Positions 1-64,000 of a DNA stretch of 64,000 bases are shown here, piece by piece; positions within the stretch are counted from its first letter, which is position 1; the number at the start of each line of letters is the position of its first letter. Origin of the DNA: an uncultured Lachnospiraceae bacterium (GTDB lineage Bacteria > Bacillota > Clostridia > Lachnospirales > Lachnospiraceae); NCBI GenBank assembly GCA_949948735.1, contig CATLGV010000003.1, positions 124,001 to 188,000 on the forward strand. Reading direction: 5' to 3'. The translations under genes and the position numbers were made by a program. The notes beneath the pieces are model-generated. The model was not told the DNA's origin, made no database searches, and worked only from the letters and a program-made list of their open reading frames with translations.

Positions 1-326
1 TGGCGCACCAGAATATACCGGTACCATATTTTCCCATCGGAAAACTGCCTGCAAAAGACCAGTACGCCGGCACCCGCTCCCGCGATCAGCAAAAGACGTA
101 TCAGCGCTTCCACGGAAGCCGCTCCCGCCCCCGCCAAATCAATTACAAATTTCCCGACGATGCCCCAGTAGTACGAAATGACCGACTCGCCGATAATCCC
201 CATTATCGCAATCGGAAAAATCACAGGACAGTACTGCCGTATTTTTTTCAGAATATAAATTGTATTTCTCCCCGCGCCAAACTGCCGGTGCAGCGGATTA
301 TCCGTCCGCTCCTTATACTCCCCCAT
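1..326 (-). CDS. ABC exporter, N-terminal transmembrane part (partial)
   Basis: The first 108 residues of a protein that runs off the left edge of the window. It opens with a short charged cytosolic stretch (MGEYKERTDNPLHRQF), followed by two likely membrane segments (about residues 36-55 and 80-97). This layout is that of the N-terminal membrane domain of a fused ABC exporter (MsbA/McjD type, membrane domain then ATPase). The ATPase half is outside the window, so the assignment rests on topology and context only. Its start lies 9 bases after the stop of the U32-like gene, so the two are almost certainly co-transcribed. Another multi-pass membrane protein family is possible. Confidence 0.5.
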   Translation of the reverse strand, partial: MGEYKERTDNPLHRQFGAGRNTIYILKKIRQYCPVIFPIAIMGIIGESVISYYWGIVGKFVIDLAGAGAASVEALIRLLLIAGAGAGVLVFCRQFSDGKIWYRYILVR

Positions 327-335
327 AGCTGCGCC

Positions 336-1238
336 CTACCTTCCTGTCTTTCCCGCAATCTGCGCAAGCAGCTTGTCAATCTTTTCCCGTATGAAGGCTC
401 TCCCTTCGTCCTTTACAAGGAAATACAAATAGGACTCTTTGACAAACTCCGGCGGAAGGCCTCTGCCTACCAGCTTGAAATTGACAAAGCCGCGCTCGAT
501 ATATCCCTGTATTTCCTCATTCGAGATAAAGCCCGGCCGCTTCATGCACTCCGCAAACGACGGTCTTGTCGACTTATTGGTGCACCGGAAGGACGACTGC
601 ATCGAATACTCCAGCTGCATGCGCGATTCGTCCCGGTAATGCTCTGCCCGCTTCGGGCAATTGGGGTAACAGATCTCATCCACGAGAATCTCTACCTTGT
701 GCGCATACGGCGCAATCGCATCCAGAACCGCCTTGTCATGGTTCAGGTCATAATCAAGCACCACCAGCTTATAATCCTTTTCCAGCTCCTCCACCAGCTG
801 CGCGCCGTCCACCATCCGCTTGGTCGTCGAGGAAATCAATGGATAGGAGGGATATGTCTGCCGGATGTACGCCTCCAGCACCGGCCGGTTGACCAGCGCC
901 TGGTTTTGCCCGTTGTCCGCCAGCCGCATAATCAGGTTACAGTAGGTATCCTGCAGATGGCGCTCCTCCAGAAGGGAGTTCGTCCATGTAAACCTTGCCG
1001 GAACCCCTTTGTCATTATACACCTTGATGATATTGGCAATATCCTCCTTACTCAGAATGCCGAATACCGCCCGTCCCCCGTTCCAAATCGCACCCGGAAT
1101 CGTGCCGTAAACGGATCCGATTTTATATCCGTCCCTGAACTTCTCCGGATAATCCTTCATCATATTGATGATAATCTGATTTAGCATCCGGAAATAACAC
1201 AGTCCCGGCAAATGCCAATATACGGTTCCCTTATCCAT
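336..1238 (-). CDS. U32-like iron-sulfur protein, paralogue A
   Basis: A 300-residue protein of the peptidase-U32-like superfamily. Visible features are a Cys pair in ICYPNCPKRAEHYRD (about residues 187-202), two further Cys (FRC about 217 and AEC about 229) and the motif FVNFKLVGRG near residue 250, matching the hallmark FKIEGR of U32 proteins. In characterised relatives (UbiU/UbiV, TrhP, RlhA) four Cys bind a 4Fe-4S cluster and the proteins assist hydroxylation or RNA modification rather than proteolysis. The N-terminus (HLPGL, WNGGR) closely resembles that of the protein at 17674-18636. It starts with GGAGG six bases before ATG and is followed after 9 bases by an ABC exporter. Its substrate cannot be inferred. 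Confidence 0.6.
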   Translation of the reverse strand: MDKGTVYWHLPGLCYFRMLNQIIINMMKDYPEKFRDGYKIGSVYGTIPGAIWNGGRAVFGILSKEDIANIIKVYNDKGVPARFTWTNSLLEERHLQDTYCNLIMRLADNGQNQALVNRPVLEAYIRQTYPSYPLISSTTKRMVDGAQLVEELEKDYKLVVLDYDLNHDKAVLDAIAPYAHKVEILVDEICYPNCPKRAEHYRDESRMQLEYSMQSSFRCTNKSTRPSFAECMKRPGFISNEEIQGYIERGFVNFKLVGRGLPPEFVKESYLYFLVKDEGRAFIREKIDKLLAQIAGKTGR

Positions 1239-1277
1239 ATGAATCCTCCATCCTCTCCATGTAAACGTTATAACCCC

Positions 1278-1306
1278 ATTCTACCACATCGTCTCTGCCG
1301 GGCAAA
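1278..1306 (-). promoter_or_regulatory. Promoter of the U32-like/ABC exporter operon
   Basis: On the minus strand there is a TTTGCC -35-like hexamer (1306-1301), a 17-base spacer and a TAGAAT -10 (1283-1278). It lies just downstream of the terminator of the preceding sugar-transport operon, as expected for a new transcription unit. The -35 is weak. Confidence 0.45.
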
Positions 1307-1342
1307 GAAAGAAAAGGGCTAATGCCGCGAAAGCATTAGCCC
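1300..1342 (-). terminator. Terminator of the nine-gene transport operon
   Basis: Ten-base-pair GC-rich stem GGGCTAATGC/GCATTAGCCC (1316-1325 with 1333-1342), followed on the minus strand by TTTTCTTTCTTT. It sits 12 bases after the stop of the solute-binding protein gene. Confidence 0.85.
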
Positions 1343-1354
1343 CGAATAAGCACC

Positions 1355-2857
1355 CTATCTTGCGTTCAAGTCATCCAGATAAGACTGCCATGTATTTTTG
1401 ATTGCCTCTGCCTGCTGTGCCGGTGTCGTGTCCTTATTGATCGTCCATAAGAATTCATTACCCTGATCCAGACCCGGAACAACCTCCGCATAGTTTACAA
1501 GGCCATTCTCTACCATTCTTGCAAGTGTCAGGTCAACAGCCTCCGTGTCTCTGAAGCTGCTGTAATAACCAGCCTTCCAGCCCTCATAATCCTCGAAGCC
1601 GGGAATCGGCGCTGTGTACAGGTTGTATGCAAATGCAAGCTTCCATGCCTTGTCTGCATCATAGCATGCCGGAATAACTACCGGATTGTTGCTCCATACG
1701 TTCATGTAATCCTCTGCGTCCGGTCCTTTGGGGAAGCAGATAAAGCCAAAGTCGTCTTCCATATCCTTGAAGTCCGCGCCTGCCATGTACGCATTGTCAA
1801 AGCAGAATGCAGCGTCGCCGTTCAGGAATGCCTGCATGTAGTAATTCCACTCCGCGTCTGCCGGCTTCACCAGGTCGTACTCTGCCAGAACCTCATGCGC
1901 AAAGTTCAAGCCTGCAAGCGTCGCGTCGTCATCAATATGAAGCGTATACTTTAAGTCGTCTCCCTTATCTACGAGGCAGCCGCCGTTTGCGAATGCAGCC
2001 GTCTTGTAGAATTCACCCGTATTGTTTGTCGTACCGTAAACATCGATAACACCGTCATTGTCGGTATCTCTCTGAACCTTCGCCATTACCTCCTTGCACT
2101 TGTCAAACGTCCACTCGCCGTTCTCCTGCCATGTGTAAAGCTCTTCCGGATCGATACCCGCCTCTCTGAGAAGCCGCTTGTTGAAGTAGGTTCCGGTTCT
2201 GGGCTCGGGCGTCAGCGCGTACATACAGTACTTGGATTCGCCGATGGAGAACAGATCGTCTACGCCGCCCTGCCATTTTTCATCCGTAAAGTCAAGGCAG
2301 TCCAGTGTAGAAAGGTCATACATCAGGCCGCTGTACATTGCGGATACTACGGAACCGTCCATACGAAGAACAAAAATATAATTCTCGTCGCCGCCTGTTG
2401 TCGCATAGTTTACGAAATCCTCGGGTACGGTTGCCCACTCGCTGATACCAAGCTCTCTGATCTTGAAATTGTATGTCTCCTGACACCACTCACGCCACTC
2501 CTGCACCGCTTCCTCATATGCGTTTGTAGGCTCTGAGGGCTCCTCTGCCGACCACCAGTCACGGATAATGATCTCCATGCCGCCCAGGTCGTATACATTT
2601 CCGTTCTCATCTGTCAGAACCGTATAGCCGCCGTCTTCTTCACCCGCAGCTTCCGTCGTAGTCTGCTCTGCAGCTTCCGTATTGGCCTCGGTTTTTGTTG
2701 TATCCGCTGCATTATTTGCCGTTGTATCCGCCGGCGCGTTGGTGTCTGTGTTCGCATTTGCCGCATCATCTTTGCTGCCGCAGCCTGTCATGCCCGCAGC
2801 AACCATGGACAGCGTCATTGCTGTCGCAATCAGTTTTGTTACACTTTTTCTTTTCAT
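1355..2857 (-). CDS. Sugar ABC transporter solute-binding lipoprotein (CUT1)
   Basis: A 500-residue family-1 extracellular solute-binding protein. It has a lipoprotein signal (KRKSVTKL, hydrophobic core, AAGMTGCGSK with lipidation Cys at residue 26), then a Ala/Asn/Thr/Glu-rich unstructured tether to about residue 75, then the binding fold. Residues such as TYFNKRLLREAGIDPEE and the acidic cluster DTDNDGVIDVYG are typical of CUT1 oligosaccharide receptors. It is the last gene of the operon, directly after the permease pair 2935-4840, and is presumably their receptor. A hairpin just upstream of its ribosome site may raise its mRNA level above that of the permeases. The ligand is not readable; a xylan-derived oligosaccharide is inferred from context. 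Confidence 0.85.
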   Translation of the reverse strand: MKRKSVTKLIATAMTLSMVAAGMTGCGSKDDAANANTDTNAPADTTANNAADTTKTEANTEAAEQTTTEAAGEEDGGYTVLTDENGNVYDLGGMEIIIRDWWSAEEPSEPTNAYEEAVQEWREWCQETYNFKIRELGISEWATVPEDFVNYATTGGDENYIFVLRMDGSVVSAMYSGLMYDLSTLDCLDFTDEKWQGGVDDLFSIGESKYCMYALTPEPRTGTYFNKRLLREAGIDPEELYTWQENGEWTFDKCKEVMAKVQRDTDNDGVIDVYGTTNNTGEFYKTAAFANGGCLVDKGDDLKYTLHIDDDATLAGLNFAHEVLAEYDLVKPADAEWNYYMQAFLNGDAAFCFDNAYMAGADFKDMEDDFGFICFPKGPDAEDYMNVWSNNPVVIPACYDADKAWKLAFAYNLYTAPIPGFEDYEGWKAGYYSSFRDTEAVDLTLARMVENGLVNYAEVVPGLDQGNEFLWTINKDTTPAQQAEAIKNTWQSYLDDLNAR

Positions 2858-2877
2858 TGTAAATCCTCCTTCTTTCT

Positions 2878-2906
2878 ATATAAATTCCTGTATCAGAAAT
2901 TTATAT
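2878..2906 (-). promoter_or_regulatory. Intercistronic hairpin before the binding-protein gene
   Basis: AT-rich inverted repeat ATATAAATT...AATTTATAT in the 77-base gap between permease and binding-protein genes, just 5' of the AAGGAGG ribosome site. Such hairpins commonly stabilise binding-protein messages relative to permease messages; that role is inferred. Confidence 0.4.
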
Positions 2907-2934
2907 CTTCCATGAATTTCATCCGTTGTCAATC

Positions 2935-3939
2935 TTACATCTTGATACCGGAGCTGCTGATACTCTCCACAAATCCCTTCTGCGCAAACAAATACAGAAT
3001 TAACAACGGTACGATTACCATCAGCATTCCTGTCGAAATCATGCAGCTGGTGTACGCTACGGACGCACCCGTTCTATCCCCGACAACCAGGGACACATAC
3101 TGGTTCACACGGTCGGCTATCATCGAAAGCTCTCTGGCCAGCAGCCGCGTATTGCCCATAAACATCTTCGCATAAAAGCTGTCCGTCCACTCCCACACAA
3201 ACGAGAACAGGAAGCAGGAGGTCAGTATCGGCGTTGCGTCCGGAAGCATAATCCGTGCAAAGGTAGAAAAAATACCGCATCCGTCCACATAAGCCGCCTC
3301 TTCCAGCTCCTTGGGGATATTCCGGAAAAACTGGCGTATCATATAGATATAGAGCCCGTTCTTCAAGCCCATGCAGCCTGCGCTCATCAGGTAATACGGA
3401 AGCTTCGAACCGCGCAGGTTAATGCCTTCCCCCCGAATCGCTCCTATAATCCCGAATATGTCAAAATATCTGAAATGCAGATACAGGGACGTCGATATCG
3501 TCTGCGGCGGGACAATGATAACGAGCAGTACGCAGACAAACCACATTTTTTTGAGCGGAAACTCAAACCGTGCAAATCCGTAACCAACCAGCGTACACAC
3601 CGCAATCTGCAGCAGCGCGATTGTAAGGGACACGCCGATTGTGTTGATCAGCGTCTTGCCGTAATCCATCAAATCCGCCGCCAGGAAATAATTCTGTGTT
3701 GTAAAATGCTCCGGCACCGAGATAATGGTATTGTTATACAGATCCCGCTCCTCCATGAAGCTGACTGATATTTTATTCAAAATCGGCTGCAAAATCAGGA
3801 AGCACATGCCAAAAAGCAGAAATGCCCGGATAATTTTGTATACCGTCTGTCTGGTCATCTTCTTCAGCAAATAGCCGCTTGATTTGCGATTTCTTTCCCA
3901 GAAGCTTTCCTTCTCCATCTTTACAGCAGCATCACTCAT
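2935..3939 (-). CDS. Sugar ABC transporter permease, MalG type
   Basis: A 334-residue inner-membrane permease of the CUT1 family. It has a longer than usual cytosolic N-terminus (about 35 residues), six membrane segments, and an EAA loop near residue 220 (EAAYVDGCGIFSTF, then IMLP), the docking site for the ATPase. The C-terminus ends QKGFVESISSSGIKM, the common MalG-type ending. The start ATG overlaps the stop of the MalF-type partner by 8 bases, and GGGGG lies 9 bases before it. It should form a heterodimer with the product of 3932-4840 and take substrate from the lipoprotein at 1355-2857. No ATPase gene is present nearby. Confidence 0.9.
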   Translation of the reverse strand: MSDAAVKMEKESFWERNRKSSGYLLKKMTRQTVYKIIRAFLLFGMCFLILQPILNKISVSFMEERDLYNNTIISVPEHFTTQNYFLAADLMDYGKTLINTIGVSLTIALLQIAVCTLVGYGFARFEFPLKKMWFVCVLLVIIVPPQTISTSLYLHFRYFDIFGIIGAIRGEGINLRGSKLPYYLMSAGCMGLKNGLYIYMIRQFFRNIPKELEEAAYVDGCGIFSTFARIMLPDATPILTSCFLFSFVWEWTDSFYAKMFMGNTRLLARELSMIADRVNQYVSLVVGDRTGASVAYTSCMISTGMLMVIVPLLILYLFAQKGFVESISSSGIKM

Positions 3940-4840
3940 AGTAGTAAACCCCCTTTGATATGATCAGCGAGCTGATTCCTATGATTAATATGACGACTCC
4001 GAAATAAATCCACGACATCGCCGATGCAAAACCATAATTAATCTGGATTGTAATCTCTTCACTGATTTTCTTGATCACTTCATTGTCAGTACGCATACAG
4101 AAGTCCACGATCGTGTATATCCAGTTCACGACAAACAGGGAGCTTATCATCGGGAACGTAATCTTCCAGAGGCTTTCCCACGCCGTACATCCCTCGATAT
4201 CCGCCGCCTCATACATGCTCTGGGAGATGGTCTGCAGGCCGGAAAGGAAAATAATAATCTGGATGCCGGATGCGATAGCCACGTCATAAATGCCGTCCAC
4301 AATCTCAAATACCTTTGAAAACGCCCTTGTTCCGATACCCGCAGTCTGCAGGATTTCCTCGATTGCTCCCGTGATGCTGATGCCGCTCGACGCCGTCTGG
4401 CCAATCGCGTCCTGAATGCTCGCCATCAGCTTATTGTCTGTTTCCACACCGATGATAACGCCCGACGAAAGGATTACCGGCAGGAAGAAAATCGCCCGGA
4501 CCAGCGCCCGCCCCTTGAACTTCTGGTTCAAAATCAATGCCACAAAAAAGCTGAATACCATAATCGCCAGCGAGTTAATACACATACGGGAGATTTCCTC
4601 CGTCAAAAGACGGTTAAACTCGGCGTCAAGCGTAAAGGCACGCACATAATTGACGATTCCCTTAAACTGCGGCGAAAAGCTGCCTGCCCCCACCTGTACA
4701 TCGCAGAAGCTCATATATAACGACTGTGCCATAGGCTGTATCATAAAGGCCAGAAAGCCTACGATAAACGGCAGAATAAACATGTATCCCGCAATCGCTT
4801 TCCGTTTCTGAAGACCCGCTAATTTCTTCTGTTTCTTCAT
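3932..4840 (-). CDS. Sugar ABC transporter permease, MalF type
   Basis: A 302-residue CUT1 permease. Six membrane segments are visible, beginning at about residue 18 (AGYMFILPFIVGFLAFMI). The EAA loop EAADIEGCTAWESLWKITFP lies near residue 215. The 45-residue stretch between the third and fourth membrane spans (about 125-185, GVETDNKLMASIQD...) is longer than in many relatives and carries no recognisable domain. ATG at 4840 is preferred over an upstream TTG because AAAGGA precedes it by 8 bases. It pairs with the MalG-type permease whose gene it overlaps. Confidence 0.9.
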   Translation of the reverse strand: MKKQKKLAGLQKRKAIAGYMFILPFIVGFLAFMIQPMAQSLYMSFCDVQVGAGSFSPQFKGIVNYVRAFTLDAEFNRLLTEEISRMCINSLAIMVFSFFVALILNQKFKGRALVRAIFFLPVILSSGVIIGVETDNKLMASIQDAIGQTASSGISITGAIEEILQTAGIGTRAFSKVFEIVDGIYDVAIASGIQIIIFLSGLQTISQSMYEAADIEGCTAWESLWKITFPMISSLFVVNWIYTIVDFCMRTDNEVIKKISEEITIQINYGFASAMSWIYFGVVILIIGISSLIISKGVYYYE

Positions 4841-4889
4841 AATCAAAATCCTTTCTATTCTTTACTTACCGCAATTCCGGCGCGGGTGG

Positions 4890-7484
4890 TCATCTGACGA
4901 CCAAAAAGTCTCTTGCCGGAACTACAATGCCGTCCGCCACTGTCACATCTTCATAGTCATAATTTACATATACCCTGGTGCCGTCCTCGTATGTCGTGCA
5001 GGCTGTCTTTTCCGCCACATACGCGTGATCCGTCATCTGTTGGTTGAATGTATGCCCCAGCTCCTGATTATACCGGGTATAAATCTCCTGCATCCTGTCA
5101 TGCCATGATGCAAAATCCGCTCCGAAATATTCGGTATACAGGGTCTTCTGCAGCGCAAACGCATCCTCATGCATGGCCGCAAAATACAGGCCTGCGCCAT
5201 ACTCTGCCGACTTGAGCAGCTCCTGCCGGTAATTCTGCGTCAGGTTAAGCGCCTCTCCCGTGTAGTTCACATACCCGTGTATCGCCAGCTGGTAAAACGG
5301 AACCGCCTGGTCGATAATGGTATATTCCGAACCGTTCAGATCCATATTGGTCACAATGTCGCTGTAGGCCAGCGCATAGTCATTGCCCTTGTTGACCATA
5401 ATGCGCATGCCGCTGTCGCTGATTTCCTTGAGCTTTGCCTCCTGCTTCTGCTTTGCGGTCTGTCTGCTCACCGGCGCGTTCTTATAGAAGTCCGAGGATA
5501 CGACGTCCCCGATGTCCTGGAAGGATACGCCCGCCTGGTATTTGACAGCCGCCGCTTTCAGGTTCTCGGCCATCTCCAGAATATTATCCGCATGCAGCAG
5601 ATAGAAAGCATCCGCGCTGTCTTTATCCTTGATATAGGTAACGACCCGGTAGTCGTTGAGTTCAACCTTCTCCTTGCTCACCAGCCGCGCCGCATCCGTG
5701 TACAGCACGAACCCGTCCGTCACGCCGCTGTCAATCGCATAGTTTGTAATACCGTTCAGATAAAGATCTATGCCGTTCTCCGCCGCATAAGCCGACAGCG
5801 CTTTCAGGTCTTTCTTGCTGCCCAGCTCGGATACCAAATCAACATCCGTCAATATCTGCTGCCGCACGCCGCCGTTCATCCAGCCGGTAAGCTTTACGGA
5901 GAGATTTTCCATACCGTCTTCCTTAAGCTGACGAAGGATATCCGTTGTCTCCTTGTAGCTGGTAAGCCTTAACGGGCGCGAAACCGGTACGCCAAGCACC
6001 TGCTTTACCTTATCCACGGCACCGACTACTTCCAGCGCCACCGGCGTCTGCGTATCGTCGTTCAGCGCCATATCGGACGCATATCGTTCAAGCAGATACT
6101 GCTGATACGTTTTTGCCATATCCACATAGCTGTTGCTGTCCACAAAGCGGTAACGCTGCACCAGCTTTTCCTCCGGAAGCTTTGACTCATAGATAAACAA
6201 CCGGCCCCTGTCCTTGTTGGAGCTGTCGTACTGGAACTGCTCCCTGTGTACGACATTGTACACAGCGTTGACGAAATTGTAGCTGTGGGTTTTGCCGCTG
6301 ACGTCGGCCTGTATGGACGCATACGGCGCGCCCTCCTCCAGAAGGCACAGGAAAGCGTCTTCCCCGTTGGCCACTCCGTATGTCGCAAAGCTTGCTTCCG
6401 TCTCATGCACCACAAATTCCCGGTTCAGCGCCATATCCCAGCCGTATACATTCGCGTAATAGCTGTTCTGCGCCGTCTTGCCGTTGTTGAAGTTGATGAG
6501 CGCCCCGCCGCCCTCCGGCACAAACATGAACCCTTCGTCTTTGGTTCCGCCCGCTCCAAAGTAAGGCAGCAGCGTCACGCTGTACAGCGGATATTCTTCT
6601 CTGTATTCCATCTCCTGCAGCGGCACTTCCACAATCAGGTCCGGACCGTCGAGCCGGTATATGACATTGACATTGAAAATCGGCTTGTCAGAAACTGCCG
6701 CTCTCATATCAAGGGCCTTATCCGCCTCGTATTGCTCCACTGTATAGCCGGCTTCCTCAAAAAAGGTCTCAAACTTCCGCTTCATATTATCCTTGGTCGT
6801 ATCACGCAGGACGTAGATAACCTCATCCGCAAGAATCGGATAGTTTGCAAGAAGCTCTTCCGCGTTGTCCTTCTTACCAAGATTATTGATGTCGTACTTC
6901 TTATAGTAATCCTGAACCATGACGGCATTGTTCTTTCCCATCTTTTCCATCAGGACATCCATATCCGACGCCCGGATTACCGGCGGTATCATAAATTCCT
7001 TCTGCAGATCGCCGATAGAGTATTTCACCTTCACATAATCGTCGCCTGTCTCAATATCATAGATTCCCTTCTTAATGCTGTAGCCGTAGCTGCTGTACAT
7101 CATGTCAATTCCGTTGATGTTACTGTATGTAATCAGCAGCGTAGACTGCAGATTATCCTTCTCTGCCTCCAGGGCCAGGGGATCCTCCTGCACGTCCTGC
7201 GGCGTTGAATACCATACCTTGCCAGTTTCCTTTACCGTAAGCTCAAACTGCGTCGTCTCCGGATTCATCTCGAATTTCAGGTCATTGTTTTCCAGGATGA
7301 TCGGCTCTTTGTCCTCCCCCGCATAGGCGTTGACCTCGATATACTCCGGTTCTCCCTCGTCGCCCTTGTACAGGGTAATGACCAGAATAAACGCCGTGAC
7401 CACCAGCAGACCGATAACAGGAACTGCCATGCTTTTTAATCGTTTCATTATTTTATCTTTATTGAATGATTTATCCTTCTTCAT
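4890..7484 (-). CDS. DUF5696 family membrane-anchored surface protein
   Basis: An 864-residue protein of the DUF5696 family, which has no assigned biochemical function. It has a cytosolic Lys-rich N-terminus, one membrane segment (about residues 17-37, AVPVIGLLVVTAFILVITLY), and an extracellular remainder, so it is anchored rather than secreted. The N-terminal third is beta-rich (NDLKFEMNPETTQFELTV). A middle stretch (about residues 500-660, with DGMENLSVKLTGWMNGG and AYAAENGIDLYLNGI) alternates strands and helices like a TIM-barrel glycosidase; this is inference from pattern only. Start ATG 7484 has GGGAG eight bases upstream; the ATG 15 bases further up overlaps that ribosome site. It lies between YIP1 and the second CUT1 permease pair. 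Confidence 0.75.
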   Translation of the reverse strand: MKKDKSFNKDKIMKRLKSMAVPVIGLLVVTAFILVITLYKGDEGEPEYIEVNAYAGEDKEPIILENNDLKFEMNPETTQFELTVKETGKVWYSTPQDVQEDPLALEAEKDNLQSTLLITYSNINGIDMMYSSYGYSIKKGIYDIETGDDYVKVKYSIGDLQKEFMIPPVIRASDMDVLMEKMGKNNAVMVQDYYKKYDINNLGKKDNAEELLANYPILADEVIYVLRDTTKDNMKRKFETFFEEAGYTVEQYEADKALDMRAAVSDKPIFNVNVIYRLDGPDLIVEVPLQEMEYREEYPLYSVTLLPYFGAGGTKDEGFMFVPEGGGALINFNNGKTAQNSYYANVYGWDMALNREFVVHETEASFATYGVANGEDAFLCLLEEGAPYASIQADVSGKTHSYNFVNAVYNVVHREQFQYDSSNKDRGRLFIYESKLPEEKLVQRYRFVDSNSYVDMAKTYQQYLLERYASDMALNDDTQTPVALEVVGAVDKVKQVLGVPVSRPLRLTSYKETTDILRQLKEDGMENLSVKLTGWMNGGVRQQILTDVDLVSELGSKKDLKALSAYAAENGIDLYLNGITNYAIDSGVTDGFVLYTDAARLVSKEKVELNDYRVVTYIKDKDSADAFYLLHADNILEMAENLKAAAVKYQAGVSFQDIGDVVSSDFYKNAPVSRQTAKQKQEAKLKEISDSGMRIMVNKGNDYALAYSDIVTNMDLNGSEYTIIDQAVPFYQLAIHGYVNYTGEALNLTQNYRQELLKSAEYGAGLYFAAMHEDAFALQKTLYTEYFGADFASWHDRMQEIYTRYNQELGHTFNQQMTDHAYVAEKTACTTYEDGTRVYVNYDYEDVTVADGIVVPARDFLVVR

Positions 7485-7519
7485 AGTCAGCTCTCCCATA
7501 ATCTATCTTGTTATCCATC

Positions 7520-8176
7520 TCACATTCGGAAAAGGAGTTCCCTGCCGACTGAGATGAAATAAGCGATACCCTGCGAAATCATACTGAAGAACAACAGCAG
7601 GATAAAAATCATAACCAGCATGGAAAATCCGGTCGCCACCGTAAACAACAGCGTTTTCTTCACCGTATACTCGTGAATCTGTATCATGGCGGCGAGTATG
7701 AGCAGCGCTGCCCACAGCAGCGATATCACACTCAGAACACCGTAAAACTCCGCTTCATCGATTGTCACCACATTGCTGAACGCAATCAGCGGGAACTGAA
7801 TCAGCGGGTACGGCGTAAGGCCGTAACAGGTTGCCATATAAATCTGCCTGAGCGTCCCCTTGCCGTCAAACAGCGTCGTCAGGCCCCAGTTGCCGACGCA
7901 CCACAGCGCCAGCGGGAACAAGACGCTCGCAATATAGAGAAAGATATTGATGCCTTCCCAATACACCTTCAAAAACACAAAGCTTGTAAACTGCAGCTTC
8001 ATAACCCGCGCAAGCAGCGTCAGAAACAAGATGGTATTGGCTGCCGCAAGCGAACCTCTTTTTTCGTGTGTCAGATCCCAGAACCCGTCAAACGGATGCG
8101 TGATTACATACAACGCATATTTCAGCGTTGCCAAATAATGCGTAAAGACTTCCTTTTTGTTTAAAAAAGCGATCAT
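7520..8176 (-). CDS. YIP1 family integral membrane protein
   Basis: A 218-residue protein with about five membrane segments (approximately 50-66, 80-100, 125-145, 150-172 and 183-210) after an amphipathic N-terminus (YALYVITHPFDGFWDLTHEK). This P-x-D-G-F-x-D-x-x-x-E-K opening is typical of bacterial YIP1-domain proteins, whose function is unknown; eukaryotic Yip1 proteins work in vesicle membranes, which is not transferable here. GGAGG precedes the start by 6 bases. It is flanked by the NHL-TPR gene (20 bases) and the DUF5696 gene (35 bases), the recurrent partners of this family in carbohydrate-transport clusters, which suggests a membrane scaffold or chaperone role for the importer. That role is inference. 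Confidence 0.8.
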   Translation of the reverse strand: MIAFLNKKEVFTHYLATLKYALYVITHPFDGFWDLTHEKRGSLAAANTILFLTLLARVMKLQFTSFVFLKVYWEGINIFLYIASVLFPLALWCVGNWGLTTLFDGKGTLRQIYMATCYGLTPYPLIQFPLIAFSNVVTIDEAEFYGVLSVISLLWAALLILAAMIQIHEYTVKKTLLFTVATGFSMLVMIFILLLFFSMISQGIAYFISVGRELLFRM

Positions 8177-8196
8177 TCCTGCCTCCGATTCATCCT

Positions 8197-9693
8197 TTAA
8201 AAAATATCTGCAGTGTCAATTTCGTGCTTGATCTTCCTGACCCTTCCGACCGCCAGCGGCAGACACAGGACAAGGAACAGCGCCAGCACAATCAGCACGA
8301 TATGCTCTTCCACCCATTCCTTCCGGTACTGCTTAAACGCCTTGGAATAGTTCTCGTCGTCCCATTTTAATTCGAAATATTCCATCGCTTCATGGTACTT
8401 TTCCTGCCGCAGCAGCGAACGGCCGATACCGATGTAAGCCAGGTCATAATTGCCGTTGAGCTTGAGCACTTCCTTCCAGATCTCCCCGGACTCATAATAT
8501 TTACCGTTCTGGAACGCTTCGATTGCCTCATAAACCAGTCCGCCGAATTCTGTCGTCGAAAATACCGTGACGCTGCAGTCCACCGAATCCAGTACCAGCA
8601 AGTCATGTCCCATATGGTCTAACGCCGACGGCTGCCTGAAATAACCGTCCATATTGCCGGCCCCGCCAAAGGTGAACACCATGTCCCCCTGGTCGTTATA
8701 TCCGAAAAGTCTCCCCCGCACCTTGTCAAGCGCAACATAGATGTCGTTTTCAAGCGCCGTAATGTCCGAAAACAGCGACGGTCCGTCGTAGCCGGAATTC
8801 TCGCCGTTCCACCACAAATCGCCTATCGGCGCAAACGGGCCGTTGCGAATCAGGATGTCGGTTCCCATCAGATTCAGCTTCCGAATCGGCTTTGCCGAAT
8901 CATCCGCCAGGTCATCCTCCGTAACGTTGGACGTACATGCATAAATAAACCCTTCCGCGTCCATATAGAGATTGGAGTATTCCGTAGGCACAAACGACGC
9001 CAGCTTTGCCCGCTGCTCCTTCGTCGCAAGCCGCTTCCAGATATAATCCGTCCAGTCGTAGGTAACCTCCGTAGCGCCTACAAACCCGGAAAATGCACCG
9101 TCCGGCTCATACTTAATCAGACCCTGGTTGATATTGGTCGCCGCGCAGTAAACGCGTCCCGCCGTATCAATGGATATCTTATTGGGTAAAAACCTGGAAG
9201 CAGGATCTATCGTGGAATCCACCGGCTGGTCAAACTGCATCAGGTAATTCAAATCCTTGTCAAGCTTCAAAATCCGCTGATTGTTCATATCCGCGATATA
9301 GAAGCAGCCATCCTCGGATACCGCAATATCCGTAGGTGAAGAAAATGTCGTAATCTCCACATCCCCTTTAAAGCTGTCAATAATCCGCCTGCACTCAAAG
9401 CTGTCCTTCTTGGTCCGCTCCAGCTCGATAATCCGGTTGTTTCCCGTATCACAGATATAGATCATACTGCCGCAGACATATAAGCCCTGCGGGCCGCTGA
9501 GCTTATCCTCAAGCCCCATATCGGTTGCCGTAAATACTCCTGTCACCTCATACAGATCCGGAGAATACTGCACATCCTCCCACCAGTCATAATTGTAGGT
9601 ATAGCCCTTCTCCGCGTATGCAACCGTGGAAGAGCCGGCCAGCACTGCCGCGCCAAGCAGAAGCGCGCTTATTCTTTTCATTATTTTTTTCAT
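8197..9693 (-). CDS. NHL-repeat and TPR surface protein with C-terminal membrane anchor
   Basis: A 498-residue protein with a signal peptide (about 1-27, cleavage after STVAYA), then NHL/beta-propeller repeats (for example GPQGLYVCGSMIYICDTGNN, DIAVSEDGCFYIADMNNQR, KISIDTAGRVYCAATN) to about residue 385. Two TPR-like helical pairs follow (GKYYESGEIWKEVLKLNG and EKYHEAMEYFELKW), then one C-terminal membrane segment (about 462-480) and a short basic tail. The propeller and TPR therefore face outside. Both are binding modules; NHL propellers may bind glycans or proteins. It is co-transcribed between the first permease pair and YIP1. No catalytic motif is evident. Confidence 0.75.
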   Translation of the reverse strand: MKKIMKRISALLLGAAVLAGSSTVAYAEKGYTYNYDWWEDVQYSPDLYEVTGVFTATDMGLEDKLSGPQGLYVCGSMIYICDTGNNRIIELERTKKDSFECRRIIDSFKGDVEITTFSSPTDIAVSEDGCFYIADMNNQRILKLDKDLNYLMQFDQPVDSTIDPASRFLPNKISIDTAGRVYCAATNINQGLIKYEPDGAFSGFVGATEVTYDWTDYIWKRLATKEQRAKLASFVPTEYSNLYMDAEGFIYACTSNVTEDDLADDSAKPIRKLNLMGTDILIRNGPFAPIGDLWWNGENSGYDGPSLFSDITALENDIYVALDKVRGRLFGYNDQGDMVFTFGGAGNMDGYFRQPSALDHMGHDLLVLDSVDCSVTVFSTTEFGGLVYEAIEAFQNGKYYESGEIWKEVLKLNGNYDLAYIGIGRSLLRQEKYHEAMEYFELKWDDENYSKAFKQYRKEWVEEHIVLIVLALFLVLCLPLAVGRVRKIKHEIDTADIF

Positions 9694-9718
9694 ATCTTAC
9701 CCCCTGCCAAGATGCTTT

Positions 9719-10615
9719 TTAATCCTTTAATCCGGAGCTTGCCATTGTTTCCAAAATCTGACTTTCAGATAAGATAAAGATGATAATCGGTACTACCATC
9801 ACAATTACCGTAACTGCCGCCGCCTGCCCCGTCCGCGCAATACCGCCGCTCTGAATCTGCTGCAGGGCGTATACCAGCGTTTTCTTTTCCTCTGAATAAA
9901 TGAACGTCGAAGCTTTATTGTTCCACAAAGCCTGTACCTGGAAAATAATGAGCGTCAGCCAGGCCGGCTTTACGTTCGGCATTACGATATGCATAAATAC
10001 CTTCCATTCGCTCGCACCGTCAATCTTGGCCGCCTCAATCAGCGACATCGGAAGGCCCTCCATAAACTGCTTCATCAGGAACAAGCCAATCGGCGCCGCA
10101 AAAGAAGGGATAATGATCGCCCAGTATGTATCAATCCAGCCCAGGCCGTTAATAATCAGGTAATTCGGAATCGCCGTAACATATCCGCTGAACATCAACG
10201 CCACCGTTACCAGATTAAAGAAGGTCTTGCCGCCCGGGAACTCATACTTGGCAAGAACGAACGCGCCCATGGAGGCAATCAGCAGATGGCCTGTCGTGCC
10301 GACAAAGGTGATAAACACCGTATTGAAAATGTATCTTGAAAATGTAACCCACGATTTTCCCATTGTGACAAAAAGATCCGAGAAATTATCAAGCGTCGGG
10401 TTCTGCGCGAAAATCTTGGGCGGGAACATAAACAGCTCATCCAGCGGCTTCAACGCACTGTTGACTGCGAACACCAGCGGAAATATCATTGCGACCGCCA
10501 CCATGCACAGGAAGAGATATACGAAGAAGTCTCCCACGCGCGACCGGTTGGGCTGGCGCTTTTTCAATATTTTTGGTTTTTGCTTTACTTCCATAATCTT
10601 CTCTTTTTTTCTCAT
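9719..10615 (-). CDS. Carbohydrate ABC transporter permease, MalG type (second system)
   Basis: A 298-residue CUT1 permease. A cytosolic N-terminus rich in Lys/Arg precedes six membrane segments, starting at about residue 28 (DFFVYLFLCMVAVAMIFPL). The EAA loop EAAKIDGASEWKVFMHIVMP is near residue 195. It ends SQILETMASSGLKD, a usual MalG-type C-terminus. The start codon lies 1 base after the stop of its MalF-type partner, with AGGG seven bases upstream. It is a paralogue, not a duplicate, of 2935-3939. The receptor should be the giant binding protein at the head of the operon. Confidence 0.9.
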   Translation of the reverse strand: MRKKEKIMEVKQKPKILKKRQPNRSRVGDFFVYLFLCMVAVAMIFPLVFAVNSALKPLDELFMFPPKIFAQNPTLDNFSDLFVTMGKSWVTFSRYIFNTVFITFVGTTGHLLIASMGAFVLAKYEFPGGKTFFNLVTVALMFSGYVTAIPNYLIINGLGWIDTYWAIIIPSFAAPIGLFLMKQFMEGLPMSLIEAAKIDGASEWKVFMHIVMPNVKPAWLTLIIFQVQALWNNKASTFIYSEEKKTLVYALQQIQSGGIARTGQAAAVTVIVMVVPIIIFILSESQILETMASSGLKD

Positions 10616-10616
10616 A

Positions 10617-11555
10617 TCAGGTCCCTACTCTTCTTAACAAACTCTGGATTGCCTTGTTGCAAAGTATCATAATCAAAAACAGCATTGTCGCTATCGCGGA
10701 TGCGTATCCCATCTCGAAACGGGAATAGCCGTAGTCGAACAGATGCGTTACAACCGTCCGCGCCGCATAGTCCGTACTCGGATAACCGCACAGCTGCATC
10801 GTCACATCACATACGCCAAAGGACTGCGTGATTGCCATAACGGCGCCAAACATCAGCATCGGCTTCATATTCGGCAGGGTGATATACCACAGCTCCTGCC
10901 AGCGGTTCTTAATCCCGTCCATGTAGCCTGCCTCATACTGCGATTTGTCAATACCCTGCAGACCGGCCACAAAGGACAGGAACCCGGTTCCAAGGCTCAT
11001 CCAGAGGATAACGACCATACAAATCGGAAGCATGTACTTGGGGTCTGTAAGCCACAGCACCGGTCTTCCGATAAGCCCCCAGTTCATCAGGAACGCATTG
11101 ACATATCCGTACGCGTCTCCTCTAAAGAAGATGGAGAAGATGACGAACACGTTGCCCGCAATCGACGGCGCATAGAACACGACAATCGCAATGGTTCTGA
11201 TCCAGCGGGGAATCTCGTTGATCAGCCAGGCAAACAGGAAGGACATGATATAACCGAGCGGACCTGTTATAACTGCGATCATAAAGGTATTTTTTACGCC
11301 CGTCAGGAAAATGTCATCCTCCAAAATCAAACTGATATAGTTCTGTAATCCCACAAATGTCGGAGATTCTAGAATATTGTAATAAGTAAAGCTCAGTACA
11401 ATGGAGCTCACAACAGGGACGATGTAAAACATCGTAAACAAAATCGCGTAGGGCGCAAGAAACAGATAACACATTTTGCTTCTCTTGGCCTTCTTGATAC
11501 TTACCTGAAGATTATGCCGCCTTAATCTGAAATATTTTCTGATATATTCTTTCAC
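10617..11555 (-). CDS. Sugar ABC transporter permease, MalF type (second system)
   Basis: A 312-residue CUT1 permease with six membrane segments, starting near residue 28 (CYLFLAPYAILFTMFYIVP), and the ATPase-docking EAA-type loop (EAGYMDGIKNRWQELWYITL) near residue 222, where the canonical second Ala is Gly. It uses a GTG start at 11555 with GGGGGTAAGAAG directly before it. It follows the binding-protein gene by 18 bases and adjoins the MalG-type partner. The membrane pair presumably carries an oligosaccharide too large or too branched for the other importer, but nothing in the sequence proves this. Confidence 0.9.
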   Translation of the reverse strand: MKEYIRKYFRLRRHNLQVSIKKAKRSKMCYLFLAPYAILFTMFYIVPVVSSIVLSFTYYNILESPTFVGLQNYISLILEDDIFLTGVKNTFMIAVITGPLGYIMSFLFAWLINEIPRWIRTIAIVVFYAPSIAGNVFVIFSIFFRGDAYGYVNAFLMNWGLIGRPVLWLTDPKYMLPICMVVILWMSLGTGFLSFVAGLQGIDKSQYEAGYMDGIKNRWQELWYITLPNMKPMLMFGAVMAITQSFGVCDVTMQLCGYPSTDYAARTVVTHLFDYGYSRFEMGYASAIATMLFLIMILCNKAIQSLLRRVGT

Positions 11556-11573
11556 CTTCTTACCCCCTGTCCT

Positions 11574-14528
11574 TTATTCTTCTATTGGCAGACCGAACTC
11601 TCTACGCTTCTTGGTAATCTCTTCGTCGATTGTAATGCTGTAATCCAGAATCGTCTCGCGCGGATCCTCTTTTTTGTTGACAATCTTACGAATCGCGTTC
11701 GTAATATGACGTCCGGTATAATAACCGCCCGGCACTTCCCGTATACCGACCGTCTGCAGCCACTGTGCCGAAAGCGTCTCGATATCGTCCGCGTTCCATG
11801 CAAGCTGGCTGAACGCGTCGAAGTTTGCCGTCGCATATCTTGCCGACGATCCCAGAAGCGCCTCCATCTCGCGCCCGAAACGCACCTGCGTATCCGCCTG
11901 CGCCCACCACTTCATAAATTCCCATGAAGCATTCCGCAGCATGTCGTCCTCTGTCTTGATCATCATTGTCGCGCTGCCCGAAATAAAGTCGGAACGGTCA
12001 ATATAGGTGTTTCCGGAAGCATCCGTGACCTCCGTACCCGGAATCAGGGTGAAATCCCATAATCCGCGTATCTCCGGCGCCGATACCATCAACGTGTTAT
12101 AAACGCTGTACGAGGCGATGCCAATCGGCATCTCACCGGAACGGAACCGGCTCACAAAATCAAAGAACACCGGAATACCGTAATCTGTAAAATACTCGCT
12201 GTAGTCCTCAATCGCCGCCACACCGGCTTCCTCATCGACAGTGGTGTAGGTCCCGCCTTCACTGTACAAATCGCCGCCGTTCTGGAACAGCATGCTGAAA
12301 TACATACTCAGGTCCGCCGCATTCGATGCAACCGACGTGCTTGCCGCCGCATTCGTACTGCTTCCCGCCGCGGAGGGAATGCCAATCGACATATTGTTGC
12401 CCTGTATGGTCGGCAGCATCTCAATCAGCTCCTGCCATGTCTGGGGCACCCCAAGCTCCAGCTCCTCCAGAACATCCTTGCGGTAAAACATTACGTTGAA
12501 CGTCTGCGTCTCCGGAATAGCATAAATGCTGTCGCCCAGACGGTACTGCTCATAGGAGCTTGCCGTGTAGGATTTGAGAACCTCCTCCAGGTCTTCAAAC
12601 TGCGACAAGTCCTCCACCGCGTTACGCAGCGCGTAATTCACCGGCTGGTCCGCGCCCACGGAAAGCACGATATTAGGCCCGCGCCCCGCCACAACGGCGC
12701 TCAGCAGCGCATCCGGCGCAACGATTTCTACGTTGACCTTGATGCCGCTCTGCGGCGTAAAGGTGTCATCCACCATACTCTTCAAAATCGTTCCCTGATC
12801 ACGTCCCGTAAGCACCCACACGTGGATAACATCCTCACTGTCTGCATCGTACACATCGCCGACCGCGTCATAATCCACGGTAAACGACGCCGTAAAGGAA
12901 CGCACCTCATGTACGGCTCTGTCCCATCCGTTTGCACGATCCTTTTCCGGCTGGGCATCCCGCCCTGTAATCACAAGATAATCAATATCCAGCTTCGTCT
13001 CGCTCATATTCAAAATCGCGGTTCCAAGCGCCGTGATATTATCCTTAAAGCTGATAAACTCAATCGTAATTCTGTCCGGCCGTTCTACAAAGCGTTCCAG
13101 CTGCTGCGCCAGTGTCTGCGCCGTAGCGATTTTGTCCGCCTTCTGCCCGGTATAGAGCACCGTATCGTCAACCGCCTTGTACAGCCGCTTTGACTCCAGG
13201 GACATCGCCTCGATGATTTCCGGATATACCCTGTCGATATTGTAATCCCTGTATTTATCCGGCTGCGCTCCCGTATAAATCAGAAGCTTCCGGTATATCT
13301 GATTGAGACGGTATGTAGAGTCCTCGAGCTCTTCGAGAATGGCCCCCATGCTTCCAAGCGTCGCTTCCAGCCGGAAGGTATGCCTGCCCGCCGTCAGATA
13401 GAACCAGTACGGCTCGCCGTTCTCATCCCCCAGCGTCATCAGCTTCCAGTCATTCGAATAGTCAAAGGAAACCTCCTTAACCTCCTCAAACGGAACCTTT
13501 CCGTCTATGTATACGCATCTGCTGGACACGCTGCCTCTGGAATAGTTCTGGCGGCCCTTGACCGTGATGCTGTAATAGCCGTCCTCCGGCACTTCAAATT
13601 CCCACTCAATCCACTGGCCCGACGACCGCCATGCGTCGCCGCCCACATAATTCAAAAGCGTGTTCGTCACGCTGTAAGGCTGTGTTGTCGGGGAAGAGCG
13701 GTCATATTTTGCATAGAGGGATGCCTCGGAACGGAATGTGGACGCCTCGCCCTGCACCTTCTGCAGATAGGAACGGCCCTCGCCCGAAGCCTCCTGCCCG
13801 CCCCGGCTCTGAAGATATTCCTGATATCCGATTTCCGGCTCCAGTCCTCTCACGGAAATCGTCTTTAAGACAAGCGGCTCGTTGACCGCCTCAATCGTCA
13901 GCGTGTTCTCGCCTTTTTCAAAGAAAAACCGATAAGGCTCGGTAATATAACCCATATCATCACGGCAGTATGCCTGCTGCCATTCATACTCCTCAATCTG
14001 TGTCGGGCGAATCTCATTTCCCTGGTTATCGATTCTCGGATCCCCGTCATTTTTCCAGATTCTGGTAAACATAATATTTCCCGCATCAGAAAACGGCAGC
14101 TCCCCGTTAATGCGAATCGCGCGTTCCGCCGCAACGCCTCTGGATTCTACCGTCATATATTCTATGTAAATGTTATAAAAGCCTGTCTCCGGAATATTCA
14201 GCTTCCAGCTGATCTCCGAATCCTGGCCCGTATACACAACATTCTGCTCTCCTTCGTACTCGGCGTAAACCTCCACGCCTGTACCGGATTCATACTCGGT
14301 GACAGGAATATCAACCCGCTGCGCCGGGCATGCCGCATCCTGATGCTCGTTGAGGTAGATGGTATACGTCCCCTCTCTGCCCGTGCCCGCCACGTCCGTG
14401 GTCAGGTCATAGCCTGCATATTTTGCCTGAAAATCATCTTCACTGAGCAAATTTTTTACAATCAGCGCAATTGCAACGATTCCGACCAATCCGCATAAAA
14501 AGATGGTTTTTTTAACAGAGTCTTTCAT
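11574..14528 (-). CDS. Giant membrane-anchored solute-binding protein with carbohydrate-binding-like modules
   Basis: A 984-residue protein, about twice the usual receptor length. It has an N-terminal membrane anchor (about 8-25, FLCGLVGIVAIALIV) without a lipobox. Two beta-sandwich modules follow that resemble carbohydrate-binding domains: about 55-230 (SWKLNIPETGFYNIYIEYM) and about 255-390 (QWIEWEFEVPEDGYYSITVKG). A helical linker of about 150 residues leads to a family-1 solute-binding domain from about residue 560 to the end (VWVLTGRDQGTILKSM, YAIPETQTFNVMFYRKD, SWEFMKWWAQADTQVRFG). ATG 14528 with GGGAGG five bases upstream is preferred to an ATG 54 bases higher. It is the first gene of the nine-gene operon and the likely receptor of the 9719-11555 permeases. 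Confidence 0.8.
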   Translation of the reverse strand: MKDSVKKTIFLCGLVGIVAIALIVKNLLSEDDFQAKYAGYDLTTDVAGTGREGTYTIYLNEHQDAACPAQRVDIPVTEYESGTGVEVYAEYEGEQNVVYTGQDSEISWKLNIPETGFYNIYIEYMTVESRGVAAERAIRINGELPFSDAGNIMFTRIWKNDGDPRIDNQGNEIRPTQIEEYEWQQAYCRDDMGYITEPYRFFFEKGENTLTIEAVNEPLVLKTISVRGLEPEIGYQEYLQSRGGQEASGEGRSYLQKVQGEASTFRSEASLYAKYDRSSPTTQPYSVTNTLLNYVGGDAWRSSGQWIEWEFEVPEDGYYSITVKGRQNYSRGSVSSRCVYIDGKVPFEEVKEVSFDYSNDWKLMTLGDENGEPYWFYLTAGRHTFRLEATLGSMGAILEELEDSTYRLNQIYRKLLIYTGAQPDKYRDYNIDRVYPEIIEAMSLESKRLYKAVDDTVLYTGQKADKIATAQTLAQQLERFVERPDRITIEFISFKDNITALGTAILNMSETKLDIDYLVITGRDAQPEKDRANGWDRAVHEVRSFTASFTVDYDAVGDVYDADSEDVIHVWVLTGRDQGTILKSMVDDTFTPQSGIKVNVEIVAPDALLSAVVAGRGPNIVLSVGADQPVNYALRNAVEDLSQFEDLEEVLKSYTASSYEQYRLGDSIYAIPETQTFNVMFYRKDVLEELELGVPQTWQELIEMLPTIQGNNMSIGIPSAAGSSTNAAASTSVASNAADLSMYFSMLFQNGGDLYSEGGTYTTVDEEAGVAAIEDYSEYFTDYGIPVFFDFVSRFRSGEMPIGIASYSVYNTLMVSAPEIRGLWDFTLIPGTEVTDASGNTYIDRSDFISGSATMMIKTEDDMLRNASWEFMKWWAQADTQVRFGREMEALLGSSARYATANFDAFSQLAWNADDIETLSAQWLQTVGIREVPGGYYTGRHITNAIRKIVNKKEDPRETILDYSITIDEEITKKRREFGLPIEE

Positions 14529-14909
14529 ATATGCCTCCCATGTAACCTGGCGGCCGCTTCCGCCCGCCTGTATTTCCCGCACCCGGAATCAGCGCCCTGC
14601 GCCTCTTCCCTGACTGTTTTCATTATATTGTAGATTTTGCCCTCCCGCTCCTCACACCTTGCTTTTGACTTTTCATATTTTGCTCATTTTCGGTCGTTTC
14701 CCCTCCCCGATTCATGGGATTTTATCTGTTTTTATTGCGTGCCACCTCCAAACCTTTGTGCACTTTGTATGTTTTTTGTCAGAAAAATATACCAATTGCC
14801 CTTATTAGCATTTACTTTTTGCCCGGAAGATGCTAAAATAACAGTAGAATAAAGACATATTTCCAGTCAACGTTTTACGAAAGCACACCGTCAGGCAGGG
14901 AAGGCCACC
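14529..14909. promoter_or_regulatory. Divergent control region between the transport operon and its AraC regulator
   Basis: 381 bases without a gene. Leftward there is a TATAAT (14627-14622) with no good -35, as expected for an activator-dependent promoter. Rightward there is TTTACT, a 17-base spacer and TAAAAT (-10 at about 14834-14839). An inverted repeat TTAGCAT/ATGCTAA (14805-14811 and 14830-14836) covers the rightward promoter and is a candidate operator. The rest is pyrimidine-rich with no other recognisable element. Confidence 0.5.
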
Positions 14910-15911
14910 TTGCGGCGCGGCTCTTGGGAGGGGATTTATACGGATTTGCGCAGCTTAAAAAAGGATATATATAATGATGATTTAAGAAATATCAACGGAA
15001 ACGATTTTGACTTTTACACGGCAAACGATGACTATACCGGATCTATTATTATCAACAACAACCACGAAATCGTAGCTTACCGCAACGGCTCTACCGTCCG
15101 TGTCTGGTACAATGAGCAGGATCTCTGCTACCCGCTTCACTGGCACAATACGCTGGAGATCATCCTGCCAATCGACAACTGCTATTTCGCATGCGTCAAC
15201 GAGGTTACTTACCGCATCGAAACCGGTGAGATTTTTATGATACCGCCCGGCGAACTGCACACGGTCTATCCCCCCAAAGATGGCGGGAAGCGCCTTGTCT
15301 ATCTGCTGGATATCAATATGATCGCCAATCTGAAGGATTTCGCGGGGATTCAACCGATGCTGGCGGCGCCGCTTCATATTAAGAAAGATTCTCCGTTCAT
15401 TTATAAGGATATCCTTGCAATCCTGCTCCGGATACAGTACGAATACTTTTCCGACACGGTTTACAACGAGCTGACCATCTACTCGCTGCTGCTGAACATG
15501 TTCGTCAAGCTCGGAACCAACTACCAAAACGACAAGCTGCGCCTCTCGACCTCCCAGTCGTGCAGGCAGAACGAATATCTCCAAAAATTTAACGATTTGC
15601 TCGCCTACATAGACCTTCATTACGCAGAGCCATTAACGCTGGACGATATGGCGGCCAAAATGAGCTTCAGCAAATTCCATTTTTCGCGCCTCTTTAAGCA
15701 GTATACCAACTACACCTTCTGCGACTACTTAAATTACAGGCGCATAAAGGCGACGGAGGAGCTTTTGCTGTCCCCCGATTTATCGATTACGGATATTGCA
15801 ATGCAGGTAGGATTTTCCAGCATCTCGACCTTTAACCGGGTATTCCGGGAGCACAAAAAGTGCTCCCCCAGCGAATACCGCGCCAAGCTGTCCCTCATCC
15901 ATCAGAAATAG
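14910..15911 (+). CDS. AraC family transcriptional regulator
   Basis: A 333-residue regulator with an N-terminal cupin sugar-sensing domain (about 70-160, with LHWHNTLEI and GEIFMIPPGELHTVYPP) and a C-terminal double helix-turn-helix of AraC type (about 225-325, with MAAKMSFSKFHFSRLF and ITDIAMQVGFSSISTFNRVF). It is transcribed divergently from the nine-gene transport operon and convergently with the xylan locus, so it probably activates one or both on binding a xylan-derived sugar. The start is uncertain: TTG at 14910 has GGGAAGG five bases upstream, and no ATG occurs in frame before residue 150. Its stop lies 1 base from the stop of the esterase gene, with no terminator between. Confidence 0.85.
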   Translation: MRRGSWEGIYTDLRSLKKDIYNDDLRNINGNDFDFYTANDDYTGSIIINNNHEIVAYRNGSTVRVWYNEQDLCYPLHWHNTLEIILPIDNCYFACVNEVTYRIETGEIFMIPPGELHTVYPPKDGGKRLVYLLDINMIANLKDFAGIQPMLAAPLHIKKDSPFIYKDILAILLRIQYEYFSDTVYNELTIYSLLLNMFVKLGTNYQNDKLRLSTSQSCRQNEYLQKFNDLLAYIDLHYAEPLTLDDMAAKMSFSKFHFSRLFKQYTNYTFCDYLNYRRIKATEELLLSPDLSITDIAMQVGFSSISTFNRVFREHKKCSPSEYRAKLSLIHQK

Positions 15912-15912
15912 C

Positions 15913-17628
15913 TCAGTCCAGGCAGCCGAAGCCAAGGATTGTAAAGGCCTTCTGTTCATCGCCTGCCTGCATCCTGACCTCCACATGATAGGTCTTCTTC
16001 TCTCTGCCGCGAAAGCAGATCTGCGGATTACAATGCGTCCAGCCATTGATTCGCGGGTCTGCGGTCAGCACCCTCTCACCGTCCACATAGACCTCCGCAC
16101 AGCCCGCGTCGGGCGCGCCCGAATCCTTAGAAATCAACAGCAGTCCTGTACAGCAGATGTCCATCTCAAACGGCTCCCTTCCCCGCGTATGCATCCAGTT
16201 ATGCGGAAATTGTTTGGTCGGCGCCAGATTCAGATCCATCTCCACGCCCTGCAGCTCCTCGTCCGTCTCCGCAAAATCACCGCAGGTAATCTGTGCCGCT
16301 GCCGGATTTTGGCTGCGGTCCAGCAGACGGACATTCTCAAACGCATCTCCCAGCGGCGCTTTTACCGAAGCAAGGTTCAAATCATCCGTATCCATGGGGC
16401 TTTCGTCCACTGCTTTCATCAGCTTCAGCAGGCCGTCCGCCATTATTTTATGCCCGGTATTGGTCGGGTGATAGCAATCGTAAAAGAACTGGCTTTTGGT
16501 GACCACTCTGCCCTGTCCCGATTTCTTATAGAACTGCTCTACGACCGTGTCCCTTGTGCTCACCATCGGCAGACGGTAAGTCTCTCCCACAACGCTCAGC
16601 CGCTCCTGAAGATTCCAGTCGTTCGCAAACACGGCAAACAGCAGAATCACCGCGGGCTTATTCGGTGACGCCAGAATCCTGCGCACCAGCGAATCATAGC
16701 ATTCTCCCTTTGTCTCGTCCCCTTCGTCATTGACGGCAAACTCCACGACAACGATATCCGGAGTGACCGCCCCGTCGCGCAGCACATCCCGATCGTACCG
16801 CAGCATGCCAAGCTCCGAAGGCGTACCGCCCACGCCCGCTTTAATATAATGAATGTTTTCCTCCGTTCCCTTGCCCGCAAGCGCACACAGCCCCTTAAAG
16901 GTCTGGTACGCATAACACTGCGTATGTATCGGAACCGCGCCGGCGCCCTGCGTAATGGAACCGCCGATAAAAGCAATCGTCACGTCCTCACCGTTTTTCG
17001 CCCTGTCAATCGCCTTCTTGAGCCGGGCGTTATTCCCGGTCTGCACCAATGACCGCTCCAGCATCTCCTGATAATACGGCGTCTCAAAGTCCACTGCCGA
17101 CTCTTCTTCCGTTTCCGGCGCCGTAAAGCCGTCGTTGAGGTACAGCTTTACCGAAACTGCCGCCTGCGCGTCCTCTCCCGCCGCCTGCGGCTTGTCAAAC
17201 ACAAAACGAATCTGTCCGGGCATATCATCGTCATCGGACCATTCCTTTGCCGAAAGCTCCAGAATATACTCCATACCGTCCGCCGGGACCTGCATCCGAA
17301 GCGTTGTTCCCGAGCCGTATGTATCCCTCTTCCCGTACATTTGAAGTGCAAATTCAACCTGTTCTTCCGAATTTCCCGTCTCCACGGAAACGCCGATGCT
17401 GTGCACCAGCTTTCGGAAGCCTTCCGTCGACGCCAGCATCTCCAGCATCGCTTCATCCGCAATGTTCCCCACAATCCGCGCGCTCGAGAGCAGTCTGCCG
17501 TCATTCAGGTAGATAAACTGTACCCCCGTCCCGTCCGGCTGGACAAATCCTGAAACCTGCTTGTTTCTCATAATGTAGAAGCCCTGCCGCTTCCGCTCGG
17601 GATCCTTTGGTGCTTTTGGTCCTCCCAT
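15913..17628 (-). CDS. SGNH-family carbohydrate esterase, probably acetylxylan esterase
   Basis: A 571-residue cytosolic protein (no signal peptide). The SGNH hydrolase domain (about 205-400) shows block I IAFIGGSITQGAGA (Ser224), Gly in GVGGTPSE (268), block III VEFAVNDEG (Asn300) and block V DCYHPTN (Asp384, His387), so the catalytic set is complete. It is flanked by beta-rich domains at about 20-180 and 430-571. The position in a xylan locus suggests removal of O-acetyl groups from imported xylo-oligosaccharides; that substrate is inferred. ATG 17628 is preferred, with GGAAGGGG seven bases upstream. It is the last gene of the locus and meets the AraC gene tail to tail. Confidence 0.75.
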   Translation of the reverse strand: MGGPKAPKDPERKRQGFYIMRNKQVSGFVQPDGTGVQFIYLNDGRLLSSARIVGNIADEAMLEMLASTEGFRKLVHSIGVSVETGNSEEQVEFALQMYGKRDTYGSGTTLRMQVPADGMEYILELSAKEWSDDDDMPGQIRFVFDKPQAAGEDAQAAVSVKLYLNDGFTAPETEEESAVDFETPYYQEMLERSLVQTGNNARLKKAIDRAKNGEDVTIAFIGGSITQGAGAVPIHTQCYAYQTFKGLCALAGKGTEENIHYIKAGVGGTPSELGMLRYDRDVLRDGAVTPDIVVVEFAVNDEGDETKGECYDSLVRRILASPNKPAVILLFAVFANDWNLQERLSVVGETYRLPMVSTRDTVVEQFYKKSGQGRVVTKSQFFYDCYHPTNTGHKIMADGLLKLMKAVDESPMDTDDLNLASVKAPLGDAFENVRLLDRSQNPAAAQITCGDFAETDEELQGVEMDLNLAPTKQFPHNWMHTRGREPFEMDICCTGLLLISKDSGAPDAGCAEVYVDGERVLTADPRINGWTHCNPQICFRGREKKTYHVEVRMQAGDEQKAFTILGFGCLD

Positions 17629-17673
17629 ATTCTTTCCCCTTCCTTTCATATAATAAATCATTTCATAAACAGC

Positions 17674-18636
17674 CTACGGTCGTTTAAACAATGCCGGCTT
17701 GGGCCGCATTACCGAGATCACCTTGCTCTTTTGCAGATTCAGCGTCAACAGCAGCCTCCCCTCGTCACGCCGCTCGGGCCGCATCAGGTAGAAGCTGTAG
17801 GTATTGATCAGATCCAGCAGATTCGCGGTGCGCCCCTCGATCTTGAAATTGTGGAAGCCCATCGGCACATAGCTTTCCCATATTGCCTCGGGCGACACAT
17901 ATGTCGGATATTTCTGTATCGTATAGAGTGTGTTGTGTTCCCCGTACTCGCAGCCCCATCCGGGAATCGGGGTCTGCTTTTCCTTCGGAAGCGTACGGTT
18001 TTTCAGCGCGATTTCCTGCTGCTTCGCAATATGCCTGTAGTGCTCCCCCCGCCGCGGGCAATCCGGCACACAGCAGGCATTTACAAGGATCTCACATTTC
18101 TCCTTATGCACGACCTGCTCCAGCAGCTCAAACTGGTTGTTGAGGTTGTAATCCAGCACCACAAGGCTGTAATCTTTTTCCAGCTCTTCGTTGACCGCCG
18201 CTACACCCCTGATTTCCTTGCAGGTTGAGCTGTTGATTTTATACCGCGGATACTTCCTGCGGATATATGCCTCCAGAACCGGGGAAACGACCAGCACCTC
18301 ATTCATGCCGTTGTCCGCTGTTTCCATACAGAAATTGCAGTAATCATCGTCAAGGTCCTTCTCCGTAAGCAGCGGATTGGTATAGGTAAACCGCACCGGT
18401 ATCCCCTGCGCATTGATGCTTCTGACCACATTTTGGACAAAGGGCGCGTCACACTGGTCATTATTTGAAAACCGTCCGCCGTTCCACAGCGACGTCGGAA
18501 ATTCTCCGAAAAAGGAAGCAATCTCCAGGTTCTCCCTGAAAAACTCCGGATACTGCCGCAGCATGCTTAATATTGTCATATTTAAGGGATAATTGTACCG
18601 CAGTCCCGGCAAATGAAACCGTACCTTATTGTTCAT
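17674..18636 (-). CDS. U32-like iron-sulfur protein, paralogue B
   Basis: A 320-residue paralogue of the protein at 336-1238, sharing FHLPGLRYNYPLNM, SLWNGGR, VVSPVLEAYIRRKYP and the second half ACCVPDCPRRGEHYRH (Cys near 206, 207 and 211). It carries the U32 hallmark FHNFKIEGRT near residue 276. A further Cys (GWGCEYG, about 243) could complete a four-Cys Fe-S site. It sits between GH2 (9 bases) and the esterase (45 bases), so it is expressed with the xylan enzymes. U32-like proteins are not known sugar enzymes, so its job here is open; a redox or RNA-modifying role or an unrecognised sugar reaction are both possible. GGAG precedes the ATG. Confidence 0.6.
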   Translation of the reverse strand: MNNKVRFHLPGLRYNYPLNMTILSMLRQYPEFFRENLEIASFFGEFPTSLWNGGRFSNNDQCDAPFVQNVVRSINAQGIPVRFTYTNPLLTEKDLDDDYCNFCMETADNGMNEVLVVSPVLEAYIRRKYPRYKINSSTCKEIRGVAAVNEELEKDYSLVVLDYNLNNQFELLEQVVHKEKCEILVNACCVPDCPRRGEHYRHIAKQQEIALKNRTLPKEKQTPIPGWGCEYGEHNTLYTIQKYPTYVSPEAIWESYVPMGFHNFKIEGRTANLLDLINTYSFYLMRPERRDEGRLLLTLNLQKSKVISVMRPKPALFKRP

Positions 18637-18645
18637 ATCTTTCTC

Positions 18646-21600
18646 CTATCTCCTAAAGCAAAACGCCTTCAAATCAAAGCAGCATCCCGGCAGGAAAATG
18701 AATTCCACCGTCCCGCATCCGCGCAGCGGTTCGATTCCGATGTCCTGTTCCTCGTATTCGCTCGTTCCGGGAACCTCCAGAATCCGGGTATCCGTCCGCC
18801 CGTCCGTACGGACAAAATGAATATGCACCGTATTTCCCGCCAGCGGGGAACGCCCGCACAGGATAATTCCCGACGCCCCCTCCGCGCCGAAATCCATATT
18901 CTCATAAGAGACCGTAACATTATTCCCGATACCCGTGATCTCGTCCCCGGACACGGTAAAGCTGTCGCCGTAAATACTGCTGTACGCTGCGGCCTCAAGC
19001 CGGCAGAACGCCTTCTCATACCGCTTAAAGCAAAAGCCCTTGATATGCACCTTCTGGTACATGCGGACAGAGAGGTCTGCCACGCCCTTTACGCGCCTTT
19101 TAAGTCTCCACGTCTCTTCCTGATATTCGTTCCAGATAGAGGGCTTCTGATAAACGCCGTCAAGCAAAAGCTCGCTGCCCGCCTCCTGCGGCCTTCCCTG
19201 CCAGATTTCAATGGCATACGGCTCCGAGGTCAGGGCAAAAATCGGTATCGTAATCTCGTCGGAGCCGTAATCGCCAAAGTCAAGCCTTGTGAACAAAACG
19301 CCGCTTGCGCCTTCCCGCGCGGTCGATATCCCCTTTTCATTGCCGTTGCCCACCTCGCCGAAGGCTTCGCTGAACAGGCCCGCGCTGACAAACGCATAGG
19401 GATTCTGCAAAGCCTCGCCAAGCCCCTGCGCGCAAAACTCCAGCTGGGAGATAACGCGTACCTGCCGCGTACCGCTTCTGGACATACAGCGCACATAAAA
19501 TCCGCCGTCCCCCCGCGCCGTTACCTGTGCGCGGTACACGCCGTCCGCGTCCTCCATCGGCACGATTTGCGCATAAGGGATTTCGATGCCCGCGGCATTG
19601 ACCGCCTTCCATATCAGATCCCTGTCCGAAGCATTCTTCGGAAGAATGCGCGCCGTTACCGTGACGCAGGGCCGCTCCTGTGTCAGCGTCGTACCCTCTG
19701 CCGCCGTAATCTGAAGCTGCCGCACCGGAACCGGCAGCTCCCGCGCTGCCGCCGGCATGGACGCTTCGCCGCCGCATACATTCTCCTGAACGCTGACGCC
19801 CTCCGTCAGGGCCGCCGCGCTCACCGGAAGAACGCACTGCGCCGGCTCCAGATAAGGAGCCGAAACCGTAACCGTTACGCTTCCCGCCTCCGCCCGTGAG
19901 GCGACCACCGCCAGAAGCTTCCCGTTAAACAGCCTTTTCACACAGCTCTTATATGCATCCGTATCCGTGCTGTCGCCGTTGTCCAGACCCAGCAGCCGCC
20001 CGCTTCCTTCCACATGAACCGTAACATAGTCCGCCGCATTCTCCACGGGATGCCCCTGCGCGTCCTCCACCGTCACCGTCAGGAACGCCAAATTCTCCCC
20101 GTTTCCGAGAAGACTGTTCTTATCTGACACAATTGTCAGTTTCTTGCCGTCACCGAAGGAATATCGCGTCTGTCTTGCTATTTCCGCCCCGCTGCCGTCA
20201 TACGCCACCGCCGTAATATGTCCCGCGCTGTACGGCACCTGCCAGCTGCACACAAGGCTCTGCCCGTGCGCATGGTCAATCTCCTGCACGCCCTGGGACA
20301 CCCCGTTTACAAAAAGCTCCACCGCCGCCCCGTTGCTGCACGCGCGCACGTCAATGAGCTGCCCCTCGTTAAAGCACCAATACGGGAATATATGCACCAT
20401 CGGCGCAGTCTCAGCGTCCGTCCACTCCGCCTGATAGATATAGAAGGTATCCTTGGCAAAGCCCGCCGTATCCAGCTGCCCGAAGTAAGAATTTTTCGTG
20501 TGGTACGGCGTCGGCTCTCCGATATAATCAAAGCCCGTCCATATAAACTGTCCGAAGCAGAACGCGGCGTCCCTGTCGTCAATAATACAGGCTTCCGTGC
20601 TGTCCGCGCCCCAGCTGGTGTTACAGTTGCCAAGGCATGAGCACTGCATGTCCTCGTCGGCAAGCACGGACTGCGACAGCGGAAATTTATAGACGCCTCT
20701 GCTCTGCACGGTCGACGCGGTTTCGCTCCCGTAGATAATCCAGTCGGGGTGCTGCGCATGGTGGGACGCATAGCATTTTTCCCCGTAATTATAGCCCGCG
20801 AATTTAACAATATCCGCGCAGCGCTGCGCACCCTCCCACGGCATATAGTTCGACCCGATGGTGACCGGCGCGTTCTCCCACGGGTCATGCTCGCGCACAA
20901 ATCCGACAAGCCATCTGGTGATTTCCTCTCCGTGCGCGTCCGCATGCGTATCATAGATTTCGTTGCCAATCGACCACATCAGCAGACTGGGATGATTCCT
21001 GTCGCGGCGTACCCAGGAGCGCACGTCTCTCCCGGCCCACTCCTTGAAGAACCGCGCATAATCATACTGCGTCTTTGGCCGCTCCCACATGTCGAACGCC
21101 TCCGACAGCACGAGTATCCCCATCTCGTCCGCAAGCTCCATCACCTCCCTTGCGGGCATATTGTGGCTCGTGCGCAGCGCATTGACGCCCATCGTCTTTA
21201 AAATGGAAAGCTTGCGGCGCATCGCCTCCTTATGAAACGCCGCCCCAAGGCAGCCCAAATCATGGTGCTCGCAGACGCCGTGCACCTTGACATTGCGCCC
21301 GTTGAGGAAAAAGCCGCGCGCGGGGTCAAATTCCATCCGCCGAAATCCGACAACCGTCTCCTGCGCATCGATAACCGCCTCCTCCTGCCCGAAGCGGTAC
21401 AGCTCTGCCCGAAGCCGGTAGCATACCGGCGCGTCGATGTCCCATTCCAGAACATCACGCACCACGGTATCCAGACAAAACACCGTTCTGCCGCCGCGCT
21501 TTTGAATCTGTCCGCCCTCCTCCAGTCCGGCGCTTAGCATCCCGTCCTGCCAGAGAGAAAACCGGCAGCAGATCTCATCCTCCACCGCTCCGCCGCATTC

Positions 21601-22125
21601 CGCTTCCGCCAGAAGACGGTACGAAAACGGCGGCAGCTCTGACTGCGCACGCGCGCTGACATAGATACCGTCCAGCGGCAGGTATACCGCCGGATAGCGG
21701 TGCAGCCAAACATTTCGGTAGATTCCCGCGCCGGAATACCAGCGGCTGTTGGGACTTACGAAGCGTACCTGCACGACCAGCAGGTTTTCGCCGTCCTCCA
21801 TAAAATCCGTAATGTCAAGCGAAAAGGCGGAATACCCGTATTTCCAGTCGCCCACTCGCCTGCCGTTCACATAAACGGTGCTGTCCATATAGACCCCGTC
21901 AAAGACAAGGAGGACGCGTTCCCCCGCCCCGCCACGCAGCGCAGCGCCGTCGACGCGCTTCAGATACCAGCCCGTGCCGGTTTCATACAGGTCCTCCACC
22001 TGATAAATCAGCCAGTCATGGGGAATATCCACCGGCAAAAACCGCTCAAATCGCCCCGTGATATCCTCATATTCCGTACCGGCCGCCGTCTTCAGAAAGT
22101 ACCAGTTGTCGTTAAACAGTCTCAT
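18646..22125 (-). CDS. Glycoside hydrolase family 2 enzyme
   Basis: A 1159-residue cytosolic GH2 enzyme. It has a sugar-binding jelly roll (about 1-145), an Ig-like domain, and a TIM barrel (about 265-560) with acid/base Glu389 in SIGNEIYDTH and nucleophile Glu468 in YGSETAS. A DUF4982-like sandwich (about 580-700) and further C-terminal Ig-like/beta domains follow. GH2 covers beta-galactosidases, beta-glucuronidases and others; the exact sugar is not decided by the motifs. In a glucuronoarabinoxylan locus it could remove galactose or arabinopyranose side groups. It follows GH115 by 66 bases, with GAGGAGAGAG before the start. No signal peptide, so it acts on imported oligosaccharides. Confidence 0.85.
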   Translation of the reverse strand: MRLFNDNWYFLKTAAGTEYEDITGRFERFLPVDIPHDWLIYQVEDLYETGTGWYLKRVDGAALRGGAGERVLLVFDGVYMDSTVYVNGRRVGDWKYGYSAFSLDITDFMEDGENLLVVQVRFVSPNSRWYSGAGIYRNVWLHRYPAVYLPLDGIYVSARAQSELPPFSYRLLAEAECGGAVEDEICCRFSLWQDGMLSAGLEEGGQIQKRGGRTVFCLDTVVRDVLEWDIDAPVCYRLRAELYRFGQEEAVIDAQETVVGFRRMEFDPARGFFLNGRNVKVHGVCEHHDLGCLGAAFHKEAMRRKLSILKTMGVNALRTSHNMPAREVMELADEMGILVLSEAFDMWERPKTQYDYARFFKEWAGRDVRSWVRRDRNHPSLLMWSIGNEIYDTHADAHGEEITRWLVGFVREHDPWENAPVTIGSNYMPWEGAQRCADIVKFAGYNYGEKCYASHHAQHPDWIIYGSETASTVQSRGVYKFPLSQSVLADEDMQCSCLGNCNTSWGADSTEACIIDDRDAAFCFGQFIWTGFDYIGEPTPYHTKNSYFGQLDTAGFAKDTFYIYQAEWTDAETAPMVHIFPYWCFNEGQLIDVRACSNGAAVELFVNGVSQGVQEIDHAHGQSLVCSWQVPYSAGHITAVAYDGSGAEIARQTRYSFGDGKKLTIVSDKNSLLGNGENLAFLTVTVEDAQGHPVENAADYVTVHVEGSGRLLGLDNGDSTDTDAYKSCVKRLFNGKLLAVVASRAEAGSVTVTVSAPYLEPAQCVLPVSAAALTEGVSVQENVCGGEASMPAAARELPVPVRQLQITAAEGTTLTQERPCVTVTARILPKNASDRDLIWKAVNAAGIEIPYAQIVPMEDADGVYRAQVTARGDGGFYVRCMSRSGTRQVRVISQLEFCAQGLGEALQNPYAFVSAGLFSEAFGEVGNGNEKGISTAREGASGVLFTRLDFGDYGSDEITIPIFALTSEPYAIEIWQGRPQEAGSELLLDGVYQKPSIWNEYQEETWRLKRRVKGVADLSVRMYQKVHIKGFCFKRYEKAFCRLEAAAYSSIYGDSFTVSGDEITGIGNNVTVSYENMDFGAEGASGIILCGRSPLAGNTVHIHFVRTDGRTDTRILEVPGTSEYEEQDIGIEPLRGCGTVEFIFLPGCCFDLKAFCFRR

Positions 22126-22191
22126 GCCTCTCTCCTCTTCCTTCCTGCGATAAAATCGCAGGGAGTCTCTGCAGGTATCCCGCGGGTTCCC

Positions 22192-25080
22192 CTACGGGAC
22201 TCTGTAGCTTTCCGTCGGCCCCAGATAAGAATCCGGCAGCCGGGTCCCCTTAGGGTACAATACGATATATTCCAGCGCAATATTCGGGTCGGCCGCATAG
22301 AAAAACAACTTGTTTACACCCCGTCGCAACAGAACCGTGGTCTCCGCCAGCCGGATGCCGCTGAGCACGCCCTGATTCCACTCCGCACAGCTGCAGTCCG
22401 TAGCAAATGTCGGCGATACCGTATTCAGCACGGTTTTGTCCCCGCCGTTTACCGAAACCATACAGCGCAGCGGCCCGCCTTTTTCTACCGGGTTGCGCGC
22501 TGGCAGATGCAGCTGCAGCACATATTCCGCGTCCTGCTCTGCCGCAAAGGCATATTCCAGATACGGCGCGTCCGCTCTGCCAATCCATGATTCCGTCACC
22601 GGGAACGCCTTCACGGCCGCTCCCATTCTCCCCAGATGCCGTATCACGGCAAAGCCTTTTGCGTCCGTCGTCTTTTGACCGGTAAAATGCTCCGCCCGCA
22701 TCGCGATATAGCCCTGCTTCTCCACATAAGTGCCGGACGGATACGGATACTCCTCCCGCGCCGCCTCCAGTGCAAGCCTGCCCACGGTCTTCTCGCCGTT
22801 TGCAAAGTCTACGAGAATATCAATCTCGGCCCGCTCCCTGCCCTGTAACAGCGCTCTGTCACAAGTCACCGTAATGCATGCGCCGCCGTCCCGCAGACTG
22901 TCGACGCTTCCCTCCTGCGGCGCAAAACGCGCCCATGGCTTATCGCACTGTATCCGCCAGGAAAAGTCCACGCTGCCCCTGCTGTCCAGGTCGATTACGA
23001 CAGACGCAGCGTCCGGTCTGGTAAAATCGTCGTTGCAGATTCGCGCCCCGTCCTGCCAGTGCGCACCCAGATGGTACGCCTCGCTCCCGCGAAAGCCAGT
23101 CACAATCTTTGCCTGCCCAATCGGCAGCACCTCCTGTACCGTGGGATACGTCCAGTTGTGCGCATCCCATGTACGAAAACCGGTATGCGCCGAATCCATC
23201 ATATGATTCCACTTCCCGCCGGCAAGCCGGTGATATTCCGCCACATACTGCCCGTCAAGCTGCGCGCGGCGTTTGACGTCCGCTGCAAGCGCATTGGCCG
23301 CAAGGCTTCCTCTCGCCGCGTAAAACGCATTCATGCCCGCCTCCACCTGCATCAAAATCAGGTTCAGGGAAGCCATCGCCGGATAATAAATCATGCTGCC
23401 GTAAGCATCCATGCATTCCCGCGGCATCGCTTTCCTGAGCTTTTCGGCCTTCTCCATCAGGCCGCGCACCTCCGCCGATACCCGGTCGCCCTCCCGGAAA
23501 TGGCACGGATGATAGACAGACGGCGACATCGCCTCCGGATGGCGCGCCGCGTTCCATTTCGTCCAGCCGTCCAGCAGCGCAAACAGGTCCTTTTTCTGCG
23601 CCGCGTCCAGAAAGCCGCCAAACTGCCGGTCAATCCACCGCGCGGCATATTCTTCCGTTTTGTTGAGCTGACTGTACGTCTCATAGTCGTAAGCCAGATC
23701 TAAAAAAAAGCTCAGCGGGTACTCTGCGCCCTTGATATCACCCACATTGACAATCCAGAGCTCCCGGACGCCGTATTCGTACGCCATCGTCATCTGCTCC
23801 CAGGTCTTTGTCAGTCTGGAACAGTTCTGCCATTCATAGCTGATGGGCCCGCCGTGGTAATCAAAATGGTAATACATGCCGTAGCCGCCGGGATGCGGGG
23901 CGTCCGCAAAGGACGGAAGGCCTCTGGTATTGCCAAAATTGTCCTCACAGAGCATCAGAATCACGTCGTCAAGCTCCTCCCAGCCCTTCAGTCCCTTGCA
24001 GGTATCATCCCCGTAATAATAGTTCTCCACCTCTTTGTAAATCGCGAGCATGCGGGGCACCTTGGACAAATCTTCGTTGATATACGCCCGCAGCAGCGCA
24101 TGCTGCGTCAGGATGGCGTCCCTGATTACCTGGATGTTTTCTTCCAGCGTCGCGTCCTCCGAAAGCAGCAGCGAGTCGCTCTCCCCCCGCATCCCGACGG
24201 TAATCAGGTTTTCAAACGGCTTGTTGCGCAGAATGCCGTCCTTCCAGAATGCCGTAATCGCTTCCCGGTTCGTCACAAAGCTCCAGGTGTTGTCCTCCCC
24301 GTAATGTTTGTAAATCCGCTGCCATTCCGCGCCGGCGCGGCACATCGGTTCATGGTGCGACGCACCCATAATAACGCCGTACATATCCGCAAGCTCGGCG
24401 CTTGCAAGGCCCGGCCCCTCTTCCGAAAAGATGGAATCCCACATTGCCGGCCACAGATAGTTGCCCTTGAGACGCAGCAGCAGAATAAATATCTCCTCGT
24501 ACGCCTTTGCGTTTACACCGCCAAAGGTCTCCGTGCACCAGTTTCCGAACGCCGGCCATTCGTCATTGATAAAAAAGCCTCTGTATTTTACGGACGGCTC
24601 CTTTGTCACGATGCCATCCCCCAGCTCCAGCACGACCTTCTCCCGCTTCCCGGGAACCGCGTCGCCCCAGTAGACAAGCGGCGATACGCCGCACAGCTCC
24701 GAAAGCCGAAACAGCCCGTATATCGTCCCGCGCTTGTCGCTGCCCGCAATCACCAGCGCGCTCTCAATCTCCGGCCTGTCGGAAAACGGCGCTTCCACAA
24801 GCTGCATCTTATAGACTTCTCTTTTTCCGGCAATATCGCTGCCATCCCACTTACCGGATGCGTCCAGCGCATCCAGCGCCGGGCTTTTGCCCAGCGTCGC
24901 CGCCAGCACGACCGGCCCGCAGCACTGCGCTTTCTCTGCCGTAAGCTGCGGGCAGCGCCCCGTAACCAACGCAATATCCTGCGCCACCCGCTGTCCGATT
25001 CGCCTTACGCCCTCAAACGCCTCTTTTTCGATAAGGAGCGCGGCAAGGCATTCCTCCTGATAAATTGGAAATGTGTTCAT
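22192..25080 (-). CDS. GH115 xylan alpha-1,2-glucuronidase
   Basis: A 962-residue member of GH115, the family that removes (4-O-methyl-)glucuronic acid from internal and terminal xylose units of xylan. The diagnostic block YRGFFINDEWP...W (about 165-180), LKGNYLWPAMWDSIF (about 205-219), MGASHHEPMCRA (about 240) and the MRGESDSLLL stretch (about 300) are all present. The C-terminal third (after about 700) is beta-rich, as in the family. No signal peptide: GH115 here acts inside the cell on imported aldouronic acids. Its start lies 6 bases after the GH10 stop, so the endoxylanase and debranching enzyme are tightly coupled. This is the clearest marker that the locus targets glucuronoxylan. Confidence 0.93.
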   Translation of the reverse strand: MNTFPIYQEECLAALLIEKEAFEGVRRIGQRVAQDIALVTGRCPQLTAEKAQCCGPVVLAATLGKSPALDALDASGKWDGSDIAGKREVYKMQLVEAPFSDRPEIESALVIAGSDKRGTIYGLFRLSELCGVSPLVYWGDAVPGKREKVVLELGDGIVTKEPSVKYRGFFINDEWPAFGNWCTETFGGVNAKAYEEIFILLLRLKGNYLWPAMWDSIFSEEGPGLASAELADMYGVIMGASHHEPMCRAGAEWQRIYKHYGEDNTWSFVTNREAITAFWKDGILRNKPFENLITVGMRGESDSLLLSEDATLEENIQVIRDAILTQHALLRAYINEDLSKVPRMLAIYKEVENYYYGDDTCKGLKGWEELDDVILMLCEDNFGNTRGLPSFADAPHPGGYGMYYHFDYHGGPISYEWQNCSRLTKTWEQMTMAYEYGVRELWIVNVGDIKGAEYPLSFFLDLAYDYETYSQLNKTEEYAARWIDRQFGGFLDAAQKKDLFALLDGWTKWNAARHPEAMSPSVYHPCHFREGDRVSAEVRGLMEKAEKLRKAMPRECMDAYGSMIYYPAMASLNLILMQVEAGMNAFYAARGSLAANALAADVKRRAQLDGQYVAEYHRLAGGKWNHMMDSAHTGFRTWDAHNWTYPTVQEVLPIGQAKIVTGFRGSEAYHLGAHWQDGARICNDDFTRPDAASVVIDLDSRGSVDFSWRIQCDKPWARFAPQEGSVDSLRDGGACITVTCDRALLQGRERAEIDILVDFANGEKTVGRLALEAAREEYPYPSGTYVEKQGYIAMRAEHFTGQKTTDAKGFAVIRHLGRMGAAVKAFPVTESWIGRADAPYLEYAFAAEQDAEYVLQLHLPARNPVEKGGPLRCMVSVNGGDKTVLNTVSPTFATDCSCAEWNQGVLSGIRLAETTVLLRRGVNKLFFYAADPNIALEYIVLYPKGTRLPDSYLGPTESYRVP

Positions 25081-25086
25081 TGTACA

Positions 25087-27117
25087 TTACCTCTTCTTTC
25101 TCTTCCAAAGCCAAACGCCGATAATTCCTACAATCAGTACTGCTGCCGCAATTCCCGCCGCCATACCGCCCTTTGTGGACGACTCCTGCGTCTGAGGCTC
25201 CTGCGCTTCATCCGTCGTGCCCGCATTGTCCGCATTATCCGCCGCTCCCGCATTATCTGCCGGCGCGTCCTGCGCCTGTACGGCGCCTTCTTCCACACGG
25301 ACTACGGAAATATCGTCCACATAAAAATCCGCGCTTCCGTCTGTCTCGATATAGAGATACGCAGCCGGCGCGTCTTCCGGTATCGTGCAGCCAACGGACA
25401 GCTCTGTCCAATCCGCCTGCGCCTCTACCGCGATCAGCTGCGCCGCCGCATCCAGCTCCAGCCCCATGCGGATTTCCTTATCCTCTGTCAGGACATAGGC
25501 CGTCACCGCCACCGTCTGACCCGCAAAGCGGGACAAATTCAGCTTCATGCCCGCGTCCTGCTCCTTGCGCGACACTTTCAGGGAATAGCCGATTGCAGCG
25601 TCCTGGGTGTGGTTTATCCTGGGCGCAAGCATCAGCGTTGCCTGATGCCCGGTTCCGCGCCCGAGAATGCCGACCTCCTTAGGCACGACCGTCTTTGCCT
25701 TTCCACCCTCGGTATAAGGCTCAAACGTAATCAGCAGATCCCCAAGCTCCTGCATCGTGTCCGCGACGATCATATCAAATTCCTCGCCCTTTGCCGCCAT
25801 AACGACTGCCTCAAACGCCGGCTTTCTCTCCAGATTCCCGTAAAAGAGCAGCGGATTCGCATCCACGCGCCAGGAAGCGTCGTCCGTCAGTCCCCATACC
25901 GTAACGGAAGTCAGCTTCACGCCGCTCTTTACCTCCTCGATCAGGCGCGAGAAGAAGTCGTAGTAGAATTTCGCCTGATAATACCACGCGCTCTCATCCG
26001 TCCTGCTGCATCCGACATCCAGCTCTGTAATATGGACTTCATCCACCACAGCCGAGTACTTCTCCAACGCGGTCATATACTCCTCTATGTTCTGTGTATC
26101 CGCAAGATGCCCCTGCATGCCGATGCCGTCGAGCAGACCGTCGCCGTATATTGTGCCGTCGCCGTCCGGCTTGATAACGTCGCTTTTGACCTTCTCATGG
26201 TTCTCGTTCCATTTCTCTTTTGTCAGAAACGCTACAATCTTATCGCTCCTGTTTGCAAACCATTCGTTGTAATCATTATAAAAGAGCTTCGGCATAATCT
26301 CCGACAAATCATCCGTCGCCGCATCCAACCCGTACAGCGGCGCATACTCGGCCGCGTAAAGCGTCTCCGCCTCCCGCGCGTACAAAAAGGCATAGTAAAG
26401 GTAATCCGGCCCGATAATCTTATACCAGTAGCTCCTGCGCAGCCCGTCCTCCTGGCTCTCGTCGGCCGCCTCGTTTACCACATCCCATGCATAAATGGTG
26501 CGTGCATATCCGTTCTGATAGGTATACTCTATCATACCGTATATATAGGATTTCAACCGCGCAAGCAGCGTCTCTCTGTCTACCAGACACGACTCGTCCA
26601 ATACCGCGGAATCGGATGTTGTCAGTTTTCCGTCGGAATACGCCTTGTAATCCACCGCAAAAATCGACGGATCTACCTGACTGTGCCATACCAGCACATG
26701 GCCGCGCATCCCCATGTCATGCGCCGCCGCCCAGGCCATCATTTCCTCGGCCGCCGGATCTATCCGAAAGAGTGTCTCCGATTCGGAATCAAAGTTGTAA
26801 GCCGGCTTCATCTCATTCCCGCAGGTAATGCTGTTAAAAACCGTACTGATCAGCTCCTCCTTGGCGGGATTGCCGATTTCCTTCCCCCTGTCATGCCAAT
26901 GACTGATCGCCTCGCACGCAGCGCCAAACTTAAAATAATCCCGGTATAGCTCGTCGAGCCGCTCATACGAAGCAATATCCGCGTCCCCGGCCCCTTGGCC
27001 CGTCATTTCCGCCGCTTTCGCCATTTGACTTCCTCCCGATAATATTATTTGCACAACCGCCGCGGCAGCCAGCGCAAGCCCCACCCGTCTCCATAACCGT
27101 TTTCCTGTATGCAGCAT
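25087..27117 (-). CDS. GH10 endo-1,4-beta-xylanase, membrane-anchored
   Basis: A 676-residue extracellular xylanase. It has a signal peptide (about 1-36, ending MAKAAE), a GH10 barrel (about 50-450) with acid/base Glu216 in WDVVNEAADE and nucleophile Glu365 in HITELDVG, a carbohydrate-binding-like beta sandwich (about 480-620, ending DFYVDDISVVRVEE), a low-complexity Ala/Asp/Asn linker, and a C-terminal membrane segment (about 651-668) with a KRKKR stop. There is no LPxTG, so it is held by the membrane helix. It cuts xylan outside to feed the importers. GAGGAGAAGAAACG precedes the ATG. It is the only endo-acting surface enzyme in the window. Confidence 0.93.
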   Translation of the reverse strand: MLHTGKRLWRRVGLALAAAAVVQIILSGGSQMAKAAEMTGQGAGDADIASYERLDELYRDYFKFGAACEAISHWHDRGKEIGNPAKEELISTVFNSITCGNEMKPAYNFDSESETLFRIDPAAEEMMAWAAAHDMGMRGHVLVWHSQVDPSIFAVDYKAYSDGKLTTSDSAVLDESCLVDRETLLARLKSYIYGMIEYTYQNGYARTIYAWDVVNEAADESQEDGLRRSYWYKIIGPDYLYYAFLYAREAETLYAAEYAPLYGLDAATDDLSEIMPKLFYNDYNEWFANRSDKIVAFLTKEKWNENHEKVKSDVIKPDGDGTIYGDGLLDGIGMQGHLADTQNIEEYMTALEKYSAVVDEVHITELDVGCSRTDESAWYYQAKFYYDFFSRLIEEVKSGVKLTSVTVWGLTDDASWRVDANPLLFYGNLERKPAFEAVVMAAKGEEFDMIVADTMQELGDLLITFEPYTEGGKAKTVVPKEVGILGRGTGHQATLMLAPRINHTQDAAIGYSLKVSRKEQDAGMKLNLSRFAGQTVAVTAYVLTEDKEIRMGLELDAAAQLIAVEAQADWTELSVGCTIPEDAPAAYLYIETDGSADFYVDDISVVRVEEGAVQAQDAPADNAGAADNADNAGTTDEAQEPQTQESSTKGGMAAGIAAAVLIVGIIGVWLWKRKKR

Positions 27118-27158
27118 CGTTTCTTCTCCTCAACAATCCGTCGCGCGCCTGTTCAAAG

Positions 27159-27809
27159 TCAAGCCTCCGTCAGGCACAGATTTTTCCCTTTCAATCCCAA
27201 AAACGCACCCTCGTCCAGACCGCCTTCTTTATGACCGATCAGCCATTTGTTGACTGCGGTCAAAAGCGCATCTTCATTGGGAACGCCGCCGCACCCTTCG
27301 TCCAGACCTGCATGCCCGCCGATCAGCGGGAAATTCGTCCCTCTGGGCAGCACCACCGCCACCCGGAACCCTTCCTCCTTTACATGGCAGGGCGCATAGT
27401 GCAGCGTTGTCGCATATAATTCCACCGCCGTCCCCGCCGGCACGAGAAAAGCCTCTACCTTTGCGGTGTCATAAGTATGATCCGGTTCCACGTCTGTCAG
27501 AAGGCCGAGCATTAAAACCGCGTCTGTAGCCGCTATGTTTATCTCCGAATCCCGATGATACTCGAGCGCGTTGAGCATCGTGTTATGTCCGTTGCAGTAT
27601 CCGATTTGAATCGGCATTTCCCCGTAAGCGACCCTGGACAATGCTTCCACAACGTAAGGCTCCTCCAGCGCTTCCACGGAGGGCTCATACACAACCTCCG
27701 CCGGAACCGGGGTCTTTTTTAACGCCTCCACCAGGCCGGAGACATCTACATTGTCTACTACTCTGCCGTACCTTCTGAAAGCCGGGTCTGTCACATTCAA
27801 TATTTTCAT
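27159..27809 (-). CDS. DUF4867 cupin-like protein
   Basis: A 216-residue cytosolic protein of the DUF4867 family, for which no reaction is established. The central part (about 80-190) has the alternating strand pattern of a cupin, with VEAFLVPAGTAVELYATTLHYAPCH, where the two His of HYAPCH could bind a metal. Cupins of this kind include sugar and sugar-acid isomerases, so an isomerase or epimerase step on a xylan-derived sugar is plausible but unproven. ATG 27809 is chosen because GGAGAG precedes it by 4 bases. It heads a tight group with GH10, GH115 and GH2, downstream of a terminator-like hairpin. Confidence 0.7.
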   Translation of the reverse strand: MKILNVTDPAFRRYGRVVDNVDVSGLVEALKKTPVPAEVVYEPSVEALEEPYVVEALSRVAYGEMPIQIGYCNGHNTMLNALEYHRDSEINIAATDAVLMLGLLTDVEPDHTYDTAKVEAFLVPAGTAVELYATTLHYAPCHVKEEGFRVAVVLPRGTNFPLIGGHAGLDEGCGGVPNEDALLTAVNKWLIGHKEGGLDEGAFLGLKGKNLCLTEA

Positions 27810-27863
27810 TCTTCTCTCCATTCCGAAGCGTTTTACGCCTCAAACCTTTTTAATGATTTATGC

Positions 27864-27911
27864 ACAAAAGCATCCGGGCGCGCGTATACACGATACGCTG
27901 CGTCCGGACGC
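27864..27911 (-). terminator. Terminator-like hairpin between GH3 and DUF4867 genes
   Basis: Long GC-rich inverted repeat with outer arms GCATCCGG and CCGGACGC, followed on the minus strand by TTTTGTGC. It could end the GH43-isomerase-GH3 message or attenuate transcription into DUF4867-GH10-GH115. A separate promoter in the remaining 55 bases is not obvious. Confidence 0.55.
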
Positions 27912-27915
27912 TCTT

Positions 27916-30069
27916 TTATGATACGCAGACGGTAAAGTGCTGCACCGTTTTTCCGGTCAGTTCCCGGCTTCTCTCATCAGGCTGGGAACCGCCCGCATAA
28001 ATATGGTAAGTTCCCGGATACAGCCTGCGCTTTCCTTCCTCGTCATACAGCAGAAAGGCTTCCTTGGGCAGCGACAGCCGTACTTCCTTTGTCTCTCCTG
28101 CTTTCAGGGGCACCTTGGCTATTTGCTTGAGCTGAGGATTGGGCGCGCCCTCCTTTTCAAGCCCCACATAGACCTGAACCGTCTCCGTGCCGTCCATCGC
28201 TCCGGCATTGCGGACCTTCATCCGCAGAACCGCGCCCTCCTCCGCGTCGGGCGAAAAGCTGATCGGAGCCGACTCCAACGCCGCATCCAGATACTCATAT
28301 GTGGTATAGGATAAGCCGTATCCAAACGGGAACAGCGGCTTCTGCTTCATATAGCGGTAGGTTCTTCCCTTCATGGAATAGTCCTCAAAATCCGGCAGCT
28401 CCTCCGTCGTCCGGTAAAATGTCACCGGCAGCTTTCCCTCGGGATTGACATCCCCAAACAGAATCCTGGCAATCGCTGCACCGCCCTGCGCTCCCGGATA
28501 CCATGCCTGCAGAATCGCATCCAGATGCTGCTCCTCCCAGGTCACTGCCATCGCGCTGCCTGCCAGCAGTACCAGAATTACCGGCTTGCCGCTTTCCCTG
28601 GCCGCCTTGAGAATATCATGCTGCAGGCCCGGCAGACACAGATTCGGCTTATCTCCGCTGCCGTATTCATTGCCGGTATCGCCTTCTTCTCCCTCCAGGG
28701 AAGCATCCAGCCCCATCACGGCAATCACAACGTCGCTCGCCTCACAGACGCCGCGCACCTCCGACATACGGTCATTGGCCTGTGCCAGCCCGCTCGTCCT
28801 GTCTTTGTAGAGATGACAGCCTTCCGAATAAAGCACGCGTATATCCTCTCCGACATAATCCTGAATGCCCTCCAGTACCGTCACATAGCGCGACGCCGTC
28901 CCTTCATAATTGCCGACCAGCGCCCTGCGGTTGTCCGCATTGGGCCCGATCACGCCGATTGTATGAATCGCTTCCTTCTTCAGCGGAAGGAGCTGCTTCT
29001 CGTTCTTCAGCAGGACAACGGAGCGCTCGGCAACGCGCCTGTTCATGCTGCGCATTTTGGGCGAATCCACAACGGTATAGGGAATATCGTCAAACGGGTT
29101 CTGTCCCTTTTCGTCGAACACGCCCAGCTTCATGCGCGAGGTGAACAGGTTGATCACGGCCTCGTCCAGCCGCTTCTCGTCCACCAGCCCCTCCTTCACC
29201 GCCTGCTCCAGATAAAGGAACAGGGAACCGCAGTTCAGGTCGCATCCGTTATTCATCGCAAGCGACACGGACTCCACCGGATTCGCGGTAACATGATGGT
29301 TCTCGTGGAAATCTTTGATCGCCCAGCAATCGGAGGTCACATGCCCCTCAAAGCCCCATTCCTGCCGCAAAATCTCTTTCAGCAGACGCGGACTCCCGCA
29401 GCACGGCTCCCCGTTGGTACGGTTGTAAGCGCCCATCACCGCCTCCACCTTCGCTTCCTGTATACAAGCCTGAAAAGCCGGCAGATATGTCTCCCGCAAA
29501 TCCTGTTCGTTTACCACCGCGTCAAAGCTGTGCCGCACGCTTTCCGGGCCGCTATGTACCGCAAAATGCTTTGCGCATGCCGCAGTCTTGAGATAATTCT
29601 CGTCATGCCCCTGCAGTCCCATAATATACCGCACGCCAAGACGGCTGGTCAGGTACGGATCCTCTCCGAAGGTCTCGTGGCCGCGTCCCCATCTCGGATC
29701 CCGGAAAATATTGACGTTGGGCGCCCAGAAGGTCAGACCCTTATAAATATCCGTATCCTGCTCCTTCTGCTGCAGGTTGAACTTTGCCCGCGCCTCCGTC
29801 GAAACCGCTTCCCCAATCTGCTCAAGCAGCTCCTCGTCAAAGGTTGCGGCCAGACCGACCGCCTGCGGGAAAATCGTCGCGGTGCCTGCGCGCGCCACCC
29901 CGTGCAGCGCTTCATTCCACCAGTTGTATGCCTTGATGCCGAGGCGCTCTATCGCCAGTGACTGATGCACGGTCTGAGCGACCTTTTCCGCCAGGGTCAT
30001 CTGCGCGACTAATTCCTCCGCTCTTTTTCGGTATGCGTCTGTCTTTTCTTTGTTGTTTACCAATTCCAC
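27916..30069 (-). CDS. GH3 beta-xylosidase
   Basis: A 717-residue cytosolic GH3 enzyme with the usual barrel, sandwich and fibronectin-III-like C-terminal domain (about 600-700). The nucleophile Asp247 is in VTSDCWAIKD, and the substrate-binding block DPRWGRGHETFGEDPYLTS (about 124-142) and KHFAVHSGPE (about 168) match the beta-xylosidase subgroup. It is expected to release xylose from the non-reducing end of imported, debranched xylo-oligosaccharides; some relatives act on alpha-L-arabinofuranosides. It starts 24 bases after the isomerase stop, in the same transcription unit. No signal peptide. Confidence 0.9.
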   Translation of the reverse strand: MELVNNKEKTDAYRKRAEELVAQMTLAEKVAQTVHQSLAIERLGIKAYNWWNEALHGVARAGTATIFPQAVGLAATFDEELLEQIGEAVSTEARAKFNLQQKEQDTDIYKGLTFWAPNVNIFRDPRWGRGHETFGEDPYLTSRLGVRYIMGLQGHDENYLKTAACAKHFAVHSGPESVRHSFDAVVNEQDLRETYLPAFQACIQEAKVEAVMGAYNRTNGEPCCGSPRLLKEILRQEWGFEGHVTSDCWAIKDFHENHHVTANPVESVSLAMNNGCDLNCGSLFLYLEQAVKEGLVDEKRLDEAVINLFTSRMKLGVFDEKGQNPFDDIPYTVVDSPKMRSMNRRVAERSVVLLKNEKQLLPLKKEAIHTIGVIGPNADNRRALVGNYEGTASRYVTVLEGIQDYVGEDIRVLYSEGCHLYKDRTSGLAQANDRMSEVRGVCEASDVVIAVMGLDASLEGEEGDTGNEYGSGDKPNLCLPGLQHDILKAARESGKPVILVLLAGSAMAVTWEEQHLDAILQAWYPGAQGGAAIARILFGDVNPEGKLPVTFYRTTEELPDFEDYSMKGRTYRYMKQKPLFPFGYGLSYTTYEYLDAALESAPISFSPDAEEGAVLRMKVRNAGAMDGTETVQVYVGLEKEGAPNPQLKQIAKVPLKAGETKEVRLSLPKEAFLLYDEEGKRRLYPGTYHIYAGGSQPDERSRELTGKTVQHFTVCVS

Positions 30070-30093
30070 TCTGCTGTATACCTCCTGCTTTTA

Positions 30094-31578
30094 TTATACA
30101 AACGGATTCTCCGTGCGGTAGCGCATCTGGCGGGGCTGATTAAAACCAATCTCGTCCACCTCAACGCCGATATACTTATAAACCTCATACAATGCTTCTC
30201 CGAAATGACCAAAGGCTACCGCGCCGTGATGCGGGTAATTCCCCTCTATCAGCACATGACGGTAAAACCGTCCCATCTCGGGAATAGCAAACACGCCGAT
30301 AGAACCGAAGGATCTCGTCGCTACCGGAAGCACCTCACCCTGCGCAATATAGCCGCGCAGCTTGTTGTCCGCCGTGGACTGCAGGCGGAAAAACGTAATA
30401 TCGCCCGGAATGATGTCTCCCTCCAGCGTTCCCTGCGTTACCTCCTCCGGAAGCGTTCTTGCCATGATCATCTGATATTTCATGCTGCAGGCCGCCAGCT
30501 TCCGCGAGCAGGTGTTGCCGCAGTGGAAGCCCATAAACGTATCCTGATGCGTGTACGGGAACTTCCCTTTTATGGACTCCTCGTACATATCCTTCGGAAC
30601 GGAATTGTTGATGTCGAGCAGCGTTACCGCGTCCTCGCTGACCGCCGTACCGATAAATTCGCTCAGACAGCCGTAAATATCCACCTCGCATGAAACCGGT
30701 ATGCCCATTCCCGTAAGGCGGCTGTTCACATAGCAGGGCACAAAGCCAAACTGCGTCTGAAATGCCGGCCAGCACTTACCCGCAATGGCAACATACTTGC
30801 GGTAGCCTCTGTGCTCCTCTATCCAATCCAGCAGCGTCAGCTCATACTGCGCAAGCTTCGGTAAAATCTCCGGCTTCTGATTGCCGTCGCCAAGCTCCGC
30901 CTCCATCTCCTTTACCTTCTCCGGAATCCGCGCGTCCCCTGCATGCCGGTTAAATGCCTCGAACAAATCAAGCTCCGAGTTTTCTTCGATTTCCACGCCC
31001 AGATTATAAAGCTGCTTGATGGGCGCATTGCAGGCAAGGAAGTTCAGCGGCCTTGGCCCAAAGCTGATGATCTTCAGGTCGGACAGTCCAATAACGGCGC
31101 GCGCAATCGGCACAAACGCATGAAGCATATCCGCGCACTCTGCGGCATTTCCCACCGGATATTCCGGAATATAGGCCTTTACGTTGCGAAGCCTGAGATT
31201 ATAGCTGGCATTGAGCATACCGCAGTATGCGTCTCCGCGGCCGCCCACAAGATTATCCTGCGTTTCCTCCGCTGCCGCCACGAACATCACAGGCCCGTCA
31301 AAATGCTTTGCAAGAAGGGTCTCCGATATTTCGGGCCCGAAATTCCCAAGATACACGCATAACGCATTGCATCCCGCCTTCCGGATATCCTCCAGCGCCT
31401 GTACCATGTGAAGCTCGCTCTCGACAATGCACACCGGACACTCGTAAATGTCCGCCGCGTCATACGCCTCCTGATACGCTGCCACCAGCGCCTTTCTTCT
31501 GTTTACAGATAACGACTCCGGAAAACAGTCGCGGCTTACCGCTACAATTCCGATTTTTACTTTTGGCAAATTATTCAT
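30094..31578 (-). CDS. L-fucose/L-arabinose isomerase family protein
   Basis: A 494-residue member of the FucI/AraA-type ketol isomerase superfamily, recognisable from the N-terminal Rossmann-like part (VKIGIVAVSRDCFPESL), CNALCVYLGNFGPE near 75-90, the central VAIAGKCWPAFQTQFGF (about 270) and the C-terminal barrel with HHGAVAFGHFGEALYE. Such enzymes interconvert aldoses and ketoses using Mn2+. In this locus L-arabinose is an attractive substrate, but the protein is not a typical AraA and the sugar cannot be called. ATG 31578 with GGGGG eight bases upstream is preferred over an upstream TTG. It has its own TATAAT promoter overlapped by a cre-like box. Confidence 0.75.
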   Translation of the reverse strand: MNNLPKVKIGIVAVSRDCFPESLSVNRRKALVAAYQEAYDAADIYECPVCIVESELHMVQALEDIRKAGCNALCVYLGNFGPEISETLLAKHFDGPVMFVAAAEETQDNLVGGRGDAYCGMLNASYNLRLRNVKAYIPEYPVGNAAECADMLHAFVPIARAVIGLSDLKIISFGPRPLNFLACNAPIKQLYNLGVEIEENSELDLFEAFNRHAGDARIPEKVKEMEAELGDGNQKPEILPKLAQYELTLLDWIEEHRGYRKYVAIAGKCWPAFQTQFGFVPCYVNSRLTGMGIPVSCEVDIYGCLSEFIGTAVSEDAVTLLDINNSVPKDMYEESIKGKFPYTHQDTFMGFHCGNTCSRKLAACSMKYQMIMARTLPEEVTQGTLEGDIIPGDITFFRLQSTADNKLRGYIAQGEVLPVATRSFGSIGVFAIPEMGRFYRHVLIEGNYPHHGAVAFGHFGEALYEVYKYIGVEVDEIGFNQPRQMRYRTENPFV

Positions 31579-31611
31579 ATTCGATACCCCCAATTTTCTG
31601 ATTTTGTCTTA

Positions 31612-31632
31612 ATTATACAGAAAACGCTTTGC
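31612..31632 (-). promoter_or_regulatory. Isomerase-GH3 promoter with candidate CcpA cre box
   Basis: TATAAT on the minus strand (31617-31612) lies 34 bases before the isomerase start. Directly upstream, AGAAAACGCTTTGC (31619-31632, plus strand) matches the cre consensus TGAAAACGCTTTCA in 11 of 14 positions and falls between -10 and -35, so CcpA binding would block polymerase. No good -35 is visible. Confidence 0.5.
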
Positions 31633-31676
31633 TTTTACTTCCTAGCATTTGCGCAGAAAATACTCATATATTGCGG

Positions 31677-33314
31677 TTATTTTTCGAAGCGCCAGGTCTC
31701 GATTTCATACCCTTCCCCGTCAAATATAAGATACAAATCATGGACGCCTGTCACTGTGCCGGAAAGCTGTGCGGTGCGCTCAACAAATCCGTAATCCGAA
31801 GCGTCCGTTTCCGGGAGCGATTCGATTTGCAGGCTGCCGAATATCTCTCCTTCCGGGCTGTCTATACACAGGAAAATATTGCCGGACGCGGCATGCCCCT
31901 TTTGGCTGCGGACAAGCGCAGTAAAGGATACCGGCGCCGTATCGCTAAAGTCCACGCCCGCCACCTTCACAAAATCACCACTCTGAATATCGCCAAGCGC
32001 CATGCTGCCGCATTCCCTGCTTTGGCTGTCCGCCGCAAGCGTGTCCACACCGCCCATCACGGCAAAATTCACGGCCCGGTTCTCACTGTACGCGTCGACG
32101 TATTTGAGCTGCTCCCTGCCCTTCAGCGTCTGCCTGATCATGCCGATGGTTCCGTCCTCCTGCATGTCAAACGCGTCGATATGGGTGGCGCGATACCCCT
32201 TTTCCACACCCATAGCGCGCTCCAGCACTCTGGTATGGTACGCGATGTACCATTGTCCGCGAAATTCAAAGACACAGTGATGATTATTGCTGGAAATCCC
32301 GAATACGCTGCCCGGATTTTGCAGAATGACCTCCTTGAAGGTAAACGGGCCCATCGGGCTGTCGCTCTCCAGACTGACAATCTCCGCGTTATGGAAGCCG
32401 TATTGCTCCGTTCCCGCCGCATCCACCTGCCAGTTGGAGCAATATGTATAGTAATACTTATCCCCGGCCTTGTGAATGCCCGAATCTTCAAACAGATACG
32501 GTACGTCCATCGGCTGGGGCTCCCCGACAATGCTGATCATATCCGCCCCCAGCTCTACGACCCGCGCCGTACCGGGGTCCGCCACCTTCCCCTCCGGAAC
32601 GCCGCCGCCAAAGTAGAGATAGCTCCTTCCGTCGTCGTCCATCAAAACCGCGGGGTCAAACAGCCAGAGCACATCCGCGCAGTTGGGCGTCTCTCTGCTG
32701 ATCAGCGCATGGCCCAGCGGATCATAGAACGGCCCTGTCGGGCTGTCCGACTGCAGTACGCCGATGCCGCCGCCCGCGTCCGCAAAGTAAAGGAAAAACT
32801 GCGGCTTTCCGTCGATTTCCTTCCACGCGGCCGCAGGCGCCCACGAATTGCGCGCCCATTTGGCGCATCCGATTTTGGACGCCGCGTTGATTGCTCCATG
32901 GTCAGTAAAATTCACCATATCATCCGTGGAAATAACATTGATTTTGTGAATTGACCCGTAGGAATTTTCTTTTATATTACCTTCGACGTCATACTCAAAG
33001 GCATCCGCCGTCATATAGATATACACTCTGTCTTCATATACCATTGCATAGGGGTCCGCGCCAAACCGCTGCGTCATCAGCGGATTCGTATCGTCTGTCC
33101 CCTTCCATCCCGGTGTCAGTTCCGGTCTCTCCATAACAGGCATTTCTCTCTCCTCCGTTTCGTTTTGTGTCCCGTCTGTCTGCGTGCTGTCCGTCTGCCG
33201 CTCCTGTACCTGCTGCGCTTCTGCCCCGGGCGCACTTTGTCCGCAGGCGCACAGCAAAGCCGCTCCCCCGGCCAGCAAAGCACCGCTCAGCTTTATTTTT
33301 GTTCTCTTTTTCAT
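31677..33314 (-). CDS. GH43 lipoprotein with C-terminal carbohydrate-binding module
   Basis: A 545-residue surface lipoprotein. Signal KKRTKIKLSGALLAGGAALLCACG has its lipidation Cys at residue 24, then a Gln/Thr/Glu-rich tether to about 60. The GH43 five-bladed propeller (about 75-400) shows the general base Asp87 in FGADPYA, Asp220 in WLFDPAV and acid Glu276 in LFEDSG, all intact. A beta-sandwich of CBM6 type follows (about 410-545, with DFVKVAGVDFSD and VHDLYLIFDGEGYE). Likely an arabinofuranosidase or xylosidase acting on arabinoxylan at the cell surface. ATG 33314 follows GGAGAG by 8 bases. The gene starts 17 bases after the GH8 stop. Confidence 0.88.
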   Translation of the reverse strand: MKKRTKIKLSGALLAGGAALLCACGQSAPGAEAQQVQERQTDSTQTDGTQNETEEREMPVMERPELTPGWKGTDDTNPLMTQRFGADPYAMVYEDRVYIYMTADAFEYDVEGNIKENSYGSIHKINVISTDDMVNFTDHGAINAASKIGCAKWARNSWAPAAAWKEIDGKPQFFLYFADAGGGIGVLQSDSPTGPFYDPLGHALISRETPNCADVLWLFDPAVLMDDDGRSYLYFGGGVPEGKVADPGTARVVELGADMISIVGEPQPMDVPYLFEDSGIHKAGDKYYYTYCSNWQVDAAGTEQYGFHNAEIVSLESDSPMGPFTFKEVILQNPGSVFGISSNNHHCVFEFRGQWYIAYHTRVLERAMGVEKGYRATHIDAFDMQEDGTIGMIRQTLKGREQLKYVDAYSENRAVNFAVMGGVDTLAADSQSRECGSMALGDIQSGDFVKVAGVDFSDTAPVSFTALVRSQKGHAASGNIFLCIDSPEGEIFGSLQIESLPETDASDYGFVERTAQLSGTVTGVHDLYLIFDGEGYEIETWRFEK

Positions 33315-33331
33315 CCTATGCGCTCTCCATC

Positions 33332-34477
33332 TCACCAGATTCGGTAATTCCCGCTCAACGCCAGGAATGCGAAAAAGTACAGGCAGTTGTCATAATACCG
33401 TCTGTCCCCGGTGCGCATCGGCAGCTTCCAGAACCGCTCCACCCACTCCCGGGTATATGCGTTATCCGATGCCAGCGATGCCTGCGCCACGGTTGCCGTA
33501 ATTGCCACCGGGTGCAGCGCGGCGCTTCCCGCGATTCGCCCGTCCACCTCGTAGATGGCATAATCCCCCTTGCGTCCGTCCTCCGCCAGGAATTCCTGTA
33601 TCCTGTCCACTGCTGCCCGCTGTCCCCTGTCCTCTCCAAACCATGCGTAATCCAGCGCAATATTCGCCGCCGTCCGGTAGGAATCGCTGTAAAACCAGTC
33701 GTGCCGGTCCTCCGTCCACGGCAGCCTCCTGCTCATGGGCGTCCCATCAAATTCCGCGTATTCCGCGCAAAAGCCCGTTACCGGATGGCATGCCCTGGCC
33801 AGATATTCCCTGCTGGCCTGCGCCGCCTGTTTCCAGAAGGCGCTGTCCTCCTGTGCCGCCCACAGTGAAAACAGCTCATAAAAATGCGGCAGATGATACG
33901 AAGGATCCGTAAAATCCGCGCCGACGACAAAAAGGATCTGGTGATTCTCGAGATTCCACATCGGACCGCCCGGCCTGCCGCCCTGTCCCTTGTGCAGACA
34001 CGCCGACAAAAGCGACTGCGCTTCCCTGGAATACGCAAAGATTCCGGTTCCGTCCCCCCATCTGTGCGCGGCAAAAAACAAAGCCATCGCAAAAAATTCT
34101 TCCCCGTCCGGCGCGGGCCCGTTATCGTTTTTTTCGCCGTCCAGCCCGCAGGACCACGCAAAATATCCCTCGTTGTATCCGCTGTCCATCCACATATAGG
34201 TCTTTGCCCACTTCCACAGGCGGTCAAATTCCTCCTTCATATCCAGCTGCACGCAGATCATCATGCCGTAGCTCATGCCCTCCGTGCGGACATCGCAGTT
34301 TCCGGTGTCCATAATGTAGGCCATATCCGTTCCCACGGGAAAATATACCTTCTCCCTGTCGTCATAAAAAAATGTATGCCGAATCTCCTCCAGCCTCCGC
34401 GAAATCTGTTCCTTGTCGATTCCCAGCTCCGCAAACACGTTGCGGTAATTTTTTTCCATTACTGTTCTCATATGCAT
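33332..34477 (-). CDS. GH8 reducing-end xylose-releasing exo-oligoxylanase
   Basis: A 381-residue cytosolic GH8 enzyme of the Rex type, which trims xylose from the reducing end of xylo-oligosaccharides. The alpha/alpha-barrel catalytic residues line up: Glu66 in TEGMSYGMM, Asp124 in PAPDGEEFFAMA and Asp265 in YSDSYRTA, nearly the numbering of Bacillus halodurans Rex. Length matches the family. ATG 34477 is chosen: GGAGAG precedes it, and longer forms would run into the regulator gene upstream. It complements GH3, which works from the other end. Co-transcribed with the LacI-GGDEF gene (40 bases upstream) and GH43. Confidence 0.9.
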   Translation of the reverse strand: MHMRTVMEKNYRNVFAELGIDKEQISRRLEEIRHTFFYDDREKVYFPVGTDMAYIMDTGNCDVRTEGMSYGMMICVQLDMKEEFDRLWKWAKTYMWMDSGYNEGYFAWSCGLDGEKNDNGPAPDGEEFFAMALFFAAHRWGDGTGIFAYSREAQSLLSACLHKGQGGRPGGPMWNLENHQILFVVGADFTDPSYHLPHFYELFSLWAAQEDSAFWKQAAQASREYLARACHPVTGFCAEYAEFDGTPMSRRLPWTEDRHDWFYSDSYRTAANIALDYAWFGEDRGQRAAVDRIQEFLAEDGRKGDYAIYEVDGRIAGSAALHPVAITATVAQASLASDNAYTREWVERFWKLPMRTGDRRYYDNCLYFFAFLALSGNYRIW

Positions 34478-34517
34478 CCCTCTCTCCGCCTTGTTCTCTT
34501 CTTCTCCTGCCCGCGGC

Positions 34518-36422
34518 TCAAAACGCTTCCCTGTGCTGGATACTCTTACGCCGGTACATCTCTTCATCCGCCTTTTTCAGGCACTCCGCCAGCTGCAGCT
34601 TGTCATCGGGCCCTATCAGCACAAAGCCCACGCCGGCCCGCAGCGCATAAGGCAGCCGCAGCTCCTCCGCCCTGGCCTGCAGCTGCGCTTCAATCCGCGC
34701 CGCAAGCTGCGCCGGCTGGGACGAATCCGCGCATGGGCCGGCCGCCATAAACTCGTCCCCGCCATAGCGCAGGGCGACCCATTCCGCAGGAAGCGTCTCC
34801 TTCAATACGGCGGCCACCGTGCAAATCGCCAGATCCCCGTGAGAATGGCCGTAACGGTCGTTAATCAGCTTCATCCGGTTAATATCGATGAACATCAACG
34901 CACAGCTCCTGCCTGCGCTGTGGCTGCTCTCCAGCAGCGGATATGCCAGCTTTTCACACGCCATACGGTTATAAATGCCGGTCAGGGAATCCGTAATCGA
35001 AAGCCGCTCCAGTTCTTTGTACATGTCCTCCAGCTTCAGGCTCTGTCTTACCCGCTCTAAATTCAGCTTCAGATTCGTCATCCATGTGTTCAGAGTGTAA
35101 TCGTACAGCATGGGAATCTCGTTTCCGAACGCAATATAACCGTAGCGCTCATTTTTCCTGTATAACGGCAGAAAAATATACACGTGTGAAAATGCGCTCT
35201 CCCCGTCATAATCCGGCACCAGCTTCCTGGTCTGAAAACGCGCACGCTCCATGACGCACCCGTCGGACACGCCGCAAATGAGGTCGGACGTATCGCTGTA
35301 GCCCTCGCAGGACAGCGGCTCGTTGTCCTTCAGGGAAGAGAAAAACCGTTCGTCAAGGCACAGATACATTCTGTGAATCCCATACTCCTGCTGATCCTTC
35401 CAGAATTCGCCCAGCATTTGGTGAAGCTCGTCCTCCGTCCTTATATCGGACATATATTCCGCCATCCCGCACATGCGCCCTGCCAGATACACATTGTCCA
35501 CAAGCCGGTTGTATCCTGTGCCGCTGCCCTCACGCAGCCGTCTTATCGTCTCCCTGCAGGGCTCACAGCCGCAGCTTTCCGCCACGGACGCCCTTGTCGG
35601 AATCATCCGGCGCCGCAAGGTCTCCTTCCCCCCGATACGATTCAGAAGCTGGCACAGTCCCTGATATCCGATATGCTCCCAGCTGCGGTCTACGGACGCC
35701 AGCATCGGAGAAAACGCCACGCCCGACAGCAGCCGGTCATATCCGGTCACCCGAATCTGCTCCGGCACGTTGATTCCCCTTTTTGCCAAAAGCGCGCATA
35801 CTCCCATCGCCATAACATCGTTGGCGCACATTACCGCGTCGGGAAGCTCCCCGTGCCCGTCCAGCCACGTCTCCAAAGCTGCCTGCGCCGTATCATAGCT
35901 CCAGCTGCCGCAAAGGACGTCTTCCTCCCTGAGGATAAGCCCCGCCTCCCGCATCGCATCCGCAACCGCCTGCCTGCGGATATTGCTCTCCGCGTTTTCT
36001 CCGGGACCGCTCATATAGAGGATTTTTTGCACGCCATGCCGTTCCAGCAAGTGCCTGGCCAGCTCAAACATCCCGCTGTAGTTATCCGTCCCCAGGTAGT
36101 CCATTCCCTCCAGCTCATATTCCAGGCTTACCGCAGGCACGCGGCTTGCCCTGACCTGTTCCTGAAGATACTGAAATTCCCACGGCAAATGAAACGTATT
36201 CGCCAAAAGAAGAACGCCGTCAAAATCGTCAAGCCTGGGCAGCGTGAAAATATTGGTCTCGCCCGTCTGCGTAAAGCTGTCCGCCCCTTCCTCCGAGGAA
36301 TAGTCCACAAACAGGAAAATATCCACATTGTTTTCTACCGCGCATCTGCGGACGCCGCCCATAACCATCCGCAGATATTCATTACTCCACCCGTTTCCAA
36401 AAACCGCTATTTTTCTCTTCAT
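34518..36422 (-). CDS. LacI-like sugar-sensor domain fused to GGDEF diguanylate cyclase
   Basis: A 634-residue cytosolic protein. Residues about 3-270 are a LacI/periplasmic-binding-protein sensor fold (VFGNGWSNEYLRMVMGGV, PDAVMCANDVMAMGV, VTGYDRLLSG) but the DNA-binding helix-turn-helix that LacI proteins carry is absent. A GAF-like middle (about 310-440) and a short coiled segment lead to a GGDEF domain (about 460-634) with ITDSLTGIYNR, NDRYGHSHGD and intact RYGGDEF (554-558). It lacks an RxxD inhibitory site. It therefore should make c-di-GMP in response to a cytosolic sugar or protein. It is the first gene of the GH8-GH43 transcription unit, divergent from an AraC gene. Confidence 0.85.
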   Translation of the reverse strand: MKRKIAVFGNGWSNEYLRMVMGGVRRCAVENNVDIFLFVDYSSEEGADSFTQTGETNIFTLPRLDDFDGVLLLANTFHLPWEFQYLQEQVRASRVPAVSLEYELEGMDYLGTDNYSGMFELARHLLERHGVQKILYMSGPGENAESNIRRQAVADAMREAGLILREEDVLCGSWSYDTAQAALETWLDGHGELPDAVMCANDVMAMGVCALLAKRGINVPEQIRVTGYDRLLSGVAFSPMLASVDRSWEHIGYQGLCQLLNRIGGKETLRRRMIPTRASVAESCGCEPCRETIRRLREGSGTGYNRLVDNVYLAGRMCGMAEYMSDIRTEDELHQMLGEFWKDQQEYGIHRMYLCLDERFFSSLKDNEPLSCEGYSDTSDLICGVSDGCVMERARFQTRKLVPDYDGESAFSHVYIFLPLYRKNERYGYIAFGNEIPMLYDYTLNTWMTNLKLNLERVRQSLKLEDMYKELERLSITDSLTGIYNRMACEKLAYPLLESSHSAGRSCALMFIDINRMKLINDRYGHSHGDLAICTVAAVLKETLPAEWVALRYGGDEFMAAGPCADSSQPAQLAARIEAQLQARAEELRLPYALRAGVGFVLIGPDDKLQLAECLKKADEEMYRRKSIQHREAF

Positions 36423-36448
36423 GTACGCTGCATCTCTCCTCTTATTTC

Positions 36449-36477
36449 ATTATATTTTTCCTGTTTTACCGTCACAA
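36449..36477 (-). promoter_or_regulatory. Promoter of the GGDEF-GH8-GH43 operon
   Basis: TTGTGA (36477-36472), 17-base spacer, TATAAT (36454-36449) on the minus strand, 26 bases before the start codon. Confidence 0.65.
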
Positions 36478-36513
36478 TGACCTTTACTCACTTTTTTTTG
36501 ACTTATCCTCCGA

Positions 36514-36542
36514 TTGCAATTCTGCGTGCAATTTGCTATACT
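36514..36542 (+). promoter_or_regulatory. Promoter of the second AraC gene
   Basis: TTGCAA (36514-36519), 17-base spacer, TATACT (36537-36542). Three TTGCAA/TGCAA copies cluster at 36514-36550, which may be a regulator site. Confidence 0.6.
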
Positions 36543-36594
36543 CATTGCAACAGCAATGATCCACACCAAAGCGGAAGCTTCGACTGGAGGAATT

Positions 36595-37416
36595 ATGAAT
36601 TATATTCATTTTACCGGATACGACGCCGTCCATTCCGGCAGCTTCGTGTTTAACATCCCGGACGGCTATGACTGTTACCTTTTGGTCATCACCAGTACGC
36701 CCGCCAGATTCTATATCGACGGCACGGTCACGCAATACCCGGCCCACCATGCCATTCTCTATCCCCCCCGCCATAAGATCTGGTATGCCGCCGGCACGGA
36801 CCGGTATGAAAACGACTGGCTCCGCTTCTCGTCCGACGAATCGTTTGTGCGCAATTTCCCCCTTTTAGGGCGTCCGTTTCCGGTATCGGACCCCGACTAC
36901 TGCCACCGGCTTTTCCAGCTGCTGACATGGGAGACTTCCCTTGAGGCCGGCGCCTCCAAAGCGTACCGTCATATTATCACAAGCGCTCACGCCAACTCCG
37001 GCGCCATACAGGACAATCCGGTTCTCTCCCAGCTTTTGCGCATTTTGTTTTTCAAGCTTCGCGACGACGTATTGAACCACACCGCCTCCGCGCACGACCA
37101 TGAGCTTCTGGCGCTGCGCAGACAGATTTCCAGCAATCCCCAGCTGTCGTGGAATATCCGGGAAATGGCGCAGCAGCTTCATATGAGCATGGGTCATCTG
37201 CAGCTGCTCTACAAGCAAAAGTTCGGCGTCTCCTGCATGGATGACGTAATCGATTTCCGCCTCCGCAAGGCGCAGGACCTTCTCATCTACACAGAGCACA
37301 GCATCGCAGAGGTGGCCGAACAGTGCGGTTATAAAAATGTGGAGCACTTCTACCGGCAGTTCCGCAAATATACCGGCATCGCACCCGGAAAGTTTAAAAA
37401 AGGAATTCATCAATGA
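36595..37416 (+). CDS. AraC family transcriptional regulator
   Basis: A 273-residue regulator. The N-terminal cupin-like arm (about 1-150) is AraC type (DGTVTQYPAHHAILYPPRHK), and the C-terminal double helix-turn-helix (about 180-270) has IREMAQQLHMSMGHLQLLYK and IAEVAEQCGYKNVEHFYRQF. ATG 36595 with GGAGG four bases upstream is preferred over a longer reading that would begin inside the promoter. Divergent from the GGDEF-GH8-GH43 operon, so it is the likely direct regulator of the xylan locus. The tRNA-Pro promoter begins 15 bases after its stop, and there is no terminator before it. Confidence 0.9.
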   Translation: MNYIHFTGYDAVHSGSFVFNIPDGYDCYLLVITSTPARFYIDGTVTQYPAHHAILYPPRHKIWYAAGTDRYENDWLRFSSDESFVRNFPLLGRPFPVSDPDYCHRLFQLLTWETSLEAGASKAYRHIITSAHANSGAIQDNPVLSQLLRILFFKLRDDVLNHTASAHDHELLALRRQISSNPQLSWNIREMAQQLHMSMGHLQLLYKQKFGVSCMDDVIDFRLRKAQDLLIYTEHSIAEVAEQCGYKNVEHFYRQFRKYTGIAPGKFKKGIHQ

Positions 37417-37431
37417 TTTTAATTTAACGCA

Positions 37432-37460
37432 TTGACATTTACCGCGCAAATAGGTATAAT
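37432..37460 (+). promoter_or_regulatory. Consensus promoter of tRNA-Pro
   Basis: Perfect TTGACA (37432-37437) and TATAAT (37455-37460) with a 17-base spacer, 17 bases before the tRNA. This is the strongest sigma-A promoter in the window. Confidence 0.9.
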
Positions 37461-37477
37461 AACTTTTGTCAGCAAAA

Positions 37478-37552
37478 CGGGGTGTGGCTCAGTTTGGCTA
37501 GAGCGCCACCTTAGGGAGGTGGAGGCCGCAAGTTCGAATCTTGTCACTCCGA
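37478..37552 (+). tRNA. tRNA-Pro (anticodon AGG)
   Basis: A full cloverleaf: acceptor CGGGGTG/CACTCCG with one G-T pair, D stem GCTC/GAGC, anticodon stem CCACC/GGTGG around the seven-base loop TTAGGGA, T stem GCAAG/CTTGT around TTCGAAT, and discriminator A. The anticodon is 37513-37515, AGG, reading CCU proline codons; G37 follows as in other tRNA-Pro species. CCA is not encoded. A34 would need deamination to inosine by TadA to read CCC or CCA as well. Confidence 0.9.
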
Positions 37553-37568
37553 TTTGTCTTAAACAGGG

Positions 37569-37607
37569 AACACCGCAGAATCCTTTGATTCTGCGGTGTT
37601 TCTTTTT
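37569..37607 (+). terminator. Terminator of tRNA-Pro
   Basis: Fourteen-base-pair stem AACACCGCAGAATC/GATTCTGCGGTGTT with a four-base loop, followed by TCTTTTT. It ends 3 bases before the convergent pyrophosphatase stop and may also help end that message. Confidence 0.9.
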
Positions 37608-37609
37608 CC

Positions 37610-39277
37610 TTATTTCTCCCACTGCTGCAGCACCGACACGAATGCCGGTATCAGCTGCTTCTTTCTTGAAACCAGATTTTTCAGCTCGATTTTGCGCTGG
37701 CGTTTAGAAGGGCGGAACGCCTCTCTGGCAAGCTCCTCCGCGCGCTCCCCGCAGCAAATCAGCTCCGTCTTCTCGTACACGATATTCGTAAGCATGAAAA
37801 AGCACATGTCGATGTTCATCTCCGGCAGATGCTCTCTGATATACGGCACAATTTTTTCCTTAATCTCATCGAGCTCTATGCTGTTCATGGAATTAATCTG
37901 CCCTACGCCAAACTCAAAGCCGTTGACGGAGAAGGTCTTATAATCCTGATGGAAGATCTCGTCGGCATTCTTATCGCCCAGATTGCTGCCTGCGCCGAAC
38001 ATATCAATCGCAAATTCTTCAAGCTCCACGCCGCAGATCTCCGACAGACGCCCGGCCGCCGCCCTGTCAAGCTCGGTAACGGTGGGCGAATGAAACATCA
38101 GCGTATCCGATATAATCGCCGCCATCATCAATCCCGCAATATTCTTCGGAATCTCCACCCCGTTCTCCTGATACATCTGATAAATGATTGTCGCCGTACA
38201 GCCAAGCGGCTGATTGCGGAAAAATACCGGCGACACGGTTTCGAGCGTGCCGATTCTGTGATGATCGATAATCTCGAGAATGTCCGCCGCCTCTATCCCG
38301 TCCACTGTCTGGGAAAGCTCATTGTGATCAACAAGAATCAGGCTTTTCCTCCTCAGATTCAATAATGTGCGGCGCGAAATCATCCCCACATAATTCTCCT
38401 CCTCATCCAGCACCGGAAAATCGTGGTAGCGCTTCTTCTTCATAATCGCACGGATGTCCTCTGTCTTGTCCGTAATCTTGAAGGTGGTAAGCTTTTCCTT
38501 CTTCATAAAATACCCAATCGGCATGCTCTGGTTGATCAGTCTTGCGACCGTATATGTATCATATGGCGTATTGATAATGATGCAATTGTGCTCCTTTGCA
38601 AAAATCTGGATGGTCTTGGACACCTTTGCGCCCATGGTAATCACCACGCAGGAAGCCCCCATCTCGATTGCGCAAAGCTGCGTCTCGTATCGGTTCCCCA
38701 ATATTACCATATCGCCGGGATGAATATAGTCCTCCAGCACATCGGGATTTGCCGTGGCAATCACGACCTCTCCGCTGTCAAAAAACGCGTTCTCGTCGCC
38801 GACAATCATCTCCGCCTCCAGCGTCTCCAGAATATTCCGATAGGAGGTCTTTGCCGTCGACAGGATACAGTTGTCATATACATCCATATAAGCGGTCGCT
38901 ATATCGCCAAGCGAAATAATCCCCGTAAGCCTGCCGCCGTCAAGAACCGGCAGCGTCACATCCCCTCTGTCGCGCATCAGATTCCATGCCTTTTTCAGGG
39001 AAACGTCATCCGTCACGCCCTCCACATCATTTATGTCGATGTCCCTTGCGTCCGTCATCACATCGTGAAGATACAGCGGCGGCTCCGCATGAAAGGCGTT
39101 CAGTACATACTGTGTCTCCTGATTGACCTGTCCCGCCCGCGCAGGAACATAGCGCAGCGTGTTGTCGCAGATATTCTTCAAATACGCGTAGGCAATCGCG
39201 GAACAAATCGAATCCGTGTCCGGATTTTTGTGCCCCACAATATAAACCTGCCGTTTACCATTCTCTGCAAATTCCAT
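37610..39277 (-). CDS. ppaC: Manganese-dependent inorganic pyrophosphatase with regulatory CBS-DRTGG insert
   Basis: A 555-residue family-II pyrophosphatase hydrolysing PPi to phosphate. The DHH domain motifs are clear: VGHKNPDTDSICSAIAYAYL at the start, DHNELSQ and DHHRIG in the middle, and a DHHA2 domain at the C-terminus (SRKKQLIPAFVSVLQQWEK). Between the first strands and the DHH core lie a CBS domain (about 65-120), a DRTGG domain and a second CBS (about 240-295, KKRYHDFPVLDEEENYVGMI), the nucleotide-regulated CBS-PPase form of Clostridia. ATG 39277 with GGGAGG is correct because the longer reading would overlap the promoter at 39342-39370. Confidence 0.92.
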   Translation of the reverse strand: MEFAENGKRQVYIVGHKNPDTDSICSAIAYAYLKNICDNTLRYVPARAGQVNQETQYVLNAFHAEPPLYLHDVMTDARDIDINDVEGVTDDVSLKKAWNLMRDRGDVTLPVLDGGRLTGIISLGDIATAYMDVYDNCILSTAKTSYRNILETLEAEMIVGDENAFFDSGEVVIATANPDVLEDYIHPGDMVILGNRYETQLCAIEMGASCVVITMGAKVSKTIQIFAKEHNCIIINTPYDTYTVARLINQSMPIGYFMKKEKLTTFKITDKTEDIRAIMKKKRYHDFPVLDEEENYVGMISRRTLLNLRRKSLILVDHNELSQTVDGIEAADILEIIDHHRIGTLETVSPVFFRNQPLGCTATIIYQMYQENGVEIPKNIAGLMMAAIISDTLMFHSPTVTELDRAAAGRLSEICGVELEEFAIDMFGAGSNLGDKNADEIFHQDYKTFSVNGFEFGVGQINSMNSIELDEIKEKIVPYIREHLPEMNIDMCFFMLTNIVYEKTELICCGERAEELAREAFRPSKRQRKIELKNLVSRKKQLIPAFVSVLQQWEK

Positions 39278-39341
39278 ATTCAGCCTCCCGTTCAACGCGG
39301 CCCGCAGCCCTGCCGCGCATGCTTGTTTCTCTACTAAGTTC

Positions 39342-39370
39342 ATCCTACCGATAAAAGAAAGCAATGTCAA
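39342..39370 (-). promoter_or_regulatory. Promoter of the pyrophosphatase gene
   Basis: TTGACA (39370-39365), 17-base spacer and TAGGAT (39347-39342) on the minus strand. Confidence 0.75.
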
Positions 39371-39388
39371 CACATTTTGCCAAAAGTA

Positions 39389-39418
39389 TTGATTCTGTCA
39401 CTACCTATATAGTATAAT
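39389..39418 (+). promoter_or_regulatory. Promoter of the small 67-residue gene
   Basis: TTGATT (39389-39394), 18-base spacer, TATAAT (39413-39418), back to back with the pyrophosphatase promoter. Confidence 0.6.
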
Positions 39419-39450
39419 ATGTTATGTAACCTTACTAAGGAGAAATATTT

Positions 39451-39654
39451 ATGGATAATTTAAAACCCGAAAGAATAGACGCAATGCGGCTAAAAGATAT
39501 TATCTCACAGCTATCCGACATTATCTATCTGTTATGCGATGCCAAGGGACATGACAGCTCTGTTATTCTCAAACAGTTCACAAACTTATCGGATAAGGAA
39601 TATGATTGTCTGAATATCAATCGTTCATCCAATCCCTTCAGTGAGTTTAAATGA
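39451..39654 (+). CDS. Small hypothetical protein, 67 residues
   Basis: A 67-residue protein with no recognised domain. The first 40 residues are predicted helical (RIDAMRLKDIISQLSDIIYLL), and there is one Cys near residue 29 and another near 53. The gene is credible because it has a promoter with TATAAT, an AAGGAG ribosome site 8 bases before ATG, and a terminator just after its stop: a complete monocistronic unit. A DNA- or protein-binding helper is possible, but nothing identifies a function. Confidence 0.65.
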   Translation: MDNLKPERIDAMRLKDIISQLSDIIYLLCDAKGHDSSVILKQFTNLSDKEYDCLNINRSSNPFSEFK

Positions 39655-39680
39655 AGTATGCCGCCTCTATTCCACGAAAA

Positions 39681-39714
39681 GAACCCGGACGGGCCTGCCT
39701 GTCCGGGTTCTTTG
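39681..39714 (+). terminator. Terminator of the small gene
   Basis: Stem GAACCCGGAC/GTCCGGGTTC with a ten-base loop, then TTTGTG. It ends 24 bases before the convergent DUF6465 stop. Confidence 0.7.
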
Positions 39715-39737
39715 TGATTATTGGTATGACTTCTTAC

Positions 39738-40352
39738 TTAAAAGATGCTGGTACCTGACGCATAGCCGTCGATTACATAATAAACCATGTTTTCCTCCGG
39801 CTTTATGTACAGCTCAACATTCTTGACCGCAGCCGCAGAATTACCTTCCGCCACATAAGCAGCCTTTACCTTCTCGATCAGATCGTCAACATTCACATTG
39901 TTGCCGTGAAACTGAATCTCAATCCGCTTGGACGGCTCCTTTGCCGCTGCCTTCGCAGGCGCTTTTGCCGCCGTCTTTGCAGCTGCAGGCTTAGCTGCCT
40001 TTGCAGGCGCCTTCGGCTCTGCCTTCTTTGTCTCTGCAGGCTTCTTCTCCTCAGCCGGCTTTACCTCCTGCGCTGCCTCCGCGACCTTTGCCGCGCTTAC
40101 TGCTTTTACCGCCGCTTCCTTTTTCTCAACGGGCTTCTTTGTTACTGTTTTCTTTTCTACTGTTTTTTTCACAATTAACCTCTCCTGCTCTAAATCCTCT
40201 ACTCTCATTTGTCCCGACACGATCTCTTTCTCCTGCACCGCGGCCTGCTTTTCTGCCGCAATCGCCTTTGCGACCGCTTTCTTCACAGAAGCTGCTGGTG
40301 CCGCAGACGGTGTCTCGACAACCTTATCTCCTAATCCGCCAGCATCTTTCAT
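39738..40352 (-). CDS. DUF6465 family protein with Lys/Ala-rich linker
   Basis: A 204-residue protein in three parts: an Ala/Lys-rich N-terminus (about 1-60), a long repetitive Lys/Ala/Pro/Glu segment (about 60-125, with repeats such as KKPAETKKAEPKAPAKAAK) and a compact C-terminal domain of about 75 residues (KRIEIQFHGNNVNVDDLIEK ... VYYVIDGYASGTSIF) that matches DUF6465. The linker resembles histone-H1-like tails and would be highly basic and disordered, so nucleic-acid binding is possible. No function is established. ATG 40352 is preferred because GGGAGGG is six bases upstream; the ATG at 40358 abuts that site. Confidence 0.75.
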   Translation of the reverse strand: MKDAGGLGDKVVETPSAAPAASVKKAVAKAIAAEKQAAVQEKEIVSGQMRVEDLEQERLIVKKTVEKKTVTKKPVEKKEAAVKAVSAAKVAEAAQEVKPAEEKKPAETKKAEPKAPAKAAKPAAAKTAAKAPAKAAAKEPSKRIEIQFHGNNVNVDDLIEKVKAAYVAEGNSAAAVKNVELYIKPEENMVYYVIDGYASGTSIF

Positions 40353-40443
40353 GGACATCCCTCCCACGCTATATGTTTTCCATATACTCCATATCAAGAC
40401 TCATTCCAAGTCGGGAAACAACATTAATATTTTATACATTCCT

Positions 40444-40472
40444 AGAATAACACATCACAGACATTATTTCAA
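40444..40472 (-). promoter_or_regulatory. Promoter of the DUF6465 gene
   Basis: TTGAAA (40472-40467), 17-base spacer, TATTCT (40449-40444). Together with the terminator at 40545-40578 this is what the 301-base gap 40353-40653 contains; no RNA gene was recognised. Confidence 0.6.
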
Positions 40473-40544
40473 TTTGATTATGCAAACTTTATGAAATAAT
40501 ATCAATTTTTCCCTTTTTTTTCGGGAATTGCTCATAAGTATTCA

Positions 40545-40578
40545 CAAAAAAATACGGCTTTTGACGAAGCTTCCGTAT
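40545..40578 (-). terminator. Minus-strand terminator lying beyond the opposing DUF378 gene
   Basis: Stem ATACGG/CCGTAT with inner CTT/AAG pairs, followed on the minus strand by seven T. No minus-strand gene ends nearby; the only candidate is hflC, whose message would run antisense through DUF378 to reach it. Confidence 0.55.
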
Positions 40579-40653
40579 GCTTTATCCGAATCCGGTGCAT
40601 ACTAAAGCAAAGAAGGAAGCTCTTTTTCCTTCTGAAAACAAGGAGGGGTTACT

Positions 40654-40872
40654 ATGCACAATAAATTTTTAGATTGTATCGCATTAACCATAGCCATTGT
40701 CGGCGCTGTCAACTGGGGACTTATCGGATTTTTTGATTTTAATCTGGTCGCAACCGTATTTGGCAGCATGTCATGGCTGTCACGTATCATTTATGCACTG
40801 GTCGGCATATGCGGTCTCTACCTCATATTATTCTATACGCGTCTGGGCGAATCCGCCGGTGAAGCGTCATAA
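40654..40872 (+). CDS. DUF378 family small membrane protein
   Basis: A 72-residue membrane protein of the DUF378 family (YuzA-like). Two membrane helices (about 5-30 and 42-64) are joined by a short loop. The conserved IVGAVNWGLIGFFDFNLV block marks the family. A strong AAGGAGG ribosome site lies 9 bases before the ATG. Function is unknown; small size and two helices suggest an envelope accessory protein. It is flanked by a good terminator on its 3' side and transcribed opposite to hflC. Confidence 0.88.
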   Translation: MHNKFLDCIALTIAIVGAVNWGLIGFFDFNLVATVFGSMSWLSRIIYALVGICGLYLILFYTRLGESAGEAS

Positions 40873-40891
40873 ATCCAGCCGGTACACAGGT

Positions 40892-40939
40892 CCGCGCATG
40901 CCAGAAGCATTGGGCATGCGCGGTTTTATTTATTATTTT
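40892..40939 (+). terminator. Terminator of DUF378
   Basis: Eleven-base-pair stem CCGCGCATGCC/GGCATGCGCGG followed by TTTTATTTATTATTTT on the plus strand, ending 5 bases before the hflC stop. Confidence 0.9.
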
Positions 40940-40944
40940 ATATA

Positions 40945-41811
40945 TTAATAGAAGATCTGTGTAATCGGCGAGCTCTTGTCAAGTATGATTGTTTTGTCCC
41001 CGCCTGCGATTGAATTCTTCAGTGCGTCCAGACTTCTCGTAAAGCTGTAGAAATCCGCCCGAAGCTCGTCATTGTACGCGGCCGACATAATCTCCATGTA
41101 CTGTGCTTCCCCCTCCGCTTTCAAAATCTCGGCGTTTTTCTCGGCCTCCGAAATCAAAAGCGCAATCTCCTTGTCCGTCGTATTCCGAATCATCTGCGCC
41201 TCAGAATTGCCCTCTGCCGTATAGGTCGCGGCAATGTTCTCCCGCTCGGAAATCATTCGCTCGAACACGGCGTCCTTGTTGTCTTCAGGCAGATCCAGCA
41301 GCTTGATTTCCACTGTAGTGATCTCAATCCCGTACTGGCTTACGGAGCTTGTCACGTTTGCCATAATCAGGTTGGTCAGCTCCTGTCCCCGCGCCGCGAT
41401 AATGTCCGCCTGCGTCATGCTGCTGATTACGTTCTTTATGGCGTTGTATACCGCAACATTAATCCTGCCCTCCGCATTGACCGACGATGTGTTCAGCGTC
41501 TGCGCAAACACCTTGGGATCCGTCACGCGCCAAAGCACAAAGCTGTCGACAATCATGGACTTTTTGTCCTTTGTGATGACGTCGGATTTCGCAATGTCAT
41601 AGAGCAGCAGCTCCTTGGTCACAGTTCCCTTTTCCTGTACAAACGGTATCTTGAAATACAGCCCCGGCTCCGAGATTACCCGCTCAATCCTGCCAAACTC
41701 GCGGATAAGCCCGTACTGGTTTTCCTTTATCACAAACGCGGAATTCATAAGGACAATAACTGCTGCCAGTAGAACGGCCGCTATACCGATTCTGCTAAAT
41801 GTCTTTTTCAC
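40945..41811 (-). CDS. hflC: Membrane protease regulator HflC
   Basis: A 288-residue SPFH-domain protein that forms a large membrane complex with HflK around the FtsH protease. It has one N-terminal membrane segment (about 5-24, GIAAVLLAAVIVLMNSAFVI), then the SPFH domain (QYGLIREFGRIERVISEPGLYFKIP) and a long helical region (NIAATYTAEGNSEAQMI ...). It starts at GTG 41811, 1 base after the hflK stop, with AGGAGG upstream. An ATG-started longer version would overlap hflK extensively. No ftsH gene is in the window. Co-transcribed with hflK, and probably with pepD and the EAL gene. Confidence 0.9.
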   Translation of the reverse strand: MKKTFSRIGIAAVLLAAVIVLMNSAFVIKENQYGLIREFGRIERVISEPGLYFKIPFVQEKGTVTKELLLYDIAKSDVITKDKKSMIVDSFVLWRVTDPKVFAQTLNTSSVNAEGRINVAVYNAIKNVISSMTQADIIAARGQELTNLIMANVTSSVSQYGIEITTVEIKLLDLPEDNKDAVFERMISERENIAATYTAEGNSEAQMIRNTTDKEIALLISEAEKNAEILKAEGEAQYMEIMSAAYNDELRADFYSFTRSLDALKNSIAGGDKTIILDKSSPITQIFY

Positions 41812-41812
41812 C

Positions 41813-42886
41813 TTACTCCTCCTCTCCGCCGGCCGTCTGTGTACGGACCGTGCTGTCAGTACCGTTATCCGCCGATTTCGTAATATCCTCAAGCTGCAGC
41901 TCGTCCAGATACAGCGTCTTATTCAGCTCCCCGCTTCCGTCGTCAATAATCAGCTTCACGCCCGGAAGCACGTCCTCCATCGTCTCATAGAACATACGCT
42001 GCTTGGTGATCAGCGGATTCTTGACATATTCGTCGTACATTTTCTCAAAACGTATCTTCTGGGCGTCCGCCTCATTAATCCGCTGCTGCTTTGCGGCCTC
42101 GGCCTTCTGGATAATCTGGTCGGCCTGCGCATTCGCCTCGGGAATCCGCTCATTTCTGTATTTGTTGGCATTGTTGATTGCGGTTTCCTTCCCCTGCTTG
42201 GCCGTCTCCACCGCCTTAAAGGCCTCAATAACCGCCTGTGTCGGCGGCTCCGCGTCCTGCATGGAGATATTGACCAGCATCAGGCCGATGTCCTGCTCCT
42301 CAAGCTTCTCCGTTATCATTTCTTTTATCGCCGCCTGAATCTCACTCTTTCCGGTCGTAATAACATCGTCCACATTGTAATTGCTGATAATGTTGCGGAT
42401 ACACGACTGCGCGATATTCTTCAAAATCTCTCTGGGCTGCTGGGAATTGTACAGATACTTTATGGGGTCGGATACCTTGTACTCCACATAAAAGTCGACA
42501 TTGACAAAATTGAAGTCCGCCGTAATCATCAGGGACTCCGCGTCTATCGTATCCTGGCTCGACGCCTCGTCCGCCGAGGAGCGGTACCCAATCGGAAAGC
42601 CGAGGATTGTCGTATTGACCTTCGTCACCTTCTGGACAAACGGTATCTTGAAATGAAGTCCCGAGGTCACCACCGTCCCTGCCCTGCCAAAGGTCGTCAC
42701 AACCCCCTGCTCCTGTTCTCCGATAGAATAAACGGATTCGTAGGACAAAATCAACAGGAGCACAACTACCAGCAGGACCACCGGCAGATGCCCTCCCCTC
42801 CTGCGGCCGCTGCCGCCGGAAGCGCCCTGCTCCTGCTGCTTCCCCGCCGAAGCGCCTCCGCGAAACATTCTGAAATTTTCCGCCAT
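41813..42886 (-). CDS. hflK: Membrane protease regulator HflK
   Basis: A 357-residue SPFH protein, partner of HflC. The N-terminus is rich in Gly/Arg/Ser (GGASAGKQQEQGASGGSGRRR), followed by a membrane helix (about 33-52), the SPFH domain (SVYSIGEQEQGVVTTFGRAG, KIPFVQKV) and a helical C-terminal half with NANKYRNERIPEANAQAD, the usual HflK signature. The extreme C-terminus is acidic (GGEEE). GGGAGG precedes ATG. In E. coli HflKC limits FtsH degradation of membrane proteins; that role is assumed here by homology. Downstream of pepD by 45 bases. Confidence 0.92.
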   Translation of the reverse strand: MAENFRMFRGGASAGKQQEQGASGGSGRRRGGHLPVVLLVVVLLLILSYESVYSIGEQEQGVVTTFGRAGTVVTSGLHFKIPFVQKVTKVNTTILGFPIGYRSSADEASSQDTIDAESLMITADFNFVNVDFYVEYKVSDPIKYLYNSQQPREILKNIAQSCIRNIISNYNVDDVITTGKSEIQAAIKEMITEKLEEQDIGLMLVNISMQDAEPPTQAVIEAFKAVETAKQGKETAINNANKYRNERIPEANAQADQIIQKAEAAKQQRINEADAQKIRFEKMYDEYVKNPLITKQRMFYETMEDVLPGVKLIIDDGSGELNKTLYLDELQLEDITKSADNGTDSTVRTQTAGGEEE

Positions 42887-42931
42887 TTTTACCTCCCTTT
42901 CACTACTGTACCTTCGGTTTCTTCTTATGCG

Positions 42932-44407
42932 TTATAAGATCTCCCGGCCGTCATCCATCCTGTACGGATGCTTTAATATCGCAAGCAGATAACGCCACAT
43001 TCTTTCCGTCGATGAGATGCTTAGCCGTTCTTCTGTCGTATGAATGTCATATATATCGGGCCCAAAGGACACACAGTCAAGCCCCGGCAGCTTGGATACC
43101 ATAATCCCGCATTCCAGCCCCGCATGAAGCGCCTCCACCACCGCGTCCTTTCCGAACATTTCCCTATAAATGTCCACCATCACTGCCCGCAGCCGGGAAT
43201 CCGGGTCAAACTGCCATCCGGGATAATCCCCGTTCGTCTCGACATACCCGCCGAAGGTCTGTGCCAGCACCGCTATCTGCAGGCATACCTTCCTCTTTGC
43301 GGACTCGATTGCGCTTCTGATGGCACTGCATGTTACCAGCTCTGTCTCCCGCAGCTCCAGAATGCCCGTGTTCAACGAGGTCTCCACCAGCCCCTCGATA
43401 TCCGCGCTCATGGCGGTTACGCCGTTTGGAAGCAGCACCAGAAAGGCCGCTGCCCTCCGCGTGCTTTCTTTATCAAGCACGCTGCAGCCGCCTGCCGTCT
43501 CTTCACATACCTTGATATAAAGCGCCTTCTCCTTTGACGCCAGCTCGCTTTGCGTCTCCTTCTCCAGACGGGCAAGCCTCTCGAACAGCGCGTCCCGCTG
43601 GTCGGCAGGCACGTAAACGCTTGCCCATGCCTCCCGCGGTATCGCATTGTCCTTTTCTCCGCCGGCCATCCGGTCAAGCTGTATCGGGAACTCCTCCAAA
43701 AGCTGCTGCAGCGTCATTCCCAGCAGCTTAATCGCATTCCCGCGCTCCTTATGGATTTCTGTCCCGGAGTGCCCGCCGGCAAGACCTCCCACCGCAAGCT
43801 TTATGCAGACGCCGTCCCGGCGCTCTCTTTTCACCGGGATATGACAGTCCGTCCGTATCCCGCCGGCACAGCTGGCCAGCAGGATGCCCTCCTCCTCCGA
43901 ATCAATATTCAGCATCCGCCTCGCAGTCAGCATGGACAAATCAATCGCGGACGCGCCGCCCATACCAACCTCCTCATCGGTGGTAATCACCGCCTCAATC
44001 CGCGGATGGCTGAGCGTATCATCCGCCAGCACTGCCAGAATATAGGCGACCGCAATCCCGTCATCCCCGCCAAGGCTGGTACCCTCCGCATATACAAAAT
44101 CGCCCTCTGTCTTCAGCCGCAGCCCGTCTCTGTCGAGATCGATATCGCAGCCGCTTGTTTTCACCGCAACCATATCCATATGCCCCTGCAGGATAATCGG
44201 TTCCTCCTGCTCATAGCCTGCGGACGCCTCTTTTACAATAATGATATTGTTATGCGCATCCCGGATGCAGGCAAGCCCCCGCTCCCGCGCAAACTGCTCC
44301 AGATAGCTGCTGATACCGTCCAGATTCCCTGACCCGTGCGGGATTGCGCAAATATCCTCAAAATATGCAAATACACTCTTTGGCTCCAAGCCCTCTAATA
44401 TCCTCAT
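42932..44407 (-). CDS. pepD: Aminoacyl-histidine dipeptidase (Xaa-His dipeptidase, M20C)
   Basis: A 491-residue cytosolic zinc dipeptidase. Metal-ligand motifs of the M20C family are present: LQGHMDMV (about 74-80), GGDDGIAVA (about 117), TTDEEVGMGG (about 145-154, catalytic Glu), NIDSEEEG (about 170) and the C-terminal HAGLECGI (about 430) and HTTEER. It cleaves dipeptides ending in His and a range of other dipeptides. Its ATG overlaps the stop of the upstream EAL gene (TAATG), so translation is coupled. Why a peptidase is coupled to a c-di-GMP phosphodiesterase is not evident. Confidence 0.92.
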   Translation of the reverse strand: MRILEGLEPKSVFAYFEDICAIPHGSGNLDGISSYLEQFARERGLACIRDAHNNIIIVKEASAGYEQEEPIILQGHMDMVAVKTSGCDIDLDRDGLRLKTEGDFVYAEGTSLGGDDGIAVAYILAVLADDTLSHPRIEAVITTDEEVGMGGASAIDLSMLTARRMLNIDSEEEGILLASCAGGIRTDCHIPVKRERRDGVCIKLAVGGLAGGHSGTEIHKERGNAIKLLGMTLQQLLEEFPIQLDRMAGGEKDNAIPREAWASVYVPADQRDALFERLARLEKETQSELASKEKALYIKVCEETAGGCSVLDKESTRRAAAFLVLLPNGVTAMSADIEGLVETSLNTGILELRETELVTCSAIRSAIESAKRKVCLQIAVLAQTFGGYVETNGDYPGWQFDPDSRLRAVMVDIYREMFGKDAVVEALHAGLECGIMVSKLPGLDCVSFGPDIYDIHTTEERLSISSTERMWRYLLAILKHPYRMDDGREIL

Positions 44408-46650
44408 TATGCCTCTTCTCCTGCCAAACCGCTCATCTCCATGCGCGTCTCAAACTCCTCCTCCGGCATTGGCTTGGCAAAATAATAGCCCTGTATCGTA
44501 TCGCAGCCAATGCTTTTCAAAAACTCATACTGATCCTGCGTCTCCACGCCCTCTGCCGTAATCGCAATCTGCAAATCCTGTGCCAGCCGCATTACGCAGC
44601 GGATAATCTGACGTCCTCTCACATCATCATAATCGTCTACAAAGGATTTGTCCAGCTTCATCACGTCTACCGGAATGGACTTGAGCATCATCAGCGTCGA
44701 GTATCCTGTGCCGAAATCATCCATCAGTATCACAAACCCCATCTGATGCAGCTTCTCCATAATCTCGATAAACTCTTTCTTCTTCTCATACAGCGCGCTC
44801 TCGGTAATCTCCAGCTGGATATACTCGATCGGCACGCCCGTCTCGTCGACAATGCGCTTATACTCGTCGACAAACTCCGGATTCTCAAGGTGCCGCTGGG
44901 AAAGATTAACCGAAATCGGCACGATTCTCAGCCCCTTGTCCAGCCAGCGCTTCTGCGCCAGACAGACCTCCCTGAATATATACTCGTCCAGCTTGCGCAC
45001 AAAGCCGCTTTCCTCCGCCAGCGGAATAAACAGTCCCGGGGAGATTGTCTGCCCATCCGGCTTGCGCCAGCGCACCAGCGCCTCCGCTCCCGCCAGCCGC
45101 TGCGACACGGATTCGTATTTGGGCTGGTAATACGCTATAAACTCATGGTTCTTATATGCGAACTCAATCTGATCGGAAAGCTGCTTTTTCTGCAGCATCT
45201 TCTCCTTCATCACATCCGTGTAAACCTTGTAGCTGCCGCTCTTCTCCTGCTTTGCAAGATTGTGTACAAGCGCGGCGCAGTTCTGCATTCCCTCTACATC
45301 CTCATCCCCCTTATCCACATAATAGATGCCAAATACAGGGTGCAGGATATACTCTGAAGCCTGCGGAATGACATAGCGCTGAATCTCCTCCGCCATCTGC
45401 GTAACGCGCTTCTCTATCTCCCCCCTGGTGTCGAAATACAGCCACAGGACAAACCGGTCGGCAATGCTGCGCCCCAGGCACTCCTCCTCACGGCAGTGCC
45501 CGTGCAGGACGTTCCACGTATAGCGCAGGACGCTGTTGCCCTCCGCGTACCCGAACAGCTCATTGATCAGCTTGAAATCATCCAGATCCATCATCACAAA
45601 CGCCGCTTCCCGGTAAGCGCCCATCACCTTCTTCTCCACGTCCAGAAGAAACTTTGCATGCGTATCCCCGCCGGTCAGCTCGTCCACATACAGGAGGTTC
45701 TGCATCTGTCTTTTTTTCCTGCGCTCTTCAACATAAATCATCACCACAATAATAACGCAGATTGCCGCCAGCACTACGCAGACAACATAAGTCCTGTACA
45801 GGATGTCGTTGGAGGTGCTCTCCATAAAGTCCACCGGCACCACGTCCGCCAGAAACCAGTCGTTGATGCCCAGCGGCGTCACATACATATACTTGCCGAT
45901 TTTATTGTAAAATATTACATATCCTGTCTGCCCGTTGTCGAGAAGCTGCCGCAGCTCCTTCACTACCTGCATATTGCGCCCGTCCGCGTTGCGCATCGAG
46001 GTGTAGATATTGGTCATATTCTGAAAGCTCGTCGGATTAACGGAATCGACCACCTTGTCGCCGTCGCGCTGTATAATATAGGTGTACCCCTCCCCCTCAA
46101 AGGAGGTCACAGACAAAATCTCCTTAAGGCTCTCTATCCGGTAGGTCGCAAACACCACGCCCGCCACCTTATCCCTGCGCTTCACCGGCGCGCTGAATAT
46201 GATAATCTCCTCTCCGTCCACCGCGTCGATCAGCGGCTCCGATATGCAGTTTTCTCCTGCCATGGAAGCCTGGAACCAGTCCCACTGCGAAGGGTCAAAG
46301 ACGCTGTCGTCGGTTGTATAGGCCCGCCCGTTTGCGCTGCAATAGCCCATGCGCTTGAACGAATAGCGATAGCTGACTCCGCGCAGGGTTCTCACAATGG
46401 TGTCCTCGTCCGCCTTCTCCAATGCGCCGATACGCTCCGCAATCTCCGTGAGCGCATTCAGATCCCCTTCAATCTCCTTGCGCACGATCAGGACGTTCTG
46501 ACTGGAAACCTCCTTCAAGGTGTTGCGCACCAGCTCCCGCAGCTCGTTCTTCAAAACATGCGAATACCATGCAACCGCCAATATACCAATCAGCAGCACA
46601 ATAATGACATAGCTGATTTTGAATACGGATTTTCTCCTTCCCTTCAGCAT
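44407..46650 (-). CDS. Cache-GGDEF-EAL protein, probable c-di-GMP phosphodiesterase
   Basis: A 747-residue membrane protein. There is a membrane helix at about 12-29, an extracellular double-Cache sensor (about 35-285, with WDWFQASMAGENCISEPLID and NDWFLADVVPVDF), a second membrane helix (about 290-312), and a GGDEF domain whose signature is degenerate (IADRF instead of GGDEF, so no cyclase activity expected). An EAL domain follows (about 480-735) with intact AEALVRW, SVNLSQ, EITESAL, MDDFGTGYS, DKSFVDD and EGVETQ, hence active c-di-GMP hydrolysis. Cache domains bind small extracellular ligands. TAATG coupling to pepD follows. Confidence 0.9.
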   Translation of the reverse strand: MLKGRRKSVFKISYVIIVLLIGILAVAWYSHVLKNELRELVRNTLKEVSSQNVLIVRKEIEGDLNALTEIAERIGALEKADEDTIVRTLRGVSYRYSFKRMGYCSANGRAYTTDDSVFDPSQWDWFQASMAGENCISEPLIDAVDGEEIIIFSAPVKRRDKVAGVVFATYRIESLKEILSVTSFEGEGYTYIIQRDGDKVVDSVNPTSFQNMTNIYTSMRNADGRNMQVVKELRQLLDNGQTGYVIFYNKIGKYMYVTPLGINDWFLADVVPVDFMESTSNDILYRTYVVCVVLAAICVIIVVMIYVEERRKKRQMQNLLYVDELTGGDTHAKFLLDVEKKVMGAYREAAFVMMDLDDFKLINELFGYAEGNSVLRYTWNVLHGHCREEECLGRSIADRFVLWLYFDTRGEIEKRVTQMAEEIQRYVIPQASEYILHPVFGIYYVDKGDEDVEGMQNCAALVHNLAKQEKSGSYKVYTDVMKEKMLQKKQLSDQIEFAYKNHEFIAYYQPKYESVSQRLAGAEALVRWRKPDGQTISPGLFIPLAEESGFVRKLDEYIFREVCLAQKRWLDKGLRIVPISVNLSQRHLENPEFVDEYKRIVDETGVPIEYIQLEITESALYEKKKEFIEIMEKLHQMGFVILMDDFGTGYSTLMMLKSIPVDVMKLDKSFVDDYDDVRGRQIIRCVMRLAQDLQIAITAEGVETQDQYEFLKSIGCDTIQGYYFAKPMPEEEFETRMEMSGLAGEEA

Positions 46651-46852
46651 AAACGTACCCCCTTATTCCCGCACCGTTCCGATATTATCCAGACTTCCCC
46701 TATATAGCAGTCCAATTCTTTCAGCAATATTATACAAATATGTAAGTAAATCTTCTGGCATATTATACTTATTATACAACATGTTTCTTGCTATGAACAG
46801 ACCTTTGCATCAATTTTTTACATTTTTTAGCAAAAAGATTCTTGTTCGACGC

Positions 46853-46888
46853 AAAAAGCACAGAACCGCGCTGTTTCCGGTGCTGTGC
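46853..46888 (-). terminator. Terminator of the ABC-LuxR operon
   Basis: Stem GCACAGCACCG/CGGTTCTGTGC on the minus strand followed by TTTTTGCG, about 25 bases after the LuxR-type gene stop. The remaining gap to the EAL gene (46651-46852) holds several TATAAT boxes (for example 46713 and 46762 regions) but no clear single promoter. Confidence 0.75.
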
Positions 46889-46912
46889 CTCCTGTTTTTT
46901 GTTCAAAATTCC

Positions 46913-47389
46913 TTATCGTTTCTTCGCCCGCTCCACGTAATCCTTTCTGCCGCCCGCTCCGGTCTTCTCAAAGATATGCGTCACGTGCTTCTTGACCGTT
47001 GTCTCGGATATATACAGCGCTTCCGCAATCTGACGATTGCTGTATCCCTTGTACAGCAGCCATGCGACCTCCCTTTCCCTGCGGCTTAACGGCTCGTTTA
47101 TGACCAGGCCGTCAAACGCCTCGTATGTGTCCGCCGGCTGCTCCTGCGTCTGTTCGCCCTGCGCCGTATCCCCGGCCGCCTCTTCCTCCTCGCCGCGCAC
47201 AAGCAGCCAGACCGCTCCCACGGACGGAAGCGCGACAATCACGGTCAAAAACGTCGCAAATGCACGTTCCAGCCTGCCCTCCACAAACACCGACTGGATG
47301 AAGAGCAGTCCCGAAAAGGAGGACAGATACGCTGCCATTGCCAAAGCTATCATCCACTTATTCCTTCCCCGCTTCTTCAACGCGCTCAT
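46913..47389 (-). CDS. Membrane-anchored LuxR-type regulator
   Basis: A 158-residue protein with two membrane helices (about 13-32 and 42-64), an acidic linker (EEEEAAGDTAQGEQTQEQ), and a C-terminal LuxR/GerE helix-turn-helix (about 98-155, LSRREREVAWLLYKGYSNRQIAEALYISETTVKKHVTHIF). Both ends are inside, so DNA would be bound by a regulator tethered to the membrane. There is no receiver domain, so it is a one-component sensor. The start is uncertain: ATG 47389 overlaps the upstream gene by 32 bases, while ATG 47353 lies 4 bases after that gene's stop and has GGAAGG upstream. Last gene of the ABC operon. Confidence 0.8.
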   Translation of the reverse strand: MSALKKRGRNKWMIALAMAAYLSSFSGLLFIQSVFVEGRLERAFATFLTVIVALPSVGAVWLLVRGEEEEAAGDTAQGEQTQEQPADTYEAFDGLVINEPLSRREREVAWLLYKGYSNRQIAEALYISETTVKKHVTHIFEKTGAGGRKDYVERAKKR

Positions 47390-47837
47390 CCTCCTCCATA
47401 TACTCGGTGATACGCTTCATCAGATTTGCATGGACAGGCATCAAAAACAGCTCCAGCATCGCCATATACAGAAACCCTACCACAATAATTGTCAGCGACT
47501 CCGGAACAAAGTCCGTCCTGTCCGCATAAATAATAAACAGCTGCAGCGCCGCGTATGCCTCAATTAAGATCGTGGAAAAGATCAACGCCCTCTGGACGAA
47601 CTCAACCGCGTACAGGCTTTTCTTCAGCTTTGTCATTGTGACAACGGTCTTCTTTTTCCCAACGCGAAACGCATAGATAAAATCGCGCCACATTCCGTTT
47701 ACCGCAAGAAACACCGCCGTCGTCAGCAGCAGCAGCTCCAGCGTCGTCGCGTCCAGACAGTGCGATACGCCGGATACGCCGCCCAGCAGCAGTATCACCG
47801 CCGCCTCCAGTATTACCAGTAAAATCGAACGAACCAT
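47358..47837 (-). CDS. Hypothetical four-helix membrane protein
   Basis: A 159-residue integral membrane protein with about four helices (approximately 3-22, 29-47, 82-104 and 112-132) and a charged C-terminal tail (KRITEYMEEDERVEEAGKE). No family was recognised. The GGAGG ribosome site is good. It sits between the ABC ATPase (39 bases) and the LuxR-type regulator with which it overlaps, so it probably senses or relays membrane state to that regulator; this is inference from position. Confidence 0.7.
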   Translation of the reverse strand: MVRSILLVILEAAVILLLGGVSGVSHCLDATTLELLLLTTAVFLAVNGMWRDFIYAFRVGKKKTVVTMTKLKKSLYAVEFVQRALIFSTILIEAYAALQLFIIYADRTDFVPESLTIIVVGFLYMAMLELFLMPVHANLMKRITEYMEEDERVEEAGKE

Positions 47838-47876
47838 AACCTTTTCCTCCTCTGAACCTATTCTGAAAACAACAAT

Positions 47877-48656
47877 TCAATCCATGCCTCCCGAAGACTT
47901 TTGCACCTGTGACAGATAGTACGCTTCCAAATCCCCACCCTTTTCCTCCAGCTTCCGCGCAGTAATCTGCCCCGTCATTTTCCCTTTGCAGACAAAGCCG
48001 TAGCAGGTTGCAAGCAGGCTCAGCTCCCTGAGCAGATGGCTGGAAATCAATACGGTAACGCCGCTTTCCTTCAGCCTGCCGATAAGCGCCCCAAAATCCC
48101 AAATACCTTCCGGATCCAGCCCGTTTAACGGCTCGTCGAAGAATAAAAGCTCCGGCCTCCCAAGCAGCGCCTTCGCAATCCCAAGGCGCTGCTTCATCCC
48201 CAGTGAAAAGTTTCTGACCTTCACCCCCTCTATGTCCCGCGGCGCAAGCCCCGCCAGGGACAGCGCCTCCTCCACGCGGCCGTCGTCTGCAAGCCCCTGC
48301 TGCAGGCGGCAGACCTCAAGGTTCTCCCATGCCGTCAGGGCCGGATTCAGCGCAGGCGTCTCGATAATCCCGTTGATACGGCGTCTTTGTATATGCAGCT
48401 TTTTGGGATCCGACTCACCAAACAGCTCTATCGTCCCCTCTGTGGGCGCCGCAAGCCCCGCCAAAATGCGCATCAACGTCGTCTTGCCCGCGCCGTTGCC
48501 CCCGACAAGCCCATAGATGTCCCCCCGGCGTATCTCCATATTTATTCCGTCCAACGCATAGTTCGTTTTCCATTGGCCGGAGGACAGCTGCAGCCGCCGG
48601 TACTTCTTTTTTACATTTTCCGCCTTAAAAATCGTTTCCGCCGCTCTCTCGTCCAT
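47877..48656 (-). CDS. ABC transporter ATP-binding protein, BcrA/CcmA type
   Basis: A 259-residue ATPase: Walker A GGNGAGKTTLM (about 53-63), Q-loop near IIETPALNP (96), signature FSLGMKQRLGIAKALL (about 148), Walker B LLFFDEPLNGLDPEG (about 172), H-loop SSHLLREL. This subgroup supports peptide-antibiotic resistance and other ABC-2 exporters. It pairs with the ABC-2 permease gene 27 bases upstream. AAAGGAG precedes ATG. The substrate is unknown; bacitracin or lantibiotic-type immunity is a common function of such pairs. Confidence 0.9.
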   Translation of the reverse strand: MDERAAETIFKAENVKKKYRRLQLSSGQWKTNYALDGINMEIRRGDIYGLVGGNGAGKTTLMRILAGLAAPTEGTIELFGESDPKKLHIQRRRINGIIETPALNPALTAWENLEVCRLQQGLADDGRVEEALSLAGLAPRDIEGVKVRNFSLGMKQRLGIAKALLGRPELLFFDEPLNGLDPEGIWDFGALIGRLKESGVTVLISSHLLRELSLLATCYGFVCKGKMTGQITARKLEEKGGDLEAYYLSQVQKSSGGMD

Positions 48657-48683
48657 TCTAATGCTCCTTTCCGGGACGTCCGC

Positions 48684-49424
48684 CTATTTCAAATCGCACC
48701 TGCAAAACGCAAGCAGCGCCGCCCCCAGCAGCGCCGCTGTTCCCACAAGCGAGGAAATCGCGACAATCGTAAAGGGAACTGGCTCCGCGCGGCGCCCGGA
48801 GCATACGGCATCCATCTGATACACAAACGTGAACTGCCAGAGCTTCAAAAGCACCGGATTGTGCTCATTGATACAGCACTGATGCAGCAGATAGGCGCCG
48901 CCTGCGCCAATCCCGACAGTAGCCAGCCTGCTCCTTGCAAGATACGCCGCAAGCAGGATGCATGCTCCCATGGTAAAATTGCACAATATGCTGAACAAAA
49001 CCCGGCTTATGATAAAAACAGCCGTATCCGCATTCCACGCCGCGCCAAAGCCGTTTTGCACCGTTAATACGGCAATAGTAATAATATCATAGATAAACAG
49101 CAGGGGAAGCAGTCCGACAAAAAATACTGCCGCCTTGGCCCCGAAGAGCGCTTCCCTTGACGCGCCGCATGCGATTTCAGCCGCAAACGTGCGGTTTGCA
49201 AACTCCCCCGCAATATAGTCCGCCGCAAACAGGGAAATCAGCGCCGCGTTATACAGGAATCCCGTTCCCATTATGGCAACCCAGAAAATCCCTGCGGCCG
49301 TAAAGCCGCCGCGGACAACCACTGTCCCAAACGCAATGCCGATTACCGTGGAAAAGGTGATAAGCGCCTTGTAAGTAAACGTCCTTGACAGCTTAAAAAG
49401 CTCTGCCTTTATCAGTTTTCCCAT
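48684..49424 (-). CDS. ABC-2 type transporter permease
   Basis: A 246-residue membrane protein with six predicted helices (starting about 18-40 with ALITFSTVIGIAFGTVVV). The N-terminal LIKAELFKLSRTFTYK is the usual opening of the ABC-2 permeases that pair with BcrA-like ATPases. It opens the four-gene operon and is preceded by AGGAGG and a perfect 12-bp palindrome at 49470-49499 that is a plausible operator. No transported substrate can be read. Confidence 0.88.
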   Translation of the reverse strand: MGKLIKAELFKLSRTFTYKALITFSTVIGIAFGTVVVRGGFTAAGIFWVAIMGTGFLYNAALISLFAADYIAGEFANRTFAAEIACGASREALFGAKAAVFFVGLLPLLFIYDIITIAVLTVQNGFGAAWNADTAVFIISRVLFSILCNFTMGACILLAAYLARSRLATVGIGAGGAYLLHQCCINEHNPVLLKLWQFTFVYQMDAVCSGRRAEPVPFTIVAISSLVGTAALLGAALLAFCRCDLK

Positions 49425-49469
49425 AACCCACCTCCTGACCTCAGTAAAGCATTCTTTCCCGCCAAAAAC

Positions 49470-49499
49470 AATACTACCTTTGCGAAAAAAGGTAGTATT
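49470..49499. promoter_or_regulatory. Perfect palindrome upstream of the ABC-LuxR operon
   Basis: AATACTACCTTT and AAAGGTAGTATT, separated by six bases, 46 bases before the first start codon of the operon. Its two-fold symmetry suggests an operator for a dimeric regulator (the membrane LuxR-type protein or an unlinked GntR-type factor). It has no U-tract, so it is not a terminator. Confidence 0.55.
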
Positions 49500-49511
49500 T
49501 CGTCCTATAAA

Positions 49512-49553
49512 ACAAAAAACCCCGAAGAAAACATGTCCTGTTTCCCTTCGGGG
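49512..49553 (-). terminator. Terminator of the infC-rpmI-rplT operon
   Basis: Stem CCCCGAAG/CTTCGGGG (49553-49546 with 49527-49520), loop AT-rich, then TTTTTTG on the minus strand, 30 bases after rplT. Confidence 0.85.
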
Positions 49554-49583
49554 CCTGCTGTCGCGGCTTCCTGTAATATAAAT

Positions 49584-49940
49584 CTATGCGATCTTGGACT
49601 TTGCCAGCTCCGCAAGGCTCTTAAAGCCCTCCGCGTCGTTTACTGCCAGCTCCGCGAGCATCTTTCTGTTGATCTCAACGCCTGCAAGCTTCAGGCCGTG
49701 CATCATCCTGCTGTAGGACAGGCCGTTCATTCTCGCCGCCGCATTGATGCGGGCAATCCAAAGCTGCCTGAACTGACGCTTTCTCTCTTTTCTGCCGGCA
49801 TATGAGGACGCCAGCGCTCTCATAACCGACTGCTTTGCGACTCTGTACTGCTTTGATCTTGCGCCTCTGTAGCCCTTCGCAAGCTTTAATACCCTGTTGT
49901 GTTTTTTCTTTGCGTTTAATCCGCCTTTAATTCTTGCCAT
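49584..49940 (-). CDS. rplT: 50S ribosomal protein L20
   Basis: A 118-residue protein with the conserved start [20 protein letters not shown] and [20 protein letters not shown], the usual length and composition for L20. It binds 23S rRNA early in large-subunit assembly and in many Firmicutes represses its own operon through the infC leader. Third gene of infC-rpmI-rplT, 43 bases after rpmI. Confidence 0.98.
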
Positions 49941-49983
49941 TTTTAATTCCTCCTCATCTTAACAACCACTCTACCGCCGCAGC

Positions 49984-50181
49984 TTATACGTACGGTAAAA
50001 TCTTCTTCATATTGCTGATATTTGTCGTGTCTGTCATCGCGGCCTTTCTGAGATTTCTCTTTCTCTTGGCTGACTTCTTCGTTAAGATGTGGCTCTTGTA
50101 AGCTTTCGCCCTCTTTAATTTACCCGTTCCTGTCACTTTAAAGCGCTTTGCAGCCGATTTGCTGGTTTTCATTTTTGGCAT
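49984..50181 (-). CDS. rpmI: 50S ribosomal protein L35
   Basis: A 65-residue basic protein starting [20 protein letters not shown], with [18 protein letters not shown], diagnostic of L35. Between infC (69 bases) and rplT in the universal order. Confidence 0.98.
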
Positions 50182-50250
50182 AATTAAATCCTCCTAATCT
50201 TCCTATAATCTTCTATCTTTTAACTGACACAGCCTGTTATCGCTAACAGT

Positions 50251-50757
50251 CTATCGTTTCTCAGCTAAAAACATTGTCATGCTTCTGCCCTCGACCTTGG
50301 GTTCCTTCTCCACAACCGCAATATCGCTCAGGCTCTCCCCAAAGTCCAGAAGGATATGCTTGCTGTTCTGCATATGTGCCATCTCGCGGCCCCGGAACCG
50401 CAGCGTTACCTTTACCTTATCCCCCTTGGAAAGGAACTTGCGGGCAGCGTTTATCTTCGTATTCAGATCATTCGTGTCGATGTTGGGCGATAAGCGAATT
50501 TCTTTTACGTCAATGATTTTCTGTTTCTTCTTTGCTTCCTTTTCTTTTCTGGTCTGCTCATATTTGAACTTTCCGTAATCGACAATCTTACATACGGGCG
50601 GCTTCGCCGTCGGGGCGATCTTTACCAGGTCCACACCTGCCTCCTCTGCCAAATGCAGGGCCTCCTTCACGGACATAACGCCAAGCTGCTCGCCGTCCTC
50701 GCCTATTACCCGCACTTCTCTGTCCCTAATCTGTTCGTTAATCAATAAATCGCTAAT
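50251..50757 (-). CDS. infC: Translation initiation factor IF-3, AUU start codon
   Basis: A 168-residue IF-3: N-terminal domain INEQIRDREVRVIGEDGEQL, linker helix rich in Lys/Glu (KYEQTRKEKEAKKKQK) and C-terminal domain RFRGREMAHMQNSK. It blocks premature subunit joining and checks the initiator codon. No ATG, GTG or suitable TTG is well placed; ATT at 50757-50755 is, giving (M)SDLLINEQIRD with GGAGG eight bases upstream and an in-frame stop just above. AUU starts are the known autoregulation device of infC (IF-3 rejects its own start). TTG at 50745 is a less likely alternative. Confidence 0.95.
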   Translation of the reverse strand: MSDLLINEQIRDREVRVIGEDGEQLGVMSVKEALHLAEEAGVDLVKIAPTAKPPVCKIVDYGKFKYEQTRKEKEAKKKQKIIDVKEIRLSPNIDTNDLNTKINAARKFLSKGDKVKVTLRFRGREMAHMQNSKHILLDFGESLSDIAVVEKEPKVEGRSMTMFLAEKR

Positions 50758-50972
50758 AGCCTTACACCTCCATCAATAAAATCATAAGAAAATACCCTGG
50801 TACACATAAAAAAAGGATAATCGCATGACTATCCACCTAAGCTCAAATCCCATAAACAATATACCGTCCCTGGCAGGGACAGATTGCATGAAAATTATGA
50901 ACACCTATAAGCTCATTTGCCATAGGGTGAGAGTGGATACTCTGCTTTCCTGACGCTTGAATAATATCAAAC
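50758..50972 (-). promoter_or_regulatory. Long infC leader, probable L20-type attenuator
   Basis: About 214 bases lie between the inferred transcription start and infC. They include hairpin GTCCCTGGCAGGGAC at 50868-50882 and an intrinsic terminator at 50808-50834. This matches the layout of L20-responsive leaders of Firmicutes infC operons; membership was not tested. Confidence 0.6.
50808..50834 (-). terminator. Attenuator in the infC leader
   Basis: Stem GGATAGTC/GATTATCC followed by seven T on the minus strand, placed 50 bases before the infC ribosome site, where read-through would decide operon expression. Confidence 0.7.
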
Positions 50973-50978
50973 ATAAAT

Positions 50979-51007
50979 ACTTTACCACAGTCTATAAGCT
51001 GTGTCAA
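50979..51007 (-). promoter_or_regulatory. Promoter of infC-rpmI-rplT
   Basis: TTGACA (51007-51002), 17-base spacer, TAAAGT (50984-50979) on the minus strand. Confidence 0.8.
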
Positions 51008-51052
51008 CAATTTTTTGCAGCTGTCTGTTGTTCATTACAAAGGTAACGCAGG

Positions 51053-51079
51053 AAGGAGGTTCGCTCTGCGAACCTCCTT
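51053..51079. other. Hairpin after the DUF1540 gene
   Basis: Perfect twelve-base-pair inverted repeat AAGGAGGTTCGC/GCGAACCTCCTT, three-base loop, 6 bases after the gene stop. It is placed like a terminator but has no U-tract in either direction. One arm holds an AAGGAGG identical to a ribosome-binding sequence. Confidence 0.6.
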
Positions 51080-51084
51080 CACAC

Positions 51085-51399
51085 TTATTTCTCACAAAAC
51101 GTCGCGCACAGCGTCTCATCGCTGACAGCCGCGCCGCTGCCCTTGATGTCGACATGCTCTGCCTGGCAGCGGTAGTTGGAATTGTATACGCACTTGGTCG
51201 CCTCACAGTCAATGCTGATGGTCGGACTCGGATGTGAAATCGCACTCGTAAAGGAATCGCCGCTTCTCTTGTGGAAGCTTTCGCAGCAGGTGCTCTCACA
51301 GTCGCAGGCGTGCTTTCCGCCAACCATAATATCGCCCTTACAGCAGCATGTGTCTTTATTATAGGAGCAGTCCACTGCCCCGCAGGATAAATTTGCCAT
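51085..51399 (-). CDS. DUF1540 protein with two Cys-rich domains
   Basis: A 104-residue protein with two copies of the DUF1540 Cys-rich unit: about residues 5-45 (LSCGAVDCSYNKDTCCCKGDI and ACDCESTCCESF) and about 62-104 (DCEATKCVYNSNYRCQAEHV and TLCATFCEK). The Cys spacing suggests metal binding, possibly zinc; no function is established for the family. ATG 51399 with GGAG seven bases upstream is preferred to two upstream ATGs. It is monocistronic, between thrS and infC. Confidence 0.85.
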   Translation of the reverse strand: MANLSCGAVDCSYNKDTCCCKGDIMVGGKHACDCESTCCESFHKRSGDSFTSAISHPSPTISIDCEATKCVYNSNYRCQAEHVDIKGSGAAVSDETLCATFCEK

Positions 51400-51537
51400 A
51401 GTTTTCTCCATTCCTTTCTGATTCCGGTTTGTTGAATCTATGGCTAGTATGCGCACGCAAAACGTGCGTTATACATGGTTTTTATTTATAACGTGTGATA
51501 TTTATTATCCCGCTGTGTTTTCGGGCTACTGCGGATG

Positions 51538-53505
51538 TTATGCCTTCGCTCCCTCCGCCGCAAGCTCCTCACGGATTGCCTTCGTACGAATCTCCTCTGT
51601 AATATCGGCGATAAACGCATCCAGCGCCTTGCTGCCCTCGTCTCCCGCAAAGCGGCTTCTGACGGAAACGGTGCCGTCCGCCTCCTCCTGCTGTCCCACT
51701 ACCAGCATGTACGGAAGCTTATCGAGCCTTGCCTCGCGAATCTTGAAGCCGATCTTCTCAGAGCGGTTGTCAACCGTAACGTCGATTCCCGCCGCGGCAA
51801 GCGTCTTCCTTACCTGCTCCGCATACGCCTCATATTTCTCCGAGATGGGCAGGATACGCACCTGCTCCGCGCAAAGCCACGTCGGGAATTTTCCGGCGTA
51901 TTTCTCGATCAGCCACGCAAGCGTCCGCTCATAGCAGCCAAGAGAAGTCCTGTGAATGATATACGGACGGACTCTGTCGCCGTTCTGGTCGATATAATAC
52001 ATATCAAAGTTCTCGGCAATCGCACAATCCAGCTGGATGGTAATCATCGTGTCTTCCTTGCCGTACACATTCTTTGCCTGAATGTCAATCTTGGGCCCGT
52101 AGAATGCCGCCTCTCCGTCCGCCTCCACAAACGGGACGCCCTTTTCGCGCAATACCTCGCGCAGCGCCTCCTGGGTCGTATTCCAGTAATTGTCATCTCC
52201 CAGATATTTCGTCTTGTTCTCAGGGTCCCACTTGGACAGCCGGAAGGTCACGTCGTTTTGCAGGCCCAATACGGACAGGCAATGATACGCAAGGTCAAGG
52301 CACCCCTTCAGCTCCTCGGCCGCCTGATCGGGGCGAATCACGAGATGCCCCTCGGAAATCGTAAACTGGCGCACACGTGTCAGTCCGTGCATCTCGCCGG
52401 AATCCTCGCAGCGGAACAGCGTCGAGGTCTCGCCCATACGGTACGGCAAATCCCTGTAGGAGCGCTGCTCGTTCTTATATACATAATACTGGAACGGGCA
52501 GGTCATCGGCCGAAGCGCGAACACCTCGTTATCGACCTCCTCGTCGCCAAGCACAAACATGCCTTCTTTGTAATGATCCCAGTGCCCGGATATCCTGTAC
52601 AGGTCGGATTTGGCCATAAGCGGCGTCCGGGTACGGACATACCCCCACTCTTTGTCCTCCAGATCCTCGATCCAACGCTGCAGCTTCATAATCATCCGTG
52701 TGCCCTTGGGCGTGAACAGGGGAAGGCCCTGCCCGATCACATCCACCGTCGTAAACAGGCCCATCTCCCGGCCAAGCTTATTGTGGTCGCGGCGCTTCGC
52801 ATCCTCCATCCGCTCCAGATGCGCGGCAAGCTCCTCCTTTTTGTTATAGGCCGTCCCATAGATTCGCTGCAGGCGCGCCTTCGCGGAATCCCCCCGCCAA
52901 TAAGCCATTGAGGAAGAAGTCAGCTTAAAGGCCTTTACGCCCTTCGTGCTCATCAGATGCGGCCCCGCGCACAAATCCACAAAGCCGCCCTGGTCATAGA
53001 AGCTGATTTGCGCGTCCGCCGGCAGATCCTGTATCAGCTCCACCTTATACGGTTCGCCCTTTTCCTCCATAAACCGGATGGCGTCTTCTCTCGGAAGGGT
53101 ATAACGGGTAATCTCCTTCCCTTCTTTGATGATTTTCTTCATCTCCGCCTCGATCTTATCCAGATCCTCTCTGGAAAAAGGCTCCGCGTCAAAATCATAA
53201 TAGAAGCCGTCCTCTATCGCCGGCCCTATTGTCACCTTCGCATCCGGAAACAGGCGCTTCACCGCCTCCGCCATAATATGGGACGCCGTATGGCGGATAA
53301 CCTTTAACGCCTTAGGGTCCGTCGCCGTGATAATGTTCAGCTCACAGTCCTGCTCCACGACCGTCCTCAAGTCCGCAAGCTCCCCGTTGATCTCTCCGGC
53401 GCATGCCGCGCGCGCAAGCCCCTCGCTGATGTCCGCCGCAATATCCATAATGGTTCTGGCTCCGCCATACTCCTTCACGGAGCCGTCCTTTAATGTGATT
53501 TTCAT
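51538..53505 (-). CDS. thrS: Threonyl-tRNA synthetase
   Basis: A 655-residue class II synthetase: TGS domain (about 1-62), editing domain with HTASHIMAEAVKRLFP (the H-x3-H zinc/editing motif) and class II core motifs with MTCPFQYYVYK, VRQFTISEGHLVI, the C-terminal HRTSLGCYERTLAWLIEKY and anticodon-binding domain (VRILPISEKYEAYAEQV). It charges tRNA-Thr and removes mischarged Ser. The start follows a small membrane-protein gene by 29 bases. Clostridial thrS often has a T-box; none is visible in the short upstream gaps. Confidence 0.97.
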   Translation of the reverse strand: MKITLKDGSVKEYGGARTIMDIAADISEGLARAACAGEINGELADLRTVVEQDCELNIITATDPKALKVIRHTASHIMAEAVKRLFPDAKVTIGPAIEDGFYYDFDAEPFSREDLDKIEAEMKKIIKEGKEITRYTLPREDAIRFMEEKGEPYKVELIQDLPADAQISFYDQGGFVDLCAGPHLMSTKGVKAFKLTSSSMAYWRGDSAKARLQRIYGTAYNKKEELAAHLERMEDAKRRDHNKLGREMGLFTTVDVIGQGLPLFTPKGTRMIMKLQRWIEDLEDKEWGYVRTRTPLMAKSDLYRISGHWDHYKEGMFVLGDEEVDNEVFALRPMTCPFQYYVYKNEQRSYRDLPYRMGETSTLFRCEDSGEMHGLTRVRQFTISEGHLVIRPDQAAEELKGCLDLAYHCLSVLGLQNDVTFRLSKWDPENKTKYLGDDNYWNTTQEALREVLREKGVPFVEADGEAAFYGPKIDIQAKNVYGKEDTMITIQLDCAIAENFDMYYIDQNGDRVRPYIIHRTSLGCYERTLAWLIEKYAGKFPTWLCAEQVRILPISEKYEAYAEQVRKTLAAAGIDVTVDNRSEKIGFKIREARLDKLPYMLVVGQQEEADGTVSVRSRFAGDEGSKALDAFIADITEEIRTKAIREELAAEGAKA

Positions 53506-53534
53506 TTTGATTCCAGTCCTTCCTATACTATCTC

Positions 53535-53768
53535 TTATGCTTCCTTCGATTCCGTGTCGTCCTTGTCATCCTCATCCTTTTTGCCGTAAACATTGCCGTT
53601 ATTGTTGCCGCACGAAATCGTAATGCCATGCGTCAGCGGCGCCTTTAGCAGTCCGAACACAATGCCAAACAGCACGCATACAAACGCGATTACCCACAGC
53701 TCCTTCTTCCGAAGCGTAACCTCACCAACAAAAAGCTTCCTGCATTTTTCCCGCAAAATAAGTCCCAT
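53535..53768 (-). CDS. Small hypothetical single-pass membrane protein
   Basis: A 77-residue protein with a basic N-terminus, one membrane helix (about 25-43, LWVIAFVCVLFGIVFGLL), a short exposed region with ISCGNNNGN, and an acidic tail (KKDEDDKDDTESKE). No family recognised. It sits directly upstream of thrS and would be co-transcribed. The ribosome site is modest (GGGG about 11 bases upstream), so the start is less sure. Confidence 0.6.
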   Translation of the reverse strand: MGLILREKCRKLFVGEVTLRKKELWVIAFVCVLFGIVFGLLKAPLTHGITISCGNNNGNVYGKKDEDDKDDTESKEA

Positions 53769-53822
53769 TTACATCCATACCCCTTTCTGTTTCAAAGCTG
53801 CCTGCCGTATCTCGAATCAGGT

Positions 53823-53857
53823 GAAGAATGCAACGTGAGTCTCACATTGCATTCTTC
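53823..53857. other. Long hairpin after the SEC-C gene
   Basis: Nearly perfect inverted repeat of 17-base arms (GAAGAATGCAACGTGAG and CTCACATTGCATTCTTC) between the SEC-C gene stop and the small membrane-protein gene. No U-tract follows on the minus strand; it may act as a terminator or RNA processing site. Confidence 0.55.
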
Positions 53858-53870
53858 ATCGGTGTTTTCT

Positions 53871-54386
53871 CTAATTTTTCCCGCAGCATTTTTTGTATTT
53901 CTTACCGCTTCCGCAAGGACAGGGATCATTCGGGTAAATCTTTGTGTCCTTGACAATCGTCGTGGAAGACTTCTGCTCCTTGTACAGCGCCTTCTTCCTG
54001 TCCTCGTCAAAAATACCGTTCCACTCCTCCAGGTCATAAAGCCAGTCCGCCTCCGCGGCCACCATATTCTTGTAGAGCAGCTCCTTGTCAAAGCCAAGGC
54101 TTACAACGGTATCCTCGTCCATCTCCTCAATCGGGTTCGCGGCCCTGAGGCTGTCGTTAATACCGTCCAGAAAGCCCGTCATCGTCATTATATCAACATT
54201 ATATTTCTCCGCAAGCTCCTTGACGGTTCCCTTTACTTCCTCGTCGGGATTCTTCAAAAGCTGCTGGTAAATCTCTTTTTCCTTCTGGAAATAATCAATC
54301 CAAAGCTTCTGCAGGCTGTTTTTATCAGTCTGTTCATTATATGCCATTGCGCGCCACTGATCCAATAATGTATTTTTCTCTGCCAT
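53871..54386 (-). CDS. SEC-C motif protein
   Basis: A 171-residue protein, helical over most of its length (about 1-140), ending in a SEC-C zinc-binding motif [19 protein letters not shown] (about 152-171) like that of SecA. The helical part mentions no known domain. SEC-C motifs bind zinc and mediate contacts with SecB or ribosomes; the partner here is unknown. ATG 54386 follows AAGGAAAGGG by 4 bases. Its promoter at 54422-54450 is back to back with that of the gene at 54537. Confidence 0.85.
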
Positions 54387-54421
54387 GATTCCCTTTCCTT
54401 TCGTTATTAGTATCTCCAAGT

Positions 54422-54450
54422 AGTATATAATAAACCGCTCCGAAAGTCAA
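54422..54450 (-). promoter_or_regulatory. Promoter of the SEC-C gene
   Basis: TTGACT (54450-54445), 17-base spacer, TATACT (54427-54422) on the minus strand. Confidence 0.7.
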
Positions 54451-54459
54451 AGGGAACCC

Positions 54460-54488
54460 TTGCATTTGTCGGAATTTATTATTATAAT
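54460..54488 (+). promoter_or_regulatory. Promoter of the 95-residue gene
   Basis: TTGCAT (54460-54465), 17-base spacer, TATAAT (54483-54488), divergent from the SEC-C promoter. Confidence 0.65.
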
Positions 54489-54536
54489 CGTGTTAAATTA
54501 CCTTCAGTGACAAAGGTATCAGAAAGGAATTGTCTT

Positions 54537-54824
54537 ATGAATAAAAAAGCAAAACGTCTTGCCGCGGCTGCGGCGCTGCTTGCAATTGCGGCCTTTCTTA
54601 TTTATTTTATCGTATCTGCCTTCCTTGCCGCGCCGGGCGAGGCCGGCAGCCTGTTTATGGCGCTCCTGGCCGGCATCATTGCACTTCCGCTGCTGGCATG
54701 GCTTTTGCTGTTCTGTATCCGCCGCATGCGCAGCGGGTGCTCCGCGGACGAGCTTCTCCCCAGAGAAGAAAAACCGGGCGCCAACGCACCCGGTTTGGAG
54801 AATTCAGAGCATTCTTCCCCTTAG
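54537..54824 (+). CDS. Hypothetical two-helix membrane protein
   Basis: A 95-residue protein with two membrane helices (about 8-30 and 36-60) and a basic then acidic cytosolic tail. No family was recognised. ATG 54537 is preferred over an upstream GTG/ATG because AAAGGA lies 9 bases before it and a TATAAT promoter is 48 bases upstream. A minus-strand terminator for the opposing transport operon lies inside its last third, so the 3' end of this gene doubles as a terminator region. Confidence 0.6.
   Translation: MNKKAKRLAAAAALLAIAAFLIYFIVSAFLAAPGEAGSLFMALLAGIIALPLLAWLLLFCIRRMRSGCSADELLPREEKPGANAPGLENSEHSSP
54761..54796 (-). terminator. Terminator of the nucleoside ABC operon, inside the opposing gene
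   Basis: Stem AAACCGGG/CCCGGTTT (54771-54778 with 54789-54796) followed on the minus strand by TTCTTCTC. It lies 58 bases past the last gene of the operon and within the coding region of the convergent 54537-54824 gene. Confidence 0.65.
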
Positions 54825-54853
54825 GGAAACGCTGATGAAAGCATCTCCCGCAC

Positions 54854-55792
54854 TTATCTTGCACCCTTATCGTACGGAATGCCTTCCGCCTTGGGCGCCT
54901 GGGAATTTTTGGATGTAAACGCCAGAATCACCATCGAAGCGATAAACGGCATCATATCGTAAATATTCTTGGACAGATGCAGGTTCGTAAGGAAGGTCGC
55001 GTCCGCAATGTTGGCAAGCGATTTGAACACCGCAAAGAACACCGCGGCAGCCGCAATCCGAAACGGCTTCCACTGTCCGAAAATCATAACTGCCAGCGCC
55101 AGAAAGCCAAACCCTGTAACGCCGACTTCAAAATTCCATGTCGAGACGGAGGGCACGATATAGGCAAATCCGCCAAGGCCGCCAAGGAACCCTGAAATCA
55201 TAACGCCCGTATACCGCCACCGGTACACGTTGATACCCACGGAATCCGCCGCCTGCGGATGCTCGCCGCAGGAGCGCAGCCGCAGACCGTACTTTGTCTT
55301 GTACAGGAATATATAAGCCGCAATCAGCAGCACAATCCCTATAATCAGAAATATATTATAGGTGAGCGGCCCTGCCGTAAAGATGAACTCTTTGTTGGAG
55401 TATGTCAGCTTCGAGGACGCAGAACCGTTTCCGCCCGTAGCGGAATTGTTATATGCCTTTACAATCACGACTGCTGCTGCCGTCGCAAGCATGTTGAGTG
55501 CCGTACCGCCGATTGTCTGATCCGCCTTCAGCGTGATTGCCGAGAAGCCCAGAAGCAGCGAATACAGCATTCCCGCTATAGCGCTTGCAAGTATGGAGAG
55601 GATAATCACTGCCGCCGCCGGCAGCGTCGCCTGAAACAGTACCAGCACCAGAATGCCCGCAAGCCCCCCGATTGCCATAATCCCCTCCAGCGCAATATTG
55701 ATGACGCCGCTTCGCTCGGAAAACATGCCGCCGAGCGCGACCAGCATCAGGACCACCGCATAGAGCAGCGTATATTTCAAAAGCAGGAACAT
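54854..55792 (-). CDS. Nucleoside ABC transporter permease (YufQ/NupC-type)
   Basis: A 312-residue permease of the BMP-associated family with about eight membrane helices. The family block FSERSGVINIALEGIMAIGG (about 25-44) and GVNVYRWRYTGVMISGFLGG-like stretch (about 185-205) are conserved. It imports purine nucleosides together with the second permease, the double ATPase and the lipoprotein receptor. Its ATG overlaps the upstream permease stop (TAATG), so translation is coupled. Confidence 0.9.
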   Translation of the reverse strand: MFLLLKYTLLYAVVLMLVALGGMFSERSGVINIALEGIMAIGGLAGILVLVLFQATLPAAAVIILSILASAIAGMLYSLLLGFSAITLKADQTIGGTALNMLATAAAVVIVKAYNNSATGGNGSASSKLTYSNKEFIFTAGPLTYNIFLIIGIVLLIAAYIFLYKTKYGLRLRSCGEHPQAADSVGINVYRWRYTGVMISGFLGGLGGFAYIVPSVSTWNFEVGVTGFGFLALAVMIFGQWKPFRIAAAAVFFAVFKSLANIADATFLTNLHLSKNIYDMMPFIASMVILAFTSKNSQAPKAEGIPYDKGAR

Positions 55793-56943
55793 TATTCATC
55801 TGCCTCCTTCCCATCCGGCGCCGTCTGTGCTTTCTTCTTCCTGCGCTTTACGACAGCCTCCACGACAACGCCCTTAAAGAGAGAGACAAACGCGCACAAA
55901 TAAATGATAACTGCAATAATAACATCTGCTATTTCCGGCTGGAAATATTTTGTCGGTAAATATCCGCCGCCGACTGTGATATGCGATACAAACAAGGCCG
56001 CAAAGATAACGCCGACAGGGTTGCTCAGCGCCAGAAGCGCAACCGGAATCCCGTTAAAGCCCATCGCCGGCAGCGCCGTGCTGACCTGCGGATTCCACTC
56101 CGCCACGCCGGACAGATAATACAGCCCTGCGCCGATGCCGGAAAGCGCCCCCGCAATCGTCATCGAAAGTACAATGTTCTTCTTCTCGTTGATTCCTGCA
56201 TATCTGGCCGCATCCTTGTTATGTCCGCATGCCTTCAGCTCATAGCCGAAGGTGGTTTTATTGATAATGATATAGACCAGCACCGCGATGACAATCGCAA
56301 TAAAAATCGCAATTGTTGTGGACTTCGTGTTGAACACGGCGTTCAGTCCCATGTCCGGAATGACGGCCTGCGGCGCCGAGCCTCTCAGCGTATAGGTCTT
56401 TGTCGTCTTGAGGTCATACATGCTGCCCAGCACGCCCTTGTAAATGATCTCATTGACCGCGTACAGCCCGATCCAGTTGAACATAATCGCCGTGATAACC
56501 TCGTTTACATTAAAATATGCCTTGAAAATCCCCGGTATCGCCCCCCAGACCGCGCCAAATACCATCGCCGCAAGCAGGCAGACATACCACGGCATCTGCA
56601 GAATAAGCGCAAAATACAATGCGCCCAGCGCGCCTACCGTATACTGTCCCGCCGCACCGATATTAAACAAGCCGGTCTTAAACGCAAAGGCTACCGAAAG
56701 CCCCGTCATAATCAGCGGCGCCGTCTGCGACAGTACAGTGCCGATTCCCTTTGGCATCAGGTAAAAGCCGCCCTTTATAATCCGGCTAAAGCCGTCTGCC
56801 GCATATTCCCCGTTGATGCAGCAGAGGATGATAAATCCCACCAAAAGCCCGATCAGGATACAAATCAACGACGCGGCAACCGACAAAACGCCTGACGACA
56901 GGTCGATTCTTTTGTTCTTCTTTGTTGCATTCTCCACACCCAT
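55792..56943 (-). CDS. Nucleoside ABC transporter permease (YufP/NupB-type)
   Basis: A 383-residue permease with about nine membrane helices and a basic C-terminal tail (KRRKKKAQTAPDGKE). Family blocks ALIMTGLSVAFAFKTGLFNIGAAGQ-like (about 75-98) and VNEVITAIMFNWIGLY (about 145-160) are present. ATG 56943, with AGGAAG six bases upstream, is preferred over the preceding GTG. It partners 54854-55792 in the membrane. Confidence 0.9.
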   Translation of the reverse strand: MGVENATKKNKRIDLSSGVLSVAASLICILIGLLVGFIILCCINGEYAADGFSRIIKGGFYLMPKGIGTVLSQTAPLIMTGLSVAFAFKTGLFNIGAAGQYTVGALGALYFALILQMPWYVCLLAAMVFGAVWGAIPGIFKAYFNVNEVITAIMFNWIGLYAVNEIIYKGVLGSMYDLKTTKTYTLRGSAPQAVIPDMGLNAVFNTKSTTIAIFIAIVIAVLVYIIINKTTFGYELKACGHNKDAARYAGINEKKNIVLSMTIAGALSGIGAGLYYLSGVAEWNPQVSTALPAMGFNGIPVALLALSNPVGVIFAALFVSHITVGGGYLPTKYFQPEIADVIIAVIIYLCAFVSLFKGVVVEAVVKRRKKKAQTAPDGKEADE

Positions 56944-56953
56944 CACCCACTTC

Positions 56954-58501
56954 CTAATTTATTCCCGAGGACTGCCTGTCCCGTTTCGCTCCCGCCATAT
57001 ACAGCCCCAGCTCTTCTACGGAGACCGTCTTCGGGTCAAGCTCTCCGACAAGCTCCCCCTCATACATCACAAGGATTCTGTCGGAAACATTCATCACCTC
57101 GTCCAGCTCCAGCGATACCAGAAGCACCGCCTTGCCCTTGTCTCTCTGGGCGACAAGCTGGCTGTGGATATACTCGATCGCGCCGACGTCCAGGCCGCGC
57201 GTAGGCTGTACCGCCACCAGCAGATCCGGATCCTTGTCGATTTCGCGCGCAATAATCGCCTTCTGCTGATTCCCGCCGGACATGCTTCTTGCTATGGTAA
57301 TCGGCCCCTGCCCGCTCCGGACGTCGTACTGCCCGATCAGCCCCTGCGCATACTCTCTGACGGCTCCCTGCCTGATAAATCCGTATTTCTGAAACTCCGG
57401 CTGCCAATATCGCTGCAGCACCATATTCTGCTCCAGCGTATAGTCCAGCACCAGGCCGTGCTTGTGCCTGTCCTCCGGAATATGGCTCATGCCGTGCTTG
57501 GAACGCTCCCGTATGCTTGCTTTGGAAATATCCTGTCCGTTAAAAAGGATCCGGCCTCCGGTTATCTTCTCAAGCCCGGTCAGCGCGTGCACAAACTCCG
57601 TCTGTCCGTTTCCGTCAATCCCCGCAATACATACGATCTCGCCCCGGCGTACCTGCAGTGATACGTCCTTTACCGCATTGTTTTTATGCAGCTTGCTTGG
57701 CACCGTCATGTGCTCGATTTGCAGCACGGTCTCCCCCGGCTTTACCGGTTTTTTATCCACCTTGAAGTTGACACTGCGCCCCACCATCATTTTAGAGAGC
57801 TCTTCCTTGGTCGTATTCTGAATATCGACCGTACCGATGTACTTTCCCTTGCGCAGTATCGTACAACGGTCGGCTACCTCCATAATTTCGTTGAGCTTAT
57901 GCGTGATGAAGAGGATAGACTTTCCTTCTCTGGCAAGATTTTTCATAATCTTGATCAGCTCCTCAATCTCCTGCGGCGTCAGCACCGCCGTCGGCTCGTC
58001 GAAAATAAGGATCTCATTGTCGCGGTAAAGCATTTTGAGGATCTCCGTGCGCTGCTGCATCCCGACCGTAATATCGGAAATCAATGCGTCCGGATTGACC
58101 TTCAGGCCGTATTTGTCGCTCAGCGCCATAACCTTTTCGCGCGCTCCCTTTTTGCTGAGGAACAATCCCTTCACAGGCTCCACGCCGAGAATAATATTGT
58201 CCAGTACCGTAAAGCACTCAACCAGCTTGAAATGCTGGTGTACCATACCGATATTCAGCGCGTTCGCGTCATTGGGATTATTGATTTTGACTTCCTGCCC
58301 GTTCTTCTTAATGATGCCGCTCGTCGGCTGGTATAAGCCGAACAAAATACTCATCAGCGTTGACTTTCCGGCGCCGTTCTCCCCCAGCAGCGCGTGTATC
58401 TCCCCCTTGCGCAATTGCAGCGTGACATTGTCGTTCGCCACGATTCCCGGAAATTCCTTTGTGATATTCAGCATCTCGATAATGTATTCACTATTTCCCA
58501 T
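56954..58501 (-). CDS. Nucleoside ABC transporter ATP-binding protein, double cassette
   Basis: A 515-residue ATPase with two ABC cassettes: the first with Walker A GENGAGKSTLM (about 38-48) and signature ITVGMQQRTEI (about 145), the second with degenerate Walker A GIDGNGQTEFVHAL (about 290) and canonical signature MSGGNQQKAIIAREID (about 400). This layout is that of the YufO/NupO ribose/nucleoside-type ATPases. It powers the permease pair encoded 10 bases downstream. A stable hairpin separates it from the receptor gene. Confidence 0.93.
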   Translation of the reverse strand: MGNSEYIIEMLNITKEFPGIVANDNVTLQLRKGEIHALLGENGAGKSTLMSILFGLYQPTSGIIKKNGQEVKINNPNDANALNIGMVHQHFKLVECFTVLDNIILGVEPVKGLFLSKKGAREKVMALSDKYGLKVNPDALISDITVGMQQRTEILKMLYRDNEILIFDEPTAVLTPQEIEELIKIMKNLAREGKSILFITHKLNEIMEVADRCTILRKGKYIGTVDIQNTTKEELSKMMVGRSVNFKVDKKPVKPGETVLQIEHMTVPSKLHKNNAVKDVSLQVRRGEIVCIAGIDGNGQTEFVHALTGLEKITGGRILFNGQDISKASIRERSKHGMSHIPEDRHKHGLVLDYTLEQNMVLQRYWQPEFQKYGFIRQGAVREYAQGLIGQYDVRSGQGPITIARSMSGGNQQKAIIAREIDKDPDLLVAVQPTRGLDVGAIEYIHSQLVAQRDKGKAVLLVSLELDEVMNVSDRILVMYEGELVGELDPKTVSVEELGLYMAGAKRDRQSSGIN

Positions 58502-58549
58502 ACTTACCTCATTTTCCTCATCGCTGTTGTTGTTGCCGCATCGTGTAAA

Positions 58550-58581
58550 ATAGGGAAGGGAGTTTCAATTCCCTTCCCTAT
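58550..58581 (-). promoter_or_regulatory. Intercistronic hairpin after the nucleoside receptor gene
   Basis: Twelve-base-pair stem ATAGGGAAGGGA/TCCCTTCCCTAT with an eight-base loop, followed by TTTAC on the minus strand. It probably causes partial termination or 3' protection, so that receptor mRNA exceeds permease mRNA. Confidence 0.6.
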
Positions 58582-58604
58582 ATTGACATCTGCTCACGAA
58601 CCAT

Positions 58605-59807
58605 TTAGTCAATGTAAGTTACTGTTACGCCGTCGCCGACTGCCGGCTGATTCTCCGTATCATTTGAAATCGCAATGGAGCCGTCCTTGATGCCGTCAAG
58701 AAGCTTCTGGTACTCATCCTTTGTGAAGGTCTCAAATGCCCAGGAAGCGCCTTCTGTAGGAAGTCCGATATAGTCGCCGTCCGTAAGGCCGAGGTTCTGA
58801 ACCTTGCCGCCGATTGCCGCCCAGTTGCCGGTAAAGCAGTCATCAAGCCTGTCCTCTACAGTGGATGTAAGCCCCTTCATTGCCGATGTCAGTACCGGAT
58901 TGTAGGAATTGCCTTCGCCTACGGAATACTGGTCTACATCGACGCCGATAATCATGCCGTTATAATTCAAAGCTGCCTCCAGCGCGGATGTATAGATACC
59001 GCCGCCGCATGCGAATACGATTTCCGTGCCCTCTGCATACCAGCTTTCCATCTTCGCCGTGATGTTTGCGTCGCCGAAGAACTGTCCGCCGTAAGTATAC
59101 TTCACTTCTACCGTCACACCCATCTCCTGTGCCGCATCGTTGATACCCTGTACATAGCCGTAACCGTAACGGATAACTGCCGGTACCGCCATACCGCCAA
59201 GGAAGCCAAGCTTTGTATAGCCCTCCTTCACTGCCGCGTATCCTGCAAGATACCCTGCCTGCTCCTCACTGAAGGTACAAGCATATGCGTTTGCCGCGAT
59301 CGGCGCCGTCATATCGCCCTCGGAAACGTCCACCGCGATAAAGTTTACATCCGGATAAGTCGTCTGAACCTCTGAAAGGGTCTCGCCAAACAGGAAGCCG
59401 GGCAGTACAATAACCGTAGCGCCCTCGTTTACCGCAAGGTCAATCTGGTTGATACGCTCCTCCGTGCTGTCCTCCGTCGGCTGATAGTATGTATACTCAA
59501 TGCCGTGCGCATCGCCATATGCAACTACGCCTTCCCATGTCGCCTGATTAAAGGACTCGTCGTCAATCGTACCTACATCAGTAACGAGTGCAATCTTGCC
59601 CTCCGCAGTCGTTGAAGAATCTGCCGGTGCGTCTGTCTTTTCGTCTGTTGCCGGCGCTTCCGTCTTCGTGTCCGCGGGCGCCTCTGTCTTCGTGTCTGAC
59701 GCCGGCGTGTCTGTCTTCGTATCCGCCCCTGCGTCCTTACCGCCGCATGCTGTCAGTGACACCAGCATCGCCGCAGCCATCATAAATGATAGTGCCTTTC
59801 TTTTCAT
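58605..59807 (-). CDS. BMP family nucleoside-binding lipoprotein
   Basis: A 400-residue BMP/Med-type receptor lipoprotein. Lipobox LVSLTACGGK has its Cys at about residue 21; a repetitive tether of TKTEAPADTKTEAPA units (about 28-65) precedes the binding fold (IALVTDVGTIDDESFNQATW, VDVSEGD, FACGGGIYTSALEAA, PTEGASWAFETF). It should bind purine nucleosides outside the cell and deliver them to the permeases. The tether repeats are direct repeats in the DNA. Promoter TTGAAT/TAATAT lies upstream. Confidence 0.92.
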   Translation of the reverse strand: MKRKALSFMMAAAMLVSLTACGGKDAGADTKTDTPASDTKTEAPADTKTEAPATDEKTDAPADSSTTAEGKIALVTDVGTIDDESFNQATWEGVVAYGDAHGIEYTYYQPTEDSTEERINQIDLAVNEGATVIVLPGFLFGETLSEVQTTYPDVNFIAVDVSEGDMTAPIAANAYACTFSEEQAGYLAGYAAVKEGYTKLGFLGGMAVPAVIRYGYGYVQGINDAAQEMGVTVEVKYTYGGQFFGDANITAKMESWYAEGTEIVFACGGGIYTSALEAALNYNGMIIGVDVDQYSVGEGNSYNPVLTSAMKGLTSTVEDRLDDCFTGNWAAIGGKVQNLGLTDGDYIGLPTEGASWAFETFTKDEYQKLLDGIKDGSIAISNDTENQPAVGDGVTVTYID

Positions 59808-59860
59808 AATAAGTTCCTCCTTTGAAATAAAACACCTGTTAAAAGGTCATTTACTTCTTC

Positions 59861-59889
59861 ATATTACCATAAACTTTCTGATAATTCAA
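59861..59889 (-). promoter_or_regulatory. Promoter of the nucleoside transport operon
   Basis: TTGAAT (59889-59884), 17-base spacer with extended TG, TAATAT (59866-59861) on the minus strand. No purine riboswitch core is visible between this promoter and the start codon. Confidence 0.7.
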
Positions 59890-59927
59890 TTCGCAATATT
59901 TACAAAATGCCGAAAAAGAATCCGACT

Positions 59928-59962
59928 ACAAAAGACCGGAGCCCAGGTCTCCGGTCTTTTGT
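59928..59962 (-). terminator. Terminator of purA
   Basis: Fourteen-base-pair stem ACAAAAGACCGGAG/CTCCGGTCTTTTGT, seven-base loop, directly after purA. Confidence 0.85.
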
Positions 59963-59970
59963 GCGTTTCT

Positions 59971-61263
59971 CTATTTCTTTAACGGGCTTTTTCTGTAAAT
60001 AATGTCGTCTCTTGCCGGTCCGTTGCTGATCAGCGTAATCGGATAACCGATCTGACTCTCGACAAATTCAATGTATTTGCGGCAGTTTTCGGGCAGCTCC
60101 TCATAGTTGCGGATGCCCCGGATATCGCACTTCCATCCCGGCAGTGTCTCCAGCACCGGCTTTGCCTTTGCAAGCCGGACCGTTACCGGGAACTGCGTCG
60201 TCACTTCGCCGTCGATTTCGTAACCGGTGCATACGGGAATCTCATCCAGGTATCCCAGCACATCCAGCACCGTAAAGCATACGTCCGTTGTGCCCTGCAG
60301 GCGGCACCCGTATTTGGAAGCCACGCAGTCAAACCAGCCCATTCTCCGCGGCCGTCCGGTTGTCGCGCCGTACTCGCCGCCGTCGCCGCCTCTGCGCCGC
60401 AGCTCATCCGCCTCGTCTCCGAAGATCTCCGAGACAAAAGCGCCCGCGCCGACTGCCGAGGAATACGCCTTGCATACGGTATAAATCTGCCGAATCTCAT
60501 ATGGCGGAAGTCCCGCGCCAATCGCACCGTAGGCCGCAAGCGTGGAGGACGACGTTACCATCGGATAAATTCCGTGATCCGGATCCTTTAGGGTTCCAAG
60601 CTGTCCCTCCAGCAGAATGTTCTTTCCGGCCTTCACGGCTTCGTCAAGATACGAGGAAACGTCGCACACATACGGCGCGATCTTCTCCCTGTATGCGCGA
60701 AGCGTCTCCAGCAGCTCCTCCGGCACAATGACAGGCTTATGATACAAATGCTCCAATATAATATTCTTCTGCTCCAGTACGCGCACCACCTTCTCCTCCA
60801 GAGCCGCCTCGTCAAACAGCTCGCTCACCTGGAAGCCGATTTTCGCGTACTTATCAGAATAGAACGGCGCGATACCGGACTTGGTGGAGCCAAAAGATTT
60901 CCCGCCAAGCCGTTCCTCCTCATATTGATCAAAAAGCACATGGTAGGGCATTACAATCTGCGCCCTGTCAGACACCATAATCTTCGGCATCGGGACATTC
61001 CTGTCCGTAATGGATTTGATCTCGTCGATAAAAACGGGAATGTTCAGCGCTACGCCGTTGCCGATAATATTTGTTGTATGACTATAAAACACGCCGGACG
61101 GAAGGGTGTGCAGCGCAAATTTGCCATAATTGTTTACGATCGTGTGCCCTGCGTTGGCACCGCCCTGAAAACGGATAATAATGTCAGCCTCGCGCGCCAG
61201 CATATCCGTAATCTTGCCTTTCCCCTCATCGCCCCAGTTCGCTCCTACTACTGCTTTTACCAT
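59971..61263 (-). CDS. purA: Adenylosuccinate synthetase
   Basis: A 430-residue cytosolic enzyme joining IMP and aspartate with GTP to form adenylosuccinate, the first committed step to AMP. Motifs: VGANWGDEGKGKITDML at the start (P-loop and catalytic Asp), RFQGGANAGHTIV (about 31-43, catalytic His), LLEGQLGTLKDPDHG (about 220) and GRPRRMGWFD (about 305). ATG 61263 lies seven bases after GGAGG; the ATG six bases higher is too close to it. It has its own promoter downstream of purB. Confidence 0.97.
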   Translation of the reverse strand: MVKAVVGANWGDEGKGKITDMLAREADIIIRFQGGANAGHTIVNNYGKFALHTLPSGVFYSHTTNIIGNGVALNIPVFIDEIKSITDRNVPMPKIMVSDRAQIVMPYHVLFDQYEEERLGGKSFGSTKSGIAPFYSDKYAKIGFQVSELFDEAALEEKVVRVLEQKNIILEHLYHKPVIVPEELLETLRAYREKIAPYVCDVSSYLDEAVKAGKNILLEGQLGTLKDPDHGIYPMVTSSSTLAAYGAIGAGLPPYEIRQIYTVCKAYSSAVGAGAFVSEIFGDEADELRRRGGDGGEYGATTGRPRRMGWFDCVASKYGCRLQGTTDVCFTVLDVLGYLDEIPVCTGYEIDGEVTTQFPVTVRLAKAKPVLETLPGWKCDIRGIRNYEELPENCRKYIEFVESQIGYPITLISNGPARDDIIYRKSPLKK

Positions 61264-61316
61264 GCTCATACCTCCGGTTCATTCGAAATAAATTCCGTTT
61301 CCGTGCACCGCTATTT

Positions 61317-61345
61317 ATCATACATCTTTTTGCGCAGGAAGTAAA
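61317..61345 (-). promoter_or_regulatory. Promoter of purA
   Basis: TTTACT (61345-61340), 17-base spacer, TATGAT (61322-61317) on the minus strand, within an inverted repeat GCGCAGGA/TCCTGCGC (61332-61364) that begins right at the purB stop. Confidence 0.6.
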
Positions 61346-61364
61346 GCAAAATAGTATCCTGCGC

Positions 61365-62816
61365 CTACACATTAATCTCCGCCTTCATGCCAAGCTCCGC
61401 CTTATTGGCTTCAAGCACAGGCTTTACTGCCTTTTCAAGGAAGCTGTCCACCTGAACCGGCGCGCGTCCTACATAGCGGGAGGGCTCCATTGCCGCCTGC
61501 AGCTCCGCCAGCGTCAGCTGAAATTCGGGTGAATCGGCAATCAGCTCCAGCAGATTGTTCTCTTTGCCCTCGGCCTTGACATGCCTGCCAGCCTCCATGG
61601 AAAGCGTCCGTATCTTCTCGTGAAGCTCCTGACGGTTTCCACCCTTCTTTACGGCGTCCATCATAATATTCTCCGTCGCCATAAACGGCAGCTCCGCCAG
61701 CATATGCTTTTCGATTACTTTGTCATAAACGACAAGCCCGTCCACAACATTCAGGCACAGATCCAGAATGCCGTCCACCGCCAGAAAGCCCTCCGGAATG
61801 GAAAGGCGCTTGTTGGCCGAATCGTCCAGCGTCCGCTCAAACCACTGTGTTGCGGAGGTGATGGCGGGGTTGAGTGCGTCGATCATCACGTAGCGCGACA
61901 GGGACGCAATGCGCTCCGAGCGCATCGGATTTCTCTTGTAGGCCATCGCGGACGAACCGATTTGGTTCTTCTCAAACGGCTCTTCAATTTCTTTCAGGTG
62001 CTGCAGCAGACGGATATCGTTGGACATCTTATGCGCACTCGCCGCAATGCCTGCCAGAATATTTGCCACCCGCGTATCCACCTTGCGGGAATAGGTCTGC
62101 CCGGATACCGCGTAACATTCTGCAAAGCCCATCTTCTGGGCAATCATGGGGTCTATCCGGTCAATGGTCTCCTGATCCCCGTCAAAAAGCTCCAGAAAGC
62201 TTGCCTGTGTTCCTGTCGTTCCCTTAGAGCCGAGCAGCTTCAGGCTGCCCATAACATACTCCAGATCCTCCAAATCCATCAGAAACTCCTGCAGCCACAG
62301 CGTTGCACGCTTGCCGACGGTCGTCGGCTGCGCCGGCTGGAAATGTGTAAACGCAAGCGTCGGCAGGCTCTTATATCTGTCGGCAAACCGCGCAAGCTCG
62401 TCAATCACGTTGACCAGCTTTTTGTGCACCAGCCGCAGCGCTTCCTTCATCACAATAATGTCCGTATTGTCCCCGACGTAACAGGAGGTCGCGCCAAGGT
62501 GGATGATGCCCGCCGCCCTGGGACACTGCTGCCCGTAGGCGTACACATGGCTCATCACGTCATGGCGCACCAGCTTTTCGCGCTCCCGCGCCACCTCGTA
62601 ATTAATATCCTCGATGTGAGACTTCAGCTCGTCAATCTGCTCCTGCGTAATCACGGGTTCGCCGTTCTGGCTGAGCCCGAGCGCCATCTCCGTCTCCGCG
62701 AGCGCTACCCAGAGCCGTCTCCATGTACGGAACTTCATATCCTGTGAAAAAATGTACTGCATCTCTTTGCTGGCATACCGCTCCGAAAGTGGGCTTGTAT
62801 ATCTGTCTGTGCTCAT
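61365..62816 (-). CDS. purB: Adenylosuccinate lyase
   Basis: A 483-residue enzyme of the fumarase superfamily. It removes fumarate from adenylosuccinate and from SAICAR, so it serves both the de novo pathway and AMP formation. The superfamily signature GSSAMAYKRNPMRSERIASL (about 290-309) is present, with an Ala where most relatives have Pro. HLGATSCYVGDNTDI (about 107) and FQPAQPTTVGKRA (about 160) are also typical. It lies 73 bases after purF and has no visible promoter of its own, so it may be transcribed with purF. Confidence 0.96.
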   Translation of the reverse strand: MSTDRYTSPLSERYASKEMQYIFSQDMKFRTWRRLWVALAETEMALGLSQNGEPVITQEQIDELKSHIEDINYEVAREREKLVRHDVMSHVYAYGQQCPRAAGIIHLGATSCYVGDNTDIIVMKEALRLVHKKLVNVIDELARFADRYKSLPTLAFTHFQPAQPTTVGKRATLWLQEFLMDLEDLEYVMGSLKLLGSKGTTGTQASFLELFDGDQETIDRIDPMIAQKMGFAECYAVSGQTYSRKVDTRVANILAGIAASAHKMSNDIRLLQHLKEIEEPFEKNQIGSSAMAYKRNPMRSERIASLSRYVMIDALNPAITSATQWFERTLDDSANKRLSIPEGFLAVDGILDLCLNVVDGLVVYDKVIEKHMLAELPFMATENIMMDAVKKGGNRQELHEKIRTLSMEAGRHVKAEGKENNLLELIADSPEFQLTLAELQAAMEPSRYVGRAPVQVDSFLEKAVKPVLEANKAELGMKAEINV

Positions 62817-62889
62817 TTTAACCTCATTTCTGCACGCTTGTCCGCATGCGCTGTTCTGTGTTGGGCGATAAATCCCGGGTATTCCTGTC

Positions 62890-64000
62890 CTAGTCTCCGC
62901 GAATGTCCTCCGTCGGCGGCTTCATCGGGTACTTTCCCGTAAAGCATCCCTTGCAGATTTCCAGGCCGTCCACCATCTCCTCAAGGCGCTCCACCCTCAG
63001 ATATCCCAGCGAATCCGCGCCGATTTCCTGCCGTATCTGCTCCATTGTCCTGTTATATGCAATCAGCTGCTCTCTTACCGGCACATCCGTTCCGAAATAG
63101 CAGGGCCATAAAAACGGCGGCGAGCTGACGCGCACGTGAACCTCCTTCGCACCCGCCTCCCGGAGCATCCGCACGATTCTGTCCGAGGTCGTTCCGCGGA
63201 CAATGGAGTCGTCGATCATAATCACCCGACGGCCCTCCACTTCCTCCCGCAGAACGTTAAGCTTTACCTTAACGCCGGACTCTCTGCTGCTCTGCCTGGG
63301 CTTGATAAAGGTCCTGCCCACATATCCGTTTTTTACAAAGGCCGTGCCGTACGGAATACCGGACTGCAGCGAATACCCGAGCGCCGCCGCGTTCCCCGAT
63401 TCCGGCACGCCGACCACCAGATCCGCCTCCACCGGCGAATCCATGGCCAGAAACCGCCCCGCGCGTATCCGCGACGCATAGACGCCCACGCCGTCTATCG
63501 TGCTGTCCGGCCTTGCGAAATAAATATACTCAAAAACGCATCTTGCAGGCTCCGCCTGCGCCCTCGATAAATCGGACACAATGCCCTTGTCCGGCGTAAT
63601 CGTAACCGTCTCTCCCGGAAGCACATCCCGTACAAACGCCGCGCCCACCGTATCCAGCGCACAGCTCTCCGACGCAAGGATGTAACAGTGCTCACGCTTA
63701 CCGATACATAACGGCTTAAAGCCGTACGGGTCGCGTGCGCCGATGAGCTTTCGCGGACTCATCACCACAAGCGAGTACGCGCCCTTAATCTTACGGCAGG
63801 CCCTGTTTACCGCCTCCTCAACCGTGTCGGTGTTGAGACGCTCCCGCGCAATATGATACGCGATAACCTCCGAATCAATCGTCGTCTGGAAGATTGCCCC
63901 TGTGTACTCCAAATCATGGCGAAGCTCCGCCGCGTTGATCAGGTTCCCGTTATGCGCCAGCGCCAGCGTTCCCTTCACATAATTTAACACCAGCGGCTGG
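62890..64000 (-). CDS. purF: Amidophosphoribosyltransferase (5' end beyond the window)
   Basis: The last 370 residues or so of PurF, open to the window edge (reading QPLVLNYVKGTLALAHNGN at the edge). It transfers ammonia from glutamine to PRPP, the first step of purine synthesis. Seen here are the glutaminase remainder (AHNGNLINAAELRHDLE), the PRPP site VIMIDDSIVRGTTS (about 265 of the visible part) and Cys near the C-terminus (CKGCFTGKYP, and PCYFG) that may ligand the Fe-S cluster of Gram-positive PurF. The catalytic N-terminal Cys lies outside the window. Confidence 0.96.
   Translation of the reverse strand, partial: QPLVLNYVKGTLALAHNGNLINAAELRHDLEYTGAIFQTTIDSEVIAYHIARERLNTDTVEEAVNRACRKIKGAYSLVVMSPRKLIGARDPYGFKPLCIGKREHCYILASESCALDTVGAAFVRDVLPGETVTITPDKGIVSDLSRAQAEPARCVFEYIYFARPDSTIDGVGVYASRIRAGRFLAMDSPVEADLVVGVPESGNAAALGYSLQSGIPYGTAFVKNGYVGRTFIKPRQSSRESGVKVKLNVLREEVEGRRVIMIDDSIVRGTTSDRIVRMLREAGAKEVHVRVSSPPFLWPCYFGTDVPVREQLIAYNRTMEQIRQEIGADSLGYLRVERLEEMVDGLEICKGCFTGKYPMKPPTEDIRGD

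Follow-up and report, generated by a model that had tools for sequence, protein, structure and literature searches.

A predicted operon of nine genes in an uncultured Lachnospiraceae bacterium appears on balance to encode one dedicated multi-subunit CUT1 ABC sugar-uptake machine, a reading that rests on sequence comparison and in which the accessory roles are deduced ones. The core comprises an NHL-TPR protein, a YIP1 protein, a DUF5696 protein, and the paired permeases F2 and G2; its genes have been inherited together across Bacillota, and a second permease pair (F1-G1) and a giant membrane-anchored CBM35-like receptor accompany it at most loci. The reading as a machine is favoured by the synteny of these genes, their linkage in the reverse direction, the fusion of NHL-TPR with YIP1, the permease clades, the co-varying distances, and the short gaps between genes. 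It is further favoured by the single OB_MalK ATPase of the genome, the GH129 fold of DUF5696 with an acidic pair in a minority of members, and the hemicellulase genes in the neighbourhood. On the other hand, genes that are co-regulated but whose products form no complex can also keep a common order and co-vary, which weighs against this reading. To our knowledge, little is understood of how long branched plant glycans cross the thick wall of Gram-positive bacteria of the gut and soil to enter an ABC importer. A fixed gene set, whose core recurred, with two exceptions, wherever the 160 unique loci had enough flank, names candidates for the missing parts of glycan uptake and makes the question testable. 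It also gives a function hypothesis for DUF5696 and the accompanying YIP1 and NHL-TPR proteins. No description of the module was found in the open-access literature searched by title and the beginning of the abstract, a search outside which most subscription papers fall, and no paper naming DUF5696 was found in the open-access literature searched.

The window, which is the whole stretch of 64,000 nucleotides analysed, carries the nine open reading frames on the minus strand, and both their order and their families, as given in an initial annotation, were borne out by the open reading frame list and a Pfam scan. The first gene encodes the giant receptor (GSBP, 984 residues, 11574..14528), which has an N-terminal membrane anchor, CBM35-like modules, and a solute-binding domain. 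Its start at ATG 14528 looks right because GGAGG lies ahead of it; the alternative is an upstream GTG at 14582. The receptor gene is followed by those of the MalF-type permease F1 (10617..11555, BPD_transp_1 53.1 bits) and the MalG-type permease G1 (9719..10615, 51.4 bits) of importer 1, the NHL-TPR protein (498 residues, 8197..9693, NHL 38.9 bits), the Yip1-family polytopic membrane protein YIP1 (218 residues, 7520..8176), and the DUF5696 protein (869 residues, 4890..7499, 640.4 bits). The remaining genes encode the MalF-type permease F2 (3932..4846) and the MalG-type permease G2 (2935..3939, BPD_transp_1 38.8 bits) of importer 2 and a lipoprotein solute-binding protein (500 residues, 1355..2857), in which a lipobox was recognized by eye. 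The gaps are, in order, 18, 1, 25, 20, 20, 43, −8, and 77 bases; the proposed spacing of 1 to 77 bases was thus recovered, but a single 8-base overlap was found in place of two. At the place of the terminator proposed after the last gene, a terminator-like hairpin of 12 pairs followed by a T-rich stretch was located at 1343 to 1315 (minus strand), just past the last stop codon. A divergent AraC-family gene (14910..15911, plus strand, HTH_18 85.4 bits) is, from its position, the likely controller of the operon. Sigma-70-like promoters were not in excess in the region (21 compared with 18.4 in shuffled sequences). Two proteins of about 300 residues that look alike by eye border the operon region (336-1238 and 17674-18636, both minus strand); neither matched a Pfam family at an E value of 0.001.

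Conservation was examined at 160 unique DUF5696 loci, of which 86 came from the genome draws and the window and 74 from a contig scan. The starting set comprised 94 stretches from family and phylum genome draws, minus nine weak ones, together with the window and 80 contig-scan loci; six of the resulting 166 DUF5696 sequences duplicated others over the last 300 residues and were removed. All strong matches of the family draw were used except two partial pieces of one genome (G016), and 38 of the 58 strong matches of the phylum draw (own genome included) were picked to spread over families. The contig-scan loci were the best 80 of at least 581 relatives and were chosen by similarity rather than as a random sample; among these best 80, Paenibacillus, Cohnella, Bacillus, Lederbergia, Caldicoprobacter, Mahella, Halanaerobiaceae, and Limnochordia were represented. 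Matches to PF18952 above the cut-off were found in 43 of the 150 genomes from the window's family, some of these matches being partial and of the GH129 type, and in 39 of the 398 phylum-draw genomes. The nine weak PF18952 matches (L063-L069, L157, and L158) were rejected as relatives of the cassette and excluded from the synteny counts, as they showed no NHL or YIP1 profile matches; according to Pfam scans of eight of these loci (all but L068), their proteins are of the GH101/GH129, DUF6259, or short DUF5696 type.

The neighbourhood survey that the initial annotation had proposed placed the trio of NHL-TPR, YIP1, and DUF5696 beside CUT1-type permeases at nearly every DUF5696 locus with enough flank. 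YIP1 lay within 1.5 kb upstream of DUF5696 at 155 of 156 such loci, the lone locus without a detected YIP1 being L172, where the upstream flank is 1.1 kb. NHL-TPR lay within 3.8 kb upstream at 148 of 148. F2 and G2 were each present at 150 of 151 loci, and the miss was the same locus (L062), at which a relocated F-G pair, belonging to the F2 and G2 clades, sits upstream instead. Synteny did not differ in quality between the 86 loci from the draws and window and the 74 scan loci. The giant receptor was present at 110 of 119 loci with ample flank (62/65 in the draws and 48/54 in the scan). The nine loci without it in the available flank, six of which are from metagenome-assembled genomes, still carry NHL-YIP1, DUF5696, F2, and G2, and the receptor could be located elsewhere in these genomes. 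The giant receptor and F1-G1 were found downstream of the trio in L137, L141, L143, L148, L149, and L181, among which L143 is apparently the same place as L182. From these locus counts, NHL-TPR, YIP1, DUF5696, F2, and G2 constitute the core, and the importer with the giant receptor is a near-constant companion. The earlier idea of a fixed machine serving two importers is partly supported: the trio recurs, but the tie is to the second permease pair, and the giant-receptor importer is not constant.

Linkage was also seen in the reverse direction. Each of the three DUF5696 genes found in the window's genome is adjacent to one of its three detected Yip1 genes, and Yip1 adjoins DUF5696 in 45 of 49 matches above the cut-off among the 150 family genomes (lists compared by eye); the other four Yip1 matches have no cassette part within the surrounding 5.5 to 7 kb. 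The pairing in the own genome and the recurrence of the order across Bacillota exclude chance. The N-terminal half of the giant receptor shares a contig with DUF5696 in 45 of 51 matches, and the contigs of the other six end before the DUF5696 position. This receptor type therefore seems private to the system within the window's family.

Six junctions were measured, beginning four genes ahead of DUF5696 and ending two genes past it, and each was 100 bases or less in 101 of 106 to 108 of 108 loci. The pairwise distances of the eight core genes correlated at 0.88 to 0.95 (108 loci, 107 of them unique), to which shared species history contributes, and the lipoprotein receptor, as an internal contrast, was the least co-varying part (0.65 to 0.77 with the core, 45 loci). 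Because of this lower correlation, the lipoprotein receptor is regarded as an exchangeable part. NHL-TPR and YIP1 formed a single polypeptide in 86 of 155 loci, and at least 12 switches between the fused and separate states were counted on the DUF5696 tree. An apparent YIP1-DUF5696 fusion in L083 was rejected as an over-extended reading frame, yip1 being a separate frame there. The counts also bear on the alternative that the operon merely groups two independent importers and functionally related accessories, without a complex or coupling. The nine loci lacking the giant receptor, its downstream position in several others, and the division of the two permease pairs into separate clades agree with this alternative, but the core genes stand together wherever the flank allowed, except at L062 and L172, and the fusion or fission of NHL-TPR and YIP1 is recurrent; we regard it as unlikely.

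The NHL-TPR protein has a signal or anchor segment, an NHL propeller, TPR helices, and a C-terminal transmembrane segment, the two membrane segments being at residues 8-26 and 465-483. Its TPR part scored 17 bits, below the Pfam cut-off, but is clear from the profile and from the model of a fused relative. When a model of NHL-YIP1 was compared with known structures (VIA-align), the match list consisted of propellers, and the Yip1 part was barely covered. YIP1 scored 45.3 bits against the Yip1 cut-off of 28.6, which places it in that family, and has four transmembrane segments by hydropathy. A Pfam scan detected no kinase, HTH, or cyclase domain in NHL-TPR, YIP1, or DUF5696, and the linkage of the three is to permeases; both observations speak against the alternative that the three, instead of being structural subunits, sense the state of glycans or of the wall and regulate the transporters, and such a role is very improbable.

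The phylogeny of the permeases was examined against a background of 14 MalF-type and 14 MalG-type proteins from the own genome, with a few duplicate loci kept. The four permeases formed four separate clades with support of 0.998 (G1) or 1.0 (F1, F2, and G2). The best clades contained 152/152 F2 (plus one other sequence), 123/123 F1 (plus two), 152/152 G2 (plus three), and 119/119 G1 (plus six), and the gene-order listing suggests that the extra members, all but L165, are cassette genes missed by the position rule. The permeases are paired and have the EAA---G cytoplasmic loop of CUT1 importers; the docking-loop glycine was conserved in 544 of 546 sequences (F1 123/123, F2 150/152, G1 119/119, and G2 152/152). 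The EA pair was weaker than the glycine (F1 121/123, F2 110/152, G1 96/119, and G2 133/152), which was counted against the reading as a machine. F2 scored 26.3 bits, narrowly below the Pfam cut-off of 26.4. By eye, one outer loop of F2 (3932-4846, minus strand) is unusual and spans about 65 residues, and G2 is about 40 residues longer than usual (median 329 compared with 291 in the background); these features are possible docking surfaces for DUF5696 or YIP1. The two solute-binding proteins encoded with the permeases scored 80.1 bits for SBP_bac_8 (giant receptor) and 35.6 bits for SBP_bac_1 (lipoprotein). In profile comparisons, the giant receptor, which has one transmembrane segment, matched the cycloisomaltooligosaccharide glucanotransferase 5x7g at residues 292-406 (E = 1.5e-9) and the solute-binding protein 5ysb at residues 567-880 (E = 1.1e-30).

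The own genome contains one OB_MalK ATPase, encoded elsewhere, compared with 50 BPD_transp_1 matches of all types, not sugar permeases only, and no relative of this ATPase above 250 bits was found within the available flanks of the 160 loci. From these two observations we infer a shared ATPase, presumably of the MsmX kind; because the genome is 84% complete, a second ATPase may be missing from the assembly. The system resembles CUT1 importers with a shared MsmX/UgpC-type ATPase in its MalF/MalG-type permeases with the EAA-G glycine, its solute-binding proteins, and the lack of a close ATPase relative at the 160 loci. Unlike them, it has two dedicated permease pairs in one operon, which also encodes three conserved membrane proteins as accessories and a CBM-bearing receptor about 1000 residues long. 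On a plasmid of Paenibacillus cellulosilyticus (L265, 11787-17251), the cassette is followed by three genes of LLM-class flavin oxidoreductases and further solute-binding protein genes, and a UgpC-type ATPase gene lies upstream, beside the cassette. This cassette is perhaps a sulfonated-sugar version, and because of it neither a remote ATPase nor a role in hemicellulose uptake is general.

DUF5696 has a single N-terminal transmembrane segment and a GH129 fold across nearly its whole extracellular part. The catalytic Asp/Glu pair of GH129, which we take to be D435 and E478 of NagBb (residues that do stand at those numbers in the alignment), is not present in the window's protein: the nucleophile site is occupied by Q661 (hhalign) or D662 (MAFFT), an ambiguity of one residue, and the acid/base site by N703 in both alignments. 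The nucleophile column was acidic in 97 of 160 members (MAFFT), the acid/base column was E or D in 65, and both were acidic in 37. Of eight other GH129 positions, seven were not kept and the GW tryptophan alone was retained, and N752 (158/158), R679 (154/160), and W540 (153/160) were nearly invariant. The counts are thus mixed, and the proposal that DUF5696 had lost every catalytic residue was rejected. Because the conserved catalytic pair of GH129 is lacking, pre-processing of oligosaccharides by the window's copy, as suggested initially, is unlikely.

The acidic residues were counted against the reading as a machine, since they, like the extent of the GH129 fold, would also suit an active enzyme. 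Tethered to the membrane, such a glycosidase or transglycosidase would trim oligosaccharides at the importer mouth, its catalytic residues or its mechanism being altered. N752, R679, and W540 could line its pocket, and GH129-type relatives adjoin SBP-F-G genes in some genomes. Given the sparsely acidic acid/base column, the loss of seven of the eight other positions, and N703 in the window, we consider this alternative unlikely. From GH129 (and GH101) glycosidases such as NagBb (5wzn) and ZgGH129 (5opq/8rzk), for which background is given in the available text of PMC8106489 and PMC6923384, DUF5696 differs in being a membrane-anchored neighbour of importers and in the rarity of the acidic pair. 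L065-L069 are GH129-type glycosidases, and a profile including four of them matched NagBb at 840.8 bits. Those of L065, L067, and L069 lie close to SBP-F-G genes, an arrangement that may reflect the ancestral state of DUF5696 as neighbour of an importer. The short DUF5696-type proteins of L063 and L064 (560-584 residues, 181 and 166 bits), which occur without NHL or YIP1, are intermediate between GH129 and the cassette family.

In the preferred reading of a single uptake machine, the giant receptor would work at the wall, capturing hemicellulose oligosaccharides that are long or branched and delivering them to F1-G1, the lipoprotein receptor, as the part of exchangeable specificity, would feed F2-G2, and the shared ATPase would power both importers. 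NHL-TPR and YIP1 would act as scaffold and assembly factor, by analogy with YknW, a Yip1 protein of Bacillus that, according to the available text of PMC4887032, modulates assembly of the ABC transporter YknXYZ. Both systems join a Yip1 protein to an ABC transporter, here as judged from the genes; YknWXYZ, however, is an efflux system with a MacB-like permease, whereas the present one is a CUT1 importer in which YIP1 is often fused to NHL-TPR. DUF5696, in most members probably not an ordinary hydrolase, may be an accessory subunit of F2-G2 that derives from a glycosidase and holds or orients glycan chains or stabilizes the permeases in the manner of 4F2hc and rBAT. The portion of PMC8537225 available describes these animal proteins as single-transmembrane, with glycosidase-type ectodomains that serve transporters; the catalytic residues are missing in 4F2hc and kept in rBAT without demonstrated activity. 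DUF5696 likewise combines one transmembrane segment with a bulky glycosidase-fold ectodomain beside transporter genes. The ectodomain of the vertebrate SLC3 proteins is, however, of the GH13 type and their partner is an SLC7 transporter, whereas the neighbours of DUF5696 are ABC permeases; the likeness is one of working, not of membership. If this role is correct, DUF5696 would represent an independent recruitment of a glycosidase fold as a subunit of a transporter.

A more tentative extension is a Gram-positive 'utilisome', a single supercomplex in which two permease pairs would sit on an NHL-TPR/YIP1 scaffold and a mostly non-catalytic DUF5696, as an independent counterpart of 4F2hc/rBAT, would receive long glycans from receptors that reach the wall and pass them into the transporter; we hold this to be possible, though doubtful. 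Bacteroidetes utilisomes are described in the available text of PMC7618045 as an outer-membrane surface machine of transporter, glycan-binding, and glycosidase-type proteins. They differ in that a SusCD complex is demonstrated there, whereas a complex of Gram-positive ABC importers is proposed here; no SusC barrel or SusD lid domain was detected in the nine proteins scanned. If it exists, the system would combine ideas of the YknW, 4F2hc/rBAT, and utilisome types in a Gram-positive CUT1 importer.

In the window, the operon is flanked by xylan-type enzymes (GDSL, GH2, GH115, GH10, GH3, GH43-CBM6, and GH8). Hemicellulase genes also occur near other loci, as judged from the first 25 of 83 families in a tally of 94 of the 136 candidate neighbour proteins of the first locus set. 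Within the xylan locus, the gene at 34518-36422 (minus strand) encodes a periplasmic-binding/LacI-type sugar-sensing domain fused to a GGDEF diguanylate cyclase, a possible sugar-to-c-di-GMP switch.
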